Source: an uncultured bacterium (lineage in GTDB: Bacteria > Verrucomicrobiota > Lentisphaeria > Victivallales > UBA1829). From it: a DNA stretch of 59,032 nucleotides. A program made the translations under genes and the position numbers. How positions within the stretch are numbered: the stretch's first letter is position 1; each line of letters begins with the position of its first letter. The stretch spans positions 1 to 59,032 of the forward strand of contig CASFTV010000024.1 of the NCBI GenBank assembly GCA_949297765.1, read 5' to 3'. Below, piece after piece: positions 1 to 59,032 of the stretch. Under the pieces are notes generated by a model that was not told the DNA's origin, made no database searches, and worked only from the letters and a program-made list of their open reading frames with translations.

Positions 1-111
1 ATTTCGAAACTTGCAATCGGCAAACAATGGGATATAGTAAAACAAGGGTCTTTACACCAATCTTTTCATAAAAGTTGTCCAACCTAGGGGAGAGGCGCAT
101 ATGATGGAATC
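1..111. other. Upstream segment of broken methyltransferase gene
   Basis: No gene is recognised here. In the frame of the following gene, a TAG at 85-87 ends an unrelated reading frame. After it the frame reads GRGAYDGIV before the NPPFG motif of the next gene, which is what precedes motif IV in intact adenine methyltransferases. The methyltransferase homology therefore starts before the usable start codon, and a breakpoint probably lies near 85-95. Confidence 0.5.
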
Positions 112-3100
112 GTGATGAATCCGCCATTCGGAACAGGTGGAAAAACCGCCATCGAACATCTGGAAAAGGCATTCCAACATCTGCGGGGACTCGGACGTAT
201 TGTCGCAATTCTACCGGAGGGCGGAATGGCCGAGAAACGTCTCGAAGCATTTTTGGAAAACACCAGAGGAGCTCATCTCACGGCGGATATCGGATTGCCA
301 AACTGCACCTTCCAACGTGCCGGGACTTCCGTAAAAACTCATATCGTCGTAATTGACAAAGCGGAATATCCCTATCAGGAAAACATGATGCCGGAAGAAC
401 GTGGACGAATCGAAATCTCCGCGGACAATATCAATGAGTTCTTCAATAAAATAAAAGATCTCGAGATCCCAAGTCGCCGGAAAGAAACAGGGAAGCAATA
501 TTCACTTCAGAGAGTTCCAAAGAATATTGCTGATTTCCGGGCCATGCCGGCTCATCCAATACCCAAAAAAGCAAAATTCTCCACGGTAAAAGAGCTATAC
601 GAAATTTACAAAAAAGAGTACCTCGGCAAGGTGATCCGGACCGCAAGCGGACATGATATCACATTCAAACCCGGTCATTTCTTCCGCTTGATCGCCGGAA
701 CCCCGGCAGAGGGGAGAAAAGGATTCATCGCAAAAGCCAAAAACGCGGCGGACGCCATCGCTCAGATCGAAGACGGAAAAATCGGATTCGGAGATATTGC
801 CGGCTATCAGAAAATGAGAGGGGAATACTTAGGCGCTTTCAAAGATGTAATCACCGACGCCGATTTCTGGATCCGGGAAAAAGAAAATAAATTCCTCTTC
901 GGGAAAAAATACTCCGATATCAAAAAGGCTGATGGATTCCTTGCGGTAACTTTGGAAATTGAAAAAGAGGGAAAACTGGGACCGGTCAGTTTCCATCCAA
1001 GAAAATTTTCCGAGGGGTTGTTCAGTGGAAAAGAAGTTCATTGGAACATCGCAAATCCCCTTGACCATGCGAAGGCGCCCGGAGATGTAAGCTCAAGGGA
1101 CAAATCATCCGGGCTCAATGATATTATAGCACCGGAAAATAAAATGTCAAATGGAAAACTCTACAGTCTTTCCTTTCCTCAACAGAAAAACCCGATCCGG
1201 GAAAACGGAACCGAAAAAATCCGTTATCAGAACCAGCTCGACAACCGGACGTATCATACCAAATCCAATGAACAGCTCAACAAGGAGGCCGTCGAACGAA
1301 TCGCCAATTACGGGGGAATCAAAAACACCATTCAGATGATGATGGAGGGAGATTTGAATTTCAAGTCGGACGTCGCTCAGCGCGTTCTTCAGACCGTGCT
1401 CAATTCCGACGAATTCAAGGCCCTGAACAACAACGAAAAAGAACAGATCGCTGACGTCTATATCAAAACCGGAACGGAACTCGGACGCGCTCTGGCATCC
1501 CGAAGACTCGCACTCCTCGATATGAACGATATCCATTCCATGCAGGCCCATGTGAATGCTCTGGTCGCAAAACTCCAGAAGGAAAAAAATCTCAGGGAAA
1601 TCCGCAACACCATTCAAAAGGAATTCGGCATCGATATTGACAATCTCCCGGATTCCCTCGTCAACAACCCTCAGGAATTTGACAGACTCCTCCGCCGGCT
1701 CGCTTCCATGAAAGCATCCAAAGGCGACAAACTCTATGAATTCTGGATCAACTCCATTCTCTCCGGACCCGTCACTCATACGGCAAACATCCTCGGAAAT
1801 ACCGCAAACGCCGTTTATGAACTCGGAGTCAAACGCTTTACGGAAGCCCTTCTCAACTCCGTTCTCCACAAGAAGGGTGCCGCCACATTCGGCGAATTCA
1901 GGGAAATGACAAAAGCATTCAACTGGAAAAACGCATGGGAAAAAGCAAAAACAGCGTTCGATCTGGAGGTCGTTACTCCAGACGGAAAACTGGAATCCTT
2001 CCGAGCCGCCATCGGAGGAAATACCGGACGGATCATCCGAACCCCGGGAAGACTCCTCAGAGCCGCAGACGAATTCGCAAAGGCAATCATCGTTCCCGCA
2101 GAAGCCGCCGCTCATGCATACCGGGAAGGAAAAGCGATGAATCTTCCCGAAGCAGACCTGAAGAAGTATGTCTCCGAACAACTCAAAAACCTCAACAGTC
2201 CTTCCATGGAATACGGGTATCAGAGAGCGCTTGACCTGACATTCCAGGAAGAACCGGGAGTCGCGATTCAGACTCTCATGCACTGGAGAGACGCGGGAGG
2301 TATCTTCGGTAACGTCCTCAAATTCACTCTGCCTTTTCTCAAAACTCCGGGAAACATTCTCCGGCAGGGAATCCGGAAATCCCCACTCGGCATTCTCAAT
2401 CTCGCCTATCAAACCGGAAAAGCGGCTCTCGGAAAACGGAAAATCGACAACGAATATATTCAGCATGCCGCAGAACAGATCCTCGCATGGGGAACGATCG
2501 CCATGATCGCCGGAATGGACGACGACAACGACGACGGAATGCCTTTCCTGACCGGAAGCTCCCCCGCTTATGGAAGCGCTGAACAAAGATTCAAGGCAAA
2601 CAAGGTCCCGCCATACTCCATTCGGATCGGCGGAACCTATTACAGCTACAAACGGATCGAACCGCTCGCTACCGGGCTGGCTTTCATCGCGGACGGACTT
2701 GATGCGTATCGCAAGGCAAAAAGCGGGAAAGAAGGAACCGACGTCCTCAAACAGATGATCCGAGGCGTCAAACAGATGATCGTCGAAAAAAGTTTTCTCG
2801 ACTCACTCGGCGAAATCAACAGGATCGCGTCCGATCCCGAACGAAGCGGAATGACCTTCCTCAGCAATTTTGCGTCCTCCTGGATGCCGAACGTGGTCCG
2901 GCAGACCGTCGGACTCTTCGACGACAATGTCAAAGACTACAAAAGCAGAGAACGCGGCACCGAATTCTTTCAGGATCAGTTCCGCGTGACAACCGATCGG
3001 ATGTTCCCATGGAAGGCCGCTCCCAAAATCGACTATTTCGGACGCGAAATCAAAAAAGATTCCCTGGAAGAGGCCGGCCCGCTCGGATTTCTCGCCCGCC

Positions 3101-3450
3101 TGATCCCCCTTCAGCCAATATCGCCGGATTCCTCCATGAACCGCGCCGAACGGCTGATGTGGGAATACAATCAGCGCCATCCTGAAAACGAATTCTGGCC
3201 ATCCGTTCCGGCGTATTATTTCTCACGCGACGGAAAAAAAGGCTATTTCACCGGAAATGATTATCAGGAATTCGCTCGCGAATCCGGACAACTCGCTCTC
3301 AAACAGATCAATAACGCATTCCGTCACGGTCTGCTCAACGATAAAAATCCGACGGAACGGGATATCAAACTCATTCGGAAAATCTTCTCCCGGGCCCGAA
3401 AGGAGATCCGCGAAAAGATGATCCGAAATGGATCGTTCAAGACGGAATGA
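112..3450 (+). CDS. Large phage-type polyvalent protein with truncated DNA methyltransferase N-terminus
   Basis: The 1112-residue protein has no single known function. Residues 1-130 match the second half of an N6-adenine methyltransferase (motif IV NPPFG at 3-7), but the SAM-binding motif I that should precede it is absent, so this domain is probably inactive. Residues 165-345 form a conserved unassigned domain whose decayed copy lies at 6738-7175. Residues 375-1100 resemble the large polyvalent protein-associated regions of phages and integrative elements, with SGPVTHTANILGN near 548 and PPYSIRIGGTYYSYKRIEP near 835 (LPD38-like; the family number is from memory). Start choices are GTG 112 or ATG 115. 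A good ribosome site at 87-95 instead faces ATG 101, which opens a 4-codon frame ending at TGA 113-115 and overlapping ATG 115. It is probably cargo or structural protein of the element that ends at 6612. Confidence 0.7.
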   Translation: MMNPPFGTGGKTAIEHLEKAFQHLRGLGRIVAILPEGGMAEKRLEAFLENTRGAHLTADIGLPNCTFQRAGTSVKTHIVVIDKAEYPYQENMMPEERGRIEISADNINEFFNKIKDLEIPSRRKETGKQYSLQRVPKNIADFRAMPAHPIPKKAKFSTVKELYEIYKKEYLGKVIRTASGHDITFKPGHFFRLIAGTPAEGRKGFIAKAKNAADAIAQIEDGKIGFGDIAGYQKMRGEYLGAFKDVITDADFWIREKENKFLFGKKYSDIKKADGFLAVTLEIEKEGKLGPVSFHPRKFSEGLFSGKEVHWNIANPLDHAKAPGDVSSRDKSSGLNDIIAPENKMSNGKLYSLSFPQQKNPIRENGTEKIRYQNQLDNRTYHTKSNEQLNKEAVERIANYGGIKNTIQMMMEGDLNFKSDVAQRVLQTVLNSDEFKALNNNEKEQIADVYIKTGTELGRALASRRLALLDMNDIHSMQAHVNALVAKLQKEKNLREIRNTIQKEFGIDIDNLPDSLVNNPQEFDRLLRRLASMKASKGDKLYEFWINSILSGPVTHTANILGNTANAVYELGVKRFTEALLNSVLHKKGAATFGEFREMTKAFNWKNAWEKAKTAFDLEVVTPDGKLESFRAAIGGNTGRIIRTPGRLLRAADEFAKAIIVPAEAAAHAYREGKAMNLPEADLKKYVSEQLKNLNSPSMEYGYQRALDLTFQEEPGVAIQTLMHWRDAGGIFGNVLKFTLPFLKTPGNILRQGIRKSPLGILNLAYQTGKAALGKRKIDNEYIQHAAEQILAWGTIAMIAGMDDDNDDGMPFLTGSSPAYGSAEQRFKANKVPPYSIRIGGTYYSYKRIEPLATGLAFIADGLDAYRKAKSGKEGTDVLKQMIRGVKQMIVEKSFLDSLGEINRIASDPERSGMTFLSNFASSWMPNVVRQTVGLFDDNVKDYKSRERGTEFFQDQFRVTTDRMFPWKAAPKIDYFGREIKKDSLEEAGPLGFLARLIPLQPISPDSSMNRAERLMWEYNQRHPENEFWPSVPAYYFSRDGKKGYFTGNDYQEFARESGQLALKQINNAFRHGLLNDKNPTERDIKLIRKIFSRARKEIREKMIRNGSFKTE

Positions 3451-3511
3451 AATAAAATGTTTTTCTCCTTCTCCTTACAGAGAAACTGACTCACAAGAAA
3501 AAGGTCAAAAA

Positions 3512-3877
3512 CTATTTTGTTTCGTAGATCTCTAGACTCGCTTTAGCTCTGAGTTTTTCCGCACACCTCCGACACCGACTAGCTCCTTTTCCAGAATAAT
3601 CAATAAGAGCATGATATGGATGTGTTCCATAGTCTGGTCGAACAGGCAATTCCAATTCCGTGCAATCTGCAACAGTGACTCCAGCAACAGCACAGGATGA
3701 ACCATTTAAATTCTTTGTAAAATGGTCAAAAGAATCTTTTGAGCTGATTTTGTCTCCATCATAGACAGAAAGAAGAAAATTATCTTTGGGCATAGGTCTA
3801 AACGCTAAAGACGTAACTCGTCCATTTTGAATATGAGCTTTACATATTTGCCGATATAAAATGGTAGAATCATTCAT
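3512..3877 (-). CDS. Conserved hypothetical protein, second gene of a two-gene cassette
   Basis: This 121-residue protein has no recognised domain. It has no signal peptide or membrane segment, so it is probably cytosolic. It contains a central VAGVTVADCTELELPVRPD stretch and a Cys-rich CRRCAEK near the C-terminus. Its ATG follows directly after the TAA of the upstream gene (3878-3880), so the two are almost certainly translated from one mRNA. I recall similar pairs as conserved hypothetical proteins in bacterial genomic islands. The pair is clearly more AT-rich than the chromosome from 7426 onward, which suggests recent transfer. A defence or toxin-antitoxin role is possible but not shown. 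Confidence 0.65.
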   Translation of the reverse strand: MNDSTILYRQICKAHIQNGRVTSLAFRPMPKDNFLLSVYDGDKISSKDSFDHFTKNLNGSSCAVAGVTVADCTELELPVRPDYGTHPYHALIDYSGKGASRCRRCAEKLRAKASLEIYETK

Positions 3878-5023
3878 TTAACATTGTTCCTTAAGTTCCT
3901 TCAACGTTTTCAACATCTCATTCCAACCTGGTTCCGACGAAAGCATCAAATCCTTTTCGATTGCTTGGTCGGAATTTATATCAACAGCAAGAAAAGATGA
4001 AGAAAAATCATCGAGTTTGATTTCTACTGAAACTTTCCAGTGTCCAATATCCCACTCTGCTTGTACAATGTTGTCCAAAGCCGGATAAAGATATGGTTGT
4101 TCTTGGTCTGATGGATAAAAAGAATCAAACAAATCTTTCAACTTTTTTAATGCATCTTCAGAGAAAGAAGAACCCTTATTGTCCTCATACCAGCCATCTT
4201 TGAACTGTTTTAATTCTTCAATACGATAGCCGATATCACATTGCTCTAAAAGATCTATGGATTCAACATTTTCAATGGATACTATCTTTTCATTTTTTTT
4301 CACGCCGATTCCTTTGATCAGGACCTTTTGGTCTTTTCGATATTGACCATGAGCAGCAATAATATCCTCTTCCAATTCAGCATTGTATTGCGCCACAGGA
4401 ATTCGAGAATTTGTCAACGAATTAATCATGAATGACCTTCTTTCAAGATCAAGTTCTGAAATAATACCGTAAACATATACAGATTCTCTATAATTCTCTT
4501 TTATCGAAGAAGCTTCGACCAAACGCTTCCTAATATCTTTATTAAGAACGGCTAGATTACTATCTCTTTCATTAATGTAAAATTCAATTTTCTCATCTTC
4601 CAACAAACTGCAACCGAAACGATTAAACATTGCTAATTGAGAAGGCGTCATTAATTTTTTATCGCCGATAGGTGTATTAGAACCATAAGCCTGGATTGTT
4701 GCAATAAGCCGATCTTTAGCTTGTTCTGCATAATACTCCGCACCACAATCTAACAAAGGACTTAACCCAAGAGAAGAGGTGACTAACATTATTTTCAGAA
4801 TAGTGCTACCTTCCTCCAAACCAGTAATCTGAAGAGAAATTGGATCCATAAAATTTCGAGGAATACGCAAACGCTTTGAATGTTCTTCTTTATAAATGCT
4901 GATCGCAATATTACGGATCATTTCATCTAAAACTGAAAAATCTCTCAGAATATCTAATGGGAGGCCGTGTTTTTCAAACCGCCTTCCCACTAGGCGAGGT
5001 CTTAGAAATTCCTTCGTTTCCAT
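3878..5023 (-). CDS. Conserved hypothetical protein, first gene of a two-gene cassette
   Basis: This 381-residue soluble protein is of unknown function. The N-terminal half is mostly helical with a hydrophobic stretch near residues 75-90. Residues about 265-350 form the most recognisable part: an IEELKQFKDGWYED segment followed by PYLYPALDNIVQAEWDIGHWKVSVEI, a pattern I associate with conserved hypothetical proteins of genomic islands. ATG 5023 is preferred because GAGAGG precedes it; a GTG five codons upstream is the alternative. The gene has its own promoter (5098-5126) and is contiguous with the next gene (3512-3877). It sits beside the integrase as probable cargo of the integrated element. 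Confidence 0.65.
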   Translation of the reverse strand: METKEFLRPRLVGRRFEKHGLPLDILRDFSVLDEMIRNIAISIYKEEHSKRLRIPRNFMDPISLQITGLEEGSTILKIMLVTSSLGLSPLLDCGAEYYAEQAKDRLIATIQAYGSNTPIGDKKLMTPSQLAMFNRFGCSLLEDEKIEFYINERDSNLAVLNKDIRKRLVEASSIKENYRESVYVYGIISELDLERRSFMINSLTNSRIPVAQYNAELEEDIIAAHGQYRKDQKVLIKGIGVKKNEKIVSIENVESIDLLEQCDIGYRIEELKQFKDGWYEDNKGSSFSEDALKKLKDLFDSFYPSDQEQPYLYPALDNIVQAEWDIGHWKVSVEIKLDDFSSSFLAVDINSDQAIEKDLMLSSEPGWNEMLKTLKELKEQC

Positions 5024-5097
5024 ATTGGGGCCTCTCACGTCACTTCGTCAATCAAAGCGAACATTTTTTGTTCAAACTTTATCGATATATTATTCTA

Positions 5098-5126
5098 AAT
5101 ATATTTCCGTTTTATTTAAAAGTCAA
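5098..5126 (-). promoter_or_regulatory. Sigma-70 promoter for the two-gene cassette
   Basis: On the minus strand TTGACT (5121-5126) and TATATT (5098-5103) are separated by 17 bases. The promoter lies directly beside the 3' end of the integrase gene and points into the 381-residue gene. Confidence 0.7.
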
Positions 5127-5131
5127 ATTTT

Positions 5132-6430
5132 TTAAAATCGATGATGTTTTAAAATTTCTCTAATCGTTTCGATTGGCATGGTGTCAACCAGTTTTCGCAA
5201 CTCTTCCCGTTCCGGTTCAATTGGAGATGCGTCCGCAAGACCCATAAAATCCGCCATAAGCTGCATATTACGGCGCTTCGCTTCCAAGGTGGCATGAGCA
5301 TTATATCGCTTAGTCATCTCGGGAGACATGTGCCCAAGAATGCCCTGAACCACGGACAATGGGATCCCTCGCAATCCCGCATAGTAACAGAACGTGTGCC
5401 GGCAACTATGCAAATCCTTGACAGATACGGCGCGACTCCTGCCTTGGGGAATAACGGTAGTCTTAATACCGAGCTTTTCCAGAAACGTTTTTATTCGATA
5501 CGAAATTCCGGACGGATTTTTCTGATACATCGCCGCATGTTCCGGGAAAACATATTCTGAATCGTTCCCGCTCTTTTGCTGGAGCAGATAACCTCGCAGA
5601 TCTCCGGAAATGGGAATTTCTACAAAACGGCCGGTCTTGTTCATTCGCCGGCGAATTACATTTTCATGAAAGTCAACATCTGTCCACTTGAGTGTACAAA
5701 TATCTCCCTCCCGGAGAGCGGTCGCAATGGCAATCGAAAAAAGCGGACGTGTAAACTGATCCAGATGATCCCGGATCAGAACAATTTCCTCTTCCGAAAA
5801 TGCCTGCCGTTCCTCCTCCGAGGATTCCAGCATCGGCATGTCAAACGGATTACCAAGCAGCCCAGCATCTCGAGCAAGAAGATTAAAGACTTCTCGGCAA
5901 ACAGCCTGATACATATTTGAAGTCCTGTTTGACAATGCTTCCGGCGTACGGAACGTTAAAGTTTTCCCGCCACGCTCATAAACTGTATTCTTTTCAAATC
6001 GTCCAGTTGTCCTGACCAAAGAAATGTATTCTTCCGCATGTTTCGGAAGAACATTGGAAAGAGTTTGAACATCCGGATATCGCGCAGCCATAAAAGCAAC
6101 AAAATCCTGAAAGATTGCACGTTTCTGGAAAATCCTTTTTGAAGAGGCTTCCCGCCTGCGGGGTTTTTTCAATGCAATTTCAAACGCTTCCGACAACTTG
6201 ACTTCAGACCCTCCAGTCAGTTCCCGTCGGAAATTTTCCAGGATCGCAAGAGGGGTTTTCTGCGCCGAAGCCTCCTTCGCAATTTTTTTTAAATTTGCTT
6301 CATACGCTTCTGCTTCCGCTTTGGTTTTACAGCCTTCGCAAACCCCGAAAAAACGTTTACCCGATTGCATAAAAGCATAATGGTATTCTTTAGTTTCCCC
6401 AGCAGATGTTTTCCGTTTCGCAACACTCAT
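5132..6430 (-). CDS. Tyrosine recombinase (integrase)
   Basis: This 432-residue phage-type integrase is expected to catalyse site-specific integration and excision of the element. An N-terminal arm-type region (residues 1-80) and a SAM-like core-binding domain precede the catalytic domain (about 220-390). The catalytic residues are visible: R in TALREGDICTLKW, H-x-x-R in DLHSCRHTFCYY, H in GILGHMSPEMT, and Y in KRYNAHA. ATG 6430 is chosen because AAGGAG lies 8 bases upstream; a GTG ten codons earlier has no ribosome site. It lies 150 bases inside a tRNA 3'-end fragment (6585-6612), the usual position of an integrase next to its attachment site. Confidence 0.92.
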   Translation of the reverse strand: MSVAKRKTSAGETKEYHYAFMQSGKRFFGVCEGCKTKAEAEAYEANLKKIAKEASAQKTPLAILENFRRELTGGSEVKLSEAFEIALKKPRRREASSKRIFQKRAIFQDFVAFMAARYPDVQTLSNVLPKHAEEYISLVRTTGRFEKNTVYERGGKTLTFRTPEALSNRTSNMYQAVCREVFNLLARDAGLLGNPFDMPMLESSEEERQAFSEEEIVLIRDHLDQFTRPLFSIAIATALREGDICTLKWTDVDFHENVIRRRMNKTGRFVEIPISGDLRGYLLQQKSGNDSEYVFPEHAAMYQKNPSGISYRIKTFLEKLGIKTTVIPQGRSRAVSVKDLHSCRHTFCYYAGLRGIPLSVVQGILGHMSPEMTKRYNAHATLEAKRRNMQLMADFMGLADASPIEPEREELRKLVDTMPIETIREILKHHRF

Positions 6431-6584
6431 AGAACTCTTCTCCTTTTTCGCCTTTTTCACTCATTAGCAAAATATACACACATAGTAGACGTATTTCAAG
6501 GAGAAATTACATCATTTTTACAACATTTATTCAATATCTGGCTATTTTTGAGTTTGATACCTATTGCCTTCTTTGCAGTGGGTC

Positions 6585-6612
6585 GTGGGTTCGATCCCCG
6601 CCCGGGGCACCA
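6585..6612 (+). other. Probable attachment site: tRNA 3'-end fragment
   Basis: The fragment reads as a T-stem GTGGG (6585-6589), T-loop TTCGATC, T-stem CCCGC, acceptor strand CCGGGGC (6602-6608), A, and CCA. There is no anticodon arm or D-arm upstream, so this is not a functional tRNA gene. Such fragments mark the far end of elements that integrate into the 3' end of a tRNA gene. The orientation predicts that the intact tRNA, starting with GCCCCGG, and the other attachment site lie left of this window. Confidence 0.8.
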
Positions 6613-6737
6613 TTCTTCAGACTCAAAAAGCCTTCCAATTCCGTCTCAGATCAAGATTGTTCTCAGAAATATTTTCTATCCTCCTGCTTGATTATTGCGT
6701 ACATCATTCTTTATTCATCATTTATCTTGAAAAAGAA

Positions 6738-7175
6738 TCCCTCGGACCGCAAGCAGACAGAGATCACATTCAAGCCCGGCCATTTCTTCCGCATCGCTCA
6801 CATCGAAGCAGGAAGAATCGGATTCGATGATATCGCCGCTTATCAGAGAATATTTATCCGTTTTCAAAGATGTGATTACCAATGCTGATTTCTGGATCCG
6901 GGAACAAGAAAATAAATTCCTCTTCGGGAAAAATACTCAACCATCAGTAAGGCTGACGGGGTACCCTTTGAAAATAGAAAAAGCTGAAAACTCGAACGAA
7001 TCAGTTTTCATGCAGGAAGATTTCCCGATGGACTTGTTCAAAGGAAAAAAGTGTATTGGAACATCGCAAACGCCCTTGACCATGCGAACGCGACCGGAGA
7101 TGTAAGCTCAAGGGACAAATCATCCAGCCTCACGAATAGTATAACACCGGAAAATAAAAAGTCAAATGGAAACCA
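6738..7175 (+). pseudogene. Decayed copy of part of the polyvalent-protein gene
   Basis: This stretch is homologous to about 628-1158, the middle domain of the gene at 112-3450. Shared peptides in order are ITFKPGHFFR, IGFDDIAAYQ, FKDVITNADFWIRE, ENKFLFGK, WNIANALDHA and GDVSSRDKSS. They fall in three reading frames because of frameshifts, and an internal piece (RLIAGTPAEGRKGFIAKAK in the intact copy) is deleted. It lies outside the tRNA fragment, so it is probably left from an earlier related element at the same site. Confidence 0.85.
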
Positions 7176-7205
7176 ACTCTCATCCGCAAAAAACGATTCG
7201 AAGGA

Positions 7206-7291
7206 GGAAAAATGCGAAGGCATTTTTCCCGGTCAAGGGCATCTGCCCTTGTCGCGGTCCAGCGGCGAGTCGCTGGTCGTGCAAAGCACGA
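7206..7291. repeat. Cluster of four consecutive hairpins
   Basis: Four perfect inverted repeats follow each other: GGAAAAATGC/GCATTTTTCC (7206-7229), AAGGGC/GCCCTT (7235-7250), CCAGCG/CGCTGG (7259-7276) and TCGTGC/GCACGA (7277-7291). The spacing and the short loops are typical of dispersed multi-hairpin repeats or small structured RNAs. No coding frame explains it. It lies between the pseudogene and the glf promoter. Confidence 0.6.
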
Positions 7292-7349
7292 AAAAACATT
7301 TTCCGCCTGATGAATACGACTCAATACCGACAGAAGAATTCTCCCTGTC

Positions 7350-7377
7350 TTGTAAAAATCAAAAAAAGAGATATAGT
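7350..7377 (+). promoter_or_regulatory. Probable promoter of glf
   Basis: TTGTAA (7350-7355) and TATAGT (7372-7377) are 16 bases apart, about 50 bases before the start codon of the mutase gene. Confidence 0.5.
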
Positions 7378-7425
7378 ACTCAATCAAAATAGAACCACTC
7401 TTTCATAGAAAAAATAAATCATACG

Positions 7426-8580
7426 ATGTTTGAAAACTTGAAATTTCTTGTCGTGGGCGCCGGATTCTCCGGAAGCGTGATTGCGGAACGGATTGCCAGC
7501 CAATTAAACGAAAGGGTTGTTGTGATCGACTCCAGAAATCATCCCGGCGGCAATTCGTATTCAGATTCCGATGCGGCTTCCGGGATCGAATGCCATCGTT
7601 ACGGCTCCCATATTTTCCATACATCTTTTGACAAGGTCTGGACTTATATCAATCAATTTACGCAGTTCAATCACTATCAGCACAAGGTCCTGACAACCTA
7701 TCAAGGACATGTCTATCAGATGCCGATCAATCTGAAAACCGTGAACGATTTCTATGGACTGAACCTCAAACCGTTTGAAGCGCAGCAGTTCATTCAGGAG
7801 GAAGCCGGGAAGGCGGGAATCTCCAAGCCGCGGAATCTGGAGGAAAAAGCGATCTCCCTGATCGGAGAAAAACTGTACGCTGCATTCATCCGGGGATATA
7901 CCCGGAAACAGTGGGAGCGCGATCCGAAGGATCTTCCTCCGGAAATCATAACACGCCTTCCCGTCCGCTCCAACTATAACGCGGATTACTTCAAAGATCC
8001 CTTTCAGGGAATCCCGCTGAACGGGTACGGCGCATTGTTCCGGAACCTTTTAAGCCACCCGAAGATCGACCTCCGGCTCGGGGTGGACTATTTCGAAATC
8101 CGCGACAGAATTCCTTCCTCCTGCACGATTATCTACACCGGCATGGCGGATCAGTTTTTTGATTATTGCTACGGGCCTCTGGAATGGAGAAGCCTCCGTT
8201 TCGAATGGGAGAGCAAGGATCTTCAGGACTGGCAGGGGACCGCTGTCATGAATTATGCCGACGCGGATGTGCCGTATACCCGGATTCATGAGTTTAAACA
8301 TTATCATCCGGAACGGGAGGAGGTCTTCGCTTCCGGAAAAACCGTGATCTGCCGGGAGTACTCGCAGACTTATACGCCGGGGAAAGAGGCCTATTATCCG
8401 GTCAATAATGCGGAGAACAACCGCAGGTACGAACAATATCTGGAACGGGCCGCTCTCATGCCCAATGTGATCCTTGCCGGCCGCCTCGGCAATTACCGCT
8501 ACTGGGATATGGACAAGGCAATCAACAATTCTCTCCTCCTGTTTGAGCAGATCAGAGAAACCTTTGAAAACAGAGCGTAA
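7426..8580 (+). CDS. glf: UDP-galactopyranose mutase
   Basis: This flavoenzyme interconverts UDP-galactopyranose and UDP-galactofuranose, the donor for galactofuranose in surface polysaccharides. The 384-residue length is typical. The N-terminal FAD site is visible as VVGAGFSGSVIAERIA (residues 9-24), followed by the family signatures RNHPGGNSY and YGSHIFHTS, the substrate-loop region around YTRKQWERDPKDLP, and a C-terminal GRLGNYRYWDMDKAI. No ribosome-binding site is obvious before the ATG, but no better start exists. It stands alone as the first intact chromosomal gene after the integrated element, with no glycosyltransferases beside it, and converges on the RNA methyltransferase gene. Confidence 0.93.
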   Translation: MFENLKFLVVGAGFSGSVIAERIASQLNERVVVIDSRNHPGGNSYSDSDAASGIECHRYGSHIFHTSFDKVWTYINQFTQFNHYQHKVLTTYQGHVYQMPINLKTVNDFYGLNLKPFEAQQFIQEEAGKAGISKPRNLEEKAISLIGEKLYAAFIRGYTRKQWERDPKDLPPEIITRLPVRSNYNADYFKDPFQGIPLNGYGALFRNLLSHPKIDLRLGVDYFEIRDRIPSSCTIIYTGMADQFFDYCYGPLEWRSLRFEWESKDLQDWQGTAVMNYADADVPYTRIHEFKHYHPEREEVFASGKTVICREYSQTYTPGKEAYYPVNNAENNRRYEQYLERAALMPNVILAGRLGNYRYWDMDKAINNSLLLFEQIRETFENRA

Positions 8581-8582
8581 AA

Positions 8583-8609
8583 TTCCCGGAAGAGAGAATT
8601 CCCCGGGAA
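8583..8609. terminator. Hairpin between convergent genes
   Basis: TTCCCGG (8583-8589) pairs with CCGGGAA (8603-8609). The hairpin lies between the converging glf and RNA methyltransferase genes. The T-tract is short on both strands, so this is a weak bidirectional terminator at best. Confidence 0.4.
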
Positions 8610-8619
8610 AAACAATCAT

Positions 8620-9960
8620 TCACTTTCTCAAAAAAGATTTCTTTCCGCTACGGAAATCATGATATTTCCCAGTCGGAACGTCTTTTTTCTCATTTCGTCC
8701 GGAAGGACAAGAACATCCGCTCTCTTTCCCATTCATTTCCAGAAGAATCATGGTTTCCAGATTCGGCGTTCCGGGGAACATGTCCAGGGGAAGAATCCGC
8801 GATGGCGAATACCCGCGCGAAGCCCACTGGACCACAGCATCCGGAATGGCGTCCGTCCCGCAGAAAATATGAAGCACTCGCAGCGGTTTCCTCCGCGCCA
8901 GTTCTTTGATGACTCCGTTCGCGGTGCCGCTTCTCGGCGGATCAAGCACGATCAGCTCTTTCTGCGCCGGGGAAGGAAATTTGTCCCGGATCAGCGCCGG
9001 TCCGATTTCCGAACGCAGAAAACGAATCTCTTTCCCGGGGAACAGATGGCCCGCGTTGGCAATTGCCGAATCCACTGAAGGTCCGTCGATTTCAACTCCG
9101 AGCAGGGAGGAGACCCCCGGGAAAAGATGCAGCCCGATCAATCCGTATCCGCAGTAAAGATCCAGCAGGCGGGCGTCCGGCTCCGGACGGATCAGTTCTT
9201 CCGCGGTCTTCAGAAAACAGGGAATCATGGACTCGTTGACCTGGGAAAAACCGGTCGGAGGATAAAGAAGACGGCGTCCTCCGGGAAGATCCGTATCCAG
9301 AAATGAACTTCCGAAAAGTTTTTTCCAGCCCACCGACTTGACCGGCCGCTTCGCCTCCAGATAATAATTCGATCGCGATTCATCCAGATAAAGAAACGCG
9401 GATGCCAGTTCCGGAATTTCACCGCGCAGTGTTTCCGCCAGAGTCCGGAGTCTGCGGACGATCGGCGCACTGATCGCTGCCAGATTGAAAATCAGACAGA
9501 CCTTCCCCCCGGAACTCCGGAGAATGCAGTAATTCATTTCCCGGGCCGGAAGAAGTCCCTGCGGACGGGAAAGATGCTCCAGAACCGCCTCGTATATCCG
9601 GTGATGCAGGTCCGGTTCCAGCAGGGAGTACTGCAGATTCCCACGCATCTCCCCGGATGACGCATGCCCCAGATGGACGAGCCGTACTTTGTTCCGGTGT
9701 ACTTCCACCCGCCGTTTGGAGGTCGTCCGGTAATGGCGCGGCAGCTCCGCCGGGATCAGTGCCGATACCTCTCCTCCGAGGCGGTTCCGTTTCCAGAACA
9801 GCCGGAACGCAAGATCCTTGATCCTGCACTCCTCCGGATATTCCAGAACTCCGAACGGCTCCGTTGACGTGCGGTCGAACGAAAAATGCGGCAGTTCGTC
9901 GCAGGCGTCAAGAACGCACTGCAGATAGGAAACGGCAGGTTCTCCGGTCTTTTTTTCCAT
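8620..9960 (-). CDS. Class I SAM-dependent RNA methyltransferase of the TrmA/RlmD type
   Basis: This 446-residue protein is a probable 5-methyluridine methyltransferase acting on 23S rRNA or tRNA. The C-terminal half carries SAM motif I LLDLYCGYGLIGL, the family signature FSQVNESM and motif IV IVLDPPRSG, with a cysteine in HIFCG at the position of the catalytic nucleophile. The N-terminal half is diverged and shows no clear TRAM domain or iron-sulfur cysteine set, so the exact target is open. A Lys/Arg-rich tail extends past the usual C-terminus. ATG 9960 is chosen because it starts one base after the dapB stop; the longer frame would overlap dapB by 89 bases. It is the last gene of the ftsQ-dapB unit. 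Confidence 0.82.
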   Translation of the reverse strand: MEKKTGEPAVSYLQCVLDACDELPHFSFDRTSTEPFGVLEYPEECRIKDLAFRLFWKRNRLGGEVSALIPAELPRHYRTTSKRRVEVHRNKVRLVHLGHASSGEMRGNLQYSLLEPDLHHRIYEAVLEHLSRPQGLLPAREMNYCILRSSGGKVCLIFNLAAISAPIVRRLRTLAETLRGEIPELASAFLYLDESRSNYYLEAKRPVKSVGWKKLFGSSFLDTDLPGGRRLLYPPTGFSQVNESMIPCFLKTAEELIRPEPDARLLDLYCGYGLIGLHLFPGVSSLLGVEIDGPSVDSAIANAGHLFPGKEIRFLRSEIGPALIRDKFPSPAQKELIVLDPPRSGTANGVIKELARRKPLRVLHIFCGTDAIPDAVVQWASRGYSPSRILPLDMFPGTPNLETMILLEMNGKESGCSCPSGRNEKKDVPTGKYHDFRSGKKSFLRK

Positions 9961-9961
9961 T

Positions 9962-10765
9962 TTACCGGAGCCCCAGGACATCCTGCATGGAATAGAGTCC
10001 GGGCTTTGCCGATTCAAGGAACGCGACCGCGCGGACGGCTCCCCGGGCAAAGGTGGTCCGGCTGGATGCTTTGTGCGTCATTTCAAACCGCTCCCCGGTT
10101 GTGGCGAACAGGACGGTGTGGTCTCCGACAATATCGCCGCCGCGGATGGCATGCATCCCGATCTCCGTTTTTGTCCGCGCTCCGACCATTCCGCTGCGGC
10201 CGTGCACGACGTCTTTTTCATAGGAAAGTCCGCGCGCTTCACAGATCCGTTCCGCAATTGTGACGGCGGTTCCGCTCGGCGCATCCTTCTTCTGGTTGTG
10301 GTGCGCTTCAATAATCTCGACATCGTAGTCTGCCAGAAGTCCCGCAACCTTCTTTGAAAGATAGAACAGAAGATTCATTCCGACGCTGTAATTGGACGCA
10401 AATACAATCCCGACCTGTTTCTGTTCCGCCAGTTCGGCGAAGCGACCTGCGGCATCCGGTCCGAGCGCGGTTGTTCCGATGACGATCCGGCAGCCGCGGG
10501 ATGCCGCCAGTTCCGCATTCTGCATGACGGGGCCGGTGGAAAAGTCGATGACGGCGTCGGCCTCTTTCAGCGCATCCTCCAGAGAGGCGGTGATTTTCAC
10601 TCCGCATGCGGGAAGCCCCGCAACCGCGGCCGCATCGCAGCCGAGAAACTCCGATGCCGGATGCTCCACCGCTCCGGCGAGCGACATTCCCGGCGTGCTG
10701 AGTATGGTTGTGACAAGATGACGGCCCATTCTTCCGGCCGCGCCGATCACGGTGATGTTTGCCAT
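9962..10765 (-). CDS. dapB: 4-hydroxy-tetrahydrodipicolinate reductase
   Basis: DapB reduces the DapA product in the diaminopimelate/lysine pathway and so feeds peptidoglycan synthesis. The 267 residues match the family length. The NAD(P)H-binding motif GAAGRMGR is at residues 8-15, the catalytic/substrate segment EAHHNQKKDAPSGTA is near 155, and GTTALG is near 100. It follows ftsQ with a 12-base gap and is followed immediately by the RNA methyltransferase, so the three are probably cotranscribed. Confidence 0.95.
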   Translation of the reverse strand: MANITVIGAAGRMGRHLVTTILSTPGMSLAGAVEHPASEFLGCDAAAVAGLPACGVKITASLEDALKEADAVIDFSTGPVMQNAELAASRGCRIVIGTTALGPDAAGRFAELAEQKQVGIVFASNYSVGMNLLFYLSKKVAGLLADYDVEIIEAHHNQKKDAPSGTAVTIAERICEARGLSYEKDVVHGRSGMVGARTKTEIGMHAIRGGDIVGDHTVLFATTGERFEMTHKASSRTTFARGAVRAVAFLESAKPGLYSMQDVLGLR

Positions 10766-10777
10766 GGTTTCAATCCT

Positions 10778-11557
10778 TTATTTCAATGTTACCCTGCCTT
10801 CATAGCGCAGGTCGATGGTGCGTCTGGTTTCCGAGGGATTCAGCACGTTCGGCATCGCCGCCTTCAGATGGGTCAGCCCCGCCTTCATCTCCTTCACCGG
10901 GAGATAGACCCGGTAAAGTTTTGTGAAATCGTTCTGATAATACATGCTGAACAGAAGATAATCGGTGTTCGCCGCATTGATGGAGCCGATCCGGATTTCC
11001 GGGAAGTCCGTGATGGTGAGCATGATCAGGTCCACCGACGGTTTCAGCCGTTCAAAACGGTTCCCGAACGCCGGAATCGGAGCGCGGAAATACTGGATCA
11101 CCGGAAGATTCCCGTCGATTTTCACGCATTTGTCCCGATGGATGACCACCGCGTTCGAATCCAGGACAAACGGCGATTTCGGATTCCCGAGCAGCGCCCG
11201 CGGAATCCGTTCCGTGATGGTGAAGGTCAGCGTGTCCGGGAGTTTGCGCGCCACAATGACATCCTCAATACTGGGTTCCCGCAGGAGGCGCGAGCGGATC
11301 TCGGCAAGATCCAGCTGAAACAGACCGGTCGCTCCTTTTTTCAGATCGGCGATTGCCGCAACGTAGGCGGTCTTTCCTTTCCACCATCCGCGGCTGTTCA
11401 CTTCCACATGCCGCAGCGTGAAGCGGATGTTGCCCGGAAAAAGCTCATAATAGGAAAACCACGAAAAAAACACGATGGCCGCGCTTCCAAGCACCAGGAT
11501 GGCCGCTCCGAGGATGATTTTTCCTCTTCTGCTCAGATTGATCGGTGTCAGTTTCAA
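10778..11557 (-). CDS. ftsQ: FtsQ/DivIB-like cell division protein
   Basis: This 259-residue bitopic membrane protein probably belongs to the divisome. A single transmembrane segment (about residues 13-36) follows a short positively charged N-terminus. A POTRA-like domain follows (about 48-120, LFQLDLAEIRSRLLREPSIEDVIVARKLPDTLTFTITER), then a beta-rich domain. This order is typical of FtsQ. The usual neighbours ftsA, ftsZ and mur genes are absent, and dapB takes the downstream position. A canonical promoter lies at 11587-11615. Confidence 0.82.
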   Translation of the reverse strand: MKLTPINLSRRGKIILGAAILVLGSAAIVFFSWFSYYELFPGNIRFTLRHVEVNSRGWWKGKTAYVAAIADLKKGATGLFQLDLAEIRSRLLREPSIEDVIVARKLPDTLTFTITERIPRALLGNPKSPFVLDSNAVVIHRDKCVKIDGNLPVIQYFRAPIPAFGNRFERLKPSVDLIMLTITDFPEIRIGSINAANTDYLLFSMYYQNDFTKLYRVYLPVKEMKAGLTHLKAAMPNVLNPSETRRTIDLRYEGRVTLK

Positions 11558-11586
11558 CGCTTTTTCTCCTTCCGCTCCGAGGCGGT

Positions 11587-11615
11587 ATTATACATCCCGC
11601 TTCGGGAAAAGTCAA
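11587..11615 (-). promoter_or_regulatory. Promoter of ftsQ-dapB unit with palindromic spacer
   Basis: On the minus strand TTGACT (11610-11615) and TATAAT (11587-11592) are 17 bases apart. The spacer contains an inverted repeat TCCCGAAGCGGGA that could be a repressor site. Confidence 0.75.
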
Positions 11616-11682
11616 ATTGCGGGGAACGGCAAAACAACATTCTTCCCGCTTCCGGCGTGCCTTTTGTTCAACGGGTGTGCGG

Positions 11683-12258
11683 TCAGCAGTTCCATTTGTC
11701 GATCGGGCGGTATTCGAAGCGTTCCAGTTTCTCGAACAGGACCGGCAGTTCCGTTTCGACGATCAGCTGATCCAGCTGTTCGCGGCGGAGAAAACGGTCG
11801 GCACACATCCGTTTCAGCCACGCGAGCAGAGGATCGAAAAAGCCGCTGATATTCAGAAGCGCGACCGGTTTCCGATTCAGTGCGAGTGTCTGCCACGACA
11901 GCGCCTCCAGCAGCTCGTCCGCGGTTCCGAGTCCGCCGGGCAGAGCGGTCAGCGCGTCGGATTCCTCCAGGAACATCCGTTTCCGGGTCGCCATGTCGGG
12001 CACAACCCGGTATTCGGTCAAAGCGGGGTTTTCGACGAGCCTGTCCAGCTGCTCCGTGATGATCCCGAGAACCGTCCCCCCGTGCGCCAGACAGCTTTCC
12101 GCCAGAATTCCCATCGTCCCGCGGTTGCTCCCCCCGTAGACGAGACGGATTCTGTTCCGGGCAAGGTACGCTCCCAGCTCCTCGGCAGCACGCCGGTAGG
12201 CCGGATCGCTCCCCGGATTGGAACCGCAGTAGACGCAGAGCGAACGGATTTTCTTCAT
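11683..12258 (-). CDS. LOG-family protein (nucleoside monophosphate phosphoribohydrolase-like)
   Basis: This 191-residue member of the TIGR00730/LOG family probably hydrolyses the N-glycosidic bond of purine nucleoside monophosphates. In bacteria its physiological role is often unclear. The family signature PGGLGTADELLEALSWQTLAL near residue 108 contains the catalytic Glu/Arg neighbourhood, and YGGSNRGTMG near 40 forms the phosphate-binding loop. AAGGAG precedes the ATG. It lies downstream of the pgk terminator (12289-12318) and upstream of the ftsQ promoter. Confidence 0.88.
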   Translation of the reverse strand: MKKIRSLCVYCGSNPGSDPAYRRAAEELGAYLARNRIRLVYGGSNRGTMGILAESCLAHGGTVLGIITEQLDRLVENPALTEYRVVPDMATRKRMFLEESDALTALPGGLGTADELLEALSWQTLALNRKPVALLNISGFFDPLLAWLKRMCADRFLRREQLDQLIVETELPVLFEKLERFEYRPIDKWNC

Positions 12259-12279
12259 CTGTCAGGCTCCTTTTCTGAA

Positions 12280-12318
12280 AAGAAAAAGGACGAATCCGCG
12301 TTTTCGCGCGGATTCGTC
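12280..12318 (-). terminator. Rho-independent terminator after pgk
   Basis: A perfect 12-bp stem GACGAATCCGCG/CGCGGATTCGTC (12289-12318) is followed on the minus strand by CTTTTTCTT. It lies 22 bases after the pgk stop codon. Confidence 0.85.
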
Positions 12319-12339
12319 GCTTTGCTGACGGGAACCGTC

Positions 12340-13593
12340 TTATTTGTCGCTGAGAGCGACCACGCCGGGAAGGGCTTTCCCCTCAAGATATTCGAGAGAA
12401 GCTCCGCCGCCGGTGGAGATGTGGGACATCTTGTCCGCCAGTCCGCTCTTGTTGACCGCCGCGACCGAGTCGCCGCCGCCGATGATCGAAACACCGCCGT
12501 TGGCCTTGACTTCCGCGACCGCCGCGCAGACGCCGAACGTTCCCTTGCTGAACTTCTCCATTTCGAAGCAGCCCATCGGGCCGTTCCAGACAACGGTTTT
12601 GGCTCCCTTGATCGCGCTGCTGTACAGCTCGACGGTCTTGGGACCGATATCAAGCGCCATCCAGCCGTCGGGAATGTCGTCGCCGACGATCTGCGTATTG
12701 GCTTCCGCGTCGAACTTGTCCGCCGCCACGTTGTCGACGGGGAGCAGGAAGTTGACGCCGAGCTCCTTCGCCTTGGCGATCATATCCTTCGCATACTGAA
12801 GCTGATCCATTTCACAGAGAGAGTTGCCGACATTGTGTCCCTGCGCCTTGAGGAAGGTGTAGGCCATTCCGCCGCCGATGATCAGCGTGTTCACCTTCGT
12901 CAGAAGATTGCTGACCACCGCGAGCTTGTCGGAAACCTTGGCGCCGCCGAGAATCGCCACAAACGGACGGACCGGGTTTTCCACCGCATTCCCGAGGAAC
13001 GCGATTTCCTTTTCCATCAGGAAGCCGGCAACCGACGTGGGAATGTATTTCGTGATGACCGCCGTGGACGCATGGGCGCGGTGAGCGGTTCCGAATGCGT
13101 CATTGCAGTAGATGTCGCCGTAGGAAGCGAGCTTTTTGGCGAGTTCCTTCTGCTGCTCTTTGAGAGCGGCCTTCGCCGCCTTGAAATCTTCGTCGGACTG
13201 GCCGTCTTTCTGTTTGAGTTTCGCCTGCTCTTCCTTGTGATAGCGGGTGTTTTCGAGCATCAGCACTTCACCGGGTTTGAGAGCGGCGACTTCCGCATCG
13301 GCTTTGGCGCAGTCCGCCGCAAATGCAACGGGCTTGCCGAGCAGCTTGGAAAGATAATCCGCAACCAGCTTGAGAGAGGTGTCGGGGGTGATGCCTTTTT
13401 CATCGGGACGGCCCATGTGGCTCATGAGAACCAGGCTTCCGCCCTGGTCGAGAACATAGCGGATGGAGGGAAGGGCGCCCTTGATCCGGGTGTCGTCCTT
13501 GATGACCCCTTCCTTGACCGGCACGTTGAAGTCAACGCGCATGATGACGCGTTTGCCTTTGAGATCGACGTCACGAAGCGTTTTCTTATCCAT
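12340..13593 (-). CDS. pgk: Phosphoglycerate kinase
   Basis: This enzyme transfers phosphate from 1,3-bisphosphoglycerate to ADP in glycolysis. At 417 residues it has the normal length. The N-terminal substrate-binding signature [12 protein letters not shown] (residues 14-25) and the nucleotide-binding [11 protein letters not shown] and [13 protein letters not shown] near the C-terminus are intact. An insertion rich in Lys/Glu (about residues 125-150) is slightly longer than in many homologues. AAGGAG precedes the ATG. It follows gap, with a strong terminator hairpin between them. Confidence 0.97.
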
Positions 13594-13629
13594 AGATTGA
13601 ACTCCTTAGCTTGTTTCCGGAGATTGTTG

Positions 13630-13672
13630 TTGAGAAAGAAAAAGGGCGGGCGTTCAAAGTCGCCCGCCCTTT
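13630..13672 (-). terminator. Rho-independent terminator between gap and pgk
   Basis: A perfect 12-bp stem AAAGGGCGGGCG/CGCCCGCCCTTT (13641-13672) is followed on the minus strand by TTCTTTCTC. It sits between the gap stop (13701) and the pgk start (13593). No obvious promoter follows it, so it may reduce pgk expression rather than end the operon. Confidence 0.85.
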
Positions 13673-13700
13673 CGAATGTTCGATTTGCCGCCAGGCAGAG

Positions 13701-14714
<1,014 letters not shown>

Positions 14715-14794
14715 CTACTATTGTTTAAAGGTTGACAGCCGAATTTCTTTCCATCCGCGGATTCAGGCAGTGAACTGCTGAACGCGGTATCGGT

Positions 14795-14823
14795 AATATA
14801 TCATTGTCTTGTCCGTTTGTCAA
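14795..14823 (-). promoter_or_regulatory. Strong sigma-70 promoter of gap
   Basis: On the minus strand the perfect -35 TTGACA (14818-14823) and the -10 TATATT (14795-14800) are 17 bases apart, which leaves a leader of about 85 bases. Confidence 0.85.
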
Positions 14824-15057
14824 TTCGGAAATCTATTTTATTTCCGTTTATAAACGGTTTTTGCGGAATCTGGCGCAGTTTGTTTCGCATCGGCGCTCTG
14901 ATTTTTTCGGTTCAGCGTGAAAAAGGTAACAGCCGAAGAGGGCGGAACGCGTTTCGGTTCCCGTTATTAAAAATAAGGAATTTCCTCTTCCGGGATGATC
15001 CGGTCCGGAGGAATGACATTTTCGGGGGGATATTTTCAAAAAAAAAGTTTTTTTGTT
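14824..15057. other. Intergenic stretch with no recognised feature
   Basis: The region between the divergent gap promoter and the promoter of the exported-protein gene holds an A/T-tract at 15038-15059. I see no gene, RNA or convincing repeat in it. Confidence 0.5.
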
Positions 15058-15086
15058 TTGCATTTTCCCGCAAGGCGATATATATT
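15058..15086 (+). promoter_or_regulatory. Promoter of exported-protein gene
   Basis: TTGCAT (15058-15063) and TATATT (15081-15086) are 17 bases apart, behind a long A/T-tract that could act as an UP-type element. Confidence 0.65.
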
Positions 15087-15133
15087 GTTTCAAGTATCTT
15101 TGGAATGTTCAATTCAAAATGAAGGTGATTCAG

Positions 15134-15808
15134 ATGAGAAAGTTGATTCCGCTCTGTATGGTGATGTTTGCCGTTGCTTTCCAGGAAGTTTCGGCGCAGG
15201 AGAGTGCTTCCCCGTCGGCTGCTTCGGAAACGGTCCAGGTTGCCAATGCGACGGCGGATCAGGCTCTGGCGGCGGAGGAAGCCGTTGTGGAAGAGGAAAG
15301 CGGGGAAAACAGTTTTCTGAGCGGACTCGGCGGACGGATCCTGATGTATCTGCCGAACCGGGTGGTCGATCTTTTTGATATTTTCTCTCTTGAGCTGAAG
15401 TGCGGAGCAGCGATCGGCGCGGAATTCCGGATCACCCGTGCGTTCGGTCTGGGCGGAGAAATCGGAACGACCGGCTCCATCGTGAAGGATTACAACCGCC
15501 AGTACGGATTTGCTCTGACTCAGGGTATGGAAGGTCAGATCATGTTCGCAAGCGGTGTGGATCTCCAGCGTCCGCTTGTGTACGGAACGGTGGACCGCTT
15601 CTGGGTGTACGGGTCGAACTTCCCGCTTCCCTCCGACCGGATCTATGCAGAAAAATACCGCGACTACTGGGCAATTGAAGCCGGCGCGATCTGTCTGGCC
15701 GGTGCAAAATTCTCTCTTCATCCGATCTCTTTCGTCGATTTCTTTGCGGGCCTGATCCTGCTGGATCCCGAAGGAGACGATTTCACGCTGTATCCCTTCG
15801 CGGAATAA
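15134..15808 (+). CDS. Exported protein of unknown function
   Basis: This 224-residue protein starts with a signal peptide (RK, then a hydrophobic core LIPLCMVMFAVAF, cleavage after VSA-QE). A Ser/Ala/Glu-rich low-complexity linker follows to about residue 55. The remainder alternates glycine, aromatic and hydrophobic residues (AAIGAEFRITRAFGLGGEIGTTG), like a small beta-barrel or outer-membrane protein. RVVDLFDIFSLELKCG is the best-defined motif, and I have a weak memory of similar segments in PVC-group hypothetical proteins. ATG 15134 is preferred over the longer frame because of GAAGGTG and the signal peptide. It has its own promoter and precedes secG. Confidence 0.7.
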   Translation: MRKLIPLCMVMFAVAFQEVSAQESASPSAASETVQVANATADQALAAEEAVVEEESGENSFLSGLGGRILMYLPNRVVDLFDIFSLELKCGAAIGAEFRITRAFGLGGEIGTTGSIVKDYNRQYGFALTQGMEGQIMFASGVDLQRPLVYGTVDRFWVYGSNFPLPSDRIYAEKYRDYWAIEAGAICLAGAKFSLHPISFVDFFAGLILLDPEGDDFTLYPFAE

Positions 15809-15887
15809 CGGCCCTGCCGGACAAGGAGAAAAATTTCCGGAAAATCCGGATTCCCTTGATATTGTAACGAAAAAATATGAGCCGGGG

Positions 15888-15916
15888 TTGAAAAATCAAA
15901 GAAAAGCGGTTATTAT
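15888..15916 (+). promoter_or_regulatory. Promoter of secG
   Basis: TTGAAA (15888-15893) and TATTAT (15911-15916) are 17 bases apart and lie 40 bases before the start codon. Confidence 0.55.
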
Positions 15917-15955
15917 ACCGCAGTACGGCTTATTTGCAACAAAATAAAAAACAGG

Positions 15956-16423
15956 ATGGTGGAAATGTTGGTCATTGTCAGTGCAATTCTTTATACGGTT
16001 GCGGTGCTGATTGCGATCCTTCTGGTCGCGCTGGTACTGGTGCAGCCTTCCAAAAGCGGCGGATTCGGTTCCGCCTTCGGCGGTGTCGGCGAAGGCGTGT
16101 TCGGCGCGCAGACCATGGGGTATCTCTCCCGTTTAACGGTCGTCATGATTACGATCTTCTTCGTTGTAACCCTGGCTCTCGCTGCAATTTCCGGTCATAA
16201 ACAGAAGGTTTCCTCCGCAGCCGCCACCAGCGCGGTTATGAGCGTGGAGGCCGCTCCGGCCCAGACGGCAAAGCCCGCCACGGAAGCTGCAAAACCTGCG
16301 GCGCAGACGGCAAAGCCCGCAGCGGAAGCGGCGAAACCTGCGGCCCCGACGGCAAAACCCGCAGCGGAAGCGGCGAAACCTGCGGCCCCGACGGCAAAGC
16401 CCGCAGCCAGTACAAAAAAATAA
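15956..16423 (+). CDS. secG: Preprotein translocase subunit SecG with repetitive C-terminal tail
   Basis: SecG is the small membrane subunit of the SecYEG translocon. Two transmembrane helices (about residues 5-27 and 62-82) flank the conserved cytosolic loop VQPSKSGGFGSAFGG. Residues 90-155 form an Ala/Lys/Pro tail built from 7-residue units such as TAKPAAE and AAKPAAP, arranged as a 14-residue (42-bp) tandem repeat at about 16260-16410. Typical SecG ends soon after the second helix, so the protein is nearly twice the usual length. ATG 15965 is an alternative start. It directly precedes the secretion/pilus cluster. Confidence 0.88.
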   Translation: MVEMLVIVSAILYTVAVLIAILLVALVLVQPSKSGGFGSAFGGVGEGVFGAQTMGYLSRLTVVMITIFFVVTLALAAISGHKQKVSSAAATSAVMSVEAAPAQTAKPATEAAKPAAQTAKPAAEAAKPAAPTAKPAAEAAKPAAPTAKPAASTKK

Positions 16424-16454
16424 AGGAAGAAGAGGGCTTTTTTTGCAAAACGAC

Positions 16455-16483
16455 TTGCATTTTGCCGGAATGCAAGTTAGAGT
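16455..16483 (+). promoter_or_regulatory. Candidate promoter of the pilus-like cluster
   Basis: TTGCAT (16455-16460) and TAGAGT (16478-16483) are 17 bases apart. The same bases form a 9-bp hairpin ACTTGCATT/AATGCAAGT (16453-16477), which could instead be a weak secG terminator or an operator. Confidence 0.45.
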
Positions 16484-16540
16484 TTTCCATAAAATGGTAT
16501 TGCCCCGGGAAAGATTCAATCTGAAAACAGGAGTATAAAA

Positions 16541-17251
16541 ATGCGGGTGAGAGTTCAGCTGGTGTCCGTATGCGTGCTGATTCTTGGGTTATCATTGACT
16601 GCGTTTGCACAGTCGGACCGGGGAGACCGGCTGATTGATCCGAAAAAAATCGTATTCAGAATGAATTTCTTTGAAGCGCCGACCCTTCCGGTCACCAACG
16701 GAATACCGGTTTCGAGTTCTTCGGGAACCAAATGGCTGACCGCGCTGATTGAATATACTCCTACTCTTGTTTATGAGAACAGTCGCCGGACTGGAGGAAG
16801 ACGAAGAGTCCGCTGGCTGGATGAGATGTCGATTACCGTTCATGTGATTATTCCGACATATCCGGAATACGGTCGCCGGGCTCTTCTTTCCGGAAAACAG
16901 GTGTTCTGGAGCGTTCCGGAGGACGGGCAGACCCATCGGGCCTTTTTCGCTGTTCCGCCTCAGATTCTGAAACGGTATGCAACGTTTGAGAAGGTGAACA
17001 AGAATACGGCCTCCTCTATTCCCGCTGTGGTGGAGTTCCGCTCGAAGGAGCAGGTGATTCTCGCCCGCTATATTTATATTCCGAAGGGAGAGGATCCGCA
17101 GGAGGTGGTCCGCGCGTTTTCCCAGATCATGAATTCAAATGTCGGGTTCCTGAAGCTGCCGGAAGCGGTTCTCCCGAAAGAGAAGACTCCGTGGAATCTT
17201 GTAGAAGTTGACTCGTTTGATCTTTCCAAAAACGCAGTAGAAGGCAAGTGA
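16541..17251 (+). CDS. Amuc_1102-like pilus-associated exported protein
   Basis: This 236-residue protein has an N-terminal signal peptide (VRVQLVSVCVLILGLSLTAFAQS). The mature part is beta-rich with no enzyme motif. It is the first gene of a cluster whose order PilM-like, coiled-coil membrane protein, calcium-repeat protein, secretin matches Akkermansia Amuc_1101-1098. Its position and size therefore point to the Amuc_1102 family, a periplasmic component of the pilus-like complex. The assignment rests mostly on synteny. AGGAG precedes the ATG by 7 bases. Confidence 0.7.
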   Translation: MRVRVQLVSVCVLILGLSLTAFAQSDRGDRLIDPKKIVFRMNFFEAPTLPVTNGIPVSSSSGTKWLTALIEYTPTLVYENSRRTGGRRRVRWLDEMSITVHVIIPTYPEYGRRALLSGKQVFWSVPEDGQTHRAFFAVPPQILKRYATFEKVNKNTASSIPAVVEFRSKEQVILARYIYIPKGEDPQEVVRAFSQIMNSNVGFLKLPEAVLPKEKTPWNLVEVDSFDLSKNAVEGK

Positions 17252-17255
17252 TTCC

Positions 17256-19061
17256 ATGGGCAAGAAACCAAATGTTTTGTGTATCGATATCGGCGCGGAT
17301 ACGCTGAAGGCCGCAGAGTTTTCCTATTCGCAGGAAGGAGTGATGGAGCTGCTGAATTTCGTCTTTACGGAATTCGGTTATACGGATGCCGCGGCACTGG
17401 AGAATTCCGATTCTTCCGTGGAAATGCTGATTGCGCTGAAGAATCTGTTTGCCGAGCATACATTCACCGCGAAGCGGGTTAATGTGTCGCTTTCCGCGCA
17501 TGATGCTCTGATCCGGTTTGTGAAGATTCCCGCTCTGACCGACGATGAGATGAAGATCAATCAGATCATTGAATTTGAAGCCAAACAGAATTCTCCGTTC
17601 CCGATGGATCAGACCATTTGGGATTCCCAGATCGTCGGTGTGTCCGAGGACGGAACGGAAATCGATGCGATGATTATCTACGTCCGCAGCGAGGAAGTGG
17701 AAAAGATCGTGAAGATCATCCGGGATGCGGGGAAAAAGATCGGCTATATTGAAGTTGCTCCGACCGCCGGATACAACGCCTGCCGGGCCAATATGGTCGG
17801 TGAGGAAACCTGCGAAATGATTCTGGACATCGGCGGGCACTGTTCCACACTGTCCTTCCTTGACAGCGGAAAATTGTTCGAACGCACCATTCCGATTGCC
17901 GGAAATACGATCACTCAGCAGATCAGCAAGGAGTTCGGCATTTCCTTCAAGGATGCGGAAGAGCTGAAACGCCGTCATGGTTTTGTTGCACTCGGCGGAG
18001 CGTATGAGGATCCGGATTCGGAGGTCGCGGCGATTGTTTCCAAGATTGTTCGCAATGTGATGACGCGCCTGCACGGGGAGATCAGCCGTTCCATCAATCT
18101 CTACCGCGCGCATCAGAAAGGAAACAAGCCGGAGAAGCTGTATCTTGCGGGAGGCAGTTCCGTAATGGCGTACATGCCGCGTTTCTTCTCGGAAAAGCTG
18201 AAACTTCCGGTGGATTATCTGAATCCGTTCCAGATTGTGACCGTGACCGACGGTGTGGACAAGGAAGCGCTTTCGGAAGTCGCGCATCTGTATTCGGAGG
18301 TGATCGGACTCGGACTTCGGAATGTCGGTGTCTGTCCGGTGGAAGTTTCGCTGATCCCGGAGTCGTTGCGGCGGGAGCGGGTTGCCCATCAGAAAGAGCC
18401 TTATTTTTATGCGTCGGCCTTCGCGCTTCTGCTGTGCCTCGGCGTGACCTACTGGAGTTTCTCGAAACAGTATGTGACGGTTCATCAGGATGAGGTGCGG
18501 GCTAAACGCGAGGTCGATAAAACTCAGCTGGCAATGAAACAGGTTGATACCGCCTATCGGAAGCTGAATGCCGAGATCTCCGAGTACCGCCAGGCTCTTG
18601 ATCTTCTGAAAGACCGGGATCTGTGGCCGGAAATTTATAATAAGATCCAGGCCGCGGTGCCGCCTGAAATCTGGTTGTCCTCGGTTCGCGGGATCGGAAA
18701 GCTGGGGGCTGTCGCCTCCGCTTCGACGATTTCCACGGATGCTCCTCCGGAAGGCGGCTTCGGCGGCTTCGGCGGCTTCGGCGGTTTTGCCGGAGGTGGT
18801 GAATCGAAAGCAAAAAAGGATGAGCCGACAGAGTATAAATGGATTGAGTTCAACGGCTATATCCGGACCGGTTTGAAAAATGCGGAGGCAACGCATATTT
18901 ATGAACGTTTCAAGAAGAATCTGGAAAAAACCGGACTCTTCAAGGTCTTCTCCATTGCGGACAGTGACCGTATGATCAAGAACTTCAAGCTGGCCCCGCA
19001 GGATTCCAATATTTCCTCGTTCAAGATCGAGGCGGAACTGCTGACCCCAATAAAGAGATGA
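17256..19061 (+). CDS. PilM-like pilus assembly protein with PilN-like C-terminus (Amuc_1101 family)
   Basis: This 601-residue protein combines an actin-fold ATPase and a membrane part. Residues 1-370 are PilM-like, with CIDIGADTLKAAEF at the N-terminus, MILDIGGHCSTLSFLD near 188 and LYLAGGSSVMAYMPRF near 295 as nucleotide-binding motifs. A transmembrane helix at about 383-401 is followed by a coiled coil (405-450) and a region like PilN (PPEIWLSSVRGIG). A glycine/phenylalanine repeat GGFGGFGGFGGFAGGG interrupts it at about 499-515. It probably forms the inner-membrane platform with the next two gene products. Akkermansia Amuc_1101 occupies the same place. Confidence 0.85.
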   Translation: MGKKPNVLCIDIGADTLKAAEFSYSQEGVMELLNFVFTEFGYTDAAALENSDSSVEMLIALKNLFAEHTFTAKRVNVSLSAHDALIRFVKIPALTDDEMKINQIIEFEAKQNSPFPMDQTIWDSQIVGVSEDGTEIDAMIIYVRSEEVEKIVKIIRDAGKKIGYIEVAPTAGYNACRANMVGEETCEMILDIGGHCSTLSFLDSGKLFERTIPIAGNTITQQISKEFGISFKDAEELKRRHGFVALGGAYEDPDSEVAAIVSKIVRNVMTRLHGEISRSINLYRAHQKGNKPEKLYLAGGSSVMAYMPRFFSEKLKLPVDYLNPFQIVTVTDGVDKEALSEVAHLYSEVIGLGLRNVGVCPVEVSLIPESLRRERVAHQKEPYFYASAFALLLCLGVTYWSFSKQYVTVHQDEVRAKREVDKTQLAMKQVDTAYRKLNAEISEYRQALDLLKDRDLWPEIYNKIQAAVPPEIWLSSVRGIGKLGAVASASTISTDAPPEGGFGGFGGFGGFAGGGESKAKKDEPTEYKWIEFNGYIRTGLKNAEATHIYERFKKNLEKTGLFKVFSIADSDRMIKNFKLAPQDSNISSFKIEAELLTPIKR

Positions 19062-19080
19062 GGATGGAGAGAAGAGAACC

Positions 19081-20439
19081 ATGAAAATTCCGATGCGCAA
19101 TATTCCCCTGATCGCTGTCCTTGGCCTGACGGTGCTGGTTTCCCTGTTTCTGATTTACCTGGTTGTTCTTAAACACGGTCAGGTGTCCCGGATCAATACG
19201 AAAATTGAAGAGTATAAGAAGATTCTTGAGGATGCAAACAAGAGAAAACCCCCTGCACCGGTAACGGAAAATTATAAAAATATCACCATTGACACGGAAA
19301 AAGTTGCGATGGAGAAATTCCTGCTCCAGCGCCGTTTCGGACAATTCTACCGGAAACCGCTTCTTCTTCTGGCCAATGCCGTCGGAATTGGAGGCAAAGA
19401 ACTGGAAGAGAAATTCCGGGAATATTATAATTCTCTGCCGGACGACCGCAAACTGGAAATCGCCGGTTCTCCGGAGCTGGTTCCGGACTTCCTTTCCGGA
19501 AAAGACCGTGCGAAACTGGATTATGAACGGGACCGCTATCGGGATTATGTGAATGAATCGTCCTTCCTGAAAGCATTTGCCGACTACTATTCTTCGCTTC
19601 CGAATGAGAAACGGGGCAACATCATCGGGGGAAGCAACGATAAGGTCATTTTGAATGAATTTCTGGCAAAATATGATGCGGAAAAGGTGAAAAAGGGCGT
19701 TCAGGAATTCCTGGAAGCAATGACTCTTCTCACGGTGGAGCCGATTACGGAAAAAAATGTCCATGAATTCATTCTTGCTTCTCTTGGCCTTCCCCGGACG
19801 GCGTTTGTCACATATTACAAGGGGAATCTGAGGAATCTGCAGAATCTGTTTTTCGTCAAGAATGTTGTTCCCGGAGCGGAGAGTATGGCCGATGTCGAGA
19901 AATTTACATTCCGGGAGAATTTTCAGCCGTCGCAGAAACAGATTCCGCTTGTAATCCGTCAGATGGAGATTCGTGAGGATCTTTTCAAACGGCTCCGCGC
20001 AGCAGGAACTCTTCAACTGGTAGAGCTTTCGGAATCGACGCCTCCGCTGGTGGGGAAAAAGCAGGATCCCTATCTGCTTTTTGATTATGATATTACCGTT
20101 CAGGCACCGATGGATACTCTGCGGAAATTGATTAATATTTTTCAGGAGGCTTACCGGGATAATGTAGTCTATGTGATTCGGGATTTTTCACTTTCGCGTG
20201 TCGCAAGAGAAAACGTTCCGGATTTGATTTCCATGGAAAGCAAAGACCCGGTTATCGCTCTGATTCGTCAATTCCAGACTCCGGATTTCGAGGTGAAGGA
20301 TACGGATGGCAATCTTCTTGCCGGTTCCTATGGCCGTCCCATGATCGGCAGGAACAACAATATTGAGATGAAACTGTCAATCCGGTTCATTCTTTACACC
20401 GCAAACCAGCTGGAACGCGTTGATTTGCAGAAGAACTAA
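19081..20439 (+). CDS. Amuc_1100-like pilus-associated membrane protein
   Basis: This 452-residue protein has one N-terminal transmembrane helix (about residues 8-29), a short coiled coil (32-50) and a large periplasmic part. The C-terminal third (LFDYDITVQAPMDTLRKLINIFQEAY) resembles the ferredoxin-like folds of PilO-type proteins. Its position between the PilM-like and calcium-repeat proteins matches Akkermansia Amuc_1100, the membrane protein known for its effect on host signalling. Sequence identity to that protein cannot be judged here. GGAGAGAAG precedes the ATG. Confidence 0.72.
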   Translation: MKIPMRNIPLIAVLGLTVLVSLFLIYLVVLKHGQVSRINTKIEEYKKILEDANKRKPPAPVTENYKNITIDTEKVAMEKFLLQRRFGQFYRKPLLLLANAVGIGGKELEEKFREYYNSLPDDRKLEIAGSPELVPDFLSGKDRAKLDYERDRYRDYVNESSFLKAFADYYSSLPNEKRGNIIGGSNDKVILNEFLAKYDAEKVKKGVQEFLEAMTLLTVEPITEKNVHEFILASLGLPRTAFVTYYKGNLRNLQNLFFVKNVVPGAESMADVEKFTFRENFQPSQKQIPLVIRQMEIREDLFKRLRAAGTLQLVELSESTPPLVGKKQDPYLLFDYDITVQAPMDTLRKLINIFQEAYRDNVVYVIRDFSLSRVARENVPDLISMESKDPVIALIRQFQTPDFEVKDTDGNLLAGSYGRPMIGRNNNIEMKLSIRFILYTANQLERVDLQKN

Positions 20440-20453
20440 CCAGGGGTGAAATT

Positions 20454-21719
20454 ATGCTGCTTTTGAGGAAACATTATGAAAAAGTCATTCTCGCAGTGCT
20501 TCTGCTGATTTTCCTTCTTCTGCTCGGATTTCAGATTATGGTGATTCTGCGTGCGAAGGATATTGAGATTGATACCGTTCTCGGAGTGAAGCCGCCGAAA
20601 CCCGGATATCCCCGTCAGGTGGATTTCTCCAAACCGGAGTTTACGGAGAAAAAGATTTTTGATTCGGAGAAATCCCATTGGATTTCGGATCCGGCCAAAG
20701 TCGGAAAGAATGATGTCTGTCAGGCGTATCCGATCATCCGCTGTCCCTTCGGGCCGCATTTGATTCCCGTGACGGATTATCCCAAAAACAATGCCAAGAA
20801 TCCGGGCAAATGTTCCTACTGCGGAAATGAAATCAAAGTTCTGATCACCAGCCTGGTGGTTACTGAAGATGACTCCGACGGAGACGGTATTCCGGATAAC
20901 GATGAAATCCGCTGGGGGCTGAATCCGAAGGATCCGAAAGACGCTGTCCTCGACGGAGATAATGACGGATTCACCAACCTTGAGGAATTCAAGGCAAAAA
21001 CCAATCCGAAAGATCCGAAGAGCCGTCCAAGCTATGCGAAGAAGCTTTATTATGAGAAAATTGAAAATGAACCGCTCGGCATGTGGCTTTCCCGTTTCGG
21101 TTCAAATGCGATGACGGAAGAGGATGTCAATAAATGGGATATCCAGATCCGCTATTTCCGCAATATGAAGAGACGGAATCCACGTTATACGAGAGTTCAT
21201 GACGGCAAAAAGGTCGGAGAGACGTTTGTCATCGGAAAGAAGACCTATATCATCGACAAGGTCAACAAGGATTTCACCGTCAATCCGAAAACAAAAGAGA
21301 GAATCAATCGTTCTTCGATTGTGGTTTACGAATACGATCCCAAAACCAAACAGAAGATCGGTCTTCCGATTCTTGCGAAAATCGGCGAGGTGCGCGACAA
21401 CAACACGGTTGTGGAGGAGATGGTCGATCCCAGAAAACGCATCACGTTCCTTTTCGTTGTGGACCGGAAACGGTTTGAACAGTATGTGGGAGAAGAATTC
21501 CGTCTCGGTGATGAGCGCCGCGGCGAGGATGTGTTTGTCGTTCAGGATGCGGATCCTGTGAAAAAGCAGGTGACGCTGAAACTGGCGAACGATATGCTTG
21601 AGTATATCGGCCCTGTGCCGGAAAACCTCAAGCTTCCTCTGGAAGGAATGGAATTCCGCGAGGAAATGCCTCCGGATGCGGATCTTCCGTCTTTCCGGCC
21701 GAGAAACAGAAGAAGATAA
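20454..21719 (+). CDS. Amuc_1099-like pilus-system protein with calcium-binding repeats
   Basis: This 421-residue protein has one N-terminal transmembrane helix (about residues 9-32). Four cysteines (CQAYPIIRC and CSYC, residues 88-122) look like a zinc-ribbon-type site. Two acidic repeats of the thrombospondin type 3 or EF-hand-like kind follow: DSDGDGIPDNDE near 139 and DGDNDGFTNLEE near 166. The C-terminal half is beta-rich and positively charged. The gene order corresponds to Amuc_1099. It probably lies in the periplasm, linking the inner-membrane complex to the secretin. Confidence 0.72.
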   Translation: MLLLRKHYEKVILAVLLLIFLLLLGFQIMVILRAKDIEIDTVLGVKPPKPGYPRQVDFSKPEFTEKKIFDSEKSHWISDPAKVGKNDVCQAYPIIRCPFGPHLIPVTDYPKNNAKNPGKCSYCGNEIKVLITSLVVTEDDSDGDGIPDNDEIRWGLNPKDPKDAVLDGDNDGFTNLEEFKAKTNPKDPKSRPSYAKKLYYEKIENEPLGMWLSRFGSNAMTEEDVNKWDIQIRYFRNMKRRNPRYTRVHDGKKVGETFVIGKKTYIIDKVNKDFTVNPKTKERINRSSIVVYEYDPKTKQKIGLPILAKIGEVRDNNTVVEEMVDPRKRITFLFVVDRKRFEQYVGEEFRLGDERRGEDVFVVQDADPVKKQVTLKLANDMLEYIGPVPENLKLPLEGMEFREEMPPDADLPSFRPRNRRR

Positions 21720-21755
21720 CATTAGAATAAACCGTATTTGGAGAAGAGAACGATT

Positions 21756-24263
21756 ATGAAAAGACAAATGAGAGCCGGCTTTCACGCTCCGTCAGCAGCG
21801 ACGGTAAAATTCGCGTTGTCTCTGGTTTTCTCCTGCACGATGGTCAATGCGTTGAATGCCGTGGATTATCCGGAAATCAATGCAGCGGAGTCCATTCAGC
21901 GGGATACCAAAGTCGATTCCGTCGATCCCATGCTTGCGGACGCCGTCAAACTGCGCAATGAGGGAAATTACAAGGCCGCGGTGGAAAAATGCAATGCCGC
22001 TCTGAAGCTGGTGAAGGAAATGAACCTCGGAGACGGTCCCTTCGCAGTGGCAAAACGGAGCATGATTCTTCAGCTGACCAATGATATCCGGAGCCAGTGG
22101 GGCAAAGTTCTCATTCGTCAGGCAAGAACTCTGATGCAGGAGGGATATGCGGAAGCGGCAAAGGATCCGCAGGGGTCATCTACAAAAATCCGTCGCGCGA
22201 TGGAGCTTGCACGGGAAGCCCGCCGGGAAGCCCCTGAGACCCTCGAACAGGCGGATCAGATCACCCAGATGGGCGAAAAAATGCTGAAATCCAATACGTT
22301 CCGCCAGGAAACGACACTGGTCGGGCTGGATCCTGAAAATGCCTCCCGGAAAGAGCAGATCGCAATTCATCTCCGCGAAGCCGAGGTGTTTTACAAGAAC
22401 AAACAGTACGCCCGCGCCCGCGATGTCCTGGAGCAGGTGCTTGTGCTGGATCCTTATAATGAAAAGGCAACGTTCGACCTGAAGAAAATTTATCGCAGAC
22501 TCTACCGCATCGCGGAGCTGCGCAGGGAAAATGAGTTCCTTGAACAGCGCAGCGAGTCCGAATGGAAGTGGAGCAACTCGATCCTTCCGCGCGGCGATCA
22601 GCTTGCGGATGAGCGCGGCCCCCAGGAGGCTTCGCATGAAGGCAAGGACCAGATGTATGAAAAGCTCCAGAGCATTATTATCCCGGAAGTGGATTTCGGC
22701 GGAGTCAATATTTCCAGTATTGTCCGGCAGCTCAACAGACGAAGCCGGGAGTGCGATCCGGAAGGAAAAGGCATCAACCTGATTTATTCTCCCTCGGACA
22801 ACGATGTGCAGGAGGTCACCCTGAACTTCACGAATATGCCGATCGGAGAGATCATTCGCTATCTTTGTCAGTATGCGAATCTGAAATACAAAGTTGAGGA
22901 CAAGGCCGTGCGAATCGCTTCGCAGGGAATTGACGATATGGATACGCGCTATTTCAAAATGCGCGCAGCGGTCTATGCCCGCCTTTCCAATCAGAAGGCA
23001 AAACCGAAAGAGAAAAAGACCAGCGGCGGAGGAAATGACGGGCTGGATCTCGGTCTCGGTACCGGAGAGGACTTCGGAGAAGATATCGCCAAGGGAAGTG
23101 CCGAGGGAGGAAAGGATCGGGATTCTCAGACGAATAGACCGGATACGGAAGCTTTGAAAAAATATTTTGAACTTCGCGGTATCCGCTTTGATCCCGGCTC
23201 CTCCATTGCGTATGATGAACGCTCCAGCAAACTGACGGTTAAGAACACCCCGGAAAACCTCCGTTCGATGGAAAATCTTCTGCGGGAGATCGACATTGTG
23301 ACCCCGCTGGTTCTTATCGAATCAAAATTCCTTGAGATTTCCGTGACCGACCTGGAAGAACTTGGATTCGACTGGACTATGACCCGGGACAACAGCAATC
23401 CCGCCTGGATGTCCGGTATTGCCAACTCGGAGACAGGATTGATTCCTTTCACGGGAGCCCAGCTGTTCCAGACCTTGACACGGCATTATGGAAGCTCTGA
23501 GGCTGCTGCGACGACGGACAGCCTTGTGAATCCCGCCAATCTGATTAACAATCTGAACATTATGCCGAATTTTGGTCCTAACGGAGCGTATAATGTGTTC
23601 CTGACGGTCAACGCGATCGACCAGAGTGAACGCGGAGAAGTCCTTTCCGCGCCGAAGGTCATTGCGACATCCGGCGTCAATGCGACGATCGAATTTGCAA
23701 AGCAGATGTACTTCCCGGATACCTGGAATGATCCTGAAGTAACCAGTTCCAACAATACCTATCAGTATACGCCGCCGTATCCTGATTTCGGTGATGAAAC
23801 GGCTGTCGGTATCACATTTTCGGTGACGCCGTACGTCAGTTCGAACAACCACACCATCGAGCTGACGCTTGCTCCGAAGATCCTCGATCTGGTCGGATGG
23901 ACAACTTATACATACGACATCGTGATTGGCAATATCACCAATCCCAATGACGGAAACACGGAAACCCGCTCACCAATGGTGAAAATGCCGGAATTGTCCA
24001 TCCGGGAAATTGATACGAAGGTGAAAGTGTATGACGGCGAAACCGTTGTTCTCGGCGGCATCCTTGATGATCAGGCAACCCAGCTGGATGACAAGTATCC
24101 CTTCCTCGGCGATTTTCCGCTTCTCGGCCGCCTCTTTTCCACGCAGGCTCATCAACAGGTCAAGCGCAATCTGATGGTGTTTGTGACAACACGAATTATG
24201 AATCTTGACGGTGTTCCCGTGAAAACGAAAACAGACAACGGTCTCTTCGACTTCAACAGGTGA
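21756..24263 (+). CDS. Type II/IV secretin, first of two (Amuc_1098 family)
   Basis: This 835-residue outer-membrane channel protein starts with a signal peptide (FALSLVFSCTMVNALNA). Residues 45-230 contain TPR-like helices (YKAAVEKCNAALKL, YARARDVLEQVLVLDPYNEKA). An N0-type domain lies around 310-385 and ring-forming N-domains extend to about 520. The secretin core follows, with LIESKFLEISVTDLEELGFDW, VYDGETVVLGGI and the C-terminal signature YPFLGDFPLLGRLF. ATG 21756 is chosen because GGAGAAGAG lies in front of it. The next gene is a paralogue beginning at its stop codon region. Confidence 0.9.
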   Translation: MKRQMRAGFHAPSAATVKFALSLVFSCTMVNALNAVDYPEINAAESIQRDTKVDSVDPMLADAVKLRNEGNYKAAVEKCNAALKLVKEMNLGDGPFAVAKRSMILQLTNDIRSQWGKVLIRQARTLMQEGYAEAAKDPQGSSTKIRRAMELAREARREAPETLEQADQITQMGEKMLKSNTFRQETTLVGLDPENASRKEQIAIHLREAEVFYKNKQYARARDVLEQVLVLDPYNEKATFDLKKIYRRLYRIAELRRENEFLEQRSESEWKWSNSILPRGDQLADERGPQEASHEGKDQMYEKLQSIIIPEVDFGGVNISSIVRQLNRRSRECDPEGKGINLIYSPSDNDVQEVTLNFTNMPIGEIIRYLCQYANLKYKVEDKAVRIASQGIDDMDTRYFKMRAAVYARLSNQKAKPKEKKTSGGGNDGLDLGLGTGEDFGEDIAKGSAEGGKDRDSQTNRPDTEALKKYFELRGIRFDPGSSIAYDERSSKLTVKNTPENLRSMENLLREIDIVTPLVLIESKFLEISVTDLEELGFDWTMTRDNSNPAWMSGIANSETGLIPFTGAQLFQTLTRHYGSSEAAATTDSLVNPANLINNLNIMPNFGPNGAYNVFLTVNAIDQSERGEVLSAPKVIATSGVNATIEFAKQMYFPDTWNDPEVTSSNNTYQYTPPYPDFGDETAVGITFSVTPYVSSNNHTIELTLAPKILDLVGWTTYTYDIVIGNITNPNDGNTETRSPMVKMPELSIREIDTKVKVYDGETVVLGGILDDQATQLDDKYPFLGDFPLLGRLFSTQAHQQVKRNLMVFVTTRIMNLDGVPVKTKTDNGLFDFNR

Positions 24264-24301
24264 TCACGATGAAAGAATATATGAACCATTTGGAGGATCC
24301 C

Positions 24302-26962
24302 ATGTTCACGACACACATTCCCAGAGCCTGCGTCGCAGCGGTGGTTCTGTTCGCCGTTTCGGTTTCCGCTGAAGCGCAGACCCCGGCGGAAAAGGTGGTT
24401 TCCGCTGAAAAGGCGACTTCCGCAGAGGAGACACTGCAAAACACCTATCGCTCCGCCGCTTCCAAATATGCTCTGGAGTTCGATATCACCGAACTGAATG
24501 CGGAACAGGTTCGGGCAAAGGCGGATGAACTTGCCCGGGAGGCCGGAAAAGCCTATCAGAGCGGTGCGTATCAGCAGGCTGTCGACCTTTATATGAAAGC
24601 CATCTCCATCCTTCAGAAATTGGGGGACGACCCCACCTCTCTGAAGAATATTGAAAATTGCAAACAGGCGATTTCCCGCTGCTACAATTACTGGGCGGAA
24701 AAACTGTATTTCGATGCTCAGGACTCCGCTGATGCCAAGCAGTATGAGCAGGCAATTGAACTTTGCAAGAAGGCTGCGGAAATCTGGCCGGCGGCAAAGA
24801 AAAGAATGGATGAACTGATCGCCCGTTTTACAAAACTGCAGACCGCGGCGGAGTATCAGGCAAAAGTGGCTCCGGATACCGTTGATCCGGGAAACTCAGC
24901 CCGTCTTTACAGCGTCGACGTCCTTCTGAAACAGGGCGATATCTTTTATAAGGACAGACAGTGGGACAAAGCTCGCGATAAATATGAAGAAGTCCTTGCT
25001 GTGGATCCATACAATATCGCTGCAATAGATGCGATCCGCCGAGTCAATCTGCGCCTTTATCATGCGGGAAAACTCCGGAAGCAACTGACCGAAGATGAGT
25101 TCAAGACAGAACTTGAGTGGAAAATGGTCACCCCGATTCCTCCCAGACTTGCATTTTCCGGAAAGAGTCCTGTCGCAGATGAACCTGTGAAGAAAGATTC
25201 GAAACAGAATGCAATTTATGACAAACTGAAAAATATCATTATCGACCGCATTGACTTTGATGAAATTGAAATTCCGGTCGTTCTCCGTCATCTTCGCCAG
25301 AGAGCCAAGGAGCTTGATCCCGAAAAGGAAGGCGTGAATATTTTCCTTCTTCCGGAACCTGTGAATACGGAGGAAAACCAGAGACGAAACAACCCGAGAG
25401 CCGGTGCCAACCGAAGAGGAGGCGCCAGACCCGGTGCTGAGGCAAATGAAGAGGAGTTCGAGGAAGAGGATGAATCTTCCGGCCGGAAGATTTCTGTAAC
25501 CGCCGATTCCATTTCTCTCGGTCAGGCCATCAGCTATATCTGCCGGACGGCAAATCTGCGGGTGAAGATTGAGCGTTATGCCGTGGTCATCGCTCCTCCC
25601 GGAGTTCCCCTTGAACAGATGGAAACCAGAATCTATCCGGTGGAAAAGGATGTTGTGGACCGTCATCTGACGCAGGCTGCCGAGGGGACGGGAAGCGATT
25701 CCTCCTCCACAATCATTAATCCGCAGTCTCTCTTCCCGCAGGTTTCGTTCGATGCGGGGGCCCAGATCGTCTATGACCCGGGCATCAGCCGTCTGTTTGT
25801 CACCAATACCGCCGACAATCTGCAGCTGATTGAGGAGGCTCTCAAAGAATTGAACGTGGTCGATCCTCAGGTCCTGATCCAGACAAAGTTCGTGGAAGTT
25901 CAAATGAACGATCTGGAGGAACTCGGATTCCAGTATCTTTTCTCCAGACAGAACTCCAATGTTGCCTATATGGACAAGGGGAAGCTGACTGAATACAAAA
26001 CCGGAGATAAGCTCCCGAATTATCCGATTTCAATCTATCAGCCGAATACTTCCACCGGAGCGAACTCGCCTTCGGCAAACTGGTATAAATACAGCGGAAC
26101 TTATACAAACGGAAAGAGTGATTCCTCCACACTTCCGTCCTCGTTCTATTATACCAAGGCTCCGGTTGGAAACAGTTCGGTGTCGTTTTCTCAGGGATCT
26201 CAGGTTGTCCGGTCTGTCCGGGATATGCCTGATATGGCCGATACACAGAACCAGCTGTTCAATTTTGCTCACTACAACAAGTACGGATACAAGGTTCAGG
26301 CAACGGTCAATGCGCTGGATCAGGCGGATTCTGCTGATATGTTGTCTTGTCCCCGAATCACCACGATGAACGGTTTTGAAGCCGTGATCGCGATGGTGAC
26401 CGAGCGCTACTTCCCGGATGAATGGTCGGAGGCGGAGATCGGAACAATGCCATCCGGAAACGGCAACGTCCCGCTGTTCACACCGTCCATTCCGGAATTC
26501 GATGAAACGGAACGCCTGGGTATTGAGCTGCGGGTTCGTCCCGTTGTCGATACCACGGACAACTACACCATCTCCATGACAATGACGCCGAGCATCCGGA
26601 CCTTCATCGGATGGACCGACTACAGCTATCAGCTTTCTGTTGAATCCAACGGCGAACCGGTTTATTATGAGAACAAGCAGAAAATGCCGATCATCGAAGT
26701 GCGCTCCATCAACACTGCCGTGCAGTGCTACGACGGTGAAACGATCGTCCTCGGCGGCATCATCAAAGATACGACTTCGGCGATCGACGACAAGTATCCG
26801 ATCCTCGGAACACTGCCGCTGGTCGGTCGGCTCTTCCAGTCCAAGACCAAGGATGCCGAGAAAATCAATCTTCTGGTGTTCCTGACCTGCCGCCTGATCA
26901 ATCCTGACGGATCGCCGATTCGCGAACGGGAAATGAGAGGACTGCCCTCCTTCCGCTATTGA
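24302..26962 (+). CDS. Type II/IV secretin, tandem paralogue
   Basis: This 886-residue paralogue has the same layout as the preceding gene: signal peptide (VAAVVLFAVSVSAEAQ), TPR-like region, N-domains, and secretin core with LIQTKFVEVQMNDLEELGFQY, CYDGETIVLGGI and YPILGTLPLVGRLF. It carries an extra acidic/Arg-rich low-complexity stretch (about residues 360-395, including NNPRAGANRRGGARPG and EEFEEEDE) and a longer Ser/Tyr-rich insertion near 580-640. ATG 24302 is preferred because GGAGG sits 5 bases upstream and the signal peptide begins there; ATG 24269 is an alternative. Two consecutive secretins suggest a hetero-oligomer, alternative channels, or a recent duplication. Confidence 0.9.
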   Translation: MFTTHIPRACVAAVVLFAVSVSAEAQTPAEKVVSAEKATSAEETLQNTYRSAASKYALEFDITELNAEQVRAKADELAREAGKAYQSGAYQQAVDLYMKAISILQKLGDDPTSLKNIENCKQAISRCYNYWAEKLYFDAQDSADAKQYEQAIELCKKAAEIWPAAKKRMDELIARFTKLQTAAEYQAKVAPDTVDPGNSARLYSVDVLLKQGDIFYKDRQWDKARDKYEEVLAVDPYNIAAIDAIRRVNLRLYHAGKLRKQLTEDEFKTELEWKMVTPIPPRLAFSGKSPVADEPVKKDSKQNAIYDKLKNIIIDRIDFDEIEIPVVLRHLRQRAKELDPEKEGVNIFLLPEPVNTEENQRRNNPRAGANRRGGARPGAEANEEEFEEEDESSGRKISVTADSISLGQAISYICRTANLRVKIERYAVVIAPPGVPLEQMETRIYPVEKDVVDRHLTQAAEGTGSDSSSTIINPQSLFPQVSFDAGAQIVYDPGISRLFVTNTADNLQLIEEALKELNVVDPQVLIQTKFVEVQMNDLEELGFQYLFSRQNSNVAYMDKGKLTEYKTGDKLPNYPISIYQPNTSTGANSPSANWYKYSGTYTNGKSDSSTLPSSFYYTKAPVGNSSVSFSQGSQVVRSVRDMPDMADTQNQLFNFAHYNKYGYKVQATVNALDQADSADMLSCPRITTMNGFEAVIAMVTERYFPDEWSEAEIGTMPSGNGNVPLFTPSIPEFDETERLGIELRVRPVVDTTDNYTISMTMTPSIRTFIGWTDYSYQLSVESNGEPVYYENKQKMPIIEVRSINTAVQCYDGETIVLGGIIKDTTSAIDDKYPILGTLPLVGRLFQSKTKDAEKINLLVFLTCRLINPDGSPIREREMRGLPSFRY

Positions 26963-26974
26963 TCATAATTTGCC

Positions 26975-27008
26975 GAACGGTTCCGGGACAGAACGCCCGG
27001 AACCGTTC
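26975..27008 (+). terminator. Strong hairpin after the secretin genes
   Basis: A perfect 13-bp stem GAACGGTTCCGGG/CCCGGAACCGTTC (26975-27008) follows the second secretin. It lacks a proper T-tract (TCTGTCTTCC), so it may stabilise the 3' end or terminate only partly before the 79-residue gene. Confidence 0.6.
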
Positions 27009-27028
27009 TCTGTCTTCCAAGGAGAGAT

Positions 27029-27268
27029 ATGCAGAACCAGACACCGCATTCAATGATGCTTGGCGTCGGCCTGGATAATCAGGACGGCCATAAGCGAGTG
27101 ACAAAAGGCGAAAATTTTGTCCTGGTCGGCGGTTCCGAAGAAACCCATGAACGGATGACGGAAACCGCAATCCGGGTCAATGAAAAACTCTCCGCCCGTG
27201 GAAAAACTCTTGATACAGTCGGGAAAGAGGAATTCTTCGATATCGTCTCCGAATGTTCGGAGAAATAA
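27029..27268 (+). CDS. Small conserved hypothetical protein
   Basis: This 79-residue soluble protein is of unknown function. AAGGAGAG lies directly before the ATG and the sequence is well ordered rather than low complexity: GHKRVTKGENFVLVGGSEETHERMTETAIRVNEKL followed by an acidic helix. I recall similar short proteins in other PVC-group genomes, but this is from memory. It lies after the strong hairpin at 26975-27008 and converges on the AraC-type gene with a 2-base gap. Confidence 0.65.
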   Translation: MQNQTPHSMMLGVGLDNQDGHKRVTKGENFVLVGGSEETHERMTETAIRVNEKLSARGKTLDTVGKEEFFDIVSECSEK

Positions 27269-27270
27269 AT

Positions 27271-28149
27271 TCAGGTCCGGACTCCTCTCCGGTACTGTTC
27301 CGGCGTCAGATGAAATAATCTGCGGAACGAGGAACAGAAATAGGTTACGGAATTGAACCCGCACTCCTTTGCCGTTTCCGCCAGGGAATTGCTGTTCCAC
27401 GCCAGCAGTCTCCGAGCGTGCAGAAGACGCATGCGGTGGAGCCATGCGGCGGGTGAGAGTCCGCAGGTCTGAAGAAACAGGCGCCGGAATCGGACCTCTT
27501 TCAGAGAAACGGTTGCGGCAATGTCCCGTACAGAAAGATTCACCGCCAGATTCTGACGCATGAATTTCAACGCCGTTTCGATCCGGGGATCACAGGCGGC
27601 CGCCGGAGATACCGGACAGATCCCGCTTTCCGTCAGCTCAACAAAAATTCGCCGAACAAGCTGTTCCGCGCAGGAAAATGCAAGATTGCTGCTCCGGTTG
27701 CGAAGAGCAATGATGCGCAGGAGTTCCTCCTCTTTGGCTTCCCAGTAGCGAAGCGGGAAAAACGCTTTCGTCAAACGCCGGAAGGGATTGTCGTTGTGCG
27801 GGTGTTCGCAGAGAACATGCAGAATAAACGTCTCCGCCGAACAGATCCCGGAATGGAATCCGTAGGAGTGCGGTACGAATTCCGGAACCATCATGCACTC
27901 GCCGGGGGACAGCACGGCAGACCGGTCTGCCGTCCGGGCTTGAAGTTTTCCGCTCTTCACGATAACAATCAGATTGTCGGAGATTTTCCGCTCCGGAACC
28001 GCCCATGGAATCTCCTGATGCCAGTATGCCGCATTCAAAACATGAAAATCCTGCGTGGATAAAAAGGAAACGGTTTGATCAAAGCGTTCCGGAGAATCGT
28101 AATTTTCCAGAAGAATTTTCCTCTCATTCCCGTAGAGCGACTGTGTCAT
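27271..28149 (-). CDS. AraC-family transcriptional regulator
   Basis: This 292-residue regulator has an N-terminal cupin-type ligand-binding domain (about residues 20-150, including LSPGECMMVPEFVPHSYGFH) and a C-terminal double helix-turn-helix of the AraC type (about 195-290: VRDIAATVSLKEVRFRRLF, and AKECGFNSVTYFCSSFRRLFHLTPEQYRR). ATG 28149 is preferred; a TTG six codons earlier is the alternative. It is divergent from the BNR-repeat gene, with a shared 96-base promoter region, and probably controls it in response to a sugar. Confidence 0.9.
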   Translation of the reverse strand: MTQSLYGNERKILLENYDSPERFDQTVSFLSTQDFHVLNAAYWHQEIPWAVPERKISDNLIVIVKSGKLQARTADRSAVLSPGECMMVPEFVPHSYGFHSGICSAETFILHVLCEHPHNDNPFRRLTKAFFPLRYWEAKEEELLRIIALRNRSSNLAFSCAEQLVRRIFVELTESGICPVSPAAACDPRIETALKFMRQNLAVNLSVRDIAATVSLKEVRFRRLFLQTCGLSPAAWLHRMRLLHARRLLAWNSNSLAETAKECGFNSVTYFCSSFRRLFHLTPEQYRRGVRT

Positions 28150-28188
28150 GATTGTCGAAAAATTCAATAAAAGAGGTGTTTTTTTCTA

Positions 28189-28217
28189 TTGTCTTTTCTG
28201 GTAAGATACCGTATAAT
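28189..28217 (+). promoter_or_regulatory. Promoter of the BNR-repeat gene
   Basis: TTGTCT (28189-28194) and TATAAT (28212-28217) are 17 bases apart. The element lies in the space shared with the divergent AraC-type regulator. Confidence 0.7.
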
Positions 28218-28245
28218 ATCATAAAATCAATATCGGGAGGAAGAA

Positions 28246-29361
28246 ATGTTGCATGGAAAATTGATTTTTCATCCGGGAGAGGAATATCAGGTAGGGAAAC
28301 GTTTCTGGCAGGGGTGTCCGACCATTCAGCGGACTCTCCGGGGAACCCTGTTCGCCGGCTGGTATTCCGGCGGATTCGGAGAACCTTCGCTCAGCAATTA
28401 CAATCTTCTGGTCCGGAGCCGCGACGGAGGGCTTTCCTGGAGCGATCCGCTGCTGGTCATTGAAAGCCTTCGGGAAGAGGCCACGATTGCGATTGATATC
28501 CAGCTCTGGATGGATCCTTTGAACCGGATGTGGCTCTTCTGGACCCAGCGGCATCTCCGCATCCCGGCCGCGGAACCGGGACACCTGGAGCTCTGGGCGA
28601 TGGTCTGCGATGACCCTGACGCTGAAACCCTCCATTGGAGCGAACCCCGTTTCATCACTCCCGGATTTCTCCGCTGCCGTCCGACCGTCCTTTCCGACGG
28701 CCGCTGGCTCTGCTGCGCGTATGACTGGCTCGGAAACCGCTATCACTATTCCGAGTCCCGGGACAACGGAAACACATGGATCCGAAAAGAAGCCGGAGAA
28801 AAAATGCCGACCGATTTCGATGAATCCATGATCCTGGAACGGACCGACGGCTCTCTCTGGATGCTCGCCCGCTGCTTTGCCGGAGTTCTTGCGGAATCGA
28901 TCTCCACGGACGGCGGAGAACACTGGTCGCCCGGTGCCCCGACCCGGATTCCTTCTCCGTTCTCCCGCTTTTTCCTGCGCAGACTCCAGTCGGGACGTGT
29001 CCTGCTGATTAAGAACGATCATCCCAAGTCCCGCATTCAGATGACCGCTCTCCTCTCGGAAGATGACGGAAGGTCCTGGAAGTATTCCATGGTCGTCGAT
29101 CCGCGGGAAACCTCTTATCCGGACGCGGTCGAAGGGCCGGACGGAACCATTTACATGATTCACGACCGGGGAAGAACAACCTTCCGCGAAATCCTCTGCT
29201 CCCGCTTTACCGAGGAAGATATCATCGCGGGGCATCTCGTCAACTTCGATTCCTATGTCTGCCAGATCATCAGCAAGGCTCCCGCCGTCCCGTGGGATGC
29301 CGCTGTCGCAAAAGCCGCGGCGGAAGACGATTCGAAGATGCGGAAAGCCTATTTCTCGTGA
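28246..29361 (+). CDS. BNR/Asp-box repeat protein of the sialidase superfamily
   Basis: This 371-residue protein is predicted to be a six-bladed beta-propeller. Asp-box motifs (S-x-D-x-G-x-x-W) occur four times: SRDGGLSW, SRDNGNTW, STDGGEHW and SEDDGRSW. A sialidase fold is clear, but the arginine triad of true sialidases cannot be confirmed, so a related glycoside hydrolase or lyase is equally possible. There is no signal peptide, which suggests a cytosolic substrate. GGGAGGAAG precedes the ATG. It is divergent from an AraC-type regulator and its 3' end overlaps the convergent BtuF-like gene by 13 bases. Confidence 0.8.
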   Translation: MLHGKLIFHPGEEYQVGKRFWQGCPTIQRTLRGTLFAGWYSGGFGEPSLSNYNLLVRSRDGGLSWSDPLLVIESLREEATIAIDIQLWMDPLNRMWLFWTQRHLRIPAAEPGHLELWAMVCDDPDAETLHWSEPRFITPGFLRCRPTVLSDGRWLCCAYDWLGNRYHYSESRDNGNTWIRKEAGEKMPTDFDESMILERTDGSLWMLARCFAGVLAESISTDGGEHWSPGAPTRIPSPFSRFFLRRLQSGRVLLIKNDHPKSRIQMTALLSEDDGRSWKYSMVVDPRETSYPDAVEGPDGTIYMIHDRGRTTFREILCSRFTEEDIIAGHLVNFDSYVCQIISKAPAVPWDAAVAKAAAEDDSKMRKAYFS

Positions 29362-30161
29362 CCGGTTCTGTTCCCTGACTGTCGGAAAAAATCATGCAGC
29401 TTCCGGACCGCTTCCATGGAACGCGGTCCGAGGCGGTAGAGCAGGGACGGGTCCAGACCTGTCAGGATCCGTCCCGAACGAAACGCGGAACACGAACGCA
29501 GAACGGATTCCGTTTCGTTCTCCCCTCCGCAGAAAACCACGATGTCCGGATCCCGCAGAAGAACCCATTCCGGCGAGACAATGAAATATCCTTTTTCTTC
29601 CTCTCCCGCAATGTTTTTCCCTCCCGCCAGTTCAATCAGCTCATGGAGAAAGGTCCGCTTTCCCGCGGTATAGAGCGGTGAGGACGAAATCATTACAAAC
29701 ACCTTCGGCGCCTGCGGAAGATCACTCCGGAAACGACGGATCTCTTCCCGGTTTTTCCGGATTTCCTGTTCCGCCCGCTCGCGTTTTCCGAGAAGTTCTC
29801 CCAGCGTGCGCAGCGCGGAATCATAATCCGAAAGGGAATTTGCCGGAATTTCCAGATATCGGATGCCCGCCCGCTCCAGAACGGCCCGGTCGTTCGGCGA
29901 ACGGACCGCCGCCGTGACGACAACCGTCGCTCCCGAAGCGATCAGCGCCTCCGGATCGGCTTTCCCGAAACGACCGACGACTGGAATTTTTCGAATTCCC
30001 GGCGGATAATCACAGGCCGAAGAACGTCCGCAGAGCGCACTCTCTCCCCCCAGCAGACAGATGATCTCCGTCAGATTGGGACTCAGCGATGCAATTCTCT
30101 CCTCCGCGGACAGAAGAAGCATGGAGAAGAAAAGAAGCGCCGCACCGGCTCTGATCCGCAT
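29349..30161 (-). CDS. Periplasmic binding protein, BtuF-like
   Basis: This 270-residue protein has a signal peptide (RAGAALLFFSMLLLSA-EE) and the two-lobed fold of ABC-transporter class III binding proteins. Typical motifs are RIASLSPNLTEIICLLGG and VVGRFGKADPEALIASGATVVV, with a connecting helix around 115-145. BtuF (vitamin B12) is the closest type I recognise, but iron-chelate binding is possible. No permease or ATPase gene adjoins it, and it ends an operon led by an ECF sigma factor. A second, riboswitch-linked member of the family lies at 40855-41832. Confidence 0.8.
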   Translation of the reverse strand: MRIRAGAALLFFSMLLLSAEERIASLSPNLTEIICLLGGESALCGRSSACDYPPGIRKIPVVGRFGKADPEALIASGATVVVTAAVRSPNDRAVLERAGIRYLEIPANSLSDYDSALRTLGELLGKRERAEQEIRKNREEIRRFRSDLPQAPKVFVMISSSPLYTAGKRTFLHELIELAGGKNIAGEEEKGYFIVSPEWVLLRDPDIVVFCGGENETESVLRSCSAFRSGRILTGLDPSLLYRLGPRSMEAVRKLHDFFRQSGNRTGHEK

Positions 30162-30164
30162 GGC

Positions 30165-30773
30165 TCAGGGATTTCCCCTGCGCGGTTTCCGGGGACGGGA
30201 AAAATCTCCCGCAGCATCTTTGACCAGACGCTCCGGCGGCGTTTCCGAAATCAGCTCCTGCGTCCTCCGTTCAAGATGCAGATCCTTCTCCTCCACCTGT
30301 TTCCGGTACCGCTCTTTCATCACGGAAAGCCGCTTTTCCATATTGCGGATTGCCGCTTCCGTATCGTCCAGCAGTTTCTTCTGAAATTTGAGGTGGTTTT
30401 CCAGTTCGGTCCGCATTTCGGTCCGGATTTTTGCCAGAGCCGCCTCTTTGAGTTCCGGCGTTTTTGCTTCCAGATACGCGTTCCGCAAAGCAAGCATATG
30501 CTGAGCCTTTTCCTGGCGGCGCTTGAAAAAATGTTTCCGCATCCGCTGTTCAAATGCTCTCGGATCTTTCGCGGCAAGCTGACGGAGTTCTTTGCGTTCC
30601 TCCTCGCTGAACGCCTTGGACTCCAGCGCGGAAAGCAGAGGATGCCGGTTTCCTCCCGGACGGCGCGCATGCGGCGGCGGGGGCGGAGGCGGTTCCTCCG
30701 CCGGTCTGCCGTAAACCGGAAGCATTGAGGCAAGCAGCAGCCCGGTCAGAAAGACGGATTCAAGCCTTTTCAT
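30165..30773 (-). CDS. Periplasmic helical protein, Spy/CpxP-like architecture
   Basis: This 202-residue exported protein has a signal peptide ending near VYG-RP, a run of seven prolines after it, then an almost entirely helical, highly charged body (residues 50-185, for example FSEEERKELRQLAAKDPRAFEQRMRKHFFKRRQEKA). The layout recalls Spy/CpxP-type periplasmic sensors or chaperones, though the LTxxQ motif is not seen. Its ATG overlaps the stop of the anti-sigma gene by 4 bases, so it is likely part of that envelope-stress-type unit. Confidence 0.65.
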   Translation of the reverse strand: MKRLESVFLTGLLLASMLPVYGRPAEEPPPPPPPHARRPGGNRHPLLSALESKAFSEEERKELRQLAAKDPRAFEQRMRKHFFKRRQEKAQHMLALRNAYLEAKTPELKEAALAKIRTEMRTELENHLKFQKKLLDDTEAAIRNMEKRLSVMKERYRKQVEEKDLHLERRTQELISETPPERLVKDAAGDFSRPRKPRRGNP

Positions 30774-31225
30774 ATCGTTTGGACTCCTTGATTCGCTATT
30801 TCATACACATTGCTGAACAGAGCAGCACTGTCGGCCACTTCGCAGGAAAGCGAGATCAGGCTGTCATCGTAATCAAAAATCGACGTTTGAGCGACTCCCT
30901 GCTGCGTCCGGGACACCGGAACGTTCTGTGCCGGCATCAGAGAATAAAACGCGATCCCGAACGAGAGTACAAACGATGCCGCAATGGGCAGTGCAATCTT
31001 CCAGAGTTTCCAGCGGCGGCGGGCGACCTGTCTTCCGGCTTCCGCGAGAATCGCCGCATCCAGCGCCTCCGGGACCTCTTCATATCCGGAATCCTCTGCC
31101 TCCAGAGTGCTGATCCGCAGAAAAAGGGCGCAGTCCGGGCATTCCGCAAGATGTTTCTCCGCGGCGGCGGAGCGTACTTCTCCGGATGCAATCTCCCGCA
31201 TGACGTCTGCACATGTCGTATTCAT
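30770..31225 (-). CDS. Anti-sigma factor with zinc-finger motif
   Basis: This 151-residue protein probably holds the upstream ECF sigma factor at the membrane. A zinc anti-sigma motif H-x3-C-x2-C (HLAECPDC, residues 25-32) is followed by a single transmembrane helix (about 73-94, IALPIAASFVLSFGIAFYSL) and a short periplasmic tail with no known domain. It starts 16 bases after the sigma gene and overlaps the following gene by 4 bases, as is usual for sigma/anti-sigma pairs. Confidence 0.85.
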   Translation of the reverse strand: MNTTCADVMREIASGEVRSAAAEKHLAECPDCALFLRISTLEAEDSGYEEVPEALDAAILAEAGRQVARRRWKLWKIALPIAASFVLSFGIAFYSLMPAQNVPVSRTQQGVAQTSIFDYDDSLISLSCEVADSAALFSNVYEIANQGVQTI

Positions 31226-31241
31226 TGTTTGCCCTTCCTGG

Positions 31242-31820
31242 TTACGAGACCCATTCGTTCAGCTGTTTCCTCAAATTTTTCACCGCATACTGCATTCTGC
31301 CCAGCACCGTGTTGATGGAGCAGTTCTGCACTTCCGCAATCTCCTTGAAGGAAAGCCCCTCCTGGCGGAGCAGGAAGACCTCCTTCTGTTCATCCGCAAG
31401 TCCGTCCGCCGCCTTCCGGAGCGCGGCTGCCAGCTCGCGGTTGTGCATCCGCGTCCATGGTTCCGTATGCGTCACCGGTTCGCTGACGGCGAGATTCTCG
31501 TCGTCCAGCGGCAGTTCCGCGGATTTCTTCTCCCGCCGGAACTGGTCGATCGCAAGATTCCGGGCGATCATCGAGAGCCATGCAAAGAACTTCTGTTTGC
31601 TCTCATAGTCTCCCAGCCGTTTTACAACGCGGATCCATGTCTGCTGAAACACATCGTCCGAGTGTGCGCGGTTTCCCAGCATTCTGTTCAAGTACGCGTA
31701 CAGCGGACGTTTGTATCGCTCGTAGAGAACCGTGAATGAGTCGCTGTCCCCCTCCAGGTATGCGAGAATCAGCTCCTCGTCCGAAATCCGGTTCTCTTCC
31801 GTTGTTCCGTTCATGTCCAT
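31242..31820 (-). CDS. ECF-type RNA polymerase sigma factor
   Basis: This 192-residue sigma-70 family protein has region 2 (about residues 20-90: DSFTVLYERYKRPLYAYLNRMLGNRAHSDDVFQQTWIRVVKRL) and region 4 (about 130-185: LADEQKEVFLLRQEGLSFKEIAEVQNCSINTVLGRMQYAVKNLRKQL). It lacks regions 1 and 3, as ECF factors do. It heads an operon with the anti-sigma factor, a helical periplasmic protein and a BtuF-like protein. Its own promoter (31880-31908) looks like a sigma-70 site. ATG 31814 is an alternative start. Confidence 0.93.
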   Translation of the reverse strand: MDMNGTTEENRISDEELILAYLEGDSDSFTVLYERYKRPLYAYLNRMLGNRAHSDDVFQQTWIRVVKRLGDYESKQKFFAWLSMIARNLAIDQFRREKKSAELPLDDENLAVSEPVTHTEPWTRMHNRELAAALRKAADGLADEQKEVFLLRQEGLSFKEIAEVQNCSINTVLGRMQYAVKNLRKQLNEWVS

Positions 31821-31879
31821 ATAACGCGATCGTATCCGTGTTTATTGTGCGGAGGATGATTTTTTTTAATTTTTTTTGA

Positions 31880-31908
31880 AATATACGCTGGAACGAGCAT
31901 TTTTTCAA
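31880..31908 (-). promoter_or_regulatory. Promoter of the ECF sigma operon
   Basis: On the minus strand TTGAAA (31903-31908) and TATATT (31880-31885) are 17 bases apart, followed by an A-rich leader. Confidence 0.65.
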
Positions 31909-31991
31909 CCCTCTTCCGCTTCCCTTTTCCGGATTTTACCGGAAAGAAATGATCCGGTTTCGCTCCGGGAATCCTTATTCTTTTTCTCCGA

Positions 31992-32020
31992 TTGATTTTC
32001 CTGTATCTCCGGTGTATATT
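31992..32020 (+). promoter_or_regulatory. Promoter of the monooxygenase-like gene
   Basis: TTGATT (31992-31997) and TATATT (32015-32020) are 17 bases apart, 53 bases before the start codon. Confidence 0.65.
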
Positions 32021-32072
32021 CCGGAAACCGGCGGCACTTCCGCCCCGGGAAACACAAACCGAAAGGATTCCC

Positions 32073-32354
32073 ATGTTTCAGATCATTGCGATTGTCTCCC
32101 TGAAGAAGGGGGAGGCTGCGGCGTTCCGGACTCTCCTTCCCGCCATTGTGACGGCCTCCAGAACGGATCGGGGCAACATCAGCTACCAGTGCGATCAGGA
32201 TGCCCTCAATCCCGATGTCTTCCTGTTTCAGGAGCGCTGGGAGAACGATGAGGCGCTCGAAGCTCATCTTGCCCAGCCGCATTTCAAGGAATTCGCCGCC
32301 GCCATTGAGCCGCTTCTTGCCGCACCGCTTGCGATGCACAAGATCATGCTCTGA
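32073..32354 (+). CDS. Antibiotic-biosynthesis-monooxygenase-domain protein (YgiN-like)
   Basis: This 93-residue protein has the length and layout of a single ABM dimeric alpha/beta-barrel domain: an N-terminal strand FQIIAIVSLKKGE, helix AAAFRTLLPAIVTAS, the central strand NISYQCDQD, then FLFQERWENDEALEAHLAQPHFKEF, the most conserved segment of the family. Members include quinol monooxygenases and heme-degrading enzymes, but many are of unknown function. It is a single-gene unit with its own promoter, divergent from the ECF sigma operon and convergent with hydG. Confidence 0.85.
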   Translation: MFQIIAIVSLKKGEAAAFRTLLPAIVTASRTDRGNISYQCDQDALNPDVFLFQERWENDEALEAHLAQPHFKEFAAAIEPLLAAPLAMHKIML

Positions 32355-32429
32355 TTCTTTCATTTCTCCGTTGCGGAAAGGGGACTCATTCCCCTCTCCG
32401 CGCGGAGAAGAATGGACCGGACCGCAGAC

Positions 32430-33848
32430 TCAGAAACGGAAATCGCGCTTGCCGTTGTGAAGCTCGGTCAGATGTTCGGCCGCGATCCGCCGGACCTTCT
32501 CGTTCGGAATGCGTTTGAGCTCTTCCGCGATCACGGCTTCGCCCTTTGCCCGGGTGTCGGGCGAGGCGTAGTCCTCCAGATACTCCTTCAAAGTCATAAT
32601 GGCGTTCGGCTGACAGCAGTTCGCAATCTGTCCGGATTTGACCAGTTTCATAAACCGGTCTCCCGTGCGTCCTTCCCGGTAGCACGCCGTGCAGAAGCTC
32701 GGAATGTACCCCAGTTCAAGAAGCCAGTTGACAACCTCGTCCAGACTCCGGTTGTCGTTGACGTCGAACTGCGCGGAGTTCTCTTCACTGGTCTCCTGTT
32801 TCACATAGCCGCCGACGCTGGTGCGGGATCCGCCGCTGATCTGCGAAACACCGAGATTCAGCACCCGACGGCGCGCCTCCTTCGATTCCCGCGTCGAAAT
32901 AATCAGCCCCGTATAGGGAACCGCAATGCGGAGAACCGCAACGATCTTCTCAAAGGTGTCGTCGGAGATCGCGTTGGGGAAGGCGTCCGGATTGATATCG
33001 TCGGCCGCGCGGATGCGCGGAACACTGATCGTGTGCGGTCCGACCCCCTTTGCTGCCTCCAGATGTTCCGCGTGCATCAGAATGCCGATGAAATCGTACA
33101 GATACGGACTGAGTCCGAACAGAACTCCGCAGCCGACATCGTCGATTCCTCCATCCATCGCGCGGTCCATCGCCTCGGTGTGATAGGCGTAGTCGTGTTT
33201 CGGTCCGGTCGGATGAAGCTCCTCGTACGCCTTTTTGTTGTAGGTCTCCTGAAAGAGAATATAAGTTCCGATCCCCGCTTCCTTGAGTTTCCGGTAGTTC
33301 TCCACCGTGGTCGCCGCAATGTTCACATTCACGCGCCGGATCGCCCCGTTCTTATGTTTGATTCCGTAGATGGTCCGGATGCTCTCCAGAACATATTCAA
33401 TCGGATTGTTGACGGGGTCTTCGCCGGTCTCCAGCGCAAGGCGCTTGTGTCCCATATCCTGAAGTGCGATCACCTCCCGCGCGATCTCCTCCTGCGAGAG
33501 CTTCTTCCGGCGGATGTGCTTGTTCCTGAAATGATACGGACAGTAAGTGCAGCCGTTCACGCAGTAGTTGGAAAGATAGAGCGGCGCAAACATCACGATG
33601 CGGTTCCCGTAGAACTTCTGCTTGATCTCCTTTGCCAGAGCGAAAATCCGCTCCTTTTCCTCCGGGAGTTCGCATTCGAGCAGCACGGCCGCCTCCCGGT
33701 GGGGGAGTCCTTTGCACTCCGCGGCTTTCTTCAGAATGGCGTCGACCAGTTCACGGTTGTTTCTGTTTTCTTTTGCATAGGCGATGGATTCCTGGATCTC
33801 CTGATCGTCGATGAATTCGGTTGCTTTCGATGACTTCGGGTCATACAT
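32430..33848 (-). CDS. hydG: [FeFe]-hydrogenase H-cluster radical SAM maturase HydG
   Basis: HydG cleaves tyrosine to supply CO and CN ligands for the H-cluster. The 472-residue protein has the radical SAM motif C-x3-C-x2-C (CVNGCTYC, near residue 96) and the C-terminal auxiliary cluster region (FCTACYREGRTGDRFM and a Cys-Cys-Gln-Pro-Asn-Ala segment) specific to HydG and absent from ThiH-only roles. It lies 19 bases after a TM1266-type regulator gene and shares the structured leader at 34126-34303. hydE, hydF and hydrogenase structural genes are not in the window. Confidence 0.95.
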   Translation of the reverse strand: MYDPKSSKATEFIDDQEIQESIAYAKENRNNRELVDAILKKAAECKGLPHREAAVLLECELPEEKERIFALAKEIKQKFYGNRIVMFAPLYLSNYCVNGCTYCPYHFRNKHIRRKKLSQEEIAREVIALQDMGHKRLALETGEDPVNNPIEYVLESIRTIYGIKHKNGAIRRVNVNIAATTVENYRKLKEAGIGTYILFQETYNKKAYEELHPTGPKHDYAYHTEAMDRAMDGGIDDVGCGVLFGLSPYLYDFIGILMHAEHLEAAKGVGPHTISVPRIRAADDINPDAFPNAISDDTFEKIVAVLRIAVPYTGLIISTRESKEARRRVLNLGVSQISGGSRTSVGGYVKQETSEENSAQFDVNDNRSLDEVVNWLLELGYIPSFCTACYREGRTGDRFMKLVKSGQIANCCQPNAIMTLKEYLEDYASPDTRAKGEAVIAEELKRIPNEKVRRIAAEHLTELHNGKRDFRF

Positions 33849-33867
33849 CTCGGCATTCCTCCGGTTT

Positions 33868-34125
33868 TTATTGTTGAATGGTTGTTTTTGAATAAACTGT
33901 TTTCGCGCTGACGCCGTTCAGCATTCCGAGTTTTCCGGAAAGTGAGCTGATGGCTTCCTGCGGAGCGTCGAGAACGACACTGATGATTGCGATTCCCCTG
34001 CTCCGGTAGGGAATGCCCATGCGGCCGATGATCCATCCGGAGTATTCGTGCAGAATGCGGTTGATCTCCTCTGTCCGCGCGTGATCCTCCACGATGATGC
34101 CGACCAATGCGATTCTTGTTTCCAT
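33868..34125 (-). CDS. TM1266-family putative regulator of the iron-only hydrogenase system
   Basis: This 85-residue protein has an ACT/NikR-C-like fold (ETRIALVGIIVEDHARTEEINRILHEYSGWIIGRMGIPYR, then a second beta-alpha-beta unit). The family is repeatedly found beside hydrogenase maturation genes, and the name comes from that link. It has no DNA-binding domain of its own. It is the first gene of the hydG unit, preceded by a terminator-containing leader. Confidence 0.88.
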   Translation of the reverse strand: METRIALVGIIVEDHARTEEINRILHEYSGWIIGRMGIPYRSRGIAIISVVLDAPQEAISSLSGKLGMLNGVSAKTVYSKTTIQQ

Positions 34126-34303
34126 CCCATCCGTCTCCCGAAAAAAAATCCCCGCGTTCCTTATCTGAAGGCGCGCGGGGACATGGAGACACTTCCTGTC
34201 CGGCTTTGCTGCACCGCCTTCCCGCTCGGGCGCACCCTCACGGCTCAGAACGACTGCTGTTGAATATTTCTTCCGGCGCGGGATTTCCCCTTGCCGTCAG
34301 ATT
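34126..34303 (-). promoter_or_regulatory. Structured leader of the hydG operon, class unknown
   Basis: The predicted 178-base leader contains several stems on the minus strand: CGGC-GGG/CCC-GCCG around 34278-34299, GGGTGCGCCC, GACAGGAAGTGTC around 34188-34200, and finally a terminator hairpin just before the ribosome site. This layout (folded domain, terminator, then start codon) is typical of riboswitches or protein-controlled attenuators. I could not match it to a riboswitch class I know. Confidence 0.55.
34141..34181 (-). terminator. Intrinsic terminator inside the hydG leader
   Basis: On the minus strand the stem TCCCCGCG/CGCGGGGA (34149-34156 with 34174-34181) is followed by eight T (34141-34148), and the start codon follows 15 bases later. 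No gene ends upstream on this strand, so it acts as an attenuator. Confidence 0.8.
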
Positions 34304-34309
34304 CTTTTT

Positions 34310-34337
34310 AAAATATCATCAAAAAAGGAAATTGCAA
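34310..34337 (-). promoter_or_regulatory. Promoter of the hydG operon
   Basis: On the minus strand TTGCAA (34332-34337) and TATTTT (34310-34315) are 16 bases apart. Transcription would begin near 34303. The remaining bases up to the macA-like gene show no clear plus-strand promoter. Confidence 0.5.
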
Positions 34338-34470
34338 GCGGAGCGGCTCCTCTCCCGGAGAAGAGCTGGAGACAATGGAAGATTTTTTCGTTTTTTCTTC
34401 CTCTTTCACACAATAAAATCCCTTGCGGAGCGTTAATCCGGTAAACTGCTATTGGAGAAGGAGAAGAATT

Positions 34471-35787
34471 ATGAAAATTTTGAAACCTGTCATTCTTGTT
34501 GTCGCCGCTGCCGCGGTTGCGGGCGGCGGATGGTTCTGGTACTCGGTCAGGGCAAAGGCCTCTGCGGGCCCGCACTACTCCACAACGCCGGTTGTCCGGT
34601 CGGATCTGGTCAAATCCATCAGTGCGACCGGAACGGTGGAACCGGAGGAACTGGTGAATGTCGGCGCCCAGGTCAGCGGAAAAATCACGGCCTTTGAGAA
34701 AGACTCCAACAACGAGGAGGTCGATTACGGTTCGCCCGTCAAAGCCGGGATGGTTCTCGCCCGGATCGACGACCTTGTCTACGAAGCCGAAATGCGCGAA
34801 GCCGAAGCCCAGAAGCTGAAGGCGGAAGCCGCCATCCTGAGTTCGAAAGCCAATATCGAATACTCGAAAGCCAAGCTGGAACTTGCCGCCAGCAACTGGG
34901 AACGCGCTCAGCGCCTCATGCCGCAGAACGCCATGGCCAAGATCGACTACGATTCCTACAAGGCGGAATACGATGCCGCCAAAGCGACGGTTTCCATCAA
35001 TGAGGCATCGCTGGCGGAGGCGGAGGCGTCGCTGGCAAGCGCAGTCGCGTCGTATGACAAGGCAAAGCGCAATCTGGAGTACTGCACGATCACATCGCCG
35101 GTCGACGGCGTGGTGATCGACCGCCGCGTCAGCATCGGGCAGACCGTCGTTTCCAACATGAGCGCATCGAGCATGTTTCTGATCGCGAAGGACCTGAAAC
35201 GCATGCAGGTCTGGGTCTCGGTGAACGAAGCGGATATCGGAACGCTGAAGCCCGGCATGCCGGTCGAATTCTCGGTGGATGCGTTTCCGAACGATACCTT
35301 TGTCGGCAGCGTTCACAAGATCCGTCTGAATGCGACAATGTCCCAGAACGTGGTGACCTATGTGGTGGAGGTGGCGACCGACAATTCCAGCGGAAAACTT
35401 CTTCCCTACCTCACCGCGAATGTCAAGTTCATCCAGGAGGAGAGGAAGGGAGTCCTTTCCGTTCCGAATGCCGCTCTGCGCTTTCTCCCCGATGCTTCCG
35501 CGATTCCGGAGAAATATCACGATGAACTGGCGAAAGCCGCCGCGATGCGGACCGGAAAAGAACGGATTCTCTGGGTGGCCAGCGGCAATTCCGTCCGTCC
35601 GGTCACCGTTAAACTCGGCCTGAACGACGGCGTGATGACCGAAATCCTCTCCGGCGACCTGAAGGAAGGCGACGAAATCGTTTCCGGTATCGCCTCCACG
35701 CAGGCCATCACATCGAAATCCGGAGCTTCCGGCAGTCCCTTCATCCCGAAACCGCCGGCAAGACGGAACAACAACAAAAAGAAGTAA
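34471..35787 (+). CDS. MacA-like periplasmic adaptor (membrane fusion protein)
   Basis: This 438-residue protein links the inner-membrane ABC exporter to an outer-membrane channel. It has an N-terminal membrane anchor (about residues 5-24), a lipoyl-type half (VRSDLVKSISATGTVEPEELVNVGAQVSGKI), a long alpha-helical hairpin (about 110-205), the second lipoyl half (YCTITSPVDGVVIDRRVSIGQTV) and a beta-barrel domain. GGAGAAGGAG precedes the ATG. The ATPase and permease genes follow; no TolC-like gene is present. Confidence 0.88.
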   Translation: MKILKPVILVVAAAAVAGGGWFWYSVRAKASAGPHYSTTPVVRSDLVKSISATGTVEPEELVNVGAQVSGKITAFEKDSNNEEVDYGSPVKAGMVLARIDDLVYEAEMREAEAQKLKAEAAILSSKANIEYSKAKLELAASNWERAQRLMPQNAMAKIDYDSYKAEYDAAKATVSINEASLAEAEASLASAVASYDKAKRNLEYCTITSPVDGVVIDRRVSIGQTVVSNMSASSMFLIAKDLKRMQVWVSVNEADIGTLKPGMPVEFSVDAFPNDTFVGSVHKIRLNATMSQNVVTYVVEVATDNSSGKLLPYLTANVKFIQEERKGVLSVPNAALRFLPDASAIPEKYHDELAKAAAMRTGKERILWVASGNSVRPVTVKLGLNDGVMTEILSGDLKEGDEIVSGIASTQAITSKSGASGSPFIPKPPARRNNNKKK

Positions 35788-35799
35788 GCGAGGTGCGCC

Positions 35800-36507
35800 A
35801 TGTCTCTGATCGAATTGAGAGATGTTCGGAAAACCTACTCGCTCGGAGAAGTTGACGTCCCGGTGCTCAAGGGAATTTCGCTGACGATCGAACACGGAGA
35901 GTATGTTGCCCTGATGGGCGCGTCCGGATCGGGAAAAAGCACGCTGATGAACATTCTGGGCTGTCTCGACCGCCCCACCTCCGGCGACTATCTGCTGGAG
36001 GGCGAGGAGGTCGGAAGAGCTTCCGGCGACCGCCGGGCGATGATCCGGAACCGGAAAATCGGATTCGTCTTCCAGAGCTTCAACCTGCTCCCGAGAACGA
36101 CCGCTCTGGACAACGTCATCATGCCGCTCTCCTATACGGCGAGCGATCTTTCCCGCCGCGAATGCAGAAAGCGCGGCGTCGAGATGCTGGAGCGGGTCGG
36201 CCTCAGCGACCGGACCCATCACTATCCCTCGCAGCTCTCCGGCGGACAGCAGCAGCGTGTCGCCATCGCCCGCGCTCTGATCAACCATCCTCCGGTCCTG
36301 TTTGCAGACGAACCGACCGGAAATCTCGACTCCAAGACCAGCGAGGAAGTCATGGAGATGTTTTCGGAACTGAACGCGGAGGGCATCACGGTGATCCTTG
36401 TGACCCACTCCGTTGAGATCGCCGGATTCGCCAAACGCAGCATCCACATTCAGGACGGCCTGATCGTCAACGGCGGATACGACGGAAAGAAGGGAGGCAA
36501 CGTATGA
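35800..36507 (+). CDS. ABC transporter ATPase, MacB/LolD type
   Basis: This 235-residue ATPase powers the exporter. Walker A is GASGSGKST (residues 40-48), the signature is LSGGQQQRVAIARAL, Walker B is VLFADEPTGNLD and the switch histidine is in VTHS. This set and the neighbouring FtsX-fold permease place it in the MacB/LolD group. The permease ATG overlaps its stop by 4 bases. In E. coli MacB the two domains are fused; here they are separate. Confidence 0.93.
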   Translation: MSLIELRDVRKTYSLGEVDVPVLKGISLTIEHGEYVALMGASGSGKSTLMNILGCLDRPTSGDYLLEGEEVGRASGDRRAMIRNRKIGFVFQSFNLLPRTTALDNVIMPLSYTASDLSRRECRKRGVEMLERVGLSDRTHHYPSQLSGGQQQRVAIARALINHPPVLFADEPTGNLDSKTSEEVMEMFSELNAEGITVILVTHSVEIAGFAKRSIHIQDGLIVNGGYDGKKGGNV

Positions 36508-37862
36508 GCCTGACATCCATTCTTGCCACTGCAATCAAAGCCCTCCTGCGCAACCCGACCCGGGCGATGCTTACAACGCTCGGAATCGTGATCGGTATCG
36601 CCGCGGTGATCACCATGATGGAAATCGGGACGGGGTCTTCAAACTCCATCCGTGAATCCATTGAAAAGATGGGGGCGAACTCCATCATGATCATTCCCGG
36701 CGCCGACCGGCGGGGCGGAGTCTCCAAAGGAACCGGAACGCAGATGTCTCTGACGCCGGAAGACTGCGAGGCGATCAACCGGGAGTGTCCTTCGGTCGCC
36801 ATGGCAGTCCCTGTTGTGAATGCCAACGGAATGCAGGTGATCTACGGAAATACAAACTATGCCCCGAACCGGATTCAGGGGTCGGCGCCGGAATTCCTCC
36901 AGATCCGCAACTGGGTGATCGGCGAAGGACGCGCCTTTACGCAGCGCGAGGTTAACAACCGGGCGAGAGTCTGTCTGGTCGGTTCCACCATCGTGCGCGA
37001 ACTCTTCGGCGGCGTTTCCCCGATCGACAATGAAATCCGCATCGTGAACACCACGTTCAAGATCATCGGCGTGCTTCAGAGCAAGGGCGCCAATATGATG
37101 GGAATGGACGAGGACGATGTGATTATCCTTCCGTGGACCACCGCCCGGCTGCGTCTGACCGGACTCAAAACCGGAACCGCGACCGATACCACCAGTACGG
37201 CGGCCACTTCGCCTTCCGATCTCTATCCGGCCGAAGGCGTCGCCCTCTATCCGGAGCCGGTCGAAACCATGGAGGATGATACGCTGCTCATTCCGAAGTT
37301 CATCCACATCGACCAGATCCTGCTGACCGCGGTTTCGCCGGAGCAGGTCAACGATGCCGTGGATGCCGTGACCGCTCTCCTCCGGGAGCGGCACCGCCTC
37401 AAACCCGATCAGGAGAACGATTTCCGCGTCCGCAACTCCGCCGAGTTCATGAAGATGCTCACGGGAACCTCCACCATTATGACAAATCTGCTGCTCGGCG
37501 TGGCGCTGATCTCTCTGATTGTCGGCGGCGTCGGCATCATGAACATCATGCTGGTGTCGGTCACGGAGCGCACCCGCGAAATCGGTCTCCGCATGGCGGT
37601 CGGCGCCCGCTCCAGAGACATCCTTCAGCAGTTCCTGGTCGAGTCCATGGTGCTGTGCCTGATCGGCGGAATTCTCGGAATCCTGATCGGTCACGGAGCG
37701 GCGCTTCTGGTCAATGTCTATCTCAGCTGGCCGGTGGAATCCAGTCCGGGAGCGGTCTGCGCGGCGGTGATCGTTTCGGCGGTCGTCGGGATCGTCTTCG
37801 GGTTCTATCCCGCGTGGAAGGCCTCCCGTCTCGACCCGATCGAAGCTCTGCGTTACGAATAA
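36504..37862 (+). CDS. ABC transporter permease, MacB/FtsX type
   Basis: This 452-residue permease has one transmembrane helix near the N-terminus (TRAMLTTLGIVIGIAAVITMM), a large periplasmic MacB_PCD domain (about residues 50-315) and three C-terminal helices with the FtsX motif GVGIMNIMLVSVTERTREIGLRMAVGA. Together with the adaptor and ATPase it forms a MacAB-type mechanotransmission exporter for peptides, lipoproteins or macrolide-like compounds. The substrate cannot be read from the sequence. Confidence 0.92.
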   Translation: MSLTSILATAIKALLRNPTRAMLTTLGIVIGIAAVITMMEIGTGSSNSIRESIEKMGANSIMIIPGADRRGGVSKGTGTQMSLTPEDCEAINRECPSVAMAVPVVNANGMQVIYGNTNYAPNRIQGSAPEFLQIRNWVIGEGRAFTQREVNNRARVCLVGSTIVRELFGGVSPIDNEIRIVNTTFKIIGVLQSKGANMMGMDEDDVIILPWTTARLRLTGLKTGTATDTTSTAATSPSDLYPAEGVALYPEPVETMEDDTLLIPKFIHIDQILLTAVSPEQVNDAVDAVTALLRERHRLKPDQENDFRVRNSAEFMKMLTGTSTIMTNLLLGVALISLIVGGVGIMNIMLVSVTERTREIGLRMAVGARSRDILQQFLVESMVLCLIGGILGILIGHGAALLVNVYLSWPVESSPGAVCAAVIVSAVVGIVFGFYPAWKASRLDPIEALRYE

Positions 37863-37878
37863 TCAGCCTCAAAAAACA

Positions 37879-37908
37879 AACGGACGGGATGAAGCCATCC
37901 CGTCCGTT
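37879..37908. terminator. Bidirectional terminator between exporter operon and PurF-like gene
   Basis: A perfect 13-bp stem AACGGACGGGATG/CATCCCGTCCGTT (37879-37908) lies between the convergent genes. The minus strand has a good T-tract (GTTTTTTG) for the PurF-like gene; the plus-strand tract is weaker. Confidence 0.85.
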
Positions 37909-37929
37909 GTCGTTTCTGTGTCCGCTGTT

Positions 37930-39366
37930 TTATTTGCAGACGCCGTCGCATCCTCCGCTGCATCCGTCGAAGCAGTAGGTGCAGATCTTCTCTTTCGGAA
38001 GGCCGATCGCCTCCACCAGTCCTTCGATTGTCTGGTATTTGAGCGAGGTCAATCCGAGATTCTTGCGGATGGCCTCCACCATCTTTTCATAGCGCGGAGT
38101 TCCCGCGGTGATGTATTCCCGGAGGACTTCTTCGCTGGGTTCTCCCCCTTCCAGCGTGTTGATGACCCGCCGTGCGGCAAGATCCAGAATCGACTTGGAA
38201 CGGGAGAAATTCAGATATTTGCACGGGAAGGCCAGCGGGGGCGAGGCGGACCGCATATGCACTTCCAGCGCACCGCGCTCGTAGAGACGCTGGGCAATGT
38301 TCTTGAACTGGGTGCCGCGGACGATGGAATCGTCGCAGAACAGCAGTTTCCGTCCGCGGATCTGCTCGTCGATCGGAATGAGCTTCATCCGGGCGACCAG
38401 ATTGCGGGCCGCCTGATTCTGCGGCATGAAGCTGCGCGGCCAGGTCGGTGTGTATTTGACCAGCGCCCGCATGTACGGTTTCCCCGATTCGTTCGCGTAG
38501 CCGATTGCATGGGCCACACCGGAATCGGGAATTCCGCCGACGGAGTCGCAGTCCACATCATCATTGCGCGCCATGAGGGCGCCGTTCTTGTACCGGACCG
38601 TTTCGGTGTTGGTCCCTTCGTAGTTGGAGGAGGGATAGCCGAAATAGACCCAGAAGAATGCACAGATCTGCATTTTTTCCTCGGGCGGCTTGAGCTGTGT
38701 CAGTTCCTCCGCTGTGATGCGGACGATTTCTCCCGGTCCCAGTTCAGCGCAGGGAATGTAGCCCAGATTCGGGAAGGCGCTGCTCTCCATGGCGACCGCG
38801 TATGCCCCGGTCTTGCGGCCGACGATGACAGGAGTGCGCCCGAATTTGTCGCGGGCCGCATAGAGAACGCCGTTCAGGAGGACCAGCATGGAACAGGACC
38901 CGTCGATCCGGGACTGCGCATAGGCAATCCCCTCTTCAATGGTGTCCTTCGTATTGATCAGTGCCGCGACAACTTCCGTCGGGTTGAACTCTCCGCCGCT
39001 CATTTCGGAAAAAAAATGGGCGATCCGTGTGGAGGAATCGCCCGAGATCAGCTCCTGAATGTTGTTGATTTTCCCGACCGTCACGATCGCAAAGATCCCG
39101 AGATGGGAGCCGATGATCAGCGGCTGATCCTCATAGTCGCTGATGACCCCGATTCCGCTTTTTCCGCACAGGTGGGGGAGATCGTCATCGAATTTGGAGC
39201 GGAACTGGGCGTTGGTGATGTCGTGAATGGAGCGCATGATGGCTCCGTCCGCTCCGAATACGGCGAGACCTCCGCGCTTCGTTCCCAGATGAGAGTGGTA
39301 ATCGGTTCCGTAAAACAAGTCCGTTACGCAGTCTTCCTCTGCGACCGTGCCAAAAAATCCGCCCAT
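37930..39366 (-). CDS. Amidophosphoribosyltransferase-like protein lacking the N-terminal catalytic cysteine
   Basis: This 478-residue protein has both PurF domains. The phosphoribosyltransferase PRPP loop LLFCDDSIVRGTQ (near residue 350) is intact. In the glutaminase domain the N-terminus reads MGGFFG instead of M-C-G-x-x-G, so the nucleophilic Cys is replaced by Gly, although GTKRGG, GKINN and RDKFGRTP are kept. The C-terminus has five Cys (CTYC, CSGGC, C), suggesting metal or cluster binding. It may use ammonia or have another role. I recall similar Cys-less forms in Bacteroidota, so this is probably a distinct clade rather than an error. A promoter is at 39414-39442. Confidence 0.82.
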   Translation of the reverse strand: MGGFFGTVAEEDCVTDLFYGTDYHSHLGTKRGGLAVFGADGAIMRSIHDITNAQFRSKFDDDLPHLCGKSGIGVISDYEDQPLIIGSHLGIFAIVTVGKINNIQELISGDSSTRIAHFFSEMSGGEFNPTEVVAALINTKDTIEEGIAYAQSRIDGSCSMLVLLNGVLYAARDKFGRTPVIVGRKTGAYAVAMESSAFPNLGYIPCAELGPGEIVRITAEELTQLKPPEEKMQICAFFWVYFGYPSSNYEGTNTETVRYKNGALMARNDDVDCDSVGGIPDSGVAHAIGYANESGKPYMRALVKYTPTWPRSFMPQNQAARNLVARMKLIPIDEQIRGRKLLFCDDSIVRGTQFKNIAQRLYERGALEVHMRSASPPLAFPCKYLNFSRSKSILDLAARRVINTLEGGEPSEEVLREYITAGTPRYEKMVEAIRKNLGLTSLKYQTIEGLVEAIGLPKEKICTYCFDGCSGGCDGVCK

Positions 39367-39413
39367 AGCAGCTCTCCATTCTTGGGTGTTTCAGTTGGAA
39401 AATCTTTTTTATT

Positions 39414-39442
39414 AAAATACTTCCGTTTTGATCCGGATTCAA
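39414..39442 (-). promoter_or_regulatory. Promoter of the PurF-like gene
   Basis: On the minus strand TTGAAT (39437-39442) and TATTTT (39414-39419) are 17 bases apart. Confidence 0.6.
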
Positions 39443-39524
39443 GGTTCTCCGGAAAAAAATCTGAAACTTGGGAGGGGCGCCGGGAGGGATTTCCCTTTTC
39501 CGGCATCCTGCGGAGAGGGGATTC

Positions 39525-40403
39525 CTAGGGACGGGTATAGCCGTCCGGATCGAAGGATTCGGTCGGCGTGGTCTCTTTGGCGGGATCGGGAATGTCCAGT
39601 CCCCCGATCCGGAAGGGACTGCCCGTGAGGTACGCCGGAAGACGGGTATCCGCGTGTCCGTCCGCATAGAGGATGTTTGCCGATCTCCGGTGCCGGAAGT
39701 GGACCGTGATGTTGTTCAGCGAGATCTGGAACAGGTCGGCAAGCGAGTCCGCCGCCAGGGTGGTCGCTGTTTTTCTGGCATCCCCGGCGCAGTCGCCGAA
39801 GGAGGCGATCCGGGAAGGGCTTTTCACTCTGCCCGCAGGACGGACGGTATCGCTTGTGGCTTCCCCGCCGGAGGTCTTGTAGGAAGGCCGCCCGTGAATG
39901 TTGTTGTTGACACCGTAGCCGCCATAGGTCCCCCGTGTGATCGTGTTGTCCGGAACCGCCGACCACGCCGCCTGATATCCGGGTTCCGGACAGAAAAACA
40001 GATTCGTCCTCGCCGCGCTGCTCACAGACTCGTCCGCTCCGGATTTCTTCAGATACGGAGTCAGAAAACCCTCCTGCGTGTAGTCCGTCCGTTCATAGTC
40101 CGCCGCATCGGTGAGTCCGGCGAAATTCGGCTTTCCAGCGGCCTTGTTCCCCATCCCGTAGTTCATCGGACAGTAGAAGCCGAAATCGTTCTGATACTGG
40201 GCGTCCGCGCTTCCGATCTGTTTCACACGCGAAAGGCAGAGAATGGATATTCCTTTCGCCCTCGCGCTGTTCAGCGCCGGAAGAAGCAGTCCGGCCAGAA
40301 TCGCAATCACTGCGATTACGACGAGAAGCTCGATCAGGGTGAATTTCTTCGTGCGGGACTCGGCCGCGGACGGCCGACGGACAGGGGATGTGTGCAGATT
40401 CAT
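39525..40403 (-). CDS. Prepilin-type exported protein under a cobalamin riboswitch
   Basis: This 292-residue protein carries a class III (prepilin) signal: a basic leader, KKFTLIELLVVIAVIAILAGLLLPALNSAR (about residues 19-48), with the typical F-T-L-I-E-L. The C-terminal part holds NILYADGHADTRLP, the DGH motif of the large prepilin-like families of Lentisphaerae and Planctomycetes. The middle is Tyr/Asn-rich and of unknown function. ATG 40403 is preferred since AAGGA lies 7 bases upstream. The leader contains a cobalamin riboswitch (40440-40556), so expression should fall when B12 is plentiful. A role in corrinoid capture at the cell surface is inferred from this control only. Confidence 0.88.
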   Translation of the reverse strand: MNLHTSPVRRPSAAESRTKKFTLIELLVVIAVIAILAGLLLPALNSARAKGISILCLSRVKQIGSADAQYQNDFGFYCPMNYGMGNKAAGKPNFAGLTDAADYERTDYTQEGFLTPYLKKSGADESVSSAARTNLFFCPEPGYQAAWSAVPDNTITRGTYGGYGVNNNIHGRPSYKTSGGEATSDTVRPAGRVKSPSRIASFGDCAGDARKTATTLAADSLADLFQISLNNITVHFRHRRSANILYADGHADTRLPAYLTGSPFRIGGLDIPDPAKETTPTESFDPDGYTRP

Positions 40404-40439
40404 TGCGTGTTCCTTTTTTTGTGTCATGCGCACAATTCA

Positions 40440-40556
40440 GAAATCGGCGTTTCTGAAAAACAGTCCATCGCCGGAGGATCTGACTTTGCCGCGGATGCGG
40501 CTCACAGTTGCGCGACAGTTCCCGATTTTCACAGGATTCACTCGCAGGCGATGCCG
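40440..40556 (-). promoter_or_regulatory. Cobalamin riboswitch upstream of the prepilin-like gene
   Basis: On the minus strand the core contains the B12-box-like CTGTCGCGCAACTGTGA inside a 26-base block at 40502-40527 that is identical to the plus-strand riboswitch at 40736-40761. GTGAATCC (40534-40541) precedes it and AAGTCAGATCCT (40475-40486) follows, in the same order. Downstream, an 8-bp hairpin TTCAGAAA/TTTCTGAA (40436-40457) without a T-tract suggests translational control. Confidence 0.85.
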
Positions 40557-40561
40557 CTGAA

Positions 40562-40589
40562 ACTATATCATCAATTTCCGGAAAAGCAA
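40562..40589 (-). promoter_or_regulatory. Promoter of the prepilin-like gene
   Basis: On the minus strand TTGCTT (40584-40589) and TATAGT (40562-40567) are 16 bases apart, directly before the riboswitch. Confidence 0.55.
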
Positions 40590-40666
40590 ATGGAATTCTT
40601 TCCCCGGACGGCTTCCCGAAGCGGGTTTTCTGTTCCAGAAGAGGGAGGGGAAAAGATATTTTTCCC

Positions 40667-40695
40667 TTGATTTTCATCACGGGTGATGTTATATT
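40667..40695 (+). promoter_or_regulatory. Promoter of the cobalamin operon
   Basis: TTGATT (40667-40672) and TATATT (40690-40695) are 17 bases apart, and the riboswitch begins immediately downstream. Confidence 0.7.
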
Positions 40696-40696
40696 A

Positions 40697-40830
40697 GCGG
40701 ACGATGATCGTCCGCATGGAAGTGAATCCCGTTGGAATCGGGAACTGTCGCGCAACTGTGAACCGGGCAGCCGGAAGTCAGATCCTTCGTGCGGATCGGA
40801 ATTGTTTCGGGAAATCGCGTTTCCCGTTTT
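40697..40830 (+). promoter_or_regulatory. Cobalamin riboswitch of the btu-cbi-cob operon
   Basis: A perfect hairpin GCGGACGA/TCGTCCGC opens the leader. The core GTGAATCC, CCCGTTGGAATCGGG, then CTGTCGCGCAACTGTGA, and AAGTCAGATCCT (40775-40786) match the conserved order of cobalamin riboswitches. The distal hairpin CGGGAAA/TTTCCCG followed by TTTT (40808-40830) looks like a terminator-type expression platform. Control of corrinoid uptake and synthesis genes directly downstream supports the call. Confidence 0.92.
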
Positions 40831-40854
40831 GTGCGCGCAACACAAGGATGGAAC

Positions 40855-41832
40855 ATGAAAGACACATCTGCTTCCGCATCGCCGGCTGGAGGGATTCTTC
40901 CGGGAAGATTGCTCCTGGGTGGGTTGGCCGGCCTGATCTGTGCCGTTCTGCCGCTCTCCGCGGAAATTGTCCGGGAGGACGGCTCTTCTCTGCAATATCG
41001 CCAGACGGACGGGGAGATGGTCTCCCTTTCGAAACGCCCGCGCCGGACGGTGATCGGATACGGATCTCTTGCCGGGGTCTGGCATCTCGCCGGAGGAACG
41101 GCGGTCGGAGTTCCGGAGCTCCGGAAAAAGAGCGCTCTGCCGGAAGAGATGCGCAATCTTCCCGTGGTCGGTTCCCCGACCGTGCCGAATGTGGAAAAAA
41201 TCGTCGCAATGAAGCCGGATCTGGTTCTTCTGACCGCAAAACTGGAACGTCACCGGTCGACGGCGGCTCTTCTGCGGAAATCCGGTATTCCCGCACTCTG
41301 TGTGAACTATGGGAATTATGACGGCTTCCGCGAAACACTGGATCTCTTCCGGCGGATCAATGGGGGATCCGCCGCCCGCGCATCCGAAGCGGAACAGGTG
41401 ATCGGGGAGGTTCGGCGGATCTGTGCGGCGGCCGCAAAGGAAAAAGCGCCGCGCTGTGCGATCGTGCTCACCGCATCCGCCGGTTTTACGCTGGAGTCTC
41501 CGCGGACGAACACCGGATGCATGGCGGCCCTGCTTGGCGCGGAGAATGTCCGGAAAACGGACTTTCCGTTGCGGGTGCGTTACAGTTATGAGCAGCTCCT
41601 GCTGGACAATCCCGATGTGATTCTGGTCATTCCCATGGGGGAGTCGGAGGACCTGAGAAGAAAATTCCGCCGGGAGTTCATGGAGCATTCCGCATGGAAC
41701 GAGCTTTCCGCGGCAAAAAGCGGACGGGTTCATTTTCTTCCGGTGGATCTGTTCCTGTACATGCCCGGCCCGCGCTATCCGGAGGCTTTCCGGCACCTGG
41801 CAAGTCTGCTGTATCCGGGAAAGGAGTTCTGA
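40855..41832 (+). CDS. btuF: Corrinoid ABC transporter binding protein, BtuF-like
   Basis: This 325-residue class III periplasmic binding protein has an N-terminal membrane-targeting segment (about residues 15-36, LLLGGLAGLICAVLPLSA). Typical motifs are RPRRTVIGYGSLAGVWHLAGG, NLPVVGSPTVPNVEKIVAMKPDLVLL and a long connecting helix. The riboswitch and the following cobalamin genes point to cobalamin or cobinamide as the ligand. The sequence alone would also allow heme or siderophores. ATG 40855 follows AAGGATGG. It is the first gene of the operon. Confidence 0.85.
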   Translation: MKDTSASASPAGGILPGRLLLGGLAGLICAVLPLSAEIVREDGSSLQYRQTDGEMVSLSKRPRRTVIGYGSLAGVWHLAGGTAVGVPELRKKSALPEEMRNLPVVGSPTVPNVEKIVAMKPDLVLLTAKLERHRSTAALLRKSGIPALCVNYGNYDGFRETLDLFRRINGGSAARASEAEQVIGEVRRICAAAAKEKAPRCAIVLTASAGFTLESPRTNTGCMAALLGAENVRKTDFPLRVRYSYEQLLLDNPDVILVIPMGESEDLRRKFRREFMEHSAWNELSAAKSGRVHFLPVDLFLYMPGPRYPEAFRHLASLLYPGKEF

Positions 41833-42843
41833 ATGGCGGAGGAGAAAACGGGATTGAGGAGTGTCCGGGGCAGAACGGCGGTTCTTCTTCTGCTGGCTCT
41901 GCTTCTTGCATGTGCGGTTCTGGCGAGCCTTTCGGTCGGTGCGCTGAAACTTCCGCCGATGGAGATCGTCGCCACGCTCTGGAACCGTCCGGAGGGGGTG
42001 GCATATCAGATTCTGTTCAATATCCGGCTTCCGCGGATTCTGCTCGGGGCTCTGGTCGGGGGATGTTTTGCCGTTTCCGGAGCGATTCTTCAGGGGGTGA
42101 TGCGCAATCCTCTGGCGTCGCCGGGGATTATCGGCGTGTCGGCGGGAGGGGGGCTTGCGGGAATTCTGGTGATGCTGGCGTTTCCCCGTTTCGGCGCGCT
42201 GCTGGTGCCGGCGGCCTTCTGCGGCGCGATGGTGACGGCGGTGGCGGTGTACCTGCTCGCATGGAAGCGGGGAGTGAGTCCGGTGCGTCTGATCCTGGCG
42301 GGCGTGGCGGTGTCGTCGATGCTCGGTGCGTTCAGCAGCGCGGTGCTGCTGTTCAATGCGGAACGGGCGGGGGGAATCCTTGATTTCACGATCGGATCGC
42401 TTTCGGCGCGCAGCTGGGGACAGATCGAACAGGTCGCCGGGTATATGCTGTTTGCGTTTCTCTGCGCGTTTCTGCTCGGAGGAAAACTGAATATTCTGGC
42501 GCTGGGGGACGAGGTGGCGGTCGGACTTGGTCTCCGGGTGGAGCGGGTCCGGTTTCTGCTGATCGGAACGGCGGCGCTGCTGGCGGCGTCGGCGGTCAGC
42601 GTCGCGGGGCTTCTCGGGTTCGTCGGGCTGATCGCGCCCCATATCGTGCGGATGGTGATCGGAGCCGACAACCGTTTTCTTCTTCCGGCATCCGCGCTGT
42701 TCGGCGCGTTTCTGGTGGTCAGCTGCGACACGGTCGGGCGCATCGTGATGGAACCTTCCGAACTTCCGGTCGGCATCATCATGGCATTGCTGGGGCCGCC
42801 ATTCTTTCTCTGGCTGCTGAGGAGACACCATTATGAACGTTGA
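41833..42843 (+). CDS. btuC: Corrinoid ABC transporter permease, BtuC/FecCD type
   Basis: This 336-residue polytopic membrane protein of the FecCD family has about ten helices. Family motifs are visible: RLPRILLGALVGGCFAVSGAILQGVMRNPLASPGIIGVSAGGGL and GLLGFVGLIAPHIVRMVIGADNR near the C-terminus. Its ATG directly follows the stop of the binding protein. With the neighbouring genes it forms a BtuCDF-like importer. Confidence 0.92.
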   Translation: MAEEKTGLRSVRGRTAVLLLLALLLACAVLASLSVGALKLPPMEIVATLWNRPEGVAYQILFNIRLPRILLGALVGGCFAVSGAILQGVMRNPLASPGIIGVSAGGGLAGILVMLAFPRFGALLVPAAFCGAMVTAVAVYLLAWKRGVSPVRLILAGVAVSSMLGAFSSAVLLFNAERAGGILDFTIGSLSARSWGQIEQVAGYMLFAFLCAFLLGGKLNILALGDEVAVGLGLRVERVRFLLIGTAALLAASAVSVAGLLGFVGLIAPHIVRMVIGADNRFLLPASALFGAFLVVSCDTVGRIVMEPSELPVGIIMALLGPPFFLWLLRRHHYER

Positions 42844-43627
42844 AGTCCGGAACCTCCGCGCCGGATACGGCGCAAAACTGGTGCTCGACGGCGTGGATGC
42901 GGAGATCCTCGAACACGGCGTGGTCACGCTGCTGGGCCCGAACGGAAGCGGGAAATCCACACTTCTGAAGACGATCGGACGCATCCTGACGCCCCGGTCC
43001 GGGGAGATTCTGCTTTCGGGCCGTTCGCTTTCCGCATGGAAGACCGGCGAGCTTGCCCGCCGGATGGCGATTCTGCCTCAGCTTCATCACACGTCCGGAG
43101 AGCTGACGGTGGAAGAGCTGGTCGCTTTCGGACGTTTTCCGCATCGCGGTCTGCATCCGCTTCCCGGCGCGCGCGATCGCGAGATGATCGAACGCGCTCT
43201 CTCCATGACCCGCATGACGGAATTCCGCCGGCGCAGTATGAACACCCTTTCCGGCGGAGAACGGCAGCGGGCGTGGATCGCCATGACTCTCGCACAGGAA
43301 CCGGAGCTGCTTCTGCTGGACGAGCCGACGACGTTCCTTGACATCCGATGCCAGTTCGAAATCATTGAACTGATCCGGGAGCTGAACCGGAATGCGGGGA
43401 TCACCGTGCTGATGATTCTTCACGATCTGAATTCAGCTCTCCGCTGTTCGGACCGGCTGATTATGCTGCGCGACCGGAAAGTCCGCTATGCGGGAACGCC
43501 GGAGGAGCTGATGAAGCCGGAGATCCTGCGCGAAATTTTTGAAATCGAGGCGGAGTTTTTCCGGGGAAAGGACGGTCGGCTCGGCTGTCTTCCGGTCGCC
43601 CCGGCGGGAAGAAAGGAGAACGGATGA
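42833..43627 (+). CDS. btuD: Corrinoid ABC transporter ATPase, BtuD/FecE type
   Basis: This 264-residue ATPase has Walker A GPNGSGKST (residues 35-43), signature LSGGERQRAWIAMTLAQEP, Walker B LLLDEPTTFLD and the switch His in ILHDLN. It overlaps the permease by 11 bases and the flavodoxin-CbiK gene by 4 bases. Confidence 0.92.
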   Translation: MNVEVRNLRAGYGAKLVLDGVDAEILEHGVVTLLGPNGSGKSTLLKTIGRILTPRSGEILLSGRSLSAWKTGELARRMAILPQLHHTSGELTVEELVAFGRFPHRGLHPLPGARDREMIERALSMTRMTEFRRRSMNTLSGGERQRAWIAMTLAQEPELLLLDEPTTFLDIRCQFEIIELIRELNRNAGITVLMILHDLNSALRCSDRLIMLRDRKVRYAGTPEELMKPEILREIFEIEAEFFRGKDGRLGCLPVAPAGRKENG

Positions 43628-44901
43628 AAATTCTGATTGTTTACGCAAGCCGGAAGACCGGTAATTCCCGGAAGATCGCGGAGGCGCTCCGGAAGGGGAT
43701 TCCCTGCGATTCTCAGCTTGTATCCGCTGCGGATGCGCCGTCGCCGGAAAGATTCGATCTGCTTGTGCTCTGCTTCGGAATTTACTGCGGCTGGCCGGAC
43801 GGCGATATGATGGCGTTCATGCGACGCTGCCGCGGAAAAGAGGTGGCGCTGTTTGTGACGCTCGGAGCGTGGCCGGATTCGGAACATGCGTTCCGCTGCG
43901 TCGGCCGGGCGGAGGGACTGATGGAATCGTGCGATGTCCGCCTCCGCTTTCTCTGTCAGGGCGGCTACACGGAGGAGTTCCTTGCGCGGATGAAATCCAT
44001 TCCGCCTTCCGCACCGCATGGATGGACGGCGGAACGTGAAATGCGGGTCATGGAGGCGATGAAGCATCCGTCGTCCGCCGACTGTGCGAATGCGGTCGCC
44101 GCCCTCCGTTCCCGGCTGGAGGAAATGGAAATGGAAAAGACGGTTCCGGCGGACCGCCCGGAAAAAAAGGCGGTGGTCCTTTCCGTGTTCGGAACGACCG
44201 TTCCCGGAGCGGAAAAGGCGTATGATCTGCTGGAGAAGTCGATTCGTTCCCGCTGCGGACATCCGGTGTTCCGTGCATATACGTCGCCGCGGGTGCGCCG
44301 CCGGCTGGGGGGACGGGTTCCTTCGCTGACGGGAGTGCTGAAACATCTGGTCGAAGAGGAGTTCACGGAGGCGGAGGTGGTGGCTGCATACCTCGCGGAC
44401 GGGGAGGAGTATGAGAAGGTGGTGCGCGATCTTTCGGCGTTCCGGAGATCGCTGAGGATTCATGTGAACCGTCCGCCGCTGTCCACGCTTGCGTCGCTGT
44501 CGGACTTTCTTCCGCTGCTGCCGTCGACGGTTCCTCCGGAGCGGTTGCCCGGGGAACCGGTGATTTTTGCCGGACACGGACATGCGGACGGGCGGTCGGA
44601 TTTTCAGTATTTTGCGCTGGATGCCGGTTTGAAGCGTCTGGACAGCGTATTTTTTGCCGCGTGTGTGGAGGGGGCGCCGGGACTGGACTCTGTCTTGCCG
44701 CGCCTGACCGGAAAACGGGTCTGGCTTCTTCCGTTCCTGATGGTGGCGGGGGAGCATGCCTGCCGGGATCTGGCCGGAGAGGGCGAGGAGTCCTGGCGGT
44801 CGCTTCTTGCCGCGCGCGGATTCGAGGTGAAAACGGTTCTCCGGGGACTGGGAGAATTTCCATCCGTCGCAGACTATTTTACGGAGGGAGTGATGCAATG
44901 A
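43624..44901 (+). CDS. cbiK: Flavodoxin-CbiK fusion: sirohydrochlorin cobaltochelatase
   Basis: This 425-residue two-domain protein starts with a flavodoxin-like domain (residues 1-150; FMN phosphate loop YASRKTGNSRK at 7-17, then CFGIYCGWPDGDM). The CbiK cobaltochelatase occupies about 180-420, with the metal-binding histidines in FAGHGHADGRSDF and MVAGEHACRDLAGEGEESW. CbiK inserts cobalt into sirohydrochlorin at the start of the anaerobic route. CbiK is normally a stand-alone protein of about 260 residues. The flavodoxin part could deliver electrons, for example for cobalt or ring reduction, but this is conjecture. Both ends overlap the neighbouring genes by 4 bases. Confidence 0.88.
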   Translation: MKILIVYASRKTGNSRKIAEALRKGIPCDSQLVSAADAPSPERFDLLVLCFGIYCGWPDGDMMAFMRRCRGKEVALFVTLGAWPDSEHAFRCVGRAEGLMESCDVRLRFLCQGGYTEEFLARMKSIPPSAPHGWTAEREMRVMEAMKHPSSADCANAVAALRSRLEEMEMEKTVPADRPEKKAVVLSVFGTTVPGAEKAYDLLEKSIRSRCGHPVFRAYTSPRVRRRLGGRVPSLTGVLKHLVEEEFTEAEVVAAYLADGEEYEKVVRDLSAFRRSLRIHVNRPPLSTLASLSDFLPLLPSTVPPERLPGEPVIFAGHGHADGRSDFQYFALDAGLKRLDSVFFAACVEGAPGLDSVLPRLTGKRVWLLPFLMVAGEHACRDLAGEGEESWRSLLAARGFEVKTVLRGLGEFPSVADYFTEGVMQ

Positions 44902-45614
44902 GTTCGGGAAAATTCTATGGAGTCGGACTCGGTCCCGGCGATCCGGGACTGGTGACGCGGAAAGCGGAAGAGATCCTGCGTTCGGTTCAGGTGGTCTATA
45001 CGGCGGCGTCGCGGCAGAGTGCGCGGAGCGTTTCGGGGGCGATTCTGGATGCGCTTCCCGGCGTGACCGCCCGCCGCGTGGAACTGAAATTCACAATGGC
45101 ATCCGATTTCCCGACCCGTCTTGCCAAAATTGACGAACATGCCGAATCCATCGCCCGGGAACTCCGTTCAGGGAACGACTGCGCGTTCGGGACGATCAGC
45201 GATCCGATGACCTACAGCACCTGCGGCTATCTTCTCCGCGCCCTGCGCCGGATTCTGCCGGATCTGCGGTTTGAGATTGTTCCCGGAGTGAACTCTTGGA
45301 GTGCGCTTGCTGCGGCTTCCGCGTCGCCTCTGGTGGAGGACAACGGGATTCTGCGAGTGGTGCCGAGCTATCTTCCGCCTGATTCGCCGGAGCTTTCCGC
45401 CATGCTGGAGGAGGAGGGTGCGATGGTGCTGTTGAAGACCTATCACACCCGCAACGCATATCTGGACCGTCTCGCGGGGGAACCGTGCGATATCCTGTAC
45501 GGAGCGAACATCGGACTGGACAACGAGTTTATTTCCGACGATCCGGAAGCTGTCCGCGCCCGTCCCGACGAATACCTTTCCATGCTGATGATCCGGAAAG
45601 GGAGGCGCTCATGA
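44898..45614 (+). CDS. cbiL: Cobalt-precorrin-2 C20-methyltransferase
   Basis: This 238-residue SAM-dependent methyltransferase of the tetrapyrrole methylase fold adds the C20 methyl group. The N-terminal motif FYGVGLGPGDPGLVTRKAEEIL and the second motif IVPGVNSWSALAAAS are characteristic, and the AASRQSARS segment fits CbiL/CobI. The ATG overlaps the cbiK stop (ATGA) and its own stop overlaps the next start. Confidence 0.93.
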   Translation: MSSGKFYGVGLGPGDPGLVTRKAEEILRSVQVVYTAASRQSARSVSGAILDALPGVTARRVELKFTMASDFPTRLAKIDEHAESIARELRSGNDCAFGTISDPMTYSTCGYLLRALRRILPDLRFEIVPGVNSWSALAAASASPLVEDNGILRVVPSYLPPDSPELSAMLEEEGAMVLLKTYHTRNAYLDRLAGEPCDILYGANIGLDNEFISDDPEAVRARPDEYLSMLMIRKGRRS

Positions 45615-48157
45615 TACGGCACGGCGGAAACCGGATGGAATTTGCCCGCCTTGCGGGATGTGCACCGGAGGAGATTCTGGATTTCAGCGTGAATCTCAAT
45701 CCGCTCGGGATGACGGAGTGTGCCGAGGCGGCGTACTTCCGTTCAGCGGAGCGCCTGTCGGAATATCCGGAGCCGTATTCGGAGCGGCTCTGCGGGATCG
45801 CGGCAGAGATTTGGAAGGTTGATCCGAAGACGATTCTGTTCGGCAACGGATCCAACCAGCTTCTTTCGCTGATCCCGCGGGTCCTGAAGCCGCGTTGCGC
45901 GCGGATTGTGGTTCCCGGCTATCTGGAATACCGGAACGTGTGCGAACGGGCGGGCATTCCGGTTACTCCGTTTTTCCTGAATGGTGCGTTTGAACTGGAT
46001 TTTGAAGCCTTGTCCGCCGCGTCCGCTCCGGGGGATCTGGTGATCCTCGGGAATCCGAACAACCCGGACGGAGGACTCTGCGATCCGGAGAAGATCCGCA
46101 GCTTTGCAGAGAGTAGATCGGATCTTCAAATTCTTGTGGACGAAGCATTTATAGAATTTGCCGGAGAAGAGTTCTCTCTTCTTTCGCGTCCGATGCCGCC
46201 GAATCTTTCTCTTCTCCGGTCCATGACCAAGTTTTATGCGGTTCCGGGCCTTCGCATCGGGTACTGGGTCGGTGCGGCGGTTGCGGAAGCCCGCGCGTTT
46301 CAGGAGGAGTGGATGCTGTCCGCTCCGGCGGAGGCGGTTGCGGAGGCGCTGCTTCTGGATCGGAGCGATTTTGCGGAACGCTCCCGCATCCGGACCGCGG
46401 AGCTTCTGGAACATCTTGCGGATTCTCTGTGCCGGATTCCCGGACTCCGGCTCTTTCCTTCCCGGGCCTGCTATCTTCTGGTGGAGGGCGAACGGAATCC
46501 GGCGGAAGTTCTGCTGAAGAAATATCGCATTGCCGTACGCTCCTGCGGCAATTATGAAGGGCTGAACGATCGTTTTTTCCGGGTTGCGGTGCGGGAGGAA
46601 AAGGAAAATGAACGGCTGGTTGCGGCGCTCCGGGAGATTTTCGGAGGCGGACCGTCGATTGTTCTTCCCCGGCGGAAACCGGCACTGATGCTGCAGGGAA
46701 CGGCATCGAATGCGGGAAAAAGCGTTCTGACTGCGGCATTCTGCCGGATTTTTCTTCAGGATGGTTTCCGTGTGGCTCCGTTCAAAGCGCAGAATATGGC
46801 GCTGAATTCCTATGTGACGCTCGACGGCGGAGAAATGGGACGGGCGCAGGTGGTTCAGGCCCAGGCGTGCCGGCTGGAACCGGATGTCCGGATGAATCCG
46901 ATTCTTCTGAAGCCCACCGGCGATACCGGCAGTCAGGTCATTCTCCGGGGGAGGCCGGTCGGCGTGATGCGGGTCCGGGAGTATTATGCGCGGAAAAAAA
47001 CGTTCTGGTCCGACGTAACATGTTCTTATGACGAACTTTGTGAGCAGGCGGATGTGATGGTCCTTGAAGGCGCCGGTTCTCCGGGTGAAGTGAATCTCAA
47101 GTCCGGCGACATCGTCAATATGGCGATGGCCCGCTATGCGGAAGCCGCGGTTCTTCTGGCCGGAGATATTGATCGGGGAGGGGTCTATGCGTCGTTTCTG
47201 GGGACCTGGATGACGCTCACAGCGGCGGAACGCTCTCTGGTGCTGGGATTTCTTGTAAACAAGTTCCGCGGGGATTCCTCCCTTCTGGCTCCCGCACACG
47301 AATACCTGCGGAAGCGGACCGGAAAGGAGGTCCTCGGTGTGGTGGATTATCTCCCGCGTCTGAATCTTCCGGAAGAGGACTCCGTCAACTTTCTGCAGGG
47401 CCGTCCTCTTCCCAAGCTGGAGAAGACGCTGGATGTGGCCCTGATTGCGCTCGGACACATTGCCAATTTCACGGATTTTGATCCTCTGGAGCGGGAGCCG
47501 GATGTCTCCTTGCGGAAGGTGTTCCGTCCGGAGGAACTTGGAACTCCGGATGTGATCATTATGCCGGGATCGAAGAATGTTCCGGTGGACTTGCGGCGTC
47601 TGCGGGAGGAGGGGATGGAACGGGTTCTCCGGGAGGAACTGGATCGCGGTGCGTGGTATGTCGGCGTCTGCGGCGGACTTCAGATCGCGGGACGCTCCAT
47701 CGCCGATCCGTGCGGACTTGAATCCGCGCCCGGCTCCGTCGAGGGGCTTGGCCTGCTTCCGCTGGAAACGGTTCTGAAGCCGGAGAAGACCCTTCGGCGC
47801 ACGACCGGCCGTGAAACCGGCGGACTCCCGGTTTCCGGATATGAAATCCATCACGGCGAAACCTCCGCCGACTCCGATGCGGTCGTGACGCAGGTCCGCG
47901 ATGACGGAACCCCGGTCGGTTTCGGCTCCGGACGGATTTTCACAACCTATCTGCATGGGATTTTTGACGACGATCGTTACCGCCGGGCGTTTCTCGACCG
48001 CATCCGTCTCTCCCGCGGACTTCCCGCGATCGGGAAAATTCTGGTCCGCTGCGATACGGAGCGTGTCCTTGACGAACTCGCCGACCACGTCCGTTCCCGG
48101 GTGGATATGAAACAGATCTATGCCCGTCTGGGGTTGAAGAAGGGAGGAAAATCATGA
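45611..48157 (+). CDS. cobD-cobQ: CobD-CobQ fusion: threonine-phosphate decarboxylase and cobyric acid synthase
   Basis: This 848-residue protein joins two pathway enzymes. Residues 1-350 are a PLP-dependent class I/II aminotransferase-fold domain like CobD (DFSVNLNPLG near 23, LILGNPNNPDG near 152, PLP-lysine in SMTKFYAVPGLRIGYW), which makes aminopropanol phosphate from threonine phosphate. Residues 358-848 are CobQ/CbiP (LMLQGTASNAGKSVLTAAFCRIF, FKAQNMALNSYVT, DIDRGGVYASFLGT, and the amidotransferase cysteine in GVCGGLQIAG), which amidates four side chains. CobD supplies the linker that CbiB attaches to the CobQ product. ATG 45611 overlaps the cbiL stop. Confidence 0.93.
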   Translation: MIRHGGNRMEFARLAGCAPEEILDFSVNLNPLGMTECAEAAYFRSAERLSEYPEPYSERLCGIAAEIWKVDPKTILFGNGSNQLLSLIPRVLKPRCARIVVPGYLEYRNVCERAGIPVTPFFLNGAFELDFEALSAASAPGDLVILGNPNNPDGGLCDPEKIRSFAESRSDLQILVDEAFIEFAGEEFSLLSRPMPPNLSLLRSMTKFYAVPGLRIGYWVGAAVAEARAFQEEWMLSAPAEAVAEALLLDRSDFAERSRIRTAELLEHLADSLCRIPGLRLFPSRACYLLVEGERNPAEVLLKKYRIAVRSCGNYEGLNDRFFRVAVREEKENERLVAALREIFGGGPSIVLPRRKPALMLQGTASNAGKSVLTAAFCRIFLQDGFRVAPFKAQNMALNSYVTLDGGEMGRAQVVQAQACRLEPDVRMNPILLKPTGDTGSQVILRGRPVGVMRVREYYARKKTFWSDVTCSYDELCEQADVMVLEGAGSPGEVNLKSGDIVNMAMARYAEAAVLLAGDIDRGGVYASFLGTWMTLTAAERSLVLGFLVNKFRGDSSLLAPAHEYLRKRTGKEVLGVVDYLPRLNLPEEDSVNFLQGRPLPKLEKTLDVALIALGHIANFTDFDPLEREPDVSLRKVFRPEELGTPDVIIMPGSKNVPVDLRRLREEGMERVLREELDRGAWYVGVCGGLQIAGRSIADPCGLESAPGSVEGLGLLPLETVLKPEKTLRRTTGRETGGLPVSGYEIHHGETSADSDAVVTQVRDDGTPVGFGSGRIFTTYLHGIFDDDRYRRAFLDRIRLSRGLPAIGKILVRCDTERVLDELADHVRSRVDMKQIYARLGLKKGGKS

Positions 48158-48831
48158 ATTCCGGATCCCATTTTCTGTTCGAGCGGATCACATGGAACCT
48201 TCCGGGAAGCGCCATTGAACGCGAAAGTTTCCGGCGGATCGAAGCGGAAATCCCGCCGGAGGTGCGGAACCGTTTTTCCGAATCGGAATGGCGGATTGCG
48301 CGCCGTCTGATTCATACAACAGCGGATTTTTCGATTGCGGAACATCTGCGTTTTTCTGGCGACCCGGTGTCCGCCGGCCGGACTGCCCTGTGCGCCGGCG
48401 CCCGGATCTATTCGGACTCCAATATGATTAAAGCGGGACTTTCCGTGCCGAAACTGAAACGGTTCCACGCTTCCTATTCCCGGGAGTCGATTCTCTGCGA
48501 TGTCGCTTCTCCGGAAGTTGCGGAACTTGCTGCGCGAAAAGGAATTACAAGAGCTCTTGCGGCGGTGGAACTGCATGAGCGCGATCTTGACGGATGTATT
48601 TTCCTCTGCGGCAATGCACCGCTTGCACTTGCGGGGATGATCCGGCTGATTGTAGAAAACCGGGTGCATCCGGCATTGATTGTAGGAATGCCGGTCGGAT
48701 TTGTAAATGTGTTGGAATCCAAAGAGTTGCTTCATCTTGTTGATATTCCGTATGTGACTTTGGAAGGTCGTCGCGGAGGAAGTCCGCTGGCGGTGGCGAC
48801 TCTGCATGCGATCATGGAGGAGAGGGAATGA
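48154..48831 (+). CDS. cbiC: Cobalt-precorrin-8 methylmutase
   Basis: This 225-residue enzyme moves the C11 methyl group to C12, giving cobyrinate. The catalytic histidine lies in RRLIHTTADFS (near residue 50), followed by the family segments IYSDSNMIKAGL and GMPVGFVNVLESKE. It overlaps its neighbours on both sides by 4 bases. Confidence 0.95.
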   Translation: MNSGSHFLFERITWNLPGSAIERESFRRIEAEIPPEVRNRFSESEWRIARRLIHTTADFSIAEHLRFSGDPVSAGRTALCAGARIYSDSNMIKAGLSVPKLKRFHASYSRESILCDVASPEVAELAARKGITRALAAVELHERDLDGCIFLCGNAPLALAGMIRLIVENRVHPALIVGMPVGFVNVLESKELLHLVDIPYVTLEGRRGGSPLAVATLHAIMEERE

Positions 48832-49877
48832 ATCCGGAACTTCGCAGCGGCTTTACGACCGGAGCGGCAATGACCGCCGGGGCGCTTGCCGTTTTTCTCC
48901 GTCGGAGCGGGGAGGTCGAGCTGATTCTTCCCGGTGCGGATCGTATCCGTGTTCCGGTCGAGAGCCGGACGGAAGAGTCGGCGGTGATCCGGAAAGATGC
49001 CGGAGATGATCCCGATGCAACCCATGGTGCGCATATTGAAGTGCTTTTCCGGAAGGCGGACGCGTCGGAGCTTCTGCCGGAGGATTATCTGGAGTCGGCA
49101 GGAGAACTGACGGTGATTGTTCGCGGCGGGGAGGGAGTCGGAATGGTGACGCGCTCCGGTCTGGCGGTTCCTCCCGGAAAATCCGCGATCAATCCTGGAC
49201 CGCGCAAACTGTTGATGGACAACCTGTTGCGTCTCGGGGTCTCCGGGATATGGCTGCTGCGCGTTTCCGTCCGTGAGGGTGCGGCGATGGCGGATCAGAC
49301 GCTGAATCCGGTGCTTGGAATTCGCGGAGGAATTTCGATTCTGGGAGGCGGCGGAATCGTCCGTCCCTGTTCGAATGCCGCATATGCCGCAACGATTTTC
49401 CTGCAGATCCGGATGGCCGCCCGGGAGGGGGCCGATACCATTGCTCTGGTCACCGGAAGACGGACCGAGCAGGCTGTCCGCCGCGATTTCCCCGCTCTTC
49501 AAGAGCTGCAGATCGTGCGGATCGCCGATTTTATCGCCCACTCCCTCCGATGTGCAGATCACTTTGGAATTCAACATGTTATTGTTGGATGTATGCCGGG
49601 AAAACTGATGAAATACGCCAGCGGCGATGAAAATACCCATGCACACCGGACTCCTCTGCGTCCCGCCATGCTCCGCGAAATGGGCATCGGCGTCCGGATC
49701 GGTTCGGAACTGGAAACAATCCATACAATGGGGGAACTGGCGGACCGTCTTTCCCCGGCGGAATACGGGACCGTGCTGGAACGATTGAAACCTTTGGCGC
49801 TGAAGTATTTGAAAAAATGGGGCGGGACATGCCAGGTGGAACTTGCCCTTTATGGAGAACAGGGAGAACGGAGATGA
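48828..49877 (+). CDS. cbiD: Cobalt-precorrin-5B C1-methyltransferase
   Basis: This 349-residue protein has the CbiD N-terminal signature LRSGFTTGAAMTAGALAVFL and the segments GEGVGMVTRSGL and NPVLGIRGGISILGGGGIVRP. It methylates C1 after ring contraction and is specific to the anaerobic, cobalt-early route, in agreement with cbiK. Start and stop overlap the neighbouring genes. Confidence 0.95.
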   Translation: MNPELRSGFTTGAAMTAGALAVFLRRSGEVELILPGADRIRVPVESRTEESAVIRKDAGDDPDATHGAHIEVLFRKADASELLPEDYLESAGELTVIVRGGEGVGMVTRSGLAVPPGKSAINPGPRKLLMDNLLRLGVSGIWLLRVSVREGAAMADQTLNPVLGIRGGISILGGGGIVRPCSNAAYAATIFLQIRMAAREGADTIALVTGRRTEQAVRRDFPALQELQIVRIADFIAHSLRCADHFGIQHVIVGCMPGKLMKYASGDENTHAHRTPLRPAMLREMGIGVRIGSELETIHTMGELADRLSPAEYGTVLERLKPLALKYLKKWGGTCQVELALYGEQGERR

Positions 49878-51049
49878 ATACAGCATGGAGGATCCGGGTT
49901 GTCAGCATGGAAAATCCCCCGGGAGAACTGCTTTCCTCCGCCGATGTGATTGCCGGAGGGAGACGGCAGCTGGAACTCCTTCCGGAAGGCCTTTCGGCGG
50001 AACGGGTGATCCTCGGCGCGTCTGCGGTGGAACAGGCGCGGGAACTGATCCGGAGGGCGGAGACGGAAACGGTGGTTGTGCTCGCTTCCGGTGATCCTCT
50101 CTATTGCGGGATCGGAGGAACAATTGCAAAACTTGTGGAGCCAGAACATCTTGAGATTCAACCGGGTATAACAGCGTTTCAACATCTGTTCGCCCGTCTT
50201 GGACGGCCATGGGAGACGGCGGCTCTGTTCAGCGTGCATGGAAGCGACACCCCGCTTCCGTGGCGGAGGATCCTGAATGCAGGGACCTCTGTGGTCTACG
50301 GAGACTCCCGGCGTACGGCTTCGGATCTCGCCGGAGAGCTGATCGCCTGCTTTCCGGAGTCCTCAGGTCGTTCCGCATCCATCGGCTGCGATCTTGGAAC
50401 TCCGGAGGAGCGCATCCTTTGCGGAACTCTTGCCCGGCTCGCTCGGGAAAAGGTCCCGCCGCTTTCGGTGCTTGCGGTTTTTCCGGAAGGCGGACTTCGT
50501 CCCGGCCTTCCTCTGGGGCTGCCCGATTCGGAATATGCGCACAGCGCCAGAATGATTACCCATCCGGAGGTGCGGGCGGTGGTGCTTGCGAAACTGCGGG
50601 CGGTGTCCGGAGTGATGTGGGATCTCGGTGCGGGAAGCGGATCCGTCGGGCTGGAGGCCGCCGGACTCGCTCCGGAACTGACGGTCTATGCAGTCGAAAA
50701 GAATCCCGGAAGAGCTGCCGATCTTCGAAGCAACGCCGCCCGTCACGGGATTCCGCTGAAGGTGATGGAGGGAGAAATCGCCTCGCTCCTTTCCGCTCTT
50801 CCGGATCCGGACCGGGTGTTTTTCGGGGGGGGGGCGTCGGAGCTGGAGGAGGTCTTTGCGCGTCTCCGGCCGGGAGGAATTCTGGTCGCGACGGCGGTGC
50901 TTGTTGAAACTGCCGTCCGTCTGGGCCGGGCTCTTCCGGAGTTCCGGACAGAGCTGCTGACGCTGAACGTTTCGCGCGCATGTTCCACGTCCGCCGGAGA
51001 GTTCTGGCGGGCGGAAAATCCAATCACGCTGGCCGTGTTTCAAAAATAA
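49874..51049 (+). CDS. cbiET: CbiE-CbiT fusion: precorrin-6Y C5,15-methyltransferase (decarboxylating)
   Basis: This 391-residue protein is the CobL-type fusion. Residues 1-200 are a tetrapyrrole methylase of the CbiE type (VLASGDPLYCGIGGTI, IQPGITAFQHLFARLG). Residues 220-391 are a class I Rossmann methyltransferase of the CbiT type (ITHPEVRAVVLAKL, MWDLGAGSGSVGLEAAGL). Together they methylate C5 and C15 and decarboxylate ring C. A run of ten G lies at 50825-50834 inside the CbiT part (codons of FGGGAS). Confidence 0.94.
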   Translation: MNTAWRIRVVSMENPPGELLSSADVIAGGRRQLELLPEGLSAERVILGASAVEQARELIRRAETETVVVLASGDPLYCGIGGTIAKLVEPEHLEIQPGITAFQHLFARLGRPWETAALFSVHGSDTPLPWRRILNAGTSVVYGDSRRTASDLAGELIACFPESSGRSASIGCDLGTPEERILCGTLARLAREKVPPLSVLAVFPEGGLRPGLPLGLPDSEYAHSARMITHPEVRAVVLAKLRAVSGVMWDLGAGSGSVGLEAAGLAPELTVYAVEKNPGRAADLRSNAARHGIPLKVMEGEIASLLSALPDPDRVFFGGGASELEEVFARLRPGGILVATAVLVETAVRLGRALPEFRTELLTLNVSRACSTSAGEFWRAENPITLAVFQK

Positions 51050-51058
51050 GGAGAGCAA

Positions 51059-52876
51059 ATGTCCGGTTCAATTACTTTTGTCGGCGCCGGTCCGGGCGCG
51101 GCGGACCTGATTACGATCCGCGGGAAAAGAAAAATCGACTCCGCCGATGTGATTGTCTATGCCGGTTCGCTGGTCGATGAACGGCTGATGGACGGTTCGC
51201 GCGCGGAAAAATACAACAGCGCTTCGCTGAACTTCGAGGAAATCCTCGAAATCCTGGTGCGCTCCTGGCGGGAAGGAAAGCAGGTTGTGCGTCTGCATAC
51301 GGGTGATCCGGCCATGTACGGAGCCGTCGGTGAACAGTATCGTGCGCTGGATGCGCTCGGAATCCCTTATGAGGTGATTCCGGGTGTCAGCAGCGTGTTT
51401 GCCGCGGCGGCCGCGCTGAAGGTTGAATTCACGATGCCCGGAGTTTCCCAGACGGCGATTCTGACCCGGGACTCCGGTCGGACGCCCGTTCCCGAAAAGG
51501 AGAATCTGGAAAGTCTGGCGGCACACGGATCAACTCTCTGCCTGTTCCTCAGTGCGGGAGATCCGGAAGGGGTTGTCCGGAAAGTGCTTGCATCCGGACG
51601 TCCCCCGGAAACACCGGCCGCCGTGGTCTACCGGGCCGGATGGGAGAATCAGAAGATCGTCCGCGGGACCCTTGCCGATCTCGTGGAACGGGTTCGGGAA
51701 GCCGGAATCCGGCGGCAGGCGATGATCGTCATCGGCGATGTGCTGGAGCGTCCCGGTGAGATGTCGTCGCTTTACGACCGGAATTTCGAACATGGGTACC
51801 GGAGAAGAAAACAGTTTCCCGGACACTCTGCCATCTTTGCCCTGACCTCTGCCGGGGTTCTGAAAGCCGCCGAGATTGCGGCAGGAATTGATGCTCCGGT
51901 GTTTGTCGCCGAGAAATATCGGCATCTGGTGGCATCCGACCGGGTCGTGCCGTATCCGGACGGCGGATTCCGCGAGGCCTTCCGCTCCGCCTGGAACAAT
52001 TACGACGGATTCGTCATGGTGATGGCGGCCGGTATTGTGACGCGCGAGTGTGCGGAGCTCTGCCGGAAGAAGACAACCGATCCGGCGGTGGTGGTCGCGG
52101 ATGAGCTGGGACGCCATGTCATCAGTCTGCTTGGCGGACATCTTGGCGGAGCAAACCGTCTCGCGGAGGATGTCGCTTCCGTGACCGGCGGAGAAGCGGT
52201 CCTCACCACCGCAAGCGATTTGCAGGGAATGCTCGCCGTGGACGAATTCGCTGCACGGAACGCCATGCGGGTCCTGAATCCGGAAACGATCGTCCGAATC
52301 TCTTCCGCGGCTCTGGAGGGACGCCGGATTGATTTTGTCCTCCCGGAATCCCTCTTCCGGTCTTTTTATTCCAAAGTCCCGAATTTTCATCGGGTTGCAG
52401 CGCCGGGAGAGAACCCGGCCGTGGTCCTTCTGGAGTCCGGAGAGACGGTTCCCGCTCTCCATTCCGGGGAGACGGTTCTGTATCTGAAGCGGCGTCGGTT
52501 TGTCCTGGGGATCGGATGCCGGAAAAATGCCTCTCCGGAGGATCTGGAGCAGACGGTTTCCTCCGTCCTTGAACATGCCGGCGGAAGCTGGGAAAATGTC
52601 GTGCGGATCGCCACGGCGGATCTGAAACTGGAGGAACGCGCTCTTCGCGATCTCGCCGCCCGGCACGGAGTCCGGCTGACGGGGTATTCCGCGGAGGAGC
52701 TGAATGCCGTTTCCGTTCCGCATCCCTCGGAGGCCGCCTGGAAGTCTCTCGGGATTCATTCGGTCTCGGAGGCCGCGGCGCTTCTCGCCTCCGGATCCCG
52801 GAAACTGCTGATCGAAAAAACAAAAGGCAACGGCGTGACCGTCGCTCTCGCAGAGGAAAAGGAGAACGATCAATGA
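51059..52876 (+). CDS. cbiFG: CbiF-CbiG fusion: precorrin-4 C11-methyltransferase and cobalt-precorrin-5A hydrolase
   Basis: This 605-residue fusion carries two consecutive steps. Residues 1-250 are CbiF/CobM (ITFVGAGPGAADLITIRGKRKI, VVRLHTGDPAMYGAVGEQ, VIPGVSSVFAAAA). Residues 255-605 are CbiG (FVMVMAAGIVTRECA, HVISLLGGHLGGANRLAEDVA, and a C-terminal domain starting near FVLGIGCRKN), which opens the lactone and releases acetaldehyde. Separate proteins of about 250 and 350 residues are the common form. It starts 9 bases after cbiET with AAGGAGAG as ribosome site, the largest gap within the block of cobalamin synthesis genes. Confidence 0.94.
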   Translation: MSGSITFVGAGPGAADLITIRGKRKIDSADVIVYAGSLVDERLMDGSRAEKYNSASLNFEEILEILVRSWREGKQVVRLHTGDPAMYGAVGEQYRALDALGIPYEVIPGVSSVFAAAAALKVEFTMPGVSQTAILTRDSGRTPVPEKENLESLAAHGSTLCLFLSAGDPEGVVRKVLASGRPPETPAAVVYRAGWENQKIVRGTLADLVERVREAGIRRQAMIVIGDVLERPGEMSSLYDRNFEHGYRRRKQFPGHSAIFALTSAGVLKAAEIAAGIDAPVFVAEKYRHLVASDRVVPYPDGGFREAFRSAWNNYDGFVMVMAAGIVTRECAELCRKKTTDPAVVVADELGRHVISLLGGHLGGANRLAEDVASVTGGEAVLTTASDLQGMLAVDEFAARNAMRVLNPETIVRISSAALEGRRIDFVLPESLFRSFYSKVPNFHRVAAPGENPAVVLLESGETVPALHSGETVLYLKRRRFVLGIGCRKNASPEDLEQTVSSVLEHAGGSWENVVRIATADLKLEERALRDLAARHGVRLTGYSAEELNAVSVPHPSEAAWKSLGIHSVSEAAALLASGSRKLLIEKTKGNGVTVALAEEKENDQ

Positions 52877-53634
52877 AATCCGCAACCATCTATGCGGTCG
52901 GTCTCGGACCCGGCTCCTCCGCGCTGATGACGCCGCAGGCCCGGGAGGTCCTGGAACGCTGTACGACAATCGCAGGATACCGGACCTATCTGGATCAGAT
53001 CCCGGAACTCCTTGAAGGAAAACAGATCATCTGCTCCGGAATGCGGCAGGAGACGGAACGCTGCCGGGCGGCTCTGGAGGCCGCGCGGAAAGGAGAATCC
53101 GTCGCGGTCGTCTCCTCCGGAGATGCCGGAATCTACGGGATGGCGGGGCTGCTGCTCGAACTCCTCGAATCAGGACGGTATCCCGGAATAGAAGTTGCGG
53201 TGGTTCCGGGGATCACCGCGGCTTCCGCGGCGGCCGCACGGGTCGGCGCACCTCTGATGTGCGATTTCTGCGTAATCAGTCTTTCCGATCTGCTTGCGGA
53301 CGGGGAGACCATCCGCAGGCGCGTGCGTTGCGCGGCGGAAAACGATTTCGTGACCGTTCTTTACAATCCCGGCAGTTCAAAACGGAGAGAACTTCTGGAG
53401 TTCACCGTCGGGACGTTCCGCAGGGCGGGAGGAGAGTCCCTGCCGGTTGCCGTGGTTCACAATGCGTTTCGTTCCGGCGAACGCTTCTCCATCTGCACCA
53501 TCGCGGAGTTCCCGTTCGCGGAAATTGATATGACAACCATTCTCATCATCGGTTCCTCCTCCACCGTGGTGCGGAACGGACGGATGTACACCCTGCGGGG
53601 ATATCGGGAGAAATATGACGGATTCCAACACTGA
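52873..53634 (+). CDS. cbiH: Cobalt-precorrin-3 C17-methyltransferase
   Basis: This 253-residue tetrapyrrole methylase carries out C17 methylation with ring contraction. CbiH/CobJ motifs are IYAVGLGPGSSALMTPQAREVL, VAVVSSGDAGIYGMAGLLLE, VVPGITAASAAAARVGAPL and VTVLYNPGSSKR. It overlaps cbiFG by 4 bases and cbiA by 20 bases. Confidence 0.95.
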   Translation: MKSATIYAVGLGPGSSALMTPQAREVLERCTTIAGYRTYLDQIPELLEGKQIICSGMRQETERCRAALEAARKGESVAVVSSGDAGIYGMAGLLLELLESGRYPGIEVAVVPGITAASAAAARVGAPLMCDFCVISLSDLLADGETIRRRVRCAAENDFVTVLYNPGSSKRRELLEFTVGTFRRAGGESLPVAVVHNAFRSGERFSICTIAEFPFAEIDMTTILIIGSSSTVVRNGRMYTLRGYREKYDGFQH

Positions 53635-54979
53635 TTTTTCCGGCTTTCTGATCGCCGGAACCCACTCGGGGTGCGGGAAGACAACCGTTGCTCTCGCCCT
53701 GATGCGGGCATTTGCCCGCAGGGGACTTCGTGTGGCTCCATTCAAGTGCGGTCCCGATTATATTGATCCCTCCCATCACCGCCGTGCCGCGGGGAGGGAG
53801 TCGGTGAATCTGGACTGCCGAATGATGGGGAAACCTGCCGTTCTGCAGAACTGGGAACTCTTTGCTTCAGATGCTCAAGTTGCTGTTGTGGAAGGTGTTA
53901 TGGGTTTGTTCGACGGAGTTTCCTCCGGAATTCCGGAAGGTTCTTCGGCGGAAATCGCGGCCCTGCTGGATCTGCCGGTGATTCTGGTGGTCGATGCGGG
54001 CGGAATGGCGGGAAGCATCGCTCCGATGGTTGCCGGATACGCAAACTGGAAGCCTGAAGTGAAAATCGCCGGGGTCATCGCGAACAATACGGGATCGGAC
54101 CGGCATGAAAGAATCCTGGCCGACGCACTGGAATGTGCCGGCCTGCCGCCTCTGATCGGGAGTTTCCCGCGCCGGGAGGAGTGGCGTCTTCCGGAACGCT
54201 ATCTCGGTCTGGTTCCCGGAGAGGAGTCGCCGATGGATGACTCCTTCCTTGAGCAGTTGGGGAAAATCGCCGGGGAGAGAGTGGATCTGACGGCCCTGCT
54301 CGAACGGACACGTCGTCCCCGGCCGCATTTTCGGCCCCGTCCCCGCGTGAAGAAAACGGCTCGTCTGGCGATCGCCCGTGACCGCGCGTTCCACTTCTAT
54401 TATCCCGATCAGCTGCTTCGGATGGAGGAAGCTGGAATCGAACTTCTGCCGTTCTCTCCGCTGGAAGACCGGAACCTGCCGGAAAACGTGCAGGGGATTC
54501 TGCTGGGCGGCGGCTTCCCGGAGCTGTTTGCGGAGCGGCTGGAACTCAATGTGTCCATGCGCAGGGCAATCCGTGAGTTTTCTCTGCGGGACGGACTGAT
54601 CTATGCGGAGTGCGGCGGATATATGTATCTGATGGACGCACTGGTCGACCGGGAGGGGAAGCGGCATGAGATGTGCGGCATTGTTCCCTGTGAAGCGGTC
54701 ATGAGCGGCCGTCTCCGTGCTCTCGGCTACCGGAGCGTGATTGCGGAAGCGCCGACCTGTTTCGGAGGAAAGGGTGATGTGTTTCGCGGACATGAATTTC
54801 ATTACTCCGAAGCTCCGGAAACGGATTCTCCCCTGTGGCGCAGTTTCAACTCCGCGGGCAATCCGGCTCCGTCGGGAAACGGATACCGGATCCGCCGGAC
54901 GTTCGGGAGTTATGTCCATCTGCATTTCGGAACCGCTCCGGAGGCGGCAACCCGCTTTGCGGAGGAGCTGGCACGATGA
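53615..54979 (+). CDS. cbiA: Cobyrinate a,c-diamide synthase
   Basis: This 454-residue amidotransferase converts cobyrinate to its a,c-diamide. The N-terminal P-loop domain shows FLIAGTHSGCGKTTVALALMRA and FKCGPDYIDPSHH. The C-terminal glutamine amidotransferase domain has the nucleophile in YAECGGYMYLMDAL and a final histidine in YVHLHFG. The start codon lies 20 bases inside cbiH, so translation is probably coupled. Confidence 0.95.
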   Translation: MTDSNTDFSGFLIAGTHSGCGKTTVALALMRAFARRGLRVAPFKCGPDYIDPSHHRRAAGRESVNLDCRMMGKPAVLQNWELFASDAQVAVVEGVMGLFDGVSSGIPEGSSAEIAALLDLPVILVVDAGGMAGSIAPMVAGYANWKPEVKIAGVIANNTGSDRHERILADALECAGLPPLIGSFPRREEWRLPERYLGLVPGEESPMDDSFLEQLGKIAGERVDLTALLERTRRPRPHFRPRPRVKKTARLAIARDRAFHFYYPDQLLRMEEAGIELLPFSPLEDRNLPENVQGILLGGGFPELFAERLELNVSMRRAIREFSLRDGLIYAECGGYMYLMDALVDREGKRHEMCGIVPCEAVMSGRLRALGYRSVIAEAPTCFGGKGDVFRGHEFHYSEAPETDSPLWRSFNSAGNPAPSGNGYRIRRTFGSYVHLHFGTAPEAATRFAEELAR

Positions 54980-55935
54980 TGAGTTCTGTTCACGATCTGA
55001 GTCTGATTTTCCTGACGGCGCTTCTGCTGGATGCCGTCATTGGAGATCCGCACAGCGCGTTTCATCCGCTTGTGCTGTTCGGTCGTTTCGCCGCGGCAGT
55101 GGAACGCGCGGTGCGTTTTGCCGCGGGCAGCGGCCGGCTTGCCGGATTCGCCGCCTGGCTGCTTGCGGTGGTTCCCGTAACGGCGTTTGCGTGGCTGTGT
55201 GCATTGTTTGCCGGAAAAGGGGGAGGGTGGGTTGTCGCGGGAGTTTTTCTGTTTGTTTCGATAGCTCTGCGGAGTTTGCTGGAGCATGCGGAGGCGGTGC
55301 GGATTCCGCTGCGGGAGGGCAATCTGGAGGAGGGGCGGCGCGCGCTCTCCCGGATCGTCAGCCGGAAGACGGAAGATTTGTCGGAATCGGAGGTTGTCCG
55401 GGGCGGGATTGAAAGTCTTGGAGAGAATCTGACCGATGCGGTGACGAGTCCCTGTTTCTGGTGCGTTTTCGGATATTTTCTCGGCGGAGTCGCCGGAGCG
55501 GCCGCCGGAGCGGTCTTCCTGCGGGCGGTGAATACGCTGGATGCCTGCTGGGGATATAAAAATGAACGCTATCGTTCCTTCGGCTGTTTTGCTGCGCGCG
55601 CGGATGATGCGGTCCATTGGATTCCGGCCCGTCTGACGGCCGTTGCGGCTGCACTTGCATCGGGCTGTCCGTTCCGCACGTTTTCGTGTGCATGGAGACA
55701 TCGAAAGGATCATCCGAGTCCGAATTCCTGCTGGAGCATGGCGGCCTTTGCGGGAGCGCTCGGAGTGCGTCTCGGCGGACCCACCGGGTATGAGGACGGA
55801 GTGGAGAATTATCCGTTCTGGGGGACGGGACGCGCCGATCTGGATTCGTTGGATCTGCTCGCCGCGGAACGCCTCGCGCTGCGTTCCGCATTGTTGTTCG
55901 CCGTCATGGTCTGGAGTGTGGGAATATGGATTTGA
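54976..55935 (+). CDS. cbiB: Adenosylcobinamide-phosphate synthase
   Basis: This 319-residue integral membrane protein attaches aminopropanol (phosphate) to adenosylcobyric acid. The N-terminal motif LLLDAVIGDPHSAFHPLVLFGRF and the central ESLGENLTDAVTSPCFWCVFGYFLGGV and NTLDACWGYKNERY are typical of CbiB/CobD. Two adjacent ATGs (54976, 54979) are possible; the first overlaps the cbiA stop. Confidence 0.93.
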   Translation: MMSSVHDLSLIFLTALLLDAVIGDPHSAFHPLVLFGRFAAAVERAVRFAAGSGRLAGFAAWLLAVVPVTAFAWLCALFAGKGGGWVVAGVFLFVSIALRSLLEHAEAVRIPLREGNLEEGRRALSRIVSRKTEDLSESEVVRGGIESLGENLTDAVTSPCFWCVFGYFLGGVAGAAAGAVFLRAVNTLDACWGYKNERYRSFGCFAARADDAVHWIPARLTAVAAALASGCPFRTFSCAWRHRKDHPSPNSCWSMAAFAGALGVRLGGPTGYEDGVENYPFWGTGRADLDSLDLLAAERLALRSALLFAVMVWSVGIWI

Positions 55936-56549
55936 AACGATTGATTTTGATTCGTCACGGAGAGCTTCCTCCGGAGTTTGCGGGACGGTTTGTCGGCAGG
56001 ACCGATGCGCCGCTCGGAGAACAGGGAATCGCCGACTGCCGCGCGCTTGCCGGAATCTGGCGGAACATGAACAGCGAGGTTGTGTTTGTCAGTCCGAAGC
56101 TGCGGGCCAGACAGACGGCGGAACTGATCTGCGGCGAGGGAAATTTCCTTCTGGACAACCGTCTCCGTGAGGTCGATTTCGGCCGCTGGGAAAATCTGAA
56201 TTTCGAGGAGATCGCCGGCCGCGATCCCGAATACAGCAAATACTGGTACGATCATCCGCAGGAGATCCGTTTTCCGGAAGGGGAGGCGGTTCCGGAGTTC
56301 TATGCGCGGGTGGAACAGTTCACGGAGATGTTGCTGAAGGAGTCGCGGAAGGTGATGACGGTGATCTCCCACGGAGGCGTTCTGACGGTGATGATCCGCC
56401 GTCTGATGGATCTTCCGCACGAGGCCATGTGGCGCTGGCAGCCGTCGCGGGGAAGTCTTTCCGTCATCCAGTTTGATCCGTCCGCTCTTCCGGGACGGTT
56501 CGGAGTGTTCAATTTAAAACCCGGGGAGCTGACAGGATGGCAAAGGTAA
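55926..56549 (+). CDS. cobC: Alpha-ribazole phosphatase-like histidine phosphatase
   Basis: This 207-residue histidine phosphatase carries the RHG motif (LIRHGELPPEFAGRFVGRTDAPL) and the second catalytic His in VISHGGVLTVM. The position between cbiB and cobU supports dephosphorylation of alpha-ribazole phosphate or of the cobalamin phosphate. It overlaps cbiB by 10 bases and cobU by 13 bases. Confidence 0.9.
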   Translation: MDLKRLILIRHGELPPEFAGRFVGRTDAPLGEQGIADCRALAGIWRNMNSEVVFVSPKLRARQTAELICGEGNFLLDNRLREVDFGRWENLNFEEIAGRDPEYSKYWYDHPQEIRFPEGEAVPEFYARVEQFTEMLLKESRKVMTVISHGGVLTVMIRRLMDLPHEAMWRWQPSRGSLSVIQFDPSALPGRFGVFNLKPGELTGWQR

Positions 56550-57085
56550 TTCTGGTGACCGGCGGATGCCGGAGCGGGAAAAGTGAATTTGCAGAGCGTC
56601 TTGCGCTCTCGTGTTCGAAGGTCCGCCGCTATATTGCGACCTGTCCGGTTTGCGATGAAGAGATGGCCGGGCGGGTGCGCCGCCACCGCGAACGCCGCCG
56701 TGCCGACGGATGGGAGACGATCGAAGAACCCTGCGAACTGTCGGAGGTCCTGAGACAATCTCTTCCGGAGAGCGTGGTGCTGGTGGACTGCCTGACACTC
56801 TGGATCAGCAATCTGATGGTTCGTGCGGAAGAGCGGGGGGACGTGTTTGATGAATCCGCCGCGGAGCAGGAGAGCCGCCGTCTGGAAAGAACGCTTTCCG
56901 ATGTGCGGGCCACGGTGATTTTTGTACTGAACGAAGTGGGAATGGGTGTGGTTCCGGAAAACGCTCTGGCACGCCGTTTCCGGGACTGTTCCGGACGATG
57001 CGGTCAGGTGATTGCCGGTTTTGCGGATGAGGTTTACTTCCTTGTCTGCGGAATTCCCATGAAGGTGAAAGGGAACGTTCGATGA
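56537..57085 (+). CDS. cobU: Adenosylcobinamide kinase / guanylyltransferase
   Basis: This 182-residue bifunctional enzyme phosphorylates adenosylcobinamide and attaches GMP. The P-loop GGCRSGKSEFAERLA (residues 9-23), the guanylylated His in RRHRERR, and VDCLTLWISNLM and NEVGMGVVPENALARRFRD are all intact. It overlaps cobC by 13 bases and cobT by 4 bases. Confidence 0.95.
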   Translation: MAKVILVTGGCRSGKSEFAERLALSCSKVRRYIATCPVCDEEMAGRVRRHRERRRADGWETIEEPCELSEVLRQSLPESVVLVDCLTLWISNLMVRAEERGDVFDESAAEQESRRLERTLSDVRATVIFVLNEVGMGVVPENALARRFRDCSGRCGQVIAGFADEVYFLVCGIPMKVKGNVR

Positions 57086-58137
57086 ATTTGAATGAGTGTT
57101 TGAAGCGGATTGAGCCGCAGTCCGGAGAGTGGCGGGAGGCGGCGAAACGGAAGATCCACCGTCTGACGATGCCGCGGTGGGCGCTGGGACGTCTTCTGGA
57201 TCTTGCGGTGGATCTTGCCGGGATGACCCGGCGGCTGGATTTTCCCGTTGCGCGGAAACGGGTTGTTCTGATGGCGGGGGATCACGGCATCGTGGCGGAA
57301 GGAGTTTCGCCGCAGCCGCAGTGTGTGACTGTTCAGATGCTGCGGAATTTCAGCGGAGGAGGGGGGGCGATCCGGGTGTTGAGTTCCGTTGCCGGGGCGG
57401 AGGTGGTGCTGGCGGATCTCGGCGTCAACGCGGATGTGAGCGGAATTCCCGGCGTGCTTCCATATAAGATTGCGATGGGAACAGCGAATTTCCGCTACGG
57501 CCCGGCGATGTCGCGCGAACAGGCCGTACAGGCACTGGAGACGGGAATCCGGCTGGCGGAGACATTCGCTCCGCAGACCGATGTCTTTGCCACCGGCGAG
57601 ATGGGAATAGGAAATACGACCCCGAGTTCCGCTATTGTGACGGTATTTTCCGGAGAAGAGGATCCCTCTCCCTTTGTCGGCAGTGGAGCCGGACTGGATC
57701 CCGCTCTGCTGAAGCACAAGTCCGAGGTAATCCGGGAAGTGCTTGTCCGGAACGCGCCGGATCCGGATGATCCGGTGGATGTTCTGGCGAAGGTCGGCGG
57801 ATTTGAGATCGGCGGAATCGCCGGATTGATTCTTGGTGCGGCCGCCATCCGTAAGCCTGTTCTGGTGGACGGATTCATTTCAACGGCAGGAGCGTTGATT
57901 GCGCAGAGATTGTCGCCGGAGAGCGCGGAGTATATGATTCTGGCTCATTCCAGTGCGGAACGGGGACATCGGCGGATGCGGGAACTCCTGGGAAAGGAGC
58001 CGCTGCTGGATCTCGGACTGCGTCTGGGCGAGGGGACGGGGGCGGCTCTTGCGATGCCGCTTCTGGATGCGGCGCGGGCCGTGATGACGGACATGTCGAC
58101 GTTTGAATCTTCCGGCGTGACCGAGGAGGGCCTTTGA
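57082..58137 (+). CDS. cobT: Nicotinate-nucleotide-dimethylbenzimidazole phosphoribosyltransferase
   Basis: This 351-residue enzyme activates the lower-ligand base as its alpha-riboside phosphate. Family motifs are VVLMAGDHGIVAEGVSPQPQ, TGEMGIGNTTPSSAI and LRLGEGTGAALAMPLL, which contains the catalytic Glu. Which base is used in this organism cannot be read from the sequence. A 7-G run lies at 57361-57367. Confidence 0.95.
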   Translation: MNLNECLKRIEPQSGEWREAAKRKIHRLTMPRWALGRLLDLAVDLAGMTRRLDFPVARKRVVLMAGDHGIVAEGVSPQPQCVTVQMLRNFSGGGGAIRVLSSVAGAEVVLADLGVNADVSGIPGVLPYKIAMGTANFRYGPAMSREQAVQALETGIRLAETFAPQTDVFATGEMGIGNTTPSSAIVTVFSGEEDPSPFVGSGAGLDPALLKHKSEVIREVLVRNAPDPDDPVDVLAKVGGFEIGGIAGLILGAAAIRKPVLVDGFISTAGALIAQRLSPESAEYMILAHSSAERGHRRMRELLGKEPLLDLGLRLGEGTGAALAMPLLDAARAVMTDMSTFESSGVTEEGL

Positions 58138-58138
58138 A

Positions 58139-58876
58139 ATGGTTCGTTCGTTTCTTGCCGCGGTTTCTTTGATTACCTGTTGTCCGCTGGGGAAGTTTAT
58201 TCCGTCGGAGCGTGAGCTTCAGACCTGTTCCAACTGGTTTCCGGTTGTCGGCTTGATTCTTGGAGTTCTTTTGTACTATCCGTCGTTTTATGTGATGGCA
58301 TGGTTCGGGCCGTCTGCCGGAGCGTTTCTGGTCCTTCTGATGCTGGAATCGGTGCCGAAGGGGTTTCATCTGGACGGCCTGGCGGATACAGCGGATGCAT
58401 TTTTCAGCAGCCGGTCGAGGGAACGCAAACTGGAGATCATGCGTGACAGTCATATCGGGACGATGGGTGTTGCGGCGATCGTTCTTCTTCTGCTGGGGAA
58501 GTATGCTGTTTTTTCTGTCTTTCCGCCGGAACAGGCGGGGGCGACTGTTTTTTTCTGTGCGTTTGGAGGCCGATTCGGGATTTCCTGTTATCTTTTGATC
58601 TCGCAGTATGCCCGGCCTTCCGGACTGGGAAAAATCCTGTATGAACGGCGTCCATATTGGGGAGCTTTGCTTGGATTTTTTGTAGGGGAGATGGCCGGGA
58701 TCTGCTTTTTCGGGTTTGAATTCTGGTGGCTTTTTTTGCCTCCGCTGTTGTTTGTCGTTTTCTGGGATAGAGTGTGCCGGCATCAGATTGGAGGAGCGAC
58801 TGGAGACACCATCGGAGCATGTGAACAGCTTCTGGAGTTATTGATTTGTTTTGAGATGCTGTATTTTTTTTCATGA
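58139..58876 (+). CDS. cobS: Adenosylcobinamide-GDP ribazoletransferase (cobalamin synthase)
   Basis: This 245-residue integral membrane protein joins the nucleotide loop to adenosylcobinamide-GDP, the last assembly step. The family signature GFHLDGLADTADAFFSSRSRERKLEIMRDSHIGTMG is complete, and several hydrophobic helices follow. It starts one base after the cobT stop and ends the operon. No terminator hairpin is obvious before the tRNA promoter. Confidence 0.94.
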   Translation: MVRSFLAAVSLITCCPLGKFIPSERELQTCSNWFPVVGLILGVLLYYPSFYVMAWFGPSAGAFLVLLMLESVPKGFHLDGLADTADAFFSSRSRERKLEIMRDSHIGTMGVAAIVLLLLGKYAVFSVFPPEQAGATVFFCAFGGRFGISCYLLISQYARPSGLGKILYERRPYWGALLGFFVGEMAGICFFGFEFWWLFLPPLLFVVFWDRVCRHQIGGATGDTIGACEQLLELLICFEMLYFFS

Positions 58877-58892
58877 AAATGGGCTTTCGGAT

Positions 58893-58920
58893 TTGTAAAA
58901 TCTTTTTTGAGTGTTATATT
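58893..58920 (+). promoter_or_regulatory. Promoter of tRNA-Ser
   Basis: TTGTAA (58893-58898) and TATATT (58915-58920) are 16 bases apart, 20 bases before the tRNA. Confidence 0.6.
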
Positions 58921-58939
58921 TAAAGGATAGATCCTATGA

Positions 58940-59029
58940 GGAGAGATGGCCGAGCGGTTGAAGGCGCAGCATTGGAAATGCTGTTTAGGAGAAATCCTAA
59001 CGCGAGTTCGAATCTCGCTCTCTCCGCCA
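58940..59029 (+). tRNA. tRNA-Ser(GGA)
   Basis: The acceptor stem GGAGAGA/TCTCTCC (58940-58946 with 59019-59025), the anticodon arm CAGCA-TTGGAAA-TGCTG with anticodon GGA at 58974-58976, the long class II variable arm (TTAGGAGAAATCCTAA) and the T-arm CGAG-TTCGAAT-CTCG are all present. Discriminator G and an encoded CCA end it. Confidence 0.97.
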
Positions 59030-59032
59030 TTT

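Follow-up and report, generated by a model that had tools for sequence, protein, structure and literature searches.

We analysed a 59,032-nucleotide stretch of DNA from an uncultured bacterium of the Victivallales (hereafter, the window) and found that a gene for a prepilin-type exported protein is led by a cobalamin riboswitch. Across the class, such a prepilin takes the place of the TonB/BtuB receptor gene in genomes without TonB receptors. The evidence observed comprises the homology of the riboswitch, its position before a prepilin gene throughout the order, the almost complete lack of TonB receptors there and the exchange with BtuB. We judge it probable that the protein is a B12-repressed, pilin-like surface factor that stands in for BtuB by taking corrinoids through the outer membrane or enabling this step. 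Genomes, loci, genera and families are labelled G, L, g and f, respectively, and G000 is the genome of the window.

Two cobalamin riboswitch leaders in the window

The window was searched with cmscan at the Rfam gathering cut-offs and also with an E-value threshold. No cobalamin riboswitch was found in the window at the gathering cut-offs (gathering score 50), while the E-value threshold revealed two matches to the AdoCbl riboswitch RF01482 in a head-to-head orientation, both of which scored below the gathering score (Table 1). No RF01482 matches beyond these two were found at E<=1 across the 4.2-Mb genome. A weak third match, to RF00174 (G000:C40, E 0.036), was dropped; it was absent with RF01482 and with the clade model R1 described below. 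The minus and plus riboswitches share an identical 26-nt core, AATCGGGAACTGTCGCGCAACTGTGA, of which a 22-nt part occurs exactly twice, with no occurrence expected in shuffles. The first-pass annotation had described two riboswitches with an identical 26-base core in opposite orientations and had proposed a covariance-model check of the minus strand; RF01482 was indeed found on both strands, and the minus-strand match was the better of the two.

Single-sequence folding of either leader gave no signal above shuffles (z -0.62 and +0.18), and the case for the riboswitches therefore rests on homology. In the consensus fold from 27 homologous family leaders, 18 of the 30 pairs were changed on both sides, and 91% of the cells in the alignment were paired, compared with 74% when it was shuffled and 32-46% when it was slid. 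The conserved aptamer fold is backed by strong covariation among these 27 relatives. Both window leaders end in the same second hairpin (UUGUGCGC...ACACAA), which abuts the Shine-Dalgarno sequence, and they are therefore homologous past the aptamer. This terminal hairpin is kept in relatives, with 98% of its cells paired. As the hairpin abuts the Shine-Dalgarno sequence and the start codon, control by both leaders is probably translational.

The claim that each riboswitch has its own promoter held for the plus leader, the only one with a scan-supported promoter. Upstream of the minus riboswitch, only a weak TATAGT-like -10 was present; the relatives carry TATA(T/G)T at the same place.

Table 1. 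Coordinates of the riboswitch leaders and genes at the window locus.
Feature	Position	Strand	Evidence or remark
RF01482 (AdoCbl) riboswitch aptamer, leads prepilin gene	40433-40568	-	cmscan 38.8 bits, E 1.3e-5
RF01482 (AdoCbl) riboswitch aptamer, leads B12 operon	40696-40829	+	cmscan 33.6 bits, E 2.1e-4
R1 clade-model match, minus leader	40420-40559	-	104.7 bits; training sequence of R1
R1 clade-model match, plus leader	40704-40844	+	97.6 bits; training sequence of R1
Terminal hairpin TTGTGCGCATGACACAA, just before Shine-Dalgarno	40419-40435	-	Likely expression platform
Shine-Dalgarno AAGGAA of prepilin gene	about 40410-40415	-	Sequence
Terminal hairpin TTGTGCGCGCAACACAA, abuts AAGGATGG before btuF start	40829-40845	+	Homologous to minus hairpin
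Sigma-70-like promoter TTGATT-17-TATATT, extended TG, for plus riboswitch	40667-40695	+	Consensus scan, 9/12
Prepilin-type exported protein, 292 aa	39525-40403, ATG at 40403	-	TIGR02532 20.6 bits, cut-off 16.3
btuF-type periplasmic corrinoid-binding protein	40855-41832	+	PF01497 E 1.7e-20; BtuF model NF002894 E 4e-7, below cut-off
btuC-type permease (FecCD)	41833-42843	+	PF01032 E 2.4e-91
btuD-type ATPase	42833-43627	+	PF00005 E 5.8e-31
Cobalamin synthesis genes: flavodoxin-cbiK, cbiL-like, cobD-cobQ fusion, then rest of pathway to cobS	43624-58876	+	
cbiC, cbiD, cbiE/T, cbiF/G, cbiH, cbiA, cbiB, cobC, cobU, cobT, cobS		+	After cobD-cobQ; named by reading ORF translations

Genes behind the two leaders

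The plus leader heads btuFCD and the cobalamin synthesis genes, and the minus leader heads the prepilin gene, in agreement with the first-pass assignment of one riboswitch to a corrinoid uptake and synthesis operon and the other to a prepilin-type gene. Behind the minus leader, purF comes 158 bases beyond the prepilin gene. Among the synthesis genes, cbiK and cobD-cobQ were assigned by hmmscan, and the others were assigned by ORF translations with no profile search. The cobalt chelatase CbiK (43624-44901, plus strand) has a fused N-terminal flavodoxin domain (PF12641; BilS-like), and a further fusion at 45608-48157 (plus strand) joins CobD (threonine-phosphate decarboxylase) to CobQ (cobyric acid synthase).

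Elsewhere in the window, a second BtuF-like substrate-binding gene (29349-30161, minus strand; NF002894 E 2e-22) lies beside a sialidase-like gene, and no riboswitch was found at this second gene. At 17256-26962, at a distance of 13 kb from the B12 prepilin, lies a type II / type IV pilus-like locus, in which pilM/N/O-like genes, named by reading, precede a tandem pair of large secretin genes (21738-24263 and 24260-26962).

Recurrence of the riboswitch-prepilin pairing

RF01482 was present in 34 of the 36 genomes of the window's family. The first gene downstream of the 49 family loci encoded a prepilin in 33 cases, a large beta-helix surface protein (PMP and RTX repeats) in 15 cases, which belong to genera g6 and g10, and BtuF in a single case, which is the window's plus leader; the prepilin count includes G018 (motif FSLIELL). 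In the genera other than g6 and g10, btuF commonly follows the prepilin gene; it does so in at least 12 genomes, in which the B12 uptake operon thus begins with the prepilin. Riboswitch-prepilin-btuF is therefore a common arrangement; in the window genome, it is split into a divergent pair of units, and a riboswitch leads each of them.

We built a covariance model of the clade, R1, from leaders of the family, whose scores are consequently high by construction. The R1 leader was found in 127 of the 137 genomes of the order and in 182 of the 198 genomes of the class. Within the order but outside the family, the prepilin came first in 48 of the 67 fetched loci with room; L144, where the supposed prepilin was btuF, was removed. 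Overall, a cobalamin riboswitch lies directly before a prepilin gene in about 91 of the 198 genomes of the class (Lentisphaeria, judging by its named members), often with btuF next, although these genomes are related and the counts are not independent events. The survey for riboswitches upstream of prepilin genes that the first-pass annotation had proposed revealed the pairing well beyond the window, including in the cultured Victivallis vadensis DSM 14823 (G134), where the riboswitch lies at NZ_QEKH01000029.1:41852-41992 and the prepilin gene extends to 42825.

R1 leaders also occur before metE (L251, L256, L258), nrdD-like genes (L168, L172) and cobD (L131, L132), which are expected targets of cobalamin riboswitches. 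Together with btuF and btuB-like genes, the leaders are thus located before genes for B12 transport, B12 synthesis or B12-independent isozymes. In some genomes, btuF, cobD or nrdD comes immediately after the riboswitch, and in G168 this place is occupied by neither BtuB nor a prepilin.

Two further arrangements were observed among these loci. A HemN/HemW-like radical SAM gene often comes after the prepilin in the B12-controlled operon (L058, L059, L065, L135, L136), and such a gene also follows the prepilin in V. vadensis (NZ_QEKH01000029.1:42677-44119). In G122:C310, two cobalamin riboswitches stand in tandem at a spacing of about 1.2 kb; the one at 8203-8335 precedes a cbiK-like gene, and the one at 9475-9591 precedes a prepilin.

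Exchange of the prepilin with BtuB

The TonB plug domain (PF07715) was found in none of the 36 family genomes, and control genomes gave it as expected. It was present in 3 of the 137 order genomes (one marginal), as opposed to 41 of the 61 genomes in the rest of the class. No more than three prepilin genomes bear the plug, namely G081 (marginal), G122 and G137. Upon comparison of leader and plug coordinates, a TonB receptor gene was found directly behind the leader in 30 genomes; one such receptor was scanned, and the model that it fitted best was TIGR01779, for the B12 receptor, with an E-value of 1e-62 but a score under the model's cut-off.

Family f21 contains both states. The receptor stands behind the riboswitch in all 14 plug-positive genomes, whereas the prepilin stands there in 11 of the 12 plug-negative genomes, the twelfth having btuF. 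The split of receptor and prepilin by plug gave a p-value of 2e-7, although this and the p-value given below overstate independence, because the genomes are related and some are incomplete. The switches within single genera are a stronger point than the p-values: in g76, G176 has the receptor and G177-G179 have the prepilin, and in g73, G169 and G170 have the receptor and G171 has the prepilin. Where TonB receptors are lacking, the prepilin stands in the position of the TonB/BtuB gene.

The prepilin protein and its clade

The window prepilin contains the FTLIELL helix and an H-X9-DG motif, and it carries the N-terminal class III signal and hydrophobic helix of type IV pilins (TIGR02532 over cut-off). 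We compared the B12-linked prepilins with 51 sampled paralogs of the window genome and found that the B12-linked proteins cluster apart. In particular, the G of the GYGYN motif was present in 97% of the B12-linked proteins versus 7% of the paralogs, its second Tyr in 84% versus 3%, the F of the HFRH motif in 97% versus 21%, D173 in 100% versus 50%, and G252 in 100% versus 35%. The window protein has 10 of the 12 clade signature residues and the paralog par_L275_1 has 9, against a paralog mean of 2.8; this signature was chosen from the same sequences, and it therefore characterises the clade without testing it independently. In a quick tree, the window protein grouped with par_L275_1, and a single clade of B12-linked proteins was not rejected (p-AU 0.10). 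This paralog (L275:1633-2451, minus strand; G000:C8) has another gene context, and no riboswitch was found at it; judging from its residues, it is possibly a second corrinoid-related prepilin.

In each of two AlphaFold models (mean pLDDT 74 and 82), a long pilin helix was accompanied by a domain rich in beta structure, with the pilin-like N-helix of the window protein at 23-73. The top Foldseek match, and the only credible one in the PDB, was the gonococcal pilin 1ay2 (prob 0.99, E 0.17, 55 columns), which covered the helix only; the Foldseek searches with the two models revealed no relative of the C-terminal domain and no match that hinted at corrinoid binding.

The Gly before the cleavage site is missing in the window protein, which has Lys at -1, and was present in only 3 of the 79 B12-linked prepilins. 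Because this residue is mostly missing, cleavage and filament assembly are uncertain. Most of the sampled G000 prepilins likewise have no usual Gly before FTLIE, which raises a question about their processing. Components of the machinery were found: G000 has 2 matches to PF01478 (prepilin peptidase) and 7 to PF00263 (secretin), and each of the 36 family genomes has 7-15 secretins.

Alternative explanations for the pairing

The main alternative is that the pseudopilin helps a secretion machine to export another surface protein that binds or releases corrinoids, such as a PMP/RTX beta-helix protein, in which case its role in uptake would be indirect. In g6 and g10, cobalamin riboswitches lead genes for beta-helix proteins that carry Chlamydia PMP and RTX repeats, a beta-helix gene comes directly after the prepilin gene in L039 and L164, and secretins are abundant, all of which would suit such a role. 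However, most riboswitch-prepilin genomes show no such adjoining partner, and only two riboswitches were found in the window genome, and we therefore regard this explanation as unlikely, while taking it seriously.

In g6, g10 and some g43 genomes, a second cobalamin riboswitch precedes very large beta-helix proteins (L055:9067-12225, minus strand; L037, L008, L009, L011-L015, L018, L021, L026, L114, L123, L126). One of these proteins was scanned and contained Chlamydia PMP and RTX repeats. The very large beta-helix proteins are candidate B12-regulated surface proteins.

Adhesion is a common role of pilins, and the prepilin could instead build a filament or adhesin for times of B12 scarcity, by which cells might hold on to particles or to neighbours that make B12, with no role in transport. 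Regulation by B12 shortage would fit such foraging, but the operon order with btuF and the exchange with BtuB at one position fit transport better, which makes this explanation improbable.

The window genome has at least 150 prepilin-type loci, and because of this number, a prepilin beside a regulated operon is less special in G000 than in most bacteria. Some of the hundreds of prepilin genes would then fall behind any leader, and the pairing would have no B12 function. The TPP riboswitches of the window's family argue against such chance placement: none of the 30 was followed by a prepilin, and the genes behind them were of the thiamine type where recognised, as opposed to 33 prepilins at the 49 cobalamin loci (Fisher p 5e-10). 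The notion that prepilins follow any riboswitch was rejected on this basis. The abundance of prepilins is a non-negligible background, yet it leaves the contrast between cobalamin and TPP unexplained. Moreover, the pairing extends across many genera with a conserved protein clade, and this conservation largely refutes chance placement, to which we give very little weight. We find it least credible of all that decay of a duplicated riboswitch has left the minus-strand element unable to sense corrinoid, as both Rfam scores being below gathering might suggest, since this element keeps the core, the terminal hairpin and the Shine-Dalgarno spacing, outscores the plus element and matches its relatives.

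Proposed role in corrinoid uptake

The reading we prefer is that the prepilin acts in corrinoid uptake at the outer membrane in BtuB's place. The first-pass annotation had suggested that the pseudopilin may be a surface corrinoid-binding or uptake factor, and the comparative evidence (its recurrence, its absence behind TPP riboswitches and its exchange with BtuB) supports this well past the window itself. We infer in which direction B12 acts, that the protein lies at the surface and binds corrinoids, and that it takes part in transport, and these steps would be combined as follows. The minus riboswitch would sense corrinoid, and when corrinoid is plentiful, the terminal hairpin would fold against the Shine-Dalgarno sequence and shut off translation of the prepilin. 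Under corrinoid scarcity, the prepilin-like protein would be made, its N-terminal pilin helix would serve for insertion, and assembly or display at the cell surface would fall to a type IV pilus / type II secretion machine. There, it would capture corrinoids or allow their passage through the outer membrane towards BtuF and BtuCD, and it would thereby fill the place that BtuB holds in relatives that have TonB-dependent receptors. As a pilin is no channel, a pore would also be required, for which a secretin is a natural candidate.

Comparison with known systems

The window locus resembles the Gram-negative operons in which a cobalamin riboswitch controls btuB or btuFCD; the riboswitch is placed in the same clan (CL00101), with scores below gathering, the ABC importer is the same, and class relatives have the same leader before a TonB/BtuB gene. 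The difference is in the outer-membrane slot, which is held here by a prepilin-type protein, in genomes in which no TonB plug domain was found. Accessory surface proteins tied to B12 transport are also known from Bacteroides, where the lipoproteins BtuG, BtuH and DUF4465 belong to B12 transport loci, work with BtuB and are reported to capture B12 at the surface (PMC6143338, PMC10404256, PMC8941943). In contrast, the protein described here is of the pilin type, with no BtuB, and no sequence or fold match was found between the window prepilin and these lipoproteins.

The N-terminal FTLIELL helix and the H-X9-DG motif are shared with the H-X9-DG prepilin-like proteins of the PVC group, whereas the B12 clade has residues of its own (GYGYN, HFRH, D, G) and is tied by a riboswitch to one ligand. 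In Planctomycetes, a related phylum, pili-like fibres bind a nutrient, dextran, with uptake into the periplasm; that ligand is a polysaccharide and not a vitamin, and the fibre-forming protein is not named in the part of the report available (PMC5394234). In the open-access literature, we found nothing on a cobalamin riboswitch and a pilin in such a role, including in Lentisphaerae or Victivallis, and the expectation at first pass that a B12-controlled pseudopilin would be new is consistent with this result. The parts are of known kinds, and their combination and the replacement of BtuB appear to be new.

Implications

Ordinary porins are too narrow for cobalamin, and to our knowledge, every well-studied Gram-negative B12 route uses a TonB-dependent receptor. 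A group without TonB receptors therefore needs another route, for which the prepilin is a concrete candidate. A B12-controlled pilin-like protein in the receptor's position points to an undescribed outer-membrane B12 route in a large group of gut and environmental bacteria, and the finding is testable because the cultured V. vadensis DSM 14823 carries the pair. It is also, as far as we know, the first clue from regulation to a ligand of the prepilin-like proteins of the PVC group, a very large and uncharacterised family. More tentatively, and with somewhat less than even confidence, we suggest that the Victivallales and their relatives may take up corrinoids via a pilin-type surface apparatus in place of a TonB-dependent receptor, and that their hundreds of H-X9-DG prepilins may form a toolbox for nutrient-specific capture. 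If this is true, the B12 prepilin would be the first H-X9-DG member with a ligand named by a riboswitch.
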